Under the pieces are notes generated by a model. It was not told the DNA's origin and did no database searches. It saw only the letters and a list, made by a program, of their open reading frames with translations. Shown piece by piece: positions 1 through 34,464 of a stretch of 34,464 nt of DNA. The stretch is from positions 1 through 34,464 of IMG/VR virus record IMGVR_UViG_3300007609_000055; one strand, written 5' to 3'. Made by a program: the position numbers and the translations under genes. The stretch is from a virus. Each line of letters begins with the position of its first letter. The stretch's first letter is position 1.

Positions 1-742
1 CTTTAAACCATAGTATATTAGATTCTACTTCATTCCAAAGACTACCTTTTCTCAAGAAATCATTTAGTGTTCCGTAACTGTCTACACTCAATTCCACTTT
101 AAGCTTTTTAACTTCTCGCAGCAAGTCGTATAACTCGCCTTTTGGTTTTATAGTGGCATTTGTAATTAACAGCAGTGTAAGTTCTTGTCTGTTACACTTT
201 TTTAATAGGTCTATCAGTTTAGCTTCTTCCATTAACGGCTCGCCGCCAAGAAGTTTAATAAATCTTAGTTCTGACAAATCATAATCGTCAAGTATGGTAT
301 TTTTAGCAATAATACCGCTATGTTTAATGCCTAACTTTTTTGCATCGCTGTACCAACTTGTGCTAAGTTCAGGACCGCACATTCTACATTTGTTATTGCA
401 GACATTGCTAAAAGTTAAATCAATATTAGTTAGCTTTGGTATTTTACCTCTGCCTTCTTCCGGGAATCCAAAATGCGTTACTTGATTCATATCGAGACGC
501 ATACTGTGTCCGCTAGTTGCTTCGTCTGCATAGCACTTACTGCAACCTTTGTTGTATTCATCTTTTAGCATCTTGTTTCTTAAGTCTACAAGAAACGGAT
601 GGTTAAATGGATCCGGATGGTCTACTGTTAAGTCGTCAGGAGTTTCTTCCCATCGAAAGTAACAGCATGGAAATATTCTGCCATCGGGCCGTGTAGCTAA
701 ATGATGGAATGGTAAGTCGCAGCCGTGCTTTCTTTTATCCAT
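1..742 (-). CDS. Radical SAM protein with N-terminal twitch domain (3' end beyond window)
   Basis: This gene has no stop codon inside the window: 247 codons are open from ATG 742 to base 1, so the C-terminus is missing. The N-terminal part carries C8, a CC pair at 26-27 just after a PDG turn, and C67/C70. This is the cysteine pattern of an auxiliary-cluster (twitch) domain placed before the catalytic domain. The catalytic motif CNNKCRMC follows at 115-122 (CX3CX2C, the 4Fe-4S cluster that cleaves S-adenosylmethionine), then GGEP at 166-169. The start is supported by AGAGGA about 6 bases upstream. The start overlaps the end of the preceding radical SAM gene by 8 bases, so translation is probably coupled. 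Family knowledge: such proteins are usually called N-terminal twitch radical SAM proteins, and their substrates are mostly unknown. It is related in architecture to the genes at 1921, 4050 and 5380. Confidence 0.88.
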   Translation of the reverse strand, partial: MDKRKHGCDLPFHHLATRPDGRIFPCCYFRWEETPDDLTVDHPDPFNHPFLVDLRNKMLKDEYNKGCSKCYADEATSGHSMRLDMNQVTHFGFPEEGRGKIPKLTNIDLTFSNVCNNKCRMCGPELSTSWYSDAKKLGIKHSGIIAKNTILDDYDLSELRFIKLLGGEPLMEEAKLIDLLKKCNRQELTLLLITNATIKPKGELYDLLREVKKLKVELSVDSYGTLNDFLRKGSLWNEVESNILWFK

Positions 743-1931
743 TCTTGTCCTCTGCTATAGGTTCGAGTACATCTATATTAAAATGTCCTTTAACTACATC
801 TATGTAATTCTGTTCGTATTTGCTCTTCGGAGCACATAGTCCACAGCCACAGGTATGTTTAGGACAAGTAATTGTCGGCATAGTTCCAGTTTGAAGTTTT
901 TCTCGTAAGTCTTCAATAATCTTCTTACCTTCGCTAATTTTGCCTATAGCACCTCTTGTGCCATCAAAGCGTGCTTGGCAGGTTTGATGATGGTAAACTA
1001 AATCTGTTTGCTGTTCTAGATGTAGGAAAAACCAATTTACACTACACTGCCAGCCTTTGAATTCTCTCATGTCTACAAATGTGCTTTTTCTACTTTCGCC
1101 TTTAAGGCTAAGACACATTTCTCTACTACCGCAGCAAGGTCTGCCGATAGACATACCTAGTTTTTTCTTTTCGGTTGTTTTTTCGCTCGCGGCACTAAGT
1201 ATCTTGCTTTCTTCTAAATCTTGTTTTTTTCCGTTTAGGCGTTCATTCCTATACTTCCAGTAGTTTTTCATATAGTCTATCTGTTCTTCAGTGTAGGTAT
1301 GTGCAAAGCTACTACGACTATCTGGTTCTTCTCCGATAACTCTAGGAACATATTTTACGCCGTGCGCATCGAGAAATTCACAAAGGTCTTTACATTCATC
1401 GAAATATGCCGCGTGAAACATTACATTTACACTAACTGTAAAGTCGTGTGCAGGCCCTTCAGTATGAAATTGTACTATACGATCTCTAACTTGCTGTTTG
1501 AGTTTATTATCACTTTCAGCATGATAACTGACTGTAGCATGTCCAAAATTTTCCATCACAGCAGTAGCCATCTTTTTACCCATTGCTCCGTTTGTAGTAA
1601 GAGCAAAACCGCAACTCCAACGATGTTTATATTTTTCTTCGTATTGTTGTTTAAGGTACTGCGCAAAAGGAATAAAGTTCGGGTTTACTGTTGGTTCTCC
1701 TCCTGTAAATCCGATGTTTGCTTCCTTAAACAATCGATGCTGCATGTACAAGTCAATGTACTCAAACAAAAAGTCTGTATTGTTTTTAAGTTCATCGAGT
1801 GTAGCGTGTTTGCTAAAGTTGTCGTGTCGGTGTGCTGGACAATAACTGCAATCGTAGTTACAGCGTCTACCGGTGTCCCAAGTTACCTGAAATACTTTTC
1901 CGGTCAATAGGTCAATTGTATCAAAACTCAT
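735..1931 (-). CDS. Radical SAM protein with cysteine-rich C-terminus
   Basis: The 398-residue protein has its radical SAM motif at the N-terminus: CNYDCSYC at residues 24-31, followed by an FTGGEP stretch near residue 75 that matches the SAM-binding GGE motif. The C-terminal third is rich in cysteine (a CC...C group near 264-270, single cysteines near 294 and 317, and CPKHTCGCGLC near 354-364). This fits a SPASM-like region holding one or two extra iron-sulfur clusters. The layout (catalytic domain first, auxiliary region last) is opposite to that of its neighbours at 1, 1921, 4050 and 5380. The ATG at 1931 has AAGGA upstream and overlaps the preceding gene by 11 bases. The chemistry is radical-based modification, but the substrate cannot be inferred. 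The domain call is secure; a specific function is not. Confidence 0.9.
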   Translation of the reverse strand: MSFDTIDLLTGKVFQVTWDTGRRCNYDCSYCPAHRHDNFSKHATLDELKNNTDFLFEYIDLYMQHRLFKEANIGFTGGEPTVNPNFIPFAQYLKQQYEEKYKHRWSCGFALTTNGAMGKKMATAVMENFGHATVSYHAESDNKLKQQVRDRIVQFHTEGPAHDFTVSVNVMFHAAYFDECKDLCEFLDAHGVKYVPRVIGEEPDSRSSFAHTYTEEQIDYMKNYWKYRNERLNGKKQDLEESKILSAASEKTTEKKKLGMSIGRPCCGSREMCLSLKGESRKSTFVDMREFKGWQCSVNWFFLHLEQQTDLVYHHQTCQARFDGTRGAIGKISEGKKIIEDLREKLQTGTMPTITCPKHTCGCGLCAPKSKYEQNYIDVVKGHFNIDVLEPIAEDKNG

Positions 1932-3240
1932 TTGTATAATCCTTGAATGCTGGTTCTACGTCTGTTAAATTTTCGCCGCGTATAGCGTCTAATTGCTTCG
2001 TGTAGCGTACAAACTCATGCCAGTGGGTACTGTGGTAGCTATCACTGTTCATGTACTTACACACGCCCTGTGCGATGCTCTGTGCTTGTTTAACAGTGTG
2101 TTCGTCGAAGTTGTTTTCTTTTACCCACTCTACAAAATCATTAAATCTCTGAGTTAGTTTAGCTTTGGCTTCGTCTGGAAGAACTCTGATATTTAAATGC
2201 TGCGGGTGATGTGCAACATGGTGTGTTATAATAGGACGTCGTTTACTAGAGTTTATTTTTGTGAAACCACTTTCAGTTAGTTTCCATTTCATAAAATCTA
2301 TCATATGATTAACATTATATGCTGTTACTGTATAAGCAAGCCATCCGTATATGTTATCGGGCATGTTATCTAGTGCTTGAAGATTCTTATAGAGCTTTTC
2401 CCATTTAGCCGGATATCTTTGATACTCTAAAACCTTTCCGTATCCGTCTATACTTGCTCCGACACGCACTTGTCTAAAATTCTTCCACATTTTAGATACA
2501 CGCGGAGGCAGTGTACTCATGTTAGTGTTATATTCTATTATTATGTTACCGGCAGCATTTTGGTCTATACATTTTTGCAGGAAGTTATAATGACGCTCTA
2601 TTAACATAGGTTCGCCGCCGGCAAAGTATATGTGCCGTATGTTATCTATATGCTTTTCTAGGTACTCCCAGAACGGTTCGTGATTTGGCCAATCATATTC
2701 AGTTGCACACAATTTTCCGTTCACTTCTTTAATTTCTACATCTCCGCTAGTTTCTTTAAAGAAGTTAGATCCGGTTAGTTTGATCCAGTCGTCGTACCAC
2801 GCATTTGAATCTGTCGGTCCACACATGCGGCACTTTAGGTTACAAAAATTACCAAAACGTAAATCGTAGTACTTGACAGGTGTACGGTTAACGTCAATAG
2901 TGCCATCCTGTGCAGTTTCCGAACGAGCTTGCTCTAGTGTGTAATCCCATTGCTCTTGTTCGTATTGTCTACGGCTGTTAAGTCCAGACTGTTCCTCAGA
3001 CAAACAGCGTCCGCACTCGCTATTCCACACTCCATTGAGCATGTTTAAGCGCATTTCTTTCATTAGTTCTGCATTGCGAGCTTCGTCGAGACTGTCTGCA
3101 CCTGCATTATATGCCGAGCCATCTTCTTTTCGAATAACTCCGCGATTTTTTGTCACGTTGGCTTGACAGCAGACTCGTAAGTCGCCGTTGGCTCTTGCAG
3201 CTTGAAATATCCAAGGAATAGGACAAAAAGTATTAGCCAT
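1921..3240 (-). CDS. Radical SAM protein with N-terminal twitch domain
   Basis: The 439-residue protein has an N-terminal auxiliary-cluster region: C6 in a CPIPW motif, CC at 24-25 after a NGD turn, and C76/C79 in CGRC. The catalytic motif CNLKCRMC is at 133-140 and is followed by FAGGEP. The residues before the catalytic cluster (KYYDLRFGNFC) resemble those in the gene at 5380, so the two are probably paralogues. The visible part of the gene at the left edge shares the CRMCGP stretch. The ribosome-binding site is weak (AAAGAAA), and the ATG overlaps the preceding PP-loop gene by 8 bases, so translational coupling is likely. Known for the family: 4Fe-4S enzymes that generate a 5'-deoxyadenosyl radical. 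The substrate is unknown. Confidence 0.9.
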   Translation of the reverse strand: MANTFCPIPWIFQAARANGDLRVCCQANVTKNRGVIRKEDGSAYNAGADSLDEARNAELMKEMRLNMLNGVWNSECGRCLSEEQSGLNSRRQYEQEQWDYTLEQARSETAQDGTIDVNRTPVKYYDLRFGNFCNLKCRMCGPTDSNAWYDDWIKLTGSNFFKETSGDVEIKEVNGKLCATEYDWPNHEPFWEYLEKHIDNIRHIYFAGGEPMLIERHYNFLQKCIDQNAAGNIIIEYNTNMSTLPPRVSKMWKNFRQVRVGASIDGYGKVLEYQRYPAKWEKLYKNLQALDNMPDNIYGWLAYTVTAYNVNHMIDFMKWKLTESGFTKINSSKRRPIITHHVAHHPQHLNIRVLPDEAKAKLTQRFNDFVEWVKENNFDEHTVKQAQSIAQGVCKYMNSDSYHSTHWHEFVRYTKQLDAIRGENLTDVEPAFKDYTNEF

Positions 3241-4057
3241 TTTTAATTTCTTTAACCATATCGTCTAATCGAGAATCAGCCCAGTCTCTTTCTTCACACC
3301 ACCAGCACTGTTTACATTCAGGGATTTCCATACCCGGCTTGTAATCCTTAAAACTTCCACAAACTTCTTTAATAATTTCGTGCTGCTCGATGTCTCCTTC
3401 ACAGCTACGTGTATTATAATACAAATCTGTAATATTGTAAAGATGATATTGTGCCACTATCCAATCTTTTTTTACAAAACGAAATGGATGAGCCATAACT
3501 GCATTAACTTTCCCACTGTAGACCCATACATCTTCCGGTATACCTTGGTCTGCATCCTTGTCTCTATTAGTCATACGATCTGCTCTAGTTGCATCCGGAT
3601 TCTTACTAGTAGCATTAAACACTGCGTCATGTTTATTTTCCCAAGCAGCAAACTTATTAAAACTTCCTACTATAATCTGGTCACCGCTTCTTCCGTGTAT
3701 TATCGGTCCGATCACGCCGTGCTCTAATTCCGGAGGAATATAGGTTGTTATTCTATTTTCAATTATGTTAGGAAATCTGTCTTTAAACCATTGATACACT
3801 TGTTTACTAATATAGCCTTGCCAAGGTCGTGTTTCCCAACATCTCTGATAAGTTATAACATCAATTTTTGTTTCGAGATTGTGCTTTTCTATAATTGTAC
3901 ACAAAAAATATGTTAACAACGCACTATCTGCGCCGCCACTTAAATTTACGCCGACTCTTTTCCAAGAAGAATTAAAAGCAATATCTAAGTGATTAAATCT
4001 TTCAACAATTAAGTCGTTGCGAATGCTATCGTATAAGTGATTGTTTGCATCAAACAT
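3233..4057 (-). CDS. QueC-like PP-loop ATP pyrophosphatase
   Basis: The 274-residue protein contains SGGADS at 40-45, the PP-loop of N-type ATP pyrophosphatases, which activate a carboxyl or carbonyl group by adenylation. Near the C-terminus four cysteines (RSCEG, then PECKQCWWCEER) resemble the zinc site of QueC, where a Cys is followed by a CxxCxxC group and an arginine. It is somewhat longer than bacterial QueC (about 230 residues) and otherwise diverged. It sits between two radical SAM genes and overlaps both by 8 bases, so it very probably belongs to their pathway. QueC makes preQ0 from carboxydeazaguanine. No QueD or FolE gene is visible here and none of the radical SAM genes looks like the short QueE, so a deazaguanine pathway is possible but unsupported. 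Other roles for a PP-loop enzyme (amide or nitrile formation on a sugar or peptide) fit as well. Confidence 0.85.
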   Translation of the reverse strand: MFDANNHLYDSIRNDLIVERFNHLDIAFNSSWKRVGVNLSGGADSALLTYFLCTIIEKHNLETKIDVITYQRCWETRPWQGYISKQVYQWFKDRFPNIIENRITTYIPPELEHGVIGPIIHGRSGDQIIVGSFNKFAAWENKHDAVFNATSKNPDATRADRMTNRDKDADQGIPEDVWVYSGKVNAVMAHPFRFVKKDWIVAQYHLYNITDLYYNTRSCEGDIEQHEIIKEVCGSFKDYKPGMEIPECKQCWWCEERDWADSRLDDMVKEIKNG

Positions 4058-5390
4058 GCTCGATTCTCTCTATATTTGTTCCGTTAAATTTATAATTAAC
4101 CATGTGCTCATTAAACTTCTGTTGCCATATCTTATCTGTTTTTCTAATATATACCATAAACGCTTCCCACTGTGCTTGAGACACATGATTATTGAAAACA
4201 TAGTGTTCGACTTCATTCAATCCTTCAAGGGCAGTTCTTAAATCTGTAAATTCTCTTTTACGGGGATTCCAAGACCTTCTGTAAGTATGCTGATCTAAAT
4301 TAGCAAATCTTTTTTGTCTTTCCCGTTCAACAACATCTTTAGCTTTTTGTATATCAGCTTTAACTTCGTCTGCAAAATACAGAGCCATAAGAGACGGATT
4401 CATATATCTAGGAGTATATACAATAGAACAGTCTATAAAGTTTACATCAAGCTCCATAAAAGACTCAAATATGTTTTCAATATCCATAATCTGATATGCA
4501 CTTGTGGTACACACTATATTAAGCTCTGATTTTTTATCTATCTCTCTAAAAACTCGAACATTTTCTGTTAACTTATCCCAGTCTCCTGTTCTAAAATAAC
4601 CATAAATATTTTTGCCTGCATCAAGGCTCATATGAATTATACTTCTATCAAACGGTTCTAACAGTTTGCTTAGTTTTACTGGATCAAATTTAGCATTAAA
4701 ATTAGAATGAAACGCTAATCTTATGTTTGCAGCATTAGGGTGTTGTGCAAGAAGTTCTAGGCAAGGAAAAAATTGTTTCTGATACAATACTTCTCCGCCG
4801 GCAAAATCAATTTTCATAATGTTAGGAAAATTTTTATTCAAATCACTAACAAGTTCTTCCATTTGCTCTATGCTTATAGAAATTGACAAATTCATATTTT
4901 TATCAGTTTTATGAAATTCTCTAGTCAACTGGATAAGTTTATGTTTTCGATCTTCTTCGTCTGCTTCGTAGTGTTTTAATTTCGTCATCCAGCCTGAGCT
5001 ATACACATCAGAACAATGCAAGCACGCCATGTTACAACTGTTGCTGAATCTTATTTCGACATGTCTCAAAGAAGCAAAATCAATTTCTCCAGTATCAGAA
5101 TCATATAAATTTAAATCTACTACTCTATCCAAAACATGATCAAAATCATGTCGCATACTTTGACTGCCAATTTCTTCTGCTTCCTTACACAGATGGCACC
5201 CTTGACTCCAAGTGCCTGACATCATTTCTTTTCGATGCTTCAGGAAACCCGGGCTGTTTATAATATCAGAAGGTTTTACACTGTCTTCAATAATATACAG
5301 CTCGTCTGATTGTTGTGGGCAGCTGGTAACAAATCCGTTTTTATAATTAATGCCTCCCAGTGCGTAAGGACACACTATGCTATTTGACAT
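4050..5390 (-). CDS. Radical SAM protein with N-terminal twitch-like domain (variant)
   Basis: The 446-residue protein has the catalytic motif CNMACLHC at 119-126 and an FAGGE motif further on. The N-terminal auxiliary region is present (C7, C24, C65, C68), but position 24 is a single cysteine (SCPQQ) where the sister proteins have a CC pair, and the CxPW signature is CPYA. This suggests a changed auxiliary cluster or a different substrate. The region after the catalytic cluster is unlike its neighbours and rich in charged residues. The start has a strong AAGGAG site about 8 bases upstream and overlaps the gene at 5380 by 11 bases. Base composition seems more AT-rich than in the flanking genes, which may hint at separate acquisition; I have not measured this. 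Confidence 0.88.
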   Translation of the reverse strand: MSNSIVCPYALGGINYKNGFVTSCPQQSDELYIIEDSVKPSDIINSPGFLKHRKEMMSGTWSQGCHLCKEAEEIGSQSMRHDFDHVLDRVVDLNLYDSDTGEIDFASLRHVEIRFSNSCNMACLHCSDVYSSGWMTKLKHYEADEEDRKHKLIQLTREFHKTDKNMNLSISISIEQMEELVSDLNKNFPNIMKIDFAGGEVLYQKQFFPCLELLAQHPNAANIRLAFHSNFNAKFDPVKLSKLLEPFDRSIIHMSLDAGKNIYGYFRTGDWDKLTENVRVFREIDKKSELNIVCTTSAYQIMDIENIFESFMELDVNFIDCSIVYTPRYMNPSLMALYFADEVKADIQKAKDVVERERQKRFANLDQHTYRRSWNPRKREFTDLRTALEGLNEVEHYVFNNHVSQAQWEAFMVYIRKTDKIWQQKFNEHMVNYKFNGTNIERIEHV

Positions 5391-6783
5391 TAAAAATCTC
5401 CTTCATTTCAGGAAAGATTTCAGCAAAGTTTACATTTCTTTGAGTATCACAGCGTTGTAAAAATTCTTGCATTTCAGGCAACCTGACACTCCAGTCTTCG
5501 CTTTCCATAAATTTAAGCATACCTTCTAGTCGCTTAATTCCGTAGCTGGCGTCCATAAACTGTTCTTTGGTAACTTTGCCTTTATGCCAGCTGGGAACTC
5601 CCAGCTCCCAGTTCTCTTCCCACCAAGGGTAAAATTCCTCATACTTGCGACGACATTCTTCCTTGAACCACTTTGGCAATACTTTAACATTAAGGTGAGG
5701 AGGATGATACACAAAGTGATAATTAACACCGCCTGCGCCAAAGGGCCACATATTAATCTTACGAAATCCTTCTTGCAGTTTCCATTTAATAAAGTCTGGA
5801 ATATAGTATATGTTTAGCGCCTGTACTGCACATGCAACTGTTACTTCTACATTATCCGAAGTTTCTTTGTCAAGGATGTGAAACACTTCTTTGGTTCTTT
5901 CCCAGATGCTAGGATATCGAATATATTCGTTTCTTTCCATTATATCATCAACACTGTAATGAAAACGAACTAGCTTAAATTCTTTCCATAAGTCGAATAA
6001 ATCGTCTCGCCATTCAACTCCGTTACTGTTATATCGAAGTTCCAGGTTCTTCGCATGACCCTGACGTATTGCTTCTTCAAGTATTTCATAATGTTCCTCA
6101 ATAATTAAGCTTTCGCCTCCTGCAAAATAAATCTGTTGCATGTTGGGCATTTGTTCATAGAACTGTTTCCAGAATGTAGGATTAGCTTTGTGCCAGTTAT
6201 AACTACTGCCATTGTAACTGCCTTTATCCTTCCACTGCATTGTTTCTTTTAGGTTTGGATTTTTAACTTCTGGATAAATTGCTTGCCAATCTTTGATCCA
6301 CCCTGAACTATCGTGAGGTGAACACATTACACAGGCTAATTGACACTTAGTTCCAAATCGTAAATCAATGTAGGCAAGTTGAGGAGGAACGCTGCCATCT
6401 TCTTGTGTGTTAGCAATTAAATTATCTACATCTACTCGTTCACTCCAATATGCAGTTTCCCACATACGCTTAGAGTTATGTCCAGCAGCTTCTTCTTTGT
6501 AACATTTCATGCAGCTGGGCGGCATTTCGCCGTTGAGCATTTGCTTGCGAACATTTTTCATATAAGTGCTGTTCCAAGCTGTTTCAAAATCGCTAACATT
6601 TAAATTGTTAGGCTTGCCATCGTCGGTTTTAAGTATGCCTACTTGTCCGCCGTGCTCTTTGTCGTTGGTTGCTCCAACAGAACTAGCATTAGCTGTACAA
6701 CATACTCTCATACTTCCATCTGGGCGAGTGCTTAGATGCACCCACGGTAAAATACACCATGTGTCGGATACTTTTTTGCTCAT
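5380..6783 (-). CDS. Radical SAM protein with N-terminal twitch domain
   Basis: This is the longest of the set at 467 residues. It has C10 in CILPW, CC at 28-29 after PDG, and CMKC at 91-94, then the catalytic CQLACVMC at 147-154 and FAGGES. Architecture and local sequence match the gene at 1921 (shared LRFG before the cluster, shared NSKR/NSRR after the CxxC, and a shared block with VKVLP or IRVLP in the C-terminal third), so these are likely duplicates. A TAGGTAAG site lies upstream of ATG 6783. A 12-base gap separates it from the preceding gene, the only gap in the whole cluster. The enzyme class is clear but the substrate is unknown. Confidence 0.9.
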   Translation of the reverse strand: MSKKVSDTWCILPWVHLSTRPDGSMRVCCTANASSVGATNDKEHGGQVGILKTDDGKPNNLNVSDFETAWNSTYMKNVRKQMLNGEMPPSCMKCYKEEAAGHNSKRMWETAYWSERVDVDNLIANTQEDGSVPPQLAYIDLRFGTKCQLACVMCSPHDSSGWIKDWQAIYPEVKNPNLKETMQWKDKGSYNGSSYNWHKANPTFWKQFYEQMPNMQQIYFAGGESLIIEEHYEILEEAIRQGHAKNLELRYNSNGVEWRDDLFDLWKEFKLVRFHYSVDDIMERNEYIRYPSIWERTKEVFHILDKETSDNVEVTVACAVQALNIYYIPDFIKWKLQEGFRKINMWPFGAGGVNYHFVYHPPHLNVKVLPKWFKEECRRKYEEFYPWWEENWELGVPSWHKGKVTKEQFMDASYGIKRLEGMLKFMESEDWSVRLPEMQEFLQRCDTQRNVNFAEIFPEMKEIFNVK

Positions 6784-6795
6784 ACAAGTACTTAC

Positions 6796-7866
6796 CTAAT
6801 TAACTATGTAGTTTATTTCGTTATGATACGCTTTATTTTTTGCGCAAGTTTTAATGCACCTTGCTAGATGAAGATTGTGATAAGGATTCCAACTAGCTTC
6901 TAAAAGCTTTTCGTACCAAGGATGATCCATTACTTCTTGTATAGAATGCTTTTTTAAACTGTTCCATTCTGGATCAAATTGTCCTAGTTTTTCCAGGATG
7001 TTTTCTTTGTTCTTAAATGCACTATCCCAGAGAAAACAGCAGGGCCACATTGTGAGATCACTAGCTATAAATATTTCACTTTCGTGTACATATTTACAGA
7101 CTATGCTATCAGTTATTGCTTTTATTTTTTCTTCGTCAACACTACTGGTTTGATATTCTTCTATGAATCTATCAAGCTCTCTTACTACTTCAACTTTACT
7201 GTGTTCTTTGGCTCCAGTAGTAGTAATTGTTTGTGTCTTTTCTACTATTTTCTTGTCTTGTTTTTTCTTCAGCACAGCTATCCAATCATGATAACTGTTT
7301 CGCATACCCGTTCTAGTTGCAAAATCAAAATTTAACTTTTTTGCATGGTCTTTAGCAACATCTAATTCATGCTCATTATGATCAAACATAATATAAATCC
7401 AAGTTGCGCTACTAGGAGGCGCAGCATCTGCGTATGCTGTCATATTGCGCTCTATTATATCAAACTTAGTGTTTACCCTGTAAATGTGATTAGTTTCCTT
7501 GTGTCCGTCGACACAAAAATGTATATGTACCTTTCCTGGATATTCGCTGGCTATTGTTCCCAGTCTATGCCACCAGTCCGCAGTTTGATACCCACCGTTA
7601 GTGCTTAACTCACAATACGCACCGTTACTTGTTAAGTAGGAAACCATGTCTACACATTCATTATTCACTGCCGGGTCTCCAAGTACTCCACAAAATTTAA
7701 ATTCTCTATTAACGATGTCATTTTTTGTAGGAAATAGTCGCTTGATATCCGCCAGGCTAAAACTTTGCAGAGTAAGTTTATCTGCGTTTAGTGTTCTGGC
7801 ACAACCCGGGCAAGCAGCATTGCACTTACTGGTAATTTCTAGTTCGATTTTTCTTATGTATTTCAT
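6796..7866 (-). CDS. Radical SAM protein with C-terminal SPASM-like cysteines
   Basis: The 356-residue protein begins with a strand followed by CNAACPGC at 15-22 (CX3CX2C). The usual GGE motif is replaced by CGVLGDP. The C-terminal part has a cysteine near 257, CC near 274 (WPCCFLW) and cysteines near 336-340, a spacing consistent with an auxiliary iron-sulfur cluster. It is a clear paralogue of the next gene upstream at 7863, which shares the GDP motif, a DGxxxTNHIYR segment and an FDHN(E/Q)H segment. Start and stop form the classic ATGA overlap with that gene, with GGAG upstream. Its partner is probably that paralogue; whether they form a heterodimer or act one after the other cannot be seen. 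Confidence 0.9.
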   Translation of the reverse strand: MKYIRKIELEITSKCNAACPGCARTLNADKLTLQSFSLADIKRLFPTKNDIVNREFKFCGVLGDPAVNNECVDMVSYLTSNGAYCELSTNGGYQTADWWHRLGTIASEYPGKVHIHFCVDGHKETNHIYRVNTKFDIIERNMTAYADAAPPSSATWIYIMFDHNEHELDVAKDHAKKLNFDFATRTGMRNSYHDWIAVLKKKQDKKIVEKTQTITTTGAKEHSKVEVVRELDRFIEEYQTSSVDEEKIKAITDSIVCKYVHESEIFIASDLTMWPCCFLWDSAFKNKENILEKLGQFDPEWNSLKKHSIQEVMDHPWYEKLLEASWNPYHNLHLARCIKTCAKNKAYHNEINYIVN

Positions 7867-8939
7867 TTAAATTGCTCCGTAAACGGATCAAATTCTGCTC
7901 CGCATTTTACACTGCATACTTTTAATTTACCGTTAGAGCAAGACGGTGAGCTCCAACTTTTTTCTATTAGATCGAAAATTCCTGTTTCAAAAACTTTATC
8001 TAATCCTTTGCGAGCGTCTAGTGCATCCTTTCCGCCTGACTGATCAATAAATTTCCAAATTTGTTCCTGCTTAGGATCTTCGTGCCACCATTTATACATT
8101 CTGCCAGCCGTCCAACAACAGGGCAGAGCCATTCCTTCTGCTGTAATAAAAAGACTTCCTTCTTGTTTTACTTTACAACGAACTGGTGTAGCATCATAAT
8201 AAGCATCCATTGTTCCGTATTTTTGTATGATAGCTTCTTGCTTGGTTAGAGCTTTATTTAGATATTTTTCATTGGGCTTTTTAATTTCGCTTGTTTTTTG
8301 ACCTTTGCGATTAACTGCTTGATGCGAATCTTTTCTATTAGTATTTGCATCAACAAACCTTCCTGTCTTTTTAGCTATAAATTTTTCGAATCCCCATTCT
8401 TTCGCAATTTTTTCTGCTTGTTCTACTTGATGCTGATTGTGATCAAATACTATAAAATCCCAACGAGCTCTTCCTCCCGCATCGATAAATGCACGGGCGC
8501 TGCGTACTACATTATCCCAGTTAACACCTTGTCGATAAATGTGATTGGTATCACGCAATCCGTCAACACTAAAAATAACAGCACCCATTCTGCCGAAAAC
8601 TTGTGCAAGTTCTGTCCACCACTCCGTATCTCTTGCTCCTGCATTAGTATTCATACTAAGCCACATATGCGGATTTTGTTCTCTAAAATATTTGAATATT
8701 TCGAGCGTATCTTTTGCAACTATAGGATCTCCTAAATTGCCACACATGTACATGGTTTTTAGTTGCTTTATAAAATCAGGTTTAAATATTTGTTGGCAAT
8801 CTTCCAATGTAAGTTCGTCAAGATTAATATGAGGATTAATTTCTCCGCCATTCATATTGCGGTCACACATCGGGCAGGAAGCCTGACAATTCTGTGTTAT
8901 CTCTAGATGTATTGTTTTTATATCTTCGTACTTGTACAT
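7863..8939 (-). CDS. Radical SAM protein with C-terminal SPASM-like cysteines (paralogue)
   Basis: The 358-residue protein has CQASCPMC at 18-25 and CGNLGDP in place of the GGE motif. It has a cysteine near 255, CC near 272 (LPCCWTAG), and a C-terminal group SC...VCSVKC near 333-347. Length, motif order and the shared DGLRDTNHIYR and FDHNQH segments mark it as a duplicate of the gene at 6796. The ATG shares its A with the TAA stop of the small upstream gene, and GGAAG lies upstream, so initiation is probably coupled. The class of chemistry is secure and the substrate is unknown. Confidence 0.9.
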   Translation of the reverse strand: MYKYEDIKTIHLEITQNCQASCPMCDRNMNGGEINPHINLDELTLEDCQQIFKPDFIKQLKTMYMCGNLGDPIVAKDTLEIFKYFREQNPHMWLSMNTNAGARDTEWWTELAQVFGRMGAVIFSVDGLRDTNHIYRQGVNWDNVVRSARAFIDAGGRARWDFIVFDHNQHQVEQAEKIAKEWGFEKFIAKKTGRFVDANTNRKDSHQAVNRKGQKTSEIKKPNEKYLNKALTKQEAIIQKYGTMDAYYDATPVRCKVKQEGSLFITAEGMALPCCWTAGRMYKWWHEDPKQEQIWKFIDQSGGKDALDARKGLDKVFETGIFDLIEKSWSSPSCSNGKLKVCSVKCGAEFDPFTEQFK

Positions 8940-9163
8940 TAATCTTCCATTGCAAGTTTGACAGTTTTACCAGGACCGACTTTGCTGGGCAAATCTCCGT
9001 ATTGTTCTACATACCATTCTATAACAGCTTTATACCAGTTTTGACTGTTGTGGTGCGCTCGCTTATTAAACTGTTGTATGTTGTTATTTGTAGCCTGCAT
9101 AGTACTTAGTGCTCTGGCACTTTCTGTTTGCAGTTCCCGTAAAGTTAGCTTATCTAATTCCAA
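8939..9163 (-). CDS. Small hypothetical protein, 74 residues
   Basis: I do not recognise this protein. The reading frame fits tightly between its neighbours (14-base overlap upstream, 1-base overlap downstream), which supports a real gene. It starts with TTG at 9163: an in-frame TGA lies two codons upstream, and no ATG occurs before residue 22. AAAGG lies about 9 bases upstream of the TTG. The protein has no cysteine, looks mostly helical, and has a Trp/Tyr-rich stretch (NWYKAVIEWYVEQYGDLP) ending in a lysine/glycine-rich tail. Being the only small protein beside seven radical SAM genes, it could be an accessory or carrier protein or a substrate, but nothing in the sequence shows this. Confidence 0.65.
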   Translation of the reverse strand: MELDKLTLRELQTESARALSTMQATNNNIQQFNKRAHHNSQNWYKAVIEWYVEQYGDLPSKVGPGKTVKLAMED

Positions 9164-10193
9164 TTTTCATGAACCTTTTGTATTGTCCTAAATCAAGTTC
9201 TCCTTGATAAATGACCTGTTTCATGGGAGTATTCTTGCTGAACTCTTCAACAGAATTCGAACAGTTAACGTGATCTTCAATTTCAAAGAAATTGTTAGTT
9301 TGTAGTACCACTAACTTTCCTTCTGGAATTTTGTTGTACCAGTTATCAAAATCCGCTATGTGCTCACAGCTGGTATTAATTATAGTGGTCGGACTGTCTA
9401 CTAGTTCGCACTCTGTTCCGTCCGATTTAATACTTTTGTAGCAATGGTAATCGTAGTCGATATCAAAAATATCTCTTGTAGTAGCTTTGAATTTCCATTG
9501 ATCTGTTAGCCACTTTTTATTAAATGTTTCGGCTATCGCAGCACAACTTTCGTCAATGTCGAAGCTTCTAATTTTATCAATATGAAAATTGTTTTCAAAC
9601 AACATTGTGGCAAGACTAGCATACCACCCTGCACACAAATACACTGTGCCCAAGGATCTTCCGGTATTTTTTAATTCTTCTACAAGCCACAATTTACTTT
9701 TTAACTGTCCTCGACTAAAACAATCGTTTGCTATTACTACGTCGTTTACTACAATTCGTTTAAATGCTGCTGTAAATTCCGTAGAACAGTGTCGTTCTAA
9801 TACCGTGAATAATTTCCATATATTGTCTTCGAGTATTAGTTTTCTAGAATCTTCATCGTATATGAATCTAAAAATACTATGTAAGTTTTCCTCTACAACA
9901 GCTTTGCGTAATTCGTCATTATTAACTAGTCTAAACAGACTGTGTAAATTTTGTTCTAGCATAACTTTTCGAAGATCGTCGCCATCGCCTTTTACAGTAG
10001 CGTCTCCGATAATTCTAAACAAACTGTGTAAATTCTTTTCGACCACTGCTTTACGCAATTCTTCGTTGGCATTTGTAAGTCTAAATACACTGTTGAGATC
10101 TTTGTCTACATATGCTCGCCTTAAATTAGTCAGCTGTTGATTGTTAGGAAACAACAGTTCATATCTGTCCAATAGCTCATGTATTTCTAGCAT
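9150..10193 (-). CDS. Methyltransferase-like protein with N-terminal repeat array
   Basis: The 347-residue protein has two parts. Residues about 25-130 hold five copies of a short motif of the form LRKAVVExNLHSLFRL, spaced 22-28 residues apart. From about 165 on it resembles a class I S-adenosylmethionine-dependent methyltransferase: VYLCAGWYASLATML (motif I position, but with only one typical glycine), then SFDIDESC (acidic residue that would bind the ribose) and a TTRDIFDID segment. The match to classical methyltransferases is loose. ATG 10193 is preferred over the adjacent TTG at 10196 because AAGGAG lies 7 bases upstream of the ATG. It overlaps the preceding gene by 17 bases. The target is unknown. 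Similar repeat-plus-methyltransferase proteins exist in marine phages (from memory, not checked). Confidence 0.72.
   Translation of the reverse strand: MLEIHELLDRYELLFPNNQQLTNLRRAYVDKDLNSVFRLTNANEELRKAVVEKNLHSLFRIIGDATVKGDGDDLRKVMLEQNLHSLFRLVNNDELRKAVVEENLHSIFRFIYDEDSRKLILEDNIWKLFTVLERHCSTEFTAAFKRIVVNDVVIANDCFSRGQLKSKLWLVEELKNTGRSLGTVYLCAGWYASLATMLFENNFHIDKIRSFDIDESCAAIAETFNKKWLTDQWKFKATTRDIFDIDYDYHCYKSIKSDGTECELVDSPTTIINTSCEHIADFDNWYNKIPEGKLVVLQTNNFFEIEDHVNCSNSVEEFSKNTPMKQVIYQGELDLGQYKRFMKIGIR
9804..10124 (-). repeat. Five-copy in-gene repeat (LRKAVVExNLHSLFRL type)
   Basis: Within the methyltransferase-like gene, five copies follow one another. The inner three are nearly identical at the protein level, and two share the 13-base string ACTGTGTAAATTC or its T variant on the plus strand (near 9940 and 10025). 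The outermost copies are degraded. This points to expansion by unequal recombination or slippage in the middle of the array. Confidence 0.8.
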
Positions 10194-11790
10194 CAAATTG
10201 CTCCTTTAGCCAATCAAAGTTGTTAATTAATTTTAGTGCATTTAGATTATTACGATTTTGTTCGCCATATGCTCTTCCGCTGCGAGCGCCGTCTGTCACG
10301 TATTCTCCGTACGGTTCATCTTTGCCTTTATCGCTGCACCATATGTTTAGTCGTAGCTCTGTCTCGATATCTTTTTGACGATCTATTACCTTACTTGCTA
10401 GTTTTGCACATTCCCTAAATCCACTTTTCCAAGCACTAAAAGGGTCAGTATTAAACTCTGTGCTGTTTGCAACTTCTTTAACAGGTTTGAAGTGCGGGCT
10501 AATACTAGTAGTCATGTCCGGCTTTGATATATCCATTTCGATAGTAGCAATTCTTGGAAACAGTTTTACGCCGCCGTAGCCATACTCTAGTCCCTTTACT
10601 CTATTTTCACATCTCCATACGTGAACAAAATCTTTTTCCTTTTCTGGCACAATGTAATCAAAATTAAAATCTTCTTTTATACACGCATCGCCATCTACTA
10701 TCCAAAACATATCTGTATCACATTGTTTAGCTGCTTCTATATGTGCCTGGTGTATTCCTTTTACTCCGTGAACTCTTTTTGCTCTTGGGAATCGAGATTT
10801 TAGGGCCTGCCAATTAGTGTCGGCATTTGGTTCGTTATAACTGATAAACACTATATCGTAAGTTTCATTTCCTAAACTATTTCGCTGCGAAATATTTTTA
10901 CTAGACGCTCTAGTAGGATTAACATAAACTGTTTTAAAAAACTTGCTTTGGTTTGCACTTAGAGGAATGCTATCAATAGGAATATCTAGTTCGTTAATTA
11001 ATGCAGATCCTACAGATTCTATATGTTGATCTAAACAGTCTTCCTTGGTTGCTTCCTGCTTCCATAACGTATTAAGATATTCAAAATCTCGAACATTGAT
11101 GTAATTCCAGTCTGTACATGCAGTCATGTACAAGCCCTGTCGTGCTCCGTAAATTGCCCAGTTGCCGTTCTGTACATCAGCGCCTGTCATTAACCAAACA
11201 TACAATCGGTGTAGATTTTTCCAGTGTAATTTTTTAATGTTTTCTTTAGGAACTTTAATGCCTTCGTTTAAAGACATTTTTACACCTTCTCTAAATCCAG
11301 CTCGCCACGCCTGTTGTGCAGTAGCATTGTTATAAATTTCGCTGTAACAACCAGGCATATGAAAATAGTTTACATCCCAGCAAAAATCTACTTGTGCATG
11401 TATGTTATCAACTGCGGCATTTTCGTGTGTTTTCATTTTAAGAACTAGATTCTTTGGCCAACTTTTAATACCGCCGTTGCCGTACACTAGTCCGTTGATA
11501 ATATTTCTTGCAGTCCAGCTGATGACTGTTTTGTTCATATCAACTGAAGCATCAATGTCAAATTCTTGATTTAAAAAATCTTTGTTAACAACATTGTCGC
11601 CATCAACTATAATTAGTCTATCAGTTTCGCTTATCTCAGCACATGCTTTATGAGCAGCATCGCTTCCGTGTACTCCATGCACACGCTTTGCCCACGGAAT
11701 CTTAGAACAAAGGTCTGCGTAATTTTTTTCTGCATTGGGTTCGTCGTACGACAAGTATACTACATCGTAGTCTGCAACTCTAAATTTCAT
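10177..11790 (-). CDS. Protein with two fused glycosyltransferase-like (GT-A) domains
   Basis: The 537-residue protein consists of two tandem copies of one domain. Copy 1 starts near residue 8 (YDVVYLSYDEPNA) and copy 2 near 311 (YDIVFISYNEPNA). Both continue with AKRVHGV and a histidine/alanine-rich helix, then a hydrophobic strand ending in VDGD (D63/D65 and D366/D368) and a YGxGGxK block. The DxD after a hydrophobic strand is typical of nucleotide-sugar-binding GT-A folds. Each copy also ends with a WxxGFRE block followed by a segment with YGARxG or DGARSG. GAGG lies 7 bases upstream of the ATG. Sugar and acceptor are unknown. Position among other glycosyltransferases supports a glycan role; domain homology is judged by eye. 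Confidence 0.75.
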   Translation of the reverse strand: MKFRVADYDVVYLSYDEPNAEKNYADLCSKIPWAKRVHGVHGSDAAHKACAEISETDRLIIVDGDNVVNKDFLNQEFDIDASVDMNKTVISWTARNIINGLVYGNGGIKSWPKNLVLKMKTHENAAVDNIHAQVDFCWDVNYFHMPGCYSEIYNNATAQQAWRAGFREGVKMSLNEGIKVPKENIKKLHWKNLHRLYVWLMTGADVQNGNWAIYGARQGLYMTACTDWNYINVRDFEYLNTLWKQEATKEDCLDQHIESVGSALINELDIPIDSIPLSANQSKFFKTVYVNPTRASSKNISQRNSLGNETYDIVFISYNEPNADTNWQALKSRFPRAKRVHGVKGIHQAHIEAAKQCDTDMFWIVDGDACIKEDFNFDYIVPEKEKDFVHVWRCENRVKGLEYGYGGVKLFPRIATIEMDISKPDMTTSISPHFKPVKEVANSTEFNTDPFSAWKSGFRECAKLASKVIDRQKDIETELRLNIWCSDKGKDEPYGEYVTDGARSGRAYGEQNRNNLNALKLINNFDWLKEQFDARNT

Positions 11791-12343
11791 TTATTACCTC
11801 ATAGCCATAACTGTTAAAAATTTTTCTTGTAAAGATACTTACTTCTGTTTTGTCCTGTTCGAATGGCATTGTGAAATCAAGCTCTACAACTTCGCTGTTT
11901 ATTAGCTCGCTCATTTGAATCGAAAAGTACTTGTATAACACATTAACATCGCCTACATCAGTTATACTGAAAAATACAGTCTGATCTGTGTTTAGGTTAT
12001 TTTCTTTTAGTGTTTTACGTAAAGTAGAATCTAATTTTATTTGCCACTGTTTCTTTGCGCAATTTTGTATTATTTGTAGTTCTGCTTCGGAACTATAAGG
12101 TATTTCGTATAACAATTCTAGTGCAGTAACCGTAGTTATTTTTCTGCGTTTAACAATAGTGTACTTTCTTTGCTGTACATCATATTTTACCTTGTAATCT
12201 AGCCTATTGTCTGTTCCGTTTTTAAGTCCAATTATTTTGCTTAACGGAACCTCTATAGAATTTTCAACTTTTAAAGAAGGGCCCATTCTTTTAATTTTGC
12301 CTGTATCTTTATCAAATACAACTGTTATTAAAGGATCGCGCAT
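11780..12343 (-). CDS. Conserved hypothetical protein, 187 residues
   Basis: I do not recognise a domain. It begins MRDPLITVVFDKDTGKI and ends with YGYEVINEI, has no signal peptide or membrane segment, contains one cysteine and is predicted mixed alpha/beta from its alternating pattern. It lies between two glycosyltransferase-type genes (overlaps of 11 and 16 bases), so it is probably expressed with them. AAAGG precedes the ATG. From memory, similar proteins sit near tail and glycosyltransferase genes in marine T4-like phages. A virion or glycan-accessory role is only a guess. Confidence 0.7.
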   Translation of the reverse strand: MRDPLITVVFDKDTGKIKRMGPSLKVENSIEVPLSKIIGLKNGTDNRLDYKVKYDVQQRKYTIVKRRKITTVTALELLYEIPYSSEAELQIIQNCAKKQWQIKLDSTLRKTLKENNLNTDQTVFFSITDVGDVNVLYKYFSIQMSELINSEVVELDFTMPFEQDKTEVSIFTRKIFNSYGYEVINEI

Positions 12344-13125
12344 TTTTCAAACCTTTCGATTATTGTATCTGTTACAAAGTCATCTTCAACATAATGAAGA
12401 ACAGTGTCTTGTGTGTAGCTGCCGAGTTTTACTTGACAGTATTGGTTAACATATACACCCAGTTTGTGAGTCCACATCTCAGACGGTTGTTTCCAATTTT
12501 GTATCAAAGGTTTCATATGCACAAGAAATGGTGCTGTAAGAGAAGTTTCTTTATAGCCTGAGATTTTAAGAGCTATAGCAGTGTTTACATCCATACTGGG
12601 TTCCGTGGGTGTATGCACTTTACAATGTGCAGTGTAAAACTCCTTCCAGTTTTCGTTAATAAGATTTAACAGATCATAAAAGGTTTTGTTAACTTCTGTT
12701 TTCTTAAAATAAAAAAATGCATTATAGCAATTAGGCAAGCTATTTGCTGTAAACGTTTTTCTGTAGAAATCGTTTGTTACTAACTCTTTTCTATAAGAGT
12801 ATACACTGGTCGGATAGTACAGGTCTCTATGCATCAGATTCCAAAAATAATCTAAACAGGTTAAAACAATACAATCAGAATCCAGTACTATTGTTTCATC
12901 ATAAGGACTAAGTTCATATGCACGAGATCTGATAGATGTTCTATATCTGCCTGTATCTGCTGTATCGTATGAAATAACTTGATCAAAAATGTTATCCTTT
13001 ACTGCTTCATTTGTAACAATGCTTACAGGATAGTTATTTTTAAATTTTAGAGACAGAGCTAACAAGTACGCCTGCCTTGCATATTGCTCTCCTTCTGCGA
13101 ATACTAAAAATCCTCTACTGCTCAT
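12328..13125 (-). CDS. Glycosyltransferase-like protein (GT-A fold, DxD)
   Basis: The 265-residue protein has an N-terminal FLVFAEGEQYARQAYLLALS segment and PVSIVTN strand, then YDETIVLDSDCIVL with D82-S-D84. This is the metal/nucleotide-sugar site of GT-A glycosyltransferases such as family GT8. A later segment has NCYNAFFYFKK, and the C-terminus has HYVEDDF. It is a paralogue of the next gene (shared MSS(R/K)G start, (L/P)PVSIVT, YDET(I/L)(V/L)LD, FF(Y/R)K). The ATG has TAGGTG upstream and overlaps the gene at 13115 by 11 bases. The role is probably transfer of a sugar to a phage or host glycan; donor and acceptor are unknown. Confidence 0.78.
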   Translation of the reverse strand: MSSRGFLVFAEGEQYARQAYLLALSLKFKNNYPVSIVTNEAVKDNIFDQVISYDTADTGRYRTSIRSRAYELSPYDETIVLDSDCIVLTCLDYFWNLMHRDLYYPTSVYSYRKELVTNDFYRKTFTANSLPNCYNAFFYFKKTEVNKTFYDLLNLINENWKEFYTAHCKVHTPTEPSMDVNTAIALKISGYKETSLTAPFLVHMKPLIQNWKQPSEMWTHKLGVYVNQYCQVKLGSYTQDTVLHYVEDDFVTDTIIERFEKCAIL

Positions 13126-13939
13126 CTATACACCTATTAAGACTAAATTTATTCATGGCATGAACATTGATACCTTTTGTTCTTAGAAGAGTGTTGTTTT
13201 GAGTATCAGTTGGGTCCTCTAACAGTAGCAATAATTCTTCGTTTTTAATTTCTTTCAAAACACTCTTATCGGTGATATGATAAAGCTTACCAGGTAAAGA
13301 CTTAGCAAAAGATCCTGGTTTAAATCCGTTTATAATATGGATGCCGATACTAAAAACATAATCGTTGCGGAAATTAGAAGTTAAAATTCCGTATGCTTTT
13401 ACATAATGATCCCAATTTTGTTCTATATGTATTAGTAGATCAAAGAACAGCTTGTTAACAGCAGTTTTTCTAAAAAACACACAAGTTGCCCAATAAAAAT
13501 CAATACCACTGTCGGCTAATCTTAGAAATTCTAAATCAGTTTCTCGATCTACTAAGTCAATTGAATTTTTATATATTTGAAAATCTTCAAAATTATCAAA
13601 GCACTCGGCAAAATTGCTATTACAGATTACTATGTCTGTATCTAATAACAGCGTTTCATCGTATGGTGTTAGATTATATGCTTGTGTCCTTAAACTGTTT
13701 TTCCATTGTATATTACTTTTATAGTTTTGCCCGTCATAAAAAGATTTTACGTTATTCTCGTCTGACGAAACTGTAATAACTTTGTCGAAGCCGTCTAAGT
13801 CTGTATTTGCAGTGTCCGTAACTATGGATACTGGCAAATCTAAATATTCTTTTGCTCGTTGAGCTAAAAATTTTGCCTGCTTTATATAATCTATTTCTGT
13901 ATTATTTCTTGCAAATAGCAAAATACCTTTAGAGCTCAA
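13115..13939 (-). CDS. Glycosyltransferase-like protein (GT-A fold, DxD), paralogue
   Basis: The 274-residue protein resembles the gene at 12328: MSSKGILLFA start, LPVSIVTDTA, and YDETLLLDTDIVI with D100-T-D102. It starts at TTG 13939. This start is supported by GGAG about 7 bases upstream and by alignment with the ATG start of the paralogue, whose first residues are nearly the same. It overlaps the gene at 13929 by 11 bases. The two probably arose by tandem duplication and then took on different donor or acceptor specificity (inference). Confidence 0.78.
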   Translation of the reverse strand: MSSKGILLFARNNTEIDYIKQAKFLAQRAKEYLDLPVSIVTDTANTDLDGFDKVITVSSDENNVKSFYDGQNYKSNIQWKNSLRTQAYNLTPYDETLLLDTDIVICNSNFAECFDNFEDFQIYKNSIDLVDRETDLEFLRLADSGIDFYWATCVFFRKTAVNKLFFDLLIHIEQNWDHYVKAYGILTSNFRNDYVFSIGIHIINGFKPGSFAKSLPGKLYHITDKSVLKEIKNEELLLLLEDPTDTQNNTLLRTKGINVHAMNKFSLNRCIDEQ

Positions 13940-14273
13940 CCAATTTCTCCACAGTACGAGATTTTTTCAGTTGTTCGTATTCGTTATAGTAATTGGTTAA
14001 CGAATTATGATATGTATCAAATATATCTTGATAAAATTTTGCAAGGTCGGTTACTAAAATAGGAATTTTTTTGTCATCTAGCAAAACGCCAGTGCTAGTA
14101 GAACTTAGTAGTATGTTTACATAACTAAGTAATGTTAAGTCGACAGTAAATTGCCCACCGTTGAAATAGTAAACTGTTTGTTCTTGAAATTTTTCTAAGA
14201 TAATACGCTTTTGATTATCAAGCGTAGCCATATAATTAGAAAATTTTAGTGCTTTTTCGAGAGACGAATCCAT
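13929..14273 (-). CDS. Conserved marine-phage hypothetical protein, 114 residues
   Basis: The ATG at 14273 is chosen because AGGAGT lies 6 bases upstream. A GTG 30 bases further upstream would give 124 residues but has no clear ribosome-binding site. The protein starts MDSSLEKALKFSNYMATL and ends LKKSRTVEKLVEL, is soluble, and has an FNGGQF centre. I recognise the pattern (FNGG in the middle, KSRxVEKLxxL at the end) from small proteins next to structural genes of T4-like cyanophages, where the function is unknown. It is the first gene after the tail block. Its ribosome-binding site lies in one arm of an inverted repeat (see 14277-14314). Confidence 0.75.
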   Translation of the reverse strand: MDSSLEKALKFSNYMATLDNQKRIILEKFQEQTVYYFNGGQFTVDLTLLSYVNILLSSTSTGVLLDDKKIPILVTDLAKFYQDIFDTYHNSLTNYYNEYEQLKKSRTVEKLVEL

Positions 14274-14276
14274 AGT

Positions 14277-14314
14277 TACTCCTACTTTATGTATATAATA
14301 CACTATTAGGAGTA
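14277..14314 (-). promoter_or_regulatory. Inverted repeat covering the ribosome-binding site of the 114-residue gene
   Basis: TACTCCTA at 14277-14284 and TAGGAGTA at 14307-14314 are perfect 8-base complements separated by 22 AT-rich bases. On the transcript the second arm contains the AGGAGT of the downstream gene. Pairing would hide the site, suggesting translational control. There is no U-run, so it does not look like a terminator. The loop is long, so stability is doubtful. Confidence 0.4.
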
Positions 14315-14326
14315 GTTTGTCAAGAA

Positions 14327-15400
14327 TTATTCGAAGGTATTTGTTCTTACCAAAGACGGAAACGGAATTTCAAAACGTCTTGTAGTACCGTTGCTTTCGA
14401 AAGTTGTTGAAAGTGCTCTTCTAGCACCGTAATCAAAGAAAATAGGTGCAGTAATTGGTTCGACTACACCAGGTTCAATAGATCCTTTATCCCCTTCGTC
14501 TGGATTGCTTTCTGGACCATCGTCTACTAAAGTAACTACAAATCTAAGTCTTTGTGTATTATTTGGATCTAGTCTTCCTTCGATCTGCCAATAGCTATCG
14601 CCGTAAGTTCCTGCACTAGCAGATCTTTTAAATAGAATCTGATTGGACGTTGTTAGCTGTCTAAAACCTATTGCGCCGTCTGGAAAAGTAACATTAGAAG
14701 TATTTCCATCAAGTGTTGTGTAGGTGCTACCGAATCTTATCAAACCAGGACTTCCTAGCATATTTTCCCATAAACCGTTTCTACTTCCATCTAGTGGTGT
14801 ACCACTGTAGTCACATTCGCCTTGTATTTGTATTTCGCCGCCTGCATTAAAAAAGTGTCTCATTGCATCAACGCTGCTAAATGTAACAATAAATTCACTG
14901 TTAATCGTGCCGTTCCACTGAGTAGTTCTTTGATCACTATCTAGAACAGAGTCGTCAGTTTCAGCAACTGCAACTGTGTCTTTTCCGGCTTCTAACGTTG
15001 TCATTATAGTTAGATAATCGTTAAAACCCTTAGTAGCTACTGTGTTAGATAGTGTAAAATCAGTAAAGCCGTCGCCATCTGTATCTTCGCCTGTAAAATT
15101 AGGAAGATCGCCAGTGGAAACATCTGCACCAATAAGATCACCTGAAGCAAGTTGTGCAATAGAAATATTATTACCTGTTTGGTGTTTAAGTGCTCTATCA
15201 AAGTCATCACGCAAAGATTGCATCTGTTCAGCAGAAACAACCTCGGCGTCTGAGCTAACTCCTGGTCCAGAAACCTGTGAGCTAATTACAGTTTGTCCGT
15301 AACCGAAATCGCTGGATCCGACACCCAACACCTGTTGAATTCTATTTTGTAATCCGTTATACTGTGCGGCTGTTACAAGATCGCCTCTACTTACTGCCAT
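14327..15400 (-). CDS. Phage virion structural protein, 357 residues
   Basis: The start MAVSRGDLVTAAQYNGLQNRI is typical of a family of structural proteins in marine myoviruses (recognised from memory). The protein is rich in Gly, Ser, Thr and Asp, with many short beta strands and hardly any cysteine (one). Near residue 100 there is an acidic EDTDGDGFTDF segment, which resembles a calcium-binding loop. The ATG has GAGGAA upstream, and a perfect late-promoter octamer lies 37 bases before it, so it probably has its own late transcript. The likely location is tail or baseplate; an attachment role is an inference. Confidence 0.75.
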   Translation of the reverse strand: MAVSRGDLVTAAQYNGLQNRIQQVLGVGSSDFGYGQTVISSQVSGPGVSSDAEVVSAEQMQSLRDDFDRALKHQTGNNISIAQLASGDLIGADVSTGDLPNFTGEDTDGDGFTDFTLSNTVATKGFNDYLTIMTTLEAGKDTVAVAETDDSVLDSDQRTTQWNGTINSEFIVTFSSVDAMRHFFNAGGEIQIQGECDYSGTPLDGSRNGLWENMLGSPGLIRFGSTYTTLDGNTSNVTFPDGAIGFRQLTTSNQILFKRSASAGTYGDSYWQIEGRLDPNNTQRLRFVVTLVDDGPESNPDEGDKGSIEPGVVEPITAPIFFDYGARRALSTTFESNGTTRRFEIPFPSLVRTNTFE

Positions 15401-15437
15401 TCTCTATTCCTCATAAAGTGCATATATTATACTAAAA

Positions 15438-15445
15438 TATTTATA
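15438..15445 (-). promoter_or_regulatory. T4-type late promoter (TATAAATA)
   Basis: Read on the minus strand, the octamer is exactly TATAAATA, the consensus of T4 late promoters recognised by a gp55-like sigma factor. It lies 37 bases upstream of ATG 15400, and its central TAA is the stop codon of the gene at 15441. A second AT-rich string (TATAATATA) follows, so the exact start point is uncertain. Confidence 0.75.
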
Positions 15446-16958
15446 CCTTTAGCACGCACTCGATTAATTTTTCCGATTCTTGGTTGCTTGATTCTAACGC
15501 AACTCCTACCAAGTATTCTGTAACTTCCGAAGTTGCTATTCCGCCTTGCCAGGCGTAAACTGGTTGTCCTTTCTTTACAATGCCCATAACTCTTACCGGA
15601 ACTCGTCCTTTAAGTCCAATTGCCTGTCCTTCGGATTCTGAGTTCATTAGATATGCCGGTTCTGCAGAAATAACACCGATTGGTATTCCGCCATCTGAGC
15701 ATTCTTCTGCTTCGTGGTCTATATGATCACAGATCATCATGACTGTTCCTACTGGGTATTCTTGATCAGTTGTATATTTTTCTGCCAAGTCTGCATATCT
15801 CGCCGATAATGCAGTACCAATAAACAGATTGGCTCTTAGGTTGCCTGAATTATCTCTTACTGCAACAGTATTATCGGTAGCCTCAATAGATCCTGCTCTA
15901 TTGTTTCCGCCAACAACTAATGCAGCAGCTTTTTCTGACAATCCTGTAAAGTTTGTAGCAAATACATTTGAAAAGGGAGATGCTGCATTACCAATTGTAA
16001 CTGTTTCTAACGAATAATTATTAGCATCGGCTTCATTTATATTAGTAACACCTGGCAGTAAAGCAGTTGGTGTAACACGCACTGTGTTTTTAACTCCACT
16101 TGCATCCTTTGCGCTAAAAAATATTGTGTCTCCGATTTCGTTACTGATTGCAATTTTGTTGTCTGTATTACTAGGAACAAATACTTGTAAGTCATTTGAA
16201 TCGCCGACCGAGAATCCTTCGTCTGGAAACTGAGCAGCATTGTCAAAGACCGTCGGAGTTCCTGGCTCAGAAATTACATACCTATCTGCATCTACACCGT
16301 TTAATTTTAATGAGTTACTGGATGTTCCCCAAAATATATGATCATTTGATGTGATCCCGCCAGTTGATGCTTGAGTATTTACTAAGGTTATACCCTTTTT
16401 AATTACATCAAACCCAGGAATTACATTTTCTGCATCTGTATTATCAATAGTAAATGCTTCATTAGATACTGTAAATACTACACTGTCGCTTATAACTGCT
16501 GTAATTACACTGCGAGAAGTTCCCTGGCTGTCTCGGATACTTCGAGATAGCATCTGTGTTACGCCTTCTCCTGCATCTTGAGGACCTATCAGTATAAAAT
16601 CTGTTCCGTTGTATGCATATAGCTGTTCGTTTGCATTGTCCCACCAAAAATCGCCTTCGGTTAGACCTGCAGGAGCATCAGGAGTTGTTTCAGCTCCGCC
16701 TGTTGTGCGCCACTTAACGCCATCATAAAATTTTAATTTACCAGTTGAGGAATCAAACCAAACCTGCCCGCTTATAGCTCTGGGTGGAGGATTGCTGCCT
16801 GCAAAATTTTCTAACAGATATAAGAAATTTTCGTTATGTATTTCGCCGTAACCAGCATAGTTTTTTCCAACAAAGTTCAAATCTGTAGTCTGGTCGATAG
16901 TACCATCTTCGACTACAGTAAGCAATGTTTTGTTATATCTATCTATCTGATATGCCAT
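15441..16958 (-). CDS. Tail fibre/adhesin-like protein with shared N-terminal module
   Basis: The 505-residue protein starts with the module shared by the genes at 18433, 20271 and 22127: (D)GTIDQTTDL, GKNYAGYGE, NENFLYLLENFA, GQVWFD, and a W-D-N...LY(A)YNGTDFILIGP ending near residue 130. The C-terminal part from about 385 (RYADLAEKYTTDQEYPVGTVM and a GVISAEPAYLMNS block with an EECSDGGI insert) is a form found at the end of many phage tail fibres. The middle has beta-rich low-complexity segments. A weak late-promoter variant lies upstream. The likely role is host recognition at the tail. The domain names are from memory. Confidence 0.8.
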   Translation of the reverse strand: MAYQIDRYNKTLLTVVEDGTIDQTTDLNFVGKNYAGYGEIHNENFLYLLENFAGSNPPPRAISGQVWFDSSTGKLKFYDGVKWRTTGGAETTPDAPAGLTEGDFWWDNANEQLYAYNGTDFILIGPQDAGEGVTQMLSRSIRDSQGTSRSVITAVISDSVVFTVSNEAFTIDNTDAENVIPGFDVIKKGITLVNTQASTGGITSNDHIFWGTSSNSLKLNGVDADRYVISEPGTPTVFDNAAQFPDEGFSVGDSNDLQVFVPSNTDNKIAISNEIGDTIFFSAKDASGVKNTVRVTPTALLPGVTNINEADANNYSLETVTIGNAASPFSNVFATNFTGLSEKAAALVVGGNNRAGSIEATDNTVAVRDNSGNLRANLFIGTALSARYADLAEKYTTDQEYPVGTVMMICDHIDHEAEECSDGGIPIGVISAEPAYLMNSESEGQAIGLKGRVPVRVMGIVKKGQPVYAWQGGIATSEVTEYLVGVALESSNQESEKLIECVLKV

Positions 16959-16983
16959 CTTGTTTAATTCCTATTAACTAATG

Positions 16984-16991
16984 TATTTAGT
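16984..16991 (-). promoter_or_regulatory. Weak late-promoter-like octamer (ACTAAATA)
   Basis: Read on the minus strand, ACTAAATA matches TATAAATA at six of eight positions. It lies 25 bases upstream of ATG 16958 and 5 bases after the stop of the upstream gene. This is the same position relative to the stop as the better site at 20258. It may be weak or not used. Confidence 0.35.
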
Positions 16992-16996
16992 TGTTT

Positions 16997-17452
16997 TTAC
17001 TGTAACTGCATTACGCAAGCCCAACGTCGTTCAAACGATTCTGCAGATACTTCGTGTAGTTCTTTAAGGCTAAAGCTTATTCCTTCACCTTTTTGCAAAA
17101 TCACGCTATCATTACCGATTTTTATACTGTTATTATCTGTAAGAGAATATGCAACAACAAATCCTGCAGATGGCAAATTTTGCCAGTAATCCATAATGTC
17201 TAAGAATCCTGATTCAGGAAATGTTATAAACCAGCCTACTACTGCTGTATTAATATGGTCTCCGAATGCATTTTTGAACGTATTTTTTTGTTGACGATTC
17301 CAGTCATACCATTTAGCATGAGTATACACACTCATAATTTCAGGTGCATTGACTCCTGGTCTAATATCATTCGATTTAAATTCTATTTCTTGCAGTAATG
17401 ACTCTAGCGAATCTATTGCATCGGCTGTTAACTGTGTTTCTATCTTATACAT
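16997..17452 (-). CDS. Oxygenase-like (double-stranded beta-helix?) protein, degenerate
   Basis: The 151-residue protein follows a clear 2OG-Fe(II) oxygenase gene with a 6-base gap. Its C-terminal half has the alternating strands of a double-stranded beta-helix fold and ends with LKELHEVS...FERRWACVMQL, where H133 and R142/R143 sit as the distal His and the 2-oxoglutarate-binding Arg would. The expected HxD is missing; the corresponding stretch reads SGFLDIMDYW. Either it is an inactive relative or a non-oxygenase with a similar fold, such as a cupin or virion protein. The ribosome-binding site is GAGAG. The call rests on fold-like pattern only. Confidence 0.45.
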   Translation of the reverse strand: MYKIETQLTADAIDSLESLLQEIEFKSNDIRPGVNAPEIMSVYTHAKWYDWNRQQKNTFKNAFGDHINTAVVGWFITFPESGFLDIMDYWQNLPSAGFVVAYSLTDNNSIKIGNDSVILQKGEGISFSLKELHEVSAESFERRWACVMQLQ

Positions 17453-17458
17453 ATTCTC

Positions 17459-17935
17459 TCACTCATATAAAAAAATTAATGAATATCTAACTTGTGTAGT
17501 TGAAGGCACCGAATGTATTGGTCCAATTCCTTCGATTAATACACCCTGACCTGCTTCATCTCTAATAAACTGGTCAGTTTCATCTATTAACAATCCATCA
17601 TTACTCGTCTGTAAAGACACTACTAAATTTCTTCTAAAGTCATGTCTGTCCCTATGCGGGCCTATATAGTCTCCAGGCTGATATTTGTTAATTGCTATTT
17701 CTGACAAGAAAAAATCTCGGTAAACTGGTGCAATCTTTTTAAAATACTCTCGGAGTTCTTTTGGCATTTGTACATGATTACAATATTCGTAACTACAAGT
17801 CGAATCTTTAATTGCACGCCCCGGTTGCAATTCTGTTCTCTTGATCCACCTGGGCTCGTCTATTGACTCTACTAAAGACCGTATTTCGTCAATCGTGTCT
17901 GTATCGTAAACTTTATATACTTGTAAATTGTCCAT
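17459..17935 (-). CDS. 2OG-Fe(II) oxygenase superfamily protein
   Basis: The 158-residue protein has the metal triad HxD...H: H94-R-D96 in GDYIGPHRDRHD and H141 in GPIHSVPS, followed by R150 (QVRYSLIF), which would bind 2-oxoglutarate. Spacing (about 45 residues from HxD to the distal His, then 9 to the Arg) fits prolyl-4-hydroxylase-type enzymes. Such oxygenases are frequent in marine T4-like phages, often near tail genes, and may hydroxylate protein side chains; the target is unknown. The start overlaps the gene at 17913 by 23 bases, and AGG lies 7 bases upstream. With the degenerate neighbour it may form a pair. Confidence 0.8.
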   Translation of the reverse strand: MDNLQVYKVYDTDTIDEIRSLVESIDEPRWIKRTELQPGRAIKDSTCSYEYCNHVQMPKELREYFKKIAPVYRDFFLSEIAINKYQPGDYIGPHRDRHDFRRNLVVSLQTSNDGLLIDETDQFIRDEAGQGVLIEGIGPIHSVPSTTQVRYSLIFLYE

Positions 17936-18431
17936 TGTATGCCTGGATACTTCCTTCGTATTTTTTCTCTATTAGTTCATCTAGCTCTTCTGTGCTCTTA
18001 TAGTCATAATCTGGATTATTTGCGTAAAATTCTTTGCGTATCTTATTGGTTCGTTTTATTTCATTTATAAAATCGTTCATTTCTTTTAATTCTTCTGATT
18101 CTATATTTGCAGTATCTGCAAGTTTCTCAAGCACAGACCCTAGTACACTTAACTGTCTTTCAATAGGATACTCTTTAACAATTTTATTTCGAGCAAGCTC
18201 GTTGAGCATGTCTTCATTTATTTCCAGCGAGCCTTCATGAATGTTAACTATTTCAAAATTATCGTAAGTGCCTACAAGTGTTTCATTGTACGGATCTATT
18301 GAAATTTCTTTATAATCGTAGAAATCATGATTAAGTAATGAAACGTCGTCAACCATACCTAGCACTGTAATAAAAGTGCCGTTAAGTTTATTAAATTGTG
18401 CTAGTGATTGTACTCTTTCAATTTCTAACAT
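17913..18431 (-). CDS. Hypothetical protein, possible tail fibre assembly protein
   Basis: The 172-residue protein lies just after a tail fibre-like gene, with a 1-base gap. ATG 18431 is preferred because GGAGG lies 5-6 bases upstream; the TTG at 18443 would overlap that site. The N-terminal half is beta-rich, and the C-terminal half is a charged helical region (IERQLSVLGSVLEKLADT, then NNPDYDYKSTEELDELIEKKYEG). This arrangement and position resemble tail fibre chaperones, but there is no specific sequence match that I can name. It could equally be a small virion protein. Confidence 0.55.
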   Translation of the reverse strand: MLEIERVQSLAQFNKLNGTFITVLGMVDDVSLLNHDFYDYKEISIDPYNETLVGTYDNFEIVNIHEGSLEINEDMLNELARNKIVKEYPIERQLSVLGSVLEKLADTANIESEELKEMNDFINEIKRTNKIRKEFYANNPDYDYKSTEELDELIEKKYEGSIQAYNGQFTSI

Positions 18432-18432
18432 G

Positions 18433-20235
18433 TTATCCTCCAATGTTTATCCAAGAATTAGCGCCTACTTTTTTGATTGTTCTTCTGTATCTATCTGAAA
18501 TCGTCACCGAACCACCGTTTGAATTTGCTGGCCTATGATAAACACGTTCTTCCCAAAAAGAAACTCTAGTATTGATCGGAAAATGTCGATAAGTTGCTGC
18601 TACATTAGCAAATGTAGTTGCTCCTGCCCAAAATGGGTCAGACTGTGCTACTAGTGTATCAACATATGTTTTAGTTGCCGCATGAAAAGCGTGTGTAGGA
18701 TTGGCATGCAGTGTAATAAATCCGCTGACCGATCCGCCGGTTTTTCTAAAAAATGCATTTTGGTTTACGCCGCCAACTGTGTTAGCATTGTTAGCGTTAG
18801 CTGCCGTATCAGCTTGGAAGGCTGCAACAGCTTTGCCGTCAACTTCTAAAAAGTCAGTGCTATTAAGACCGTCTAGTGTATCGGCGTTTAATCCTGAGCC
18901 AGGGCCATCGTTGCCCGCGTGCCAAACAGTATTTCCTCTGTAAGTTAATCCGTTAGTAACATTACTAGGGTCTAACTTCATTATCTCAGTGGAGTCCGTG
19001 CTGCCACTAAGTTTTATGGTCCATAAAAAGAATTCGTTTCCGTTATCAGTTGTTTGGAATTCTAGTCTGCTGTTATTATCTGAATCATCAACGTTATAAA
19101 ACCTAATGCTTGCGCCGTCGGTGTTTCTAGTCCAAGATATTCCTTCTGCATCGTCTACAAACTGTATGTCACCAGTCATTATTCCGCCGGATCTTTGCAA
19201 AAATGCTGTGCTATCTAACCCGTCTAGTAATTCCGAGTCAACAGCTTTGGCATTTACCTTTAAAAAGTCTGTGTGATCAAATCCGTCTAGTAGATCAGCG
19301 TTTAATCCGCTGCCAGAGCCTTGGTTGCCTTCGTGCCAAACAGTATTTCCTAGATAAGTTAACCCTAAAGAACCGGTGTTAGGATTGATTTTAAGCGTTT
19401 CTGTTGAGCCAGCTGTAAATACTACATTGTCGTCGCTTCTAGTAGTAAACTCTAGGTTATTATTGCCTTTAATGGCAATATCACCGTCGAACCAGTTTAC
19501 TCCTGTGTTAGAATTGCTAAAGAAAAACTCGCCAGTTAGGCTTGTATTCTGATCGCTTCTTAAAAACTGACTGCTAGTTAAACCGTCTACTAACTCTGAG
19601 TTGCTAGCTGTTCCCCAAAACCATGTGTTTGGAGGGTTTGTAACTCCGTCTGACGACGTAGTATCTACTAAAGTGATACCTTTTTTAATCGTAGAAAATC
19701 CTTCAATAGGTGTTTCAGAACTTAGAGTAAATTCGAATTCGCTGATCACAAATTGAGTTTTGTCGTTTATTATAGCTTGTACAATTGGTCTATCATTGTC
19801 TATAGTGTCTTTTACTGTAGCACTGACCATTCTAGTAGTGTTTTCGCCAGCTTTTTCTGGTCCAATTAACTCGTACTCTGTACCGTTAAAAGTATATAAT
19901 TGTTTATTAGTAGAATCCCACCAACTATCGCCCTCTCTTAATCCGTTCGGAGCAGAAGTTGATACTTGGGTAACTCCTAGTGTTTTCCAAATTGCACTAT
20001 CATATACTTTGATTTTTCTATTCGCAGTATCATACCAAAGTTGCCCTCTTAAAGGCTTTGGTGTTGGATTACCGCCTGCAAAATTTTCAAGTAAAAACAG
20101 GAAATTTTCATTTTGTATTTCACCGTATCCGGCAAAATTTTTACCTACAAACTGCAAGTCTGTGGTTCTGTCTATAGTTCCATCTTCAACCGAAGCTAAA
20201 AATGATCTATCAAATTTGTTAATAGTATACGCCAT
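18433..20235 (-). CDS. Tail fibre-like protein with LDG repeats
   Basis: The 600-residue protein has the shared N-terminal module (DGTIDRTTDL, GKNFAGYGE, NENFLFLLENFA, GQLWYD, WWDSTNKQLYTFNG). From about residue 220 it contains repeats of the form LLDGxxxTxFL: near 220 (VDGLTSSQFL), 320 (LDGFDHTDFL), 340 (LDGLDSTAFL) and 460 (LDGLNSTDFL). Two copies are preceded by a longer unit NTVWHxGN...GLNAD. These repeats are common in long tail fibres and adhesins and probably form a trimeric shaft. Near 530 there is a TKTYVDTLV segment. The C-terminal 70 residues (WEERVYHRPANS, then KKVGANSWINIGG) may be the receptor-binding tip. A GATAAATA late promoter lies upstream. Confidence 0.82.
   Translation of the reverse strand: MAYTINKFDRSFLASVEDGTIDRTTDLQFVGKNFAGYGEIQNENFLFLLENFAGGNPTPKPLRGQLWYDTANRKIKVYDSAIWKTLGVTQVSTSAPNGLREGDSWWDSTNKQLYTFNGTEYELIGPEKAGENTTRMVSATVKDTIDNDRPIVQAIINDKTQFVISEFEFTLSSETPIEGFSTIKKGITLVDTTSSDGVTNPPNTWFWGTASNSELVDGLTSSQFLRSDQNTSLTGEFFFSNSNTGVNWFDGDIAIKGNNNLEFTTRSDDNVVFTAGSTETLKINPNTGSLGLTYLGNTVWHEGNQGSGSGLNADLLDGFDHTDFLKVNAKAVDSELLDGLDSTAFLQRSGGIMTGDIQFVDDAEGISWTRNTDGASIRFYNVDDSDNNSRLEFQTTDNGNEFFLWTIKLSGSTDSTEIMKLDPSNVTNGLTYRGNTVWHAGNDGPGSGLNADTLDGLNSTDFLEVDGKAVAAFQADTAANANNANTVGGVNQNAFFRKTGGSVSGFITLHANPTHAFHAATKTYVDTLVAQSDPFWAGATTFANVAATYRHFPINTRVSFWEERVYHRPANSNGGSVTISDRYRRTIKKVGANSWINIGG
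18840..19366 (-). repeat. Two long in-gene repeats in the tail fibre-like gene
   Basis: About 18840-18950 and 19255-19366 encode the same unit (NTVWHxGN, G.GSGLNAD, LDG). On the plus strand they share TGCCAAACAGTATTTCC. They are separated by roughly 300 bases of unrelated sequence. They could recombine and shorten or lengthen the fibre. Confidence 0.7.
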
Positions 20236-20257
20236 TCTCTAACCCTACTGTATATGA

Positions 20258-20265
20258 TATTTATC
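20258..20265 (-). promoter_or_regulatory. T4-type late promoter (GATAAATA)
   Basis: Read on the minus strand, GATAAATA matches the T4 late consensus at seven of eight positions. It lies 22 bases upstream of ATG 20235 and 5 bases after the stop codon of the gene at 20271. The same octamer recurs at 24793. Confidence 0.65.
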
Positions 20266-20270
20266 GCATA

Positions 20271-22127
20271 TCAGGATGTACTTATCCAAGTCCAAGACCC
20301 TCCAGAAACTCTAAATATCATTGTTAATCTATCAGGTGTAAATGATGCTGTACCCGACACTGTGTCAAAATTGATGTCCTGAACAACAGATACTGCTGAG
20401 CTGTCGTCCGAAATCACGCTTATATAACTCTTGTTGGCTGCTCCTTGTACATCGAAACCTGCCAAGTTGGAACTTACATATGATGTACAATGTATTCTAG
20501 CTTCGACATTGTTTGCTTTTCTTGATGCAGGAGAAATACTTTCTAAAATTGCAAGTACATCGGTGTATGGATTTCCTTCCGAAGGAGTATTCAACCCTGT
20601 TATGTCCAAGGTTAATGCAACTGGTTCTAAACTAAGTTGTGTATCTACATACAGTTTTGTTGCAACATCCTGATCATCAACTGGATCTAATACATCCTTT
20701 ATTCTAGAATTACTAAATGTTACATCTCCAGTAGCATCCACAGTTAATCCTGTGCTCACTGTTATCGCACTTCCGTTAATATTAACATTATCAACATTAA
20801 GTTCAGTTAGTGTTCCAATACTAGAAAGACCATTAGCAGTAGTAACAGTCGGTCCCAACTCTGTTCTGCTTAATACTAGTTGGTTATTAATTTTAAACTC
20901 ATAATCTAGGTCTAAATTAACATCCTGATTAAAATTCCAAGCATCGTTTGAAGTTAACCATGTAATATTCTTATCACCGTCAGATGATTTTAAAGTTAAT
21001 CCGCCTCCGTCTGCAATTGAATCGTTGCCTGCTGCTGAACCATTAGACAATGATAGTTCGATATTTTTGTCTTCTACTTGAAGAGTTGCTATATCAAGAT
21101 AAGTTGCATTTCCATTAACTGTTAAATCACCGTCAATGATAGCATTTCCTGTAGTTCTAAAATCGCCTGTTAAATCCAATGTATATTGAGGAGCGGTATT
21201 GTACATACCAATTCTTCCATTACTTGAATTAATAAAAACAGGATTAGTAAACTGGTTACCGATTCTAGTTCTTAAGGAAATATTTGTTCCGCTTTGTTGT
21301 GTTTCTAGTGTTGTAGTAGTTCCTACAATTTTAAGTGCAGCATATTCTGTATCTCCAATACCAACACTTAATCCAGCACTATTTTTAATAGAAATACTTC
21401 CTGTAGTTGCACCGTTTGCATCTGAAGGAAGAAAGTTTGCGCTGGTTTTAGCATTTCCTTGGGCGTCTACTAGTGCTCTAGCATTAGCAGCAGTTCCTTG
21501 GTACCAAAAAGACCTATCAACAAAATTAAATCCTTTTAATACAAGCTGGCGTGGCGGAAAAAAAGAATCATCTGGATCATCAGGGTATCCAGGAACTTTG
21601 TTGTCGCCGCTAAGTCTAAATTCTTCTTTTGCGATAATTCCAAAAAGTGTTCCTCCTACCCAAATTTTGAGAATAACACGTTCTCTAGCAGAGATGTCGA
21701 TCACCGATGCAACTTCGAATCCGGTTTGTCCTTGCCCGCTGTCATAATCGGGACCAACTAACACTAAATCAGTTCCATCAAAGAAATACATTTTATTGTT
21801 TAGGTTATCAATCCAAATATCTCCAGCTACCATATTAGGTCTACTAGAGCTAACTATTGGGCCGCCTGATGTTCTAAATGTTGTTCCGTCATATAGTTTT
21901 AAACGTTGATCACTAGTATCATACCATAGCTGACCTATAAGAGGATTCGATGGTGCGCCAGTGCTAGCAAAGTTCTCTAGCATCTTAACTAAGTTTTCGT
22001 TAAAAGCTTCACCGAATCCTTTATAATTTCTTCCAATAAGAGTTATATCAGTAGTAGTGACATCGAGTTGCCCGTCCGCTAGTTCTATTAACAACTCACC
22101 ATCAGTTTTGTTTAGTTTATAACTCAT
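20271..22127 (-). CDS. Tail fibre/adhesin-like protein with shared N-terminal module
   Basis: The 618-residue protein shares the module (DGQLDVTTTDI, GRNYKGFGE, NENLVKMLENFA, GQLWYD, DIWIDNLNNKMYFFDGTDLVLVGP). The middle, near 310-350, has GDFRTTGNAIIDGDLTVNG, a beta-helix-like pattern of fibre shafts, and near 490 DVATKLYVDTQLS. The C-terminal 120 residues (SPASRKANNVEARIHCTSYVSS and on) form a globular beta-rich end unlike those of its paralogues. The ATG shares its A with the stop of the gene at 22127, and TAGGAG lies upstream, so translation is coupled. Confidence 0.8.
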   Translation of the reverse strand: MSYKLNKTDGELLIELADGQLDVTTTDITLIGRNYKGFGEAFNENLVKMLENFASTGAPSNPLIGQLWYDTSDQRLKLYDGTTFRTSGGPIVSSSRPNMVAGDIWIDNLNNKMYFFDGTDLVLVGPDYDSGQGQTGFEVASVIDISARERVILKIWVGGTLFGIIAKEEFRLSGDNKVPGYPDDPDDSFFPPRQLVLKGFNFVDRSFWYQGTAANARALVDAQGNAKTSANFLPSDANGATTGSISIKNSAGLSVGIGDTEYAALKIVGTTTTLETQQSGTNISLRTRIGNQFTNPVFINSSNGRIGMYNTAPQYTLDLTGDFRTTGNAIIDGDLTVNGNATYLDIATLQVEDKNIELSLSNGSAAGNDSIADGGGLTLKSSDGDKNITWLTSNDAWNFNQDVNLDLDYEFKINNQLVLSRTELGPTVTTANGLSSIGTLTELNVDNVNINGSAITVSTGLTVDATGDVTFSNSRIKDVLDPVDDQDVATKLYVDTQLSLEPVALTLDITGLNTPSEGNPYTDVLAILESISPASRKANNVEARIHCTSYVSSNLAGFDVQGAANKSYISVISDDSSAVSVVQDINFDTVSGTASFTPDRLTMIFRVSGGSWTWISTS

Positions 22128-24154
22128 TATGTTAGGCTCCTACCAGTGTATATGATATAAGTTAATGACAGTGTTGGGTTCATTATGTTTAGAGCGTCAC
22201 CCAGTGCGCCTTCATTAATAACGCCTCCGCTGTTCGGTAAGGCTTGTCCGTTACCTAAACCTGTTGGAGAATCATATACAATTGCTTCTGAGTCGCTTGG
22301 TGTGCCAGAAATATCTCTAATACCAAAATATTGATCTCCGCTGTCGCCGCGCATATTATGCTTGTGTTCTGGAAGATTTGCAACTTCAATATTTCTAGTT
22401 TCCGAGCCGCCGATTTGACCAACACCGTCTGCATAGTCGGCTTCGACAACGTCGGCACTAACGCCTCCCATATTGTCTGTGCCTAAAGGAAGTCTTCCTC
22501 TTAGATCCGGAACTTTAAAGAAACCGGATGTTACAGTTGTTCTTGCTCCGAAATTAAAGCCAATAACATTAAATAGTTCGGTAAAATCAGAAATTCTATG
22601 TTCTGTACCATCGCACAATAACCAACCCAACGGCGCAGTTGTTCCTCCATAAGGCAAAATAACTCCTGGAGGATTTGTTGGCACTGCATTCAAAAGATTT
22701 CTTCTGGAAATACGGAAAATACCAGTTGTACCCGTAGTCCTGTTTATAAGGACTTCGTCGTCGATCTGGGTTGTTGATGTAATATCTTTAGATGCAATAA
22801 ACTGATTCGAAATTTGAGTATTGAATATCTTTAAAGAGCCGCCTGTTTGTCCGTCAAAGGTAACATCGTCTGCTTCTACGTCTCCTGCAATTCTAAATGT
22901 ACTTGCTGAAGTTAGTCTATTTGCACTGCCTGCAACTCCAGAAACCGTACCATTTACATTACCTGTTAGGTTACCGATAAACGTAGTTGAGTAAACATTC
23001 TGCCATTTTGCCGTCGGAGATCCTAAGTTTTTAGTATTATTTCCATCCGGAACAGTATTACTCAGTGTTGTTAATCCGTTAATTTGCAAATCTGCACCTA
23101 CATTTAGATTTTTTGCAACTCCTATTCCACCTTTAGTTACAAGGCTTCCTGTTCCAATTGTAGAACTATCTGCTACACCGTTAATAAAGATATTAGAATC
23201 TGTTTGAATATTTCCTACAACATCAAGTGCTTCGTCCGGCGCTTCGTTGTTAACGCCTATTCTTAATGCACTGTCTACCCTTAATACTGTTCTAGTTCTT
23301 CCTTGATTTCTGACACGTACATCAATATTAGAACCTTCAACTTGGTGTTGAATAATTCCCGCTTGACCTTCTACTGCAACATTTAACGCTGCATCAGTTC
23401 CGACAGTCAATCCTGTGTTATTTTGAATATTCAAAGGAAACAGTGTTGTACTTGTAGTGTCGCTTCTTAAAAAGTTTCCAGCTAATACAGTTTCGTTGCT
23501 AACAATAAGTGCTTCTGCTTTTTCCGATGTTCCTATAAATTTAGGAGCACCGTCTCCTGATATGTCTCGATTACTTAAATTTATTCCTGACTTAATTGTT
23601 GTAAATCCAGGAATAACTGCTTTTGGAATAAATTCGTTATTTGATATAATCGCAACAGGCTGAGCTTGAACTTCTACTAGTATGGCTGTATAATCAACAT
23701 TGTCTGCCCCTGTAATAGTAATCGGGGAAGCTCCTGTAGACAGTCCATCGCTAAAATTCGGACCTACTAATACCCAGCCAGATCCAGAGTTAAGATAAAG
23801 TTGTTGATTATCTGTATCTACCCAAAGATCACCAGTTTGCGAAAATGCAACATCTGGTTCGGCAGCTCCTTTGTTAAGGCCTCCGGACGGAATCCAAGTT
23901 GTACCATCATATACTTTTAACTGTTCAGCGTTAGGAGTAGTGTCATACCATAATTGACCCTCTACTGGTCTCGCTGGCTCGGTTGCGCTTGCAAAATTTT
24001 CTAGTAAGTGAAGAAAATTTTCTCCTATCGATGGACCGTATGCTGTTGCATTCCTTCCCGGGATCTTTAATGTAGTTTCAGTGTTGACTGTATTGTCTTC
24101 AACAACTATCGTACCTTTGTTTGCTTGATCCGTATAGGGTATACTGTATGCCAT
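22127..24154 (-). CDS. Tail fibre-like protein with C-terminal Tail Collar domain
   Basis: The 675-residue protein begins with the shared module in its most diverged form (VEDNTVNTETTLKIPG, NATAYGPSIGENFLHLLENFA, GQLWYD, DLWVDTDNQQLYLNSG). Near residues 490-560 it has the phage Tail Collar domain: PPGVILPYGG, PLGWLLCDGT, FFKVPDLRGRLPLG. This is followed near 595 by NLPEHKHNM, as in T4 gp12-like and other short tail fibres, where His residues bind metal. Between module and collar are beta-rich repeats (SNIFINGVAD, LNVGADLQINGLT). The ribosome-binding site is GAGGGG, with a 4-base gap to the gene upstream. A host-binding short tail fibre is the best reading. Confidence 0.87.
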   Translation of the reverse strand: MAYSIPYTDQANKGTIVVEDNTVNTETTLKIPGRNATAYGPSIGENFLHLLENFASATEPARPVEGQLWYDTTPNAEQLKVYDGTTWIPSGGLNKGAAEPDVAFSQTGDLWVDTDNQQLYLNSGSGWVLVGPNFSDGLSTGASPITITGADNVDYTAILVEVQAQPVAIISNNEFIPKAVIPGFTTIKSGINLSNRDISGDGAPKFIGTSEKAEALIVSNETVLAGNFLRSDTTSTTLFPLNIQNNTGLTVGTDAALNVAVEGQAGIIQHQVEGSNIDVRVRNQGRTRTVLRVDSALRIGVNNEAPDEALDVVGNIQTDSNIFINGVADSSTIGTGSLVTKGGIGVAKNLNVGADLQINGLTTLSNTVPDGNNTKNLGSPTAKWQNVYSTTFIGNLTGNVNGTVSGVAGSANRLTSASTFRIAGDVEADDVTFDGQTGGSLKIFNTQISNQFIASKDITSTTQIDDEVLINRTTGTTGIFRISRRNLLNAVPTNPPGVILPYGGTTAPLGWLLCDGTEHRISDFTELFNVIGFNFGARTTVTSGFFKVPDLRGRLPLGTDNMGGVSADVVEADYADGVGQIGGSETRNIEVANLPEHKHNMRGDSGDQYFGIRDISGTPSDSEAIVYDSPTGLGNGQALPNSGGVINEGALGDALNIMNPTLSLTYIIYTGRSLT

Positions 24155-24158
24155 TTAA

Positions 24159-24773
24159 TTACCCCTCATTAAAACCGCTTAGTGATTGCACTCTGACAGT
24201 GTAATCAATCTGTATAAGTCTATTCAACGACTTTTGCACTGGGTGAAAAATTACATGAGTAAGCAATCTACCTGTTCCGTCTAATGAATAACTTCGTAAT
24301 CCTAGTTCGTCGAATATAAAAGAACTATTTTCATCTGTAGCAGTGTCAAACGCATCCTGTCCATTGGGCTCGCCGTAGTCTAACAAACAAGTAACTACAA
24401 TATCTGTGTAGTTAGTACCGCTAATGTGTCTTGTTTCTATTTTATTTCTTATAGGATCTATGTTATTAACACTCCTGTCATCGACTACTTTCGAATATGT
24501 TTGATTGTACAAGCTAGCATTAGTTCCAGTAGTATTAGGTGTTAGATATGTAATGATGCCGGTCGGGTCAACGCTTGTGCCGCCGTTGCCCAATGACAAT
24601 TCATATATCCATCCATCGCCCTTATTAGCAATTGACTCTGCTAAAGAAATACTCATATTTTCGTAATGAATAGCATTTCTCTTATTCACATACGTTGTTC
24701 CAGCTGCTGGATCATGTATATGAATATGACCTTGTATTAATACACCGCTTTGATCTTTAAAATTATCTGACAT
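24159..24773 (-). CDS. Virion structural protein with N-terminal HxHxH motif
   Basis: The 204-residue protein has H16, H18 and H20 in GVLIQGHIHIHDP, followed by a beta-rich Gly/Thr-rich region and a C-terminal part (VIFHPVQKSLNRLIQIDYTVRV). Alternating histidines in trimeric phage proteins can bind a metal ion along the axis (known for membrane-piercing spikes). Whether this protein is such a spike, a baseplate or a fibre-connecting part is open. It lies between the giant structural gene and the adhesin series. GATAAATA lies 19 bases upstream, with AGGAA before the ATG. It is short and has one cysteine. Confidence 0.65.
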   Translation of the reverse strand: MSDNFKDQSGVLIQGHIHIHDPAAGTTYVNKRNAIHYENMSISLAESIANKGDGWIYELSLGNGGTSVDPTGIITYLTPNTTGTNASLYNQTYSKVVDDRSVNNIDPIRNKIETRHISGTNYTDIVVTCLLDYGEPNGQDAFDTATDENSSFIFDELGLRSYSLDGTGRLLTHVIFHPVQKSLNRLIQIDYTVRVQSLSGFNEG

Positions 24774-24792
24774 TTTTCTTATTCCTATACAC

Positions 24793-24800
24793 TATTTATC
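24793..24800 (-). promoter_or_regulatory. T4-type late promoter (GATAAATA)
   Basis: Read on the minus strand, GATAAATA matches the late consensus at seven of eight positions. Its TAA at 24796-24798 is the stop codon of the giant gene, exactly as at 15438-15445. It lies 19 bases upstream of ATG 24773. Confidence 0.65.
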
Positions 24801-27800
24801 GTGGCTGATCCGTTGTTTTACTTTGTAAGAATCTTGCTACATCGCCGTCGGCTTGTGAAAGCGGCGTACCAGGATCAGACCATGTTGATCCAATTTTCTT
24901 AACAATAGTTATTTTAGTGCCTTCTGGTGGAGGCGTTGTTAGACGAACATAAGCGCCTACGTTTCTATTTACTGCAAACTCTGCTTCGACTATAATGTCG
25001 CCTTCCGGAGAATCTTGAGCATCATAATTGTAAACACTGATTGGAGTTTTACGAAGTCTGCGTCCGGCAGCAAATACTTCAATATCCTGTGCTTCCCAAT
25101 ATTCTAAAGGAATACTTACAAAATCTTTTAGGGTACCAGTTCCTGAAAGAAGAGTTGTATCTATGTCTCTTGGGATTATAAATTCAGTGCCGCTGAAATT
25201 ATTAGGAGCTCCGAATGCTGTAAAGTCTGTTGTGCCCGGATTATCAATAATGTATCCCCTTCCCGGAATAGCATCTTGTACTCTAATAGTTTCAAGGTCT
25301 TTGTACCACCCAGTTGCACTTGTAGGATTCGGAGCAGGCGCAAATGGTAACAATATCTGTAAGTAAGGTATTGCATCCGGGACAACAACACTTGTTCGAG
25401 GTTGGTCTACTGGAACATTAGTTGCAGGATTTACAATTACTAAATCATACGATCCTACTGGCAACGCAGGAGTTTTGAATCTTAACTCAGTGTCGCTTAC
25501 AAATGTAGTTTCGCACTCAGTTTCTCCTACCAATGCTGTTACATTCTGCTTGAATCCCGTTCCGATTACTACAGCATACTGACCCGGGTAATTTATAACA
25601 GGTATCGGGTCTCCGCCAAGCGGGAATGCACTGTTATTATTACTTGTGTAGTAAATCTTCTCTACACTCATTCCTGGACTGTTTTCATAAACAGTGCTTG
25701 CTCTAGAATAACCTCCTGCATCTACGGTGATTATTTCGGTTTCGTCTTTGTACGGTATAGACGCATCAACGCCCTGTTCCATAAACATAGTTCCTGCTGG
25801 GTACAAGTCCTTAACTCCAGTACCTAATGTTCCTCGACGTATTTGTTTTAACTCGTTGCCGTCTCTTTTGAAGAATTCGATTCTTTCACCTTCAATAAAC
25901 AGTACGCCTGGATATCTTGAATCATATTCAGGTTCCGGTAATCCTGTTGCATCAACTACTTTTATGCTCTTATCGGACCAGCTAAGGTCTTCTGATAAGG
26001 TATACATTTCCTCAAGACGCTTGTAATGAGTTCTGTTTAGCATGTCTTTGAACTGTCTCCAACCATATCTATTAACAATGCTACTTCCAGCAAAATGCAT
26101 TAACTGAAGTAGATCACCTTCACTCGGAGGAGTTAACATCTTAACATAACGTCTATCTGGAGTTACACTATAATCAACACTAGGTGTTAATAACGTGCCA
26201 TTTTGAACTAGCCATACATATTGAGCATCAACTGCTGGTTTTCTTAACTCTATAAGTCCTCTTTGCAGATTTCTAAACTCATAGTATTCTTCTGTTCCAA
26301 TAGTTAATTCTGTTCTTTCTACTACGTCATATACTTGACGCTGTATATCTTGACTATCATGATTGCTGTATTGGTAAACTGTAATAACATCTCCGTCATT
26401 GAATACACTATCAAAATGTATTGTAGAAGGTGTTTTGATAAAGTTATTTCCGCTATCAAAATAACCCATTCTGTATTCAGAGTCAGTGATCACATACACC
26501 AACAGTTCGTCTCCTGGTTCACCAACGCCTCGTTCTAATATAACTGTACTTCCTGGTTGTCCTGCAGGAGGAGCAGTCGGATCAAAAATTCCAGCTCCTT
26601 CGAATGTCCATTCTTGTAAAAATTCTAATTGTCTGCCATTTAGATAAACTTCTAATTCGAATGCGTTTACACTTGCTACAGGCACTTGCGTTAAATCAAG
26701 TTGGTATTCTCTAAATTCAGATATAATAAACCTTTCGGAATAACCTGGATTTAGCACTCTGTCATTTACTTGTACTAGCATATACGCTCTTGCTGGATCT
26801 TGCTCAAACGGTGCTTGGCCCAGTTCAAACGATGTTGTGCTTCCGTCAGCATTTATAGTATCAATGGTTACTTGACTATATTCGTATTCATTAATGTCTT
26901 GTTTAGAAATCAAAACTCTAATAATTGCGCCGTCAAACGGTGGCTGAGGGAACTTAATTACAAAGTTTCCAGGATACTCGTAAGAGTCGTCGCTTTCTTC
27001 GAGTACCACATTTATTTTTTTGCCGTTTACTGTTACAAATGCTTCGGCATCTTCCTCAAATCTTGCATTAGATAAAATCTCAGATGTTATTCCGTCACCT
27101 GTATATGTATCAATATCGATTATTACAGGTGCAGCAAACCCTAATGTAGCTACCATTACTCGTTCACCATCAGCCGGAGCAACATCTAATACCACTTTTT
27201 TACTGTTGTAATCGATATAGTAAGCATTTTCGTCTTTGATGATAGAGTTGTTTACTTTAATAAACAGATTGTCTCTAGCTACAGGTGTTGTGCCTATATT
27301 AAATTCTTTAGCAACGCCGTCGCCTACATAGTTTCTAACTGTGATTTCGCTGGCGCCGCCCGTAGACTTTTCGTATACAGTGATATCAAGTGTATCCATT
27401 ACTTGTCCTGGAATAATTTCTTCCGGGCCTGCACTAGTTGTTACCGTAACAAATCCGTCTCCATCGACATTAATGTCTTCTGCACGCAATCCTGTAGCAG
27501 TTTGATAAGCTAGATCGCCGCCACTCAGAGCAGTATCATAGCTGTCTGGATCTGGCAGGAATGCGCCGTCGCTGTTTATTTTTCTGATTATAATAGTAAT
27601 TTCTGCTTCTGTACTATCTTCGGGTACAGTAGAAACTCCTAGTTCATCTAAGAATATAGTTGTTGTTTCGCCATCACCTATTATAGGGTTCATAACAACA
27701 TGTGGCTTGTCAACCATAACAGTTCCGTCATAGTCGGGATCGTCTAGTCGAACATTGCTTAAAATCTGTCCGTTCGAATCATAAGACACTCTGTATAAGT

Positions 27801-30800
27801 TGTATACTACACCGTCTTCTAACGGCTTGCTTAATTCAACACTAATTGTAGAGCCGTCAAGTCTAAAAATTTCATCTTCGAACGTTGTGTCGTATATGTC
27901 CCAACTTTGTGCCATCCACGGTTGACTATCCCATCCACTTGATCCGCCGAAATTAAAGCTTTTAATTTCTACTCCGCCGTAATCTACACCTGTCATTAGC
28001 TGACCCAAGGTGTTACCTAACTGGTCTCCTGAAGGATTATACGCAACATTAATTCTATCTTGTGCTTTTAACAAATTAATGTCTTTAAAATATACAATTT
28101 CAATTTCAGATTCAGCAACTGGAGGATTATTAAATTCTACTTGTCCCAGGTAACGATCATACCCTTTTGAATTATCAATATTATTTCTATAAGAGTAATT
28201 TCCGCCTAGCACTTCTGTTCCGTTTACAAAAACCGATACTCTAGTGGTTCTCAAATCCATTGGCCATTGTAAGTTAAAAATTGATCTGTTACCGGTAGCC
28301 GTAAACATTTCTTTTGTTTCTAGGTTTACGAATTCAAAATTTCCGCTTACTCTATCAAACTTTATTATAGTGTGCATACTTCTAACAGGAGAGTCGCCTA
28401 TAACAGCTACCGCTGTTGCTTCTCTGCCGCCGTCTCGAATCGATCCGTTTATTCTAACTTCGGGATTGCTTAGATATCCTGACCCTTGGCTAACAACATT
28501 TATGCTGCTGATAGCGCCATCTCTTCCTAAACTTGCTGTTGCTGTGGCGCCTTGTCCGCCGCTGCCTGCAATAGTAACAACAGGAGCAGCAACATACCCA
28601 CTTCCTGCATCAGTTACTTCAATTCTTACAACCTTATAAGCAGCATTGTCTGCCCAGTGTCTGTCAGGATAGGTATCAAGTGACTGATCCTGAGATATTA
28701 TTGCATTATCAATTACCTTAATATTCTTCGAACGAATTTCGTTAGTACCTATTAAATACGAAGGAGGCAAGTCAAAGTCTGTAGTCATTGAACGAGAGTT
28801 ATCTAATTTTTCATATGATGAAAGGTATTCTCTAACCTTAACTTTATATGGCTTAACTTCTTTAATATATTCTTCGTAGCTACTTAGATTGTCATTTTGG
28901 AAACTAATCTTTTGTTCTAAATCACCTACATTGTGCTGTGCCTTAATAAACGAAGTCTTAAATGCCCAGTCTACGTAAGGCTGCTCTGAAAATACATATC
29001 TCAAACTTGCAAAGAATAGTTTATTATATTCAATTGCAAGTTCGTCTACAAATATGTCGTTTCTTATAGCCTCTAATATAATTCTTAGTTCTTGGCTAGG
29101 CTGTCCGTCAAATACTAAAGTATCAAATGTTGTAACATCAAATCCAGCTAGATTCTTTTCTACATCATATAAAGAATCGTTTAACTGTAGGGTTCCATTT
29201 TGTCTGCCTATAGTTTTATAATTAACAGTGTAATCGACGCCCGGCTGCTCATCAATTTTTTCTAGTAATAGCCAGCCGCCTGAGCCTATATTGTTAATTT
29301 TAACAATGTCTCCTATATTGTTGTTTAGCCCTTGTAGCTCATAAGAAAAATCAATCAATTGATCAATTTCAGTAAACTGACTATATCCAACATCATACCA
29401 GTCAATGTAGTTCCAGTATCTTGTTACATCATAGCTTTGACTAGCGACTCTAATCCACTGGCTTGCTGCTGTATCTCTTTCGTACAGTGACCATCTTCCA
29501 TCCAGTGTACTATCATTTTCAACAAGTACGGTAAACCTTCTAGTGCTTATTGACGTATTAAATTCGTTGTAGTTCTGTCCGCTATTAATAACTGTCACTG
29601 AAATTATGCTTCCAACGCTATTAATTTCTGCTGATAGTGCTGCATTTTCTCCTAGACCATTAACTTCGAGTAACGGTGGTTGCAGATATCCTCTGCCGGG
29701 ATCAACGATCTCAGCACGGACTATTTTTCCGTCTGTAATAATTGGACTTATCACCGCTTGTCTAGCTCTTGCTACACCTACAAACTGCAAGTCAGCTTCA
29801 GATTCAACTGTTCTGTCGTAACGTCTACTAGTTACGCTAGGTGCTTCTTCTTTTTCATTTAATCTAGCAAGAGATTTGTCGTCTATAATTAATGTCTGAA
29901 TCAAGACTGAATTAATTCTTGTTATAACTTCTTTAAGTGCTTCTATTCTATTAATAAACCAACTCTGCCTTGGTCTATTTAATATACCATATTTTTGTTT
30001 AGCACTCAATTCAGGAGCAGGTACTGCTCTATTAGCTAGATCATAACCAATAAGACTATCGACCCACTTCTGTTCAATATCTCTACTAGGACGGCTTGAT
30101 GCTAAACCTTCTGATACTATTTGATATTGGTTGTGTATATTATTTGTTTGATCGTCTATTGTATAATACTGTATGCTTAGTGCAATATCGTTGCCTCTAA
30201 TTAATCCTTCGCAATTATGCAGTGCAAACTGATTCGGAGAAATCAAACTAATGAATCTATATCCCTGCTCTGCAGGATTTCGGATTAGTGCTGCAACATC
30301 ATTTGCACTCAGTGTTCTGCTTTGAATATTAGGCAGAGTAGTCTTGTTGCCTACCCAATAATAGTAATAGGTAGTAAATGACTTCGACGCACGATCATAT
30401 TTTCTCTTTGTAACATAAGCATTGTCGCCGTACTTGGATCTACCAGAAATTCCTCTTGCTAATCCTCTTTCAGATCCAGTTTGAGCATCCCACTCAGATG
30501 GTAGCAGTGTACTTTCAACCCATTCGTAAACGTCTATAGAATTAGCAGCCGAAAACAAACCATTCCAGTTGTTAGCACTAAAGATTACAGAGTCTTGATA
30601 AGGATTTTTAAATTTCGCATTTGTTAAATCCCACCATAGTTTTCCTACTTGTTCAACACTCCAACTATTAGTCGAGTCAATATTTACTCCGGTCCCGTCG
30701 GTATATGTTGCAGGGTCATAATATGTTTTATATGAAAGTTCCTGTTCTGCAGGACCTGCAATTTTACCTTGTAACACATCTATGTAATCCAAGTACTGTA

Positions 30801-33800
30801 ATAGCTCATTAGTCTTTGTATCATACAGTAATACTCGTTTAATTTTATCGACATTAACTGTAGTTTTTGCTTGACGTAAAGGTGTCCATATATTCTTTCG
30901 CTTAACAAAGTCTACAACGGTTCCTTCAGATCCTCCTGAAAATTCCAGATATGGCATTCCTACATAGACATGGTTTCCTGTTACTTTAACATTTCTGCCA
31001 AAGTATCTTACGCCGCTATCGTCAAAATCTATAGTTTGTCCATAAACCAGTGTATCTCCAAATCTTTCAAAAATTCTAACTACACCAGCATCTTCGTTGT
31101 AGGATTTAATTTTAGTAAATCCGCCATCTAATATAGTTGTATTGTCATCAAATGTTGCTTCTACAAATGCATCGCCGTTGCGACTGGAAACAACTAGTAC
31201 ATTCCCGTCAAAGTCAACTTCTAATCCAAATAACTCAGCTGTATCGTTATCTGGGCTGTGCAACTCTTGTGTTAATTCAAATTTTCCATTAACTTGTTTA
31301 TAGATATAAACTTTTCCGTGATCTAATCCTACATCATCATTAAATGGTGCGCCAACTGCAATTAATTTACCGTCGTCGCTTATTGAAACTGTAGATCCAT
31401 ACTCTGTTACTTTACTAGGAGCTGGAATTTCTTGATATCTTTGGTATAAGCCTCCGTTGTTACGATAGATTGCAATTGTGTTATTTTTTGTGTCTCTATA
31501 TTTTACAGATGCAACCAACACTTCGCCTGATCTGCTAATATCAAAGTCTTCAGCAAACTCTGTCATTAAGTCTTGATCTAGTATACTACTAATATCGTCG
31601 AATAGATTTATACCTGTATCATTTGGAATATAGCCCAGGATATCTTTAGTATTTTCCAGTAATACCCAATCACTAGGATCAAATAGTCCAGGTGCTAAAT
31701 TGGTAATTGCTTGATATAGATTACCGTCAAAAAATACTATGTTGTCTTCGAAGTATCTTCTAGTATTAGAATATGCTCCTTGATATCTTTTATCTCTGCT
31801 AAACTCCCAACCGAAGTTATAATCTTCGCCGATTCCATTATTAACTATATAGATTCTTCCTGGGTTCGACTCTGTGCCGTCACCTTGAGCTTTTACAAAT
31901 AGTTTATAAAGCTGATTAATCTTGCCCAGTTTAAGGTCTTGTCCTAGACGAGTATTATCTGTTCTTTCAGGTATAACAAATGCACCAAGTTTTACATATT
32001 GGCTCGATCCGATTCTTTCGAAAACAGAATACATTCCTTCTTTATCAAATCCGCTAGGCGTTCCTCCGGCAATAACAGGAATATTAAATACTTCTTCCCA
32101 ATCATTATTAACTTCCGACGGAATATTTGCTGGTCTCGAAACACCGGCAATATTTTCTTCTCTGTAAAACCAATATTCTGCATCAAAAATAGTGTCCTCG
32201 TTCTGTAGAGCAACATCAGACACTCTGTCTAACACTATTAATTTGCCGATACCTGATTCTTCTAATCCAAGACTTCTTGACTGTGTTTGTCCAAAAACTC
32301 GTGATCCTATTAGCGGTAATCCGGTTTGCGGATCGACTCCTGGAGAAGCGGGATCATATATCGGATCTCCGCTGCCATCTGCTAGGAATTCGATTTCTCT
32401 GTTTTCACCGAAGTCATTACCTGCTGCCCAGGTACCTTGAACATTTTTAACATACAGTCTAATATTCTCAGTATCAAACTTTTGATAGAAAACAACTTCG
32501 CCTGTACCACCATTTGTTACATCTCTGACTACTATTCCTACTTTCGGTTCTAGAGGTACATCATTTAGTGTTCTTGTAATTTGAACATCTAAGTAACCGT
32601 CCCATAAGTCGTGTACAGTATGAGTTTTGTTTATATCAGATAGTGTTAAACCGATTGTTCTAGGATCTTTAAATTCTAATTCGTCTAACGGTTCGTAGAG
32701 TAGAACATCATATGTCAGGTCCTGTGGATCCTCTGATGTAGGGTCGTCGATTAAGAACTGATCTCTACTAGTATGTGTAGTTCTAACTCTCCAATAGATA
32801 GTGTCTTCCTGTGCAGTAACAAATTTTAGAATTGTTCCTCCAGTATACTCAGTATTAGGCTCCCAGTTGGCATCTTCGAATCTAGGAAGACTATTGTAGA
32901 AAACGTCAATCTTGTCGTTGCCAGTGTCTCCGGGTGCAGCAATGTTTATTATATCAGTTAAATCTTTTGGAGCTCTAAGAACAAACAGTGAACTTCTTCT
33001 TATGCCGCTTATTCCGTCGGGTCCCGGCTGACCATCATAAGTTAGTGTTGTTATTTGACTGTTAATAACATCGTTTGAATTAGCAGGATTTGTATCTACA
33101 ACTGACGCTGGTTCGAAGTCTAAAATATTATAATAAAATCTATCGACATCAGTAGTGCCTGCAGGAGTTAGATCATGATATACTAGTCCTCTGCCAGTAT
33201 CAGTTCCTATTTCGCCTACAGTAATATTAGACGTATTAATTCTCCAATAACCTCCCCAGTATTCGTCTGAGTTTACAGTTGTATCTGTAGGAGCAACGGT
33301 TTCATATTCTCCAACAAATTCGCCAATGTCAGTTGTTAGTGATCCCGATACTCCGAAAGTGCCGTTTTGATCTTTAACATAGATAGTAACTTGTGCTTCT
33401 TCGCTGTAAACATAAGCAACGGTTCCGAGCCCTCCTTGTGTTTCTACTGTTTGCCCGACTTGAGGCACAGTAGTCGATGCATCAACATAAAGTATACTAT
33501 CTACTTTTTCTGCAATAACGTGACTGTCTGTGACAAATGCTGTATCTATCTCTGGTATTGAATTACCAAATGGTTCAATGCTTGCAGGGTTATCTTGCGT
33601 TTGATAAGCAAAACTTAGATCGTTCCATTTTAATCTAACACTATCTCCTGCCGCAGATCCTTCATACATGTCTCTAGGCGCACGTACTATAATATGATCT
33701 GTTGTTTTATTAACAAAAGGAAAATCGCCGACTAACAATGCAGCTGGATTTTTGCTATCAGACTGCGTTAATCCTAACTCTAATCTAATCTGTGCAACTG

Positions 33801-34464
33801 ATTCAAAACTTCCGAATAGAATATTATCTACAGCGCCGGCGATGTCGTTTAGCGCTCTCCAAAGGCTACCTTGGAACTCTACTATGTCCTGAAGTTCATA
33901 GTCCTGTGTCTCAGAATAATCTCCTCTAAATGAAGTTTTAACATTTGAAGCATCTGGTGATCCAATTGCTAGATATTTTCCGTCTTCGGATAATTCAACA
34001 CTTGCACCAAATCTTTGCAGATCGTCTGCTACTGTGTCATCGGCATCAATTATTTGATTCAATTTCCAATTTGATGCAGTTCCACTTCTTGTGTATACAT
34101 AAATTTTGCCGCTATCAGCATCTGGAGCACCTACTGCTAAAACTGTATTAGTTCTGTTTACTGCTAATGATACACCAAAGTTTGCATTTTCAATCGAATC
34201 ATTTTTTGTAAGAGTTTGTAAGACTTGGTATGCATCGGTTTGATCTAGTACTAACCACTGATCATTGTCGTTCTTGTCTATCCAAACTCTTTTTAGCGGC
34301 TCAGAAGTTGTCTGTAACAGGTTATTGGCATTTGCAAGAGAATCAACTCTGCTGTCTACCAATCTGCTTATTCTTCCGTCTAAATCCACTGTATTGTCTG
34401 GTTCAACAATTCCTTCTGCTTCTACAGTGACTTTATTACTCGAGACAGATTTAACTTTTACAAA
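24796..34464 (-). CDS. Giant multidomain virion protein (5' end beyond window)
   Basis: The frame is open from the stop at 24796 to the window edge. A GTG at 34389 is not the real start, because 25 further in-frame codons (reading VKVKSVSSNKVTVEAEG and on) precede it. At least 3222 residues are visible. Counted from the GTG: FG-GAP-like/beta-propeller repeats near 65-165 (FGVSLAV, LAVGAPDADSGKIYVY, FGASVELSEDGKYLAIGSPD) and 990-1140 (YGSTVSISDDGKLIAVGAPF); carbohydrate-binding-like segments near 505 (NTEYTGGTILKF) and 870-895 (YFEDNIVFFDGNLYQAI); Gly-Tyr repeat modules near 1560 and 1918-1980 (GSGYVAAPVVTI, GSGYLSNPEVRI); fibre-type GDGxxxxF repeats near 2350-2560; and a TIG/IPT domain near 2930-3000. 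The likely role is a tail or baseplate protein that contacts host surface glycans. Such giant proteins occur in marine myoviruses (from memory). Confidence 0.85.
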   Translation of the reverse strand, partial: FVKVKSVSSNKVTVEAEGIVEPDNTVDLDGRISRLVDSRVDSLANANNLLQTTSEPLKRVWIDKNDNDQWLVLDQTDAYQVLQTLTKNDSIENANFGVSLAVNRTNTVLAVGAPDADSGKIYVYTRSGTASNWKLNQIIDADDTVADDLQRFGASVELSEDGKYLAIGSPDASNVKTSFRGDYSETQDYELQDIVEFQGSLWRALNDIAGAVDNILFGSFESVAQIRLELGLTQSDSKNPAALLVGDFPFVNKTTDHIIVRAPRDMYEGSAAGDSVRLKWNDLSFAYQTQDNPASIEPFGNSIPEIDTAFVTDSHVIAEKVDSILYVDASTTVPQVGQTVETQGGLGTVAYVYSEEAQVTIYVKDQNGTFGVSGSLTTDIGEFVGEYETVAPTDTTVNSDEYWGGYWRINTSNITVGEIGTDTGRGLVYHDLTPAGTTDVDRFYYNILDFEPASVVDTNPANSNDVINSQITTLTYDGQPGPDGISGIRRSSLFVLRAPKDLTDIINIAAPGDTGNDKIDVFYNSLPRFEDANWEPNTEYTGGTILKFVTAQEDTIYWRVRTTHTSRDQFLIDDPTSEDPQDLTYDVLLYEPLDELEFKDPRTIGLTLSDINKTHTVHDLWDGYLDVQITRTLNDVPLEPKVGIVVRDVTNGGTGEVVFYQKFDTENIRLYVKNVQGTWAAGNDFGENREIEFLADGSGDPIYDPASPGVDPQTGLPLIGSRVFGQTQSRSLGLEESGIGKLIVLDRVSDVALQNEDTIFDAEYWFYREENIAGVSRPANIPSEVNNDWEEVFNIPVIAGGTPSGFDKEGMYSVFERIGSSQYVKLGAFVIPERTDNTRLGQDLKLGKINQLYKLFVKAQGDGTESNPGRIYIVNNGIGEDYNFGWEFSRDKRYQGAYSNTRRYFEDNIVFFDGNLYQAITNLAPGLFDPSDWVLLENTKDILGYIPNDTGINLFDDISSILDQDLMTEFAEDFDISRSGEVLVASVKYRDTKNNTIAIYRNNGGLYQRYQEIPAPSKVTEYGSTVSISDDGKLIAVGAPFNDDVGLDHGKVYIYKQVNGKFELTQELHSPDNDTAELFGLEVDFDGNVLVVSSRNGDAFVEATFDDNTTILDGGFTKIKSYNEDAGVVRIFERFGDTLVYGQTIDFDDSGVRYFGRNVKVTGNHVYVGMPYLEFSGGSEGTVVDFVKRKNIWTPLRQAKTTVNVDKIKRVLLYDTKTNELLQYLDYIDVLQGKIAGPAEQELSYKTYYDPATYTDGTGVNIDSTNSWSVEQVGKLWWDLTNAKFKNPYQDSVIFSANNWNGLFSAANSIDVYEWVESTLLPSEWDAQTGSERGLARGISGRSKYGDNAYVTKRKYDRASKSFTTYYYYWVGNKTTLPNIQSRTLSANDVAALIRNPAEQGYRFISLISPNQFALHNCEGLIRGNDIALSIQYYTIDDQTNNIHNQYQIVSEGLASSRPSRDIEQKWVDSLIGYDLANRAVPAPELSAKQKYGILNRPRQSWFINRIEALKEVITRINSVLIQTLIIDDKSLARLNEKEEAPSVTSRRYDRTVESEADLQFVGVARARQAVISPIITDGKIVRAEIVDPGRGYLQPPLLEVNGLGENAALSAEINSVGSIISVTVINSGQNYNEFNTSISTRRFTVLVENDSTLDGRWSLYERDTAASQWIRVASQSYDVTRYWNYIDWYDVGYSQFTEIDQLIDFSYELQGLNNNIGDIVKINNIGSGGWLLLEKIDEQPGVDYTVNYKTIGRQNGTLQLNDSLYDVEKNLAGFDVTTFDTLVFDGQPSQELRIILEAIRNDIFVDELAIEYNKLFFASLRYVFSEQPYVDWAFKTSFIKAQHNVGDLEQKISFQNDNLSSYEEYIKEVKPYKVKVREYLSSYEKLDNSRSMTTDFDLPPSYLIGTNEIRSKNIKVIDNAIISQDQSLDTYPDRHWADNAAYKVVRIEVTDAGSGYVAAPVVTIAGSGGQGATATASLGRDGAISSINVVSQGSGYLSNPEVRINGSIRDGGREATAVAVIGDSPVRSMHTIIKFDRVSGNFEFVNLETKEMFTATGNRSIFNLQWPMDLRTTRVSVFVNGTEVLGGNYSYRNNIDNSKGYDRYLGQVEFNNPPVAESEIEIVYFKDINLLKAQDRINVAYNPSGDQLGNTLGQLMTGVDYGGVEIKSFNFGGSSGWDSQPWMAQSWDIYDTTFEDEIFRLDGSTISVELSKPLEDGVVYNLYRVSYDSNGQILSNVRLDDPDYDGTVMVDKPHVVMNPIIGDGETTTIFLDELGVSTVPEDSTEAEITIIIRKINSDGAFLPDPDSYDTALSGGDLAYQTATGLRAEDINVDGDGFVTVTTSAGPEEIIPGQVMDTLDITVYEKSTGGASEITVRNYVGDGVAKEFNIGTTPVARDNLFIKVNNSIIKDENAYYIDYNSKKVVLDVAPADGERVMVATLGFAAPVIIDIDTYTGDGITSEILSNARFEEDAEAFVTVNGKKINVVLEESDDSYEYPGNFVIKFPQPPFDGAIIRVLISKQDINEYEYSQVTIDTINADGSTTSFELGQAPFEQDPARAYMLVQVNDRVLNPGYSERFIISEFREYQLDLTQVPVASVNAFELEVYLNGRQLEFLQEWTFEGAGIFDPTAPPAGQPGSTVILERGVGEPGDELLVYVITDSEYRMGYFDSGNNFIKTPSTIHFDSVFNDGDVITVYQYSNHDSQDIQRQVYDVVERTELTIGTEEYYEFRNLQRGLIELRKPAVDAQYVWLVQNGTLLTPSVDYSVTPDRRYVKMLTPPSEGDLLQLMHFAGSSIVNRYGWRQFKDMLNRTHYKRLEEMYTLSEDLSWSDKSIKVVDATGLPEPEYDSRYPGVLFIEGERIEFFKRDGNELKQIRRGTLGTGVKDLYPAGTMFMEQGVDASIPYKDETEIITVDAGGYSRASTVYENSPGMSVEKIYYTSNNNSAFPLGGDPIPVINYPGQYAVVIGTGFKQNVTALVGETECETTFVSDTELRFKTPALPVGSYDLVIVNPATNVPVDQPRTSVVVPDAIPYLQILLPFAPAPNPTSATGWYKDLETIRVQDAIPGRGYIIDNPGTTDFTAFGAPNNFSGTEFIIPRDIDTTLLSGTGTLKDFVSIPLEYWEAQDIEVFAAGRRLRKTPISVYNYDAQDSPEGDIIVEAEFAVNRNVGAYVRLTTPPPEGTKITIVKKIGSTWSDPGTPLSQADGDVARFLQSKTTDQPR

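Follow-up and report, generated by a model that had tools for sequence, protein, structure and literature searches.

What does a marine phage make with seven radical SAM genes in a row and a PP-loop gene set among them? Radical SAM enzymes perform unusual C-H chemistry, and the question concerns both the product of such a row and its benefit to the virus. The window analysed here (34,464 nucleotides) is an entire linear IMG/VR record from a T4-like marine phage; base 1 is therefore the end of the contig and not the end of the cluster. Eight open reading frames lie at 1-8939, all on the minus strand and closely spaced: neighbours overlap head to tail by about 4-11 bases, save for a single gap of 12 bases. 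The sequence-only reading had let the block end at base 8939, but the cassette runs past this point in conserved order, through a 74-aa ORF and a methyltransferase-like gene to putative glycosyltransferases. The features are as follows.

2 to 742, minus strand: T1, N-terminal-twitch radical SAM protein, truncated by the contig edge (NF033640 188 bits; PF04055 8.5e-7)
735 to 1931, minus strand: R2, radical SAM protein with GGEP and C-terminal auxiliary cysteines (PF04055 1.2e-9; PHROG 13987 2.5e-13)
1921 to 3240, minus strand: T3, N-terminal-twitch radical SAM protein (NF033640 377 bits)
3233 to 4057, minus strand: PP, PP-loop protein (SGGADS) with predicted QueC fold (AF2 model) and a putative four-Cys metal site
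4050 to 5390, minus strand: T5, N-terminal-twitch radical SAM protein (NF033640 210 bits)
5380 to 6783, minus strand: T6, N-terminal-twitch radical SAM protein (NF033640 425 bits)
6796 to 7866, minus strand: S7, radical SAM protein with GVLGDP and C-terminal PCC cysteines (PHROG 21308 4e-17; PF04055 E 0.0015)
7863 to 8939, minus strand: S8, radical SAM protein with GNLGDP, C-terminal PCC and SPASM-like cysteines (PF04055 4.3e-9; PHROG 21308 8e-21)
8939 to 9163, minus strand: conserved 74-aa protein, mostly between o9 and S8 in viral loci
9150 to 10196, minus strand: o9, repeat region and methyltransferase-like domain (by eye), with no Pfam, PHROG or NCBIfam match
10177 to 11790, minus strand: GT10, putative two-domain glycosyltransferase (Glyco_tranf_2_3 E 0.0028, below cut-off)
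12328 to 13125, minus strand: putative glycosyltransferase (Mannosyl_trans3 E 0.006, below cut-off)
13115 to 13939, minus strand: putative glycosyltransferase, like its neighbour at 12328 by eye, with no Pfam match

HMM searches (radical SAM, SPASM and twitch) on the seven proteins bore out the sequence-only reading that the set is radical SAM and falls into three architectures. PF04055 matched all seven, and five of the matches (E 8.5e-7 to 1.2e-9) lay above the curated cut-off; T5, at 28.3 bits, fell just short of the 29.5 required, and S7 was weak in Pfam, clearly under the cut-off, but strong in PHROG 21308, the family that it shares with S8. The twitch architecture comprises T1, T3, T5 and T6, which all exceed the 170-bit cut-off of NF033640 (N_Twi_rSAM, the NCBIfam model for twitch domain-containing radical SAM proteins). 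R2, S7 and S8 stay under it at 27, 34 and 46 bits and are of other radical SAM types, R2 being marked by GGEP with C-terminal cysteines and the S pair by GVLGDP or GNLGDP with PCC. T6 spans the whole NF033640 model; this is a sequence family whose name states no reaction, and its definition does not include a tandem arrangement beside partners of the S, R and PP types. SPASM matches in Pfam were found for T6 (6e-5) and T1 (0.02), and the A2 cysteines C29, C91 and C94 are invariant and are putative ligands of an auxiliary Fe-S cluster. All 391 radical SAM ORFs with a length of 300 aa or more keep the CX3CX2C motif. Where dN/dS could be computed for the window against its nearest relatives, it came to about 0.02-0.18; these values are rough, as dS is near or at saturation, and several pairs gave none. 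The block genes are under purifying selection, and the intact motif together with the low dN/dS rules out an array of decaying paralogues.

The same gene order was sought in viral genomes. With the PP-loop protein as query, 46 related loci were found in IMG/VR at 44-73% identity, several of the records being near-duplicates; because the loci were picked by PP, its own frequency among them is not independent evidence. All 46 carry radical SAM genes, and with ortholog thresholds applied T6 and S7 were present in 46, S8 in 45, o9 in 39 and GT10 in 36. Full collinearity with the order GT10-o9-S8-S7-T6-T5-PP-R2-T1 is seen in 37 loci, and the other nine are one move away (R2 and T1 swapped in five, S7 moved in four). 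Such recurrence excludes chance and rules out a single-phage accident, and the run is not a singular event, being shared by 46 relatives, often in longer form. Among 23 records there are 6-20 PF04055 matches each, 20 being reached both in a record of 98 kb and in one of 342 kb, and N_Twi matches per whole viral record number 6 to 21. The most conserved protein of the block is T6 (80-92% among phages). T1, cut by the edge in the window, measures about 360-406 aa in relatives, and beyond the position of that edge the relatives have the complete T1 followed by more radical SAM and PP-loop genes. An SDR-like gene often neighbours T1, and the surroundings of the cassette repeatedly hold genes that are SDR-like (with matches below curated cut-offs), PLP-decarboxylase-like, SGNH-like or methyltransferase-like. 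One locus (L030) encodes a double radical SAM fusion. A viral Fe-S carrier (PF01521) was considered as general support for the array and dropped, being present in just 1 of 13 records.

The PP-loop protein had been called QueC-like, and this stands by fold and fails by substrate motifs. Its sequence matches are weak (ATP_bind_3 in Pfam E 0.04, TilS_N E 0.002), PF06508 does not match at E 0.1, and the PP profile drew only weak matches from the sequences of the PDB; the likeness therefore comes from structure comparison of the predicted model (AlphaFold, pLDDT 89.7). The best solved matches of this model are QueC 3bl5 (Z 14.7, 186 residues, 3.8 A) and QueC 2pg3 (Z 14.3, 191 residues, 3.4 A), followed by TilS, Cap9 (Z 12.9) and QatC (Z 12.0). 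Across 30 viral PP homologues, paralogue groups included, S40, G42-S45, C219, C248, C251 and C254 are invariant, and SGGADS is found in 29. QueC is characterised by SGGxDS, C(x)8CxxCxxC, YxQxHxxE, VPxRN and YPDC (PMC13329287). PP shares with the QueC family (QueC, Cap9, QatC) the PP-loop SGGxDS and the C-terminal CxxCxxC, but the spacer from the first Cys to CxxCxxC is 28 residues in the window's PP group and 6-49 in the paralogues, against 8 in QueC, and YxQxHxxE, VPxRN and YPDC are absent from all 30 sequences. Deazaguanine chemistry should hence not be read into PP, and the canonical preQ0/deazaguanine pathway is ruled out by these missing motifs and by the rarity of QueD, which is over its cut-off in just 2 of 13 viral records. 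PP would rather be an ATP-dependent carboxylate-activating enzyme with a substrate other than that of QueC. In two phages T5 and PP are fused into one continuous polypeptide (873 aa in L052, 843 aa in L053). This fusion and the conserved gene order support the suggestion of the sequence-only reading that the block serves one multi-step pathway.

To gain insight into the distribution of the block outside viruses, we compared it with bacterial genomes. A GTDB scan gave 14 MAG loci with PP-loop proteins 22-28% identical to PP, all with a T- or S-type radical SAM gene nearby. Some of these loci are probably phage contigs, such as L062, a Chloroflexi-labelled contig that also has a gp23-type capsid gene. 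The best bacterial identities to window proteins, in Bdellovibrionia, were 62% for T6, 52% for T3 (on a bacterial contig with rpoB), 47% for S8 and 44% for R2 (in a Bdellovibrionales MAG). Misbinned phage contigs as the sole source are ruled out for four genomes by housekeeping genes on the same contig as the array, namely rpoB and a tRNA synthetase in G029, EPSP synthase and GcvP in G032, acetyl-CoA carboxylase genes in G035, and BipA, Dus and AstA on the 2.66-Mb contig that bears the N_Twi array of G036. These arrays, in Bdellovibrionia-type MAGs, are chromosomal, and of 119 genomes sampled from this class 39 have NF033640 proteins over the cut-off. The toolkit that recurs on Bdellovibrionia contigs comprises T6, GT10, o9, PP, S, R, SDR, PLP and B12-radical SAM genes, and in G029 and G032 (loci L084 and L078) the T6-like gene adjoins GT10 and o9 in the manner of the phages. 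Bacterial arrays also hold a UTP-glucose-1-phosphate uridylyltransferase-like protein (UDPGP 3e-18), an NTP_transf_3 nucleotidyltransferase (6e-11), GT2 and several GDSL hydrolases, and in L061 a GDP-mannose-dehydratase-like sugar epimerase adjoins T, S and PP. As no PP gene was seen within the regions read of some bacterial arrays, PP is not obligatory.

The position of the block within the phage genome bears on its role. Tail genes adjoin it, with tail-fibre-like genes at 15 to 24 kb of the window, so that the island is placed like a host-recognition cluster. A large virion-like protein of 3222 aa adjoins the tail genes and is nearest to those of RaK2, GAP32 and Callisto/PA5oct-type jumbo phages through partial matches (26-32% identity over about one quarter of the query), and six viral relatives carry gp23-type capsid genes. 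The phage isolate collection gave T6 homologues only in two Vibrio phages, at 21%, no PP homologue and no significant match to the 74-aa protein.

Our best explanation, held tentatively and at somewhat less than an even chance, is that the block forms part of a modular biosynthetic island tailoring a carbohydrate-containing surface molecule, most likely a polysaccharide in the envelope of the infected cell and possibly a glycoconjugate of the virion. The substrate, reactions and benefit that we infer are the following. Glycosyltransferases would build or lengthen a glycan, and the SPASM/twitch radical SAM enzymes would take hydrogen from sugar or acyl carbons, leading to deoxygenation, epimerisation, dehydrogenation or coupling. 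The QueC-fold PP would activate a carboxylate with ATP for amide formation beside T5, to which it is fused in two phages, and SDR-, PLP-, SGNH- and methyltransferase-like enzymes would complete the residue. As the island adjoins tail-fibre genes, the phage would be expected to gain from an altered receptor or surface identity of the host, which may act in superinfection exclusion or host recognition, and as the toolkit also lies on cellular chromosomes, an envelope molecule is favoured over a purely virion-specific one. The sugar enzymes of the bacterial arrays, the epimerase of L061 and the absence of a PqqD-type peptide-recognition domain from 19 viral records tilt the reading towards a glycan. 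On the other side, the phage glycosyltransferase matches, like those to SDR, are below curated cut-offs, o9 belongs to no matched family, the window does not hold a complete nucleotide-sugar pathway, and an epimerase occurs in just 6 of 19 viral records. We know of no glycan pathway that needs as many as twenty radical SAM genes, and the bacterial arrays read without a PP gene also count against this reading. The structure search with the T6 model (DesII Z 9.8, CteB 9.6, SkfB 9.5, BlsE 9.4, and viperin) does not tell a sugar from a peptide substrate, since sugar enzymes and peptide maturases tie.

An unlikely alternative is a role of the array in the maturation of a peptide or protein, either RiPP-like or from the virion, by crosslinking, epimerising or otherwise altering its residues; the substrate would then be the 74-aa protein or a tail fibre. 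Peptides are substrates of many SPASM/twitch radical SAM enzymes, and CteB and SkfB are among the T6 matches. Cap9 and QatC, which the PP model also resembles, reportedly conjugate a group to a terminus, and the QueC-fold enzyme could do likewise. The 74-aa ORF is aromatic-rich, recurs in 19 of the 21 viral records and is directly upstream of S8 in many loci; however, the protein is conserved over its length with no obvious leader/core layout, in G021 about 140 kb separate its gene from the cassette, and it is missing from array-bearing Bdellovibrionia genomes. The lack of PqqD-type domains and the sugar nucleotidyltransferases of the bacterial arrays count against a peptide as well, and near the block neither a peptide exporter nor a maturation peptidase was identified.

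Equally improbable in our judgement is that the product of the island is a small diffusible molecule or a nucleoside or nucleotide derivative (antibiotic-, cofactor- or anti-defence-like) and not a polymer. In deazaguanine metabolism a radical SAM enzyme, QueE, and QueC act in sequence; the T6 model matches BlsE, DesII and viperin among others, and PLP- and B12-radical-SAM genes recur. The motifs missing from PP and the scarcity of QueD speak against it, and no resistance or export gene was identified. Modification of phage nucleic acid with a hypermodified base that evades restriction, for which QueC-pathway enzymes of 7-deazaguanine DNA modification in phages give a precedent (PMC6884629), is very improbable given the homologous block on Bdellovibrionia chromosomes, the location beside tail genes and the same shortage of QueD and canonical QueC motifs.

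The sequence-only reading had found a run of this length with a PP-loop enzyme striking, but marine T4-like phages with many radical SAM genes were already on record. The 183-kb T4-like marine genome TARA_ERS488813_N000010 has 12 radical SAM genes, listed among Fe-S-related genes (PMC5332604), and pelagimyophages carry glycosyltransferases and radical SAM cassettes within the host-recognition (tail-fibre) island (PMC7029224); the available text of both papers gives no function for these genes. Radical SAM and glycosyltransferase genes are also prominent in Tasman Sea viromes (PMC7150976). The phages of PMC5332604 and PMC7029224 are marine and T4-like with many radical SAM genes, as is ours, but the available text mentions neither a conserved gene order nor fusions, bacterial homologues or a partner of QueC fold, and the jumbo-phage affinity of the large virion-like protein sets our phage apart from those portrayed there. 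The LPS/O-antigen islands of P-SSM2-type cyanophages are likewise multi-gene sugar-modifying islands with glycosyltransferases in large T4-like marine phages; they hold sugar isomerases, kinases and nucleotidyltransferases, and radical SAM is not mentioned (PMC7824862). In the literature that we searched, which is incomplete in coverage, we saw neither the conserved cassette nor its QueC-fold partner, the fusions or the bacterial counterpart described before, and there is a real chance that the chemistry of the block is new.

That phages give 6-20 genes, often 10-20 kb, to radical SAM enzymes implies a strong and repeated benefit. It is possible, though we rate it at only about a third, that large marine phages and Bdellovibrionia have in common an undescribed class of pathway in which expanding twitch/SPASM arrays and QueC-fold amide-forming partners make a chemically new surface (or peptide) molecule, its gene content varying like that of a serotype locus. 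The conserved core with its variable periphery, the fused QueC-fold partner and the bacterial counterparts allow the pathway to be tested through defined sets of genes. Solving its product would account for the radical SAM cassettes that have been noted, unexplained, in marine viral genomes since 2017.

Additional groups of PP-loop paralogues, sharing the cysteine pattern of the PP-loop protein of the cassette, occupy the same islands in related loci. Variable accessory genes were also found in three loci (L036, L019 and L008), and comprise SGNH-like, PLP-decarboxylase-like, methyltransferase-like and oxygenase-like genes and one B12-type radical SAM gene.

L023 7832-8683, PP-loop paralogue
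L024 4574-5380, PP-loop paralogue
L020 16690-17340, PP-loop paralogue
L019 18899-19645, PP-loop paralogue
L036 13767-15539, variable accessory genes
L019 17976-20810, variable accessory genes
L008 19631-20821, variable accessory genes

The contig of L062, another locus with a PP-loop homologue, is probably misbinned phage despite its Chloroflexi MAG label, as a gene for the gp23 capsid protein lies on it at a distance of about 100 kb.

A conserved 74-aa protein was retained in 19 of the 21 viral records, its gene usually lying between the methyltransferase-like gene o9 and the radical SAM gene S8; in the 342-kb record (177726) it is distant from the cassette. It was absent from the phage isolates and Bdellovibrionia genomes searched.

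Window 8939-9163, conserved 74-aa protein
Window 16997-17452 and 17459-17935, pair of small proteins encoded amid the tail-fibre genes
Window 24796-34464, 3222-aa virion-like protein

The 3222-aa protein partially matches structural proteins of RaK2/GAP32/Callisto-type jumbo phages, and the small protein at 17459-17935 matches 2OG-Fe(II) oxygenases (Pfam, 9e-5; PHROG 61, 1e-7). Several tail-fibre-like proteins (15441-24154) share a common N-terminal region, which suggests that these genes of the host-recognition region arose by gene duplication.
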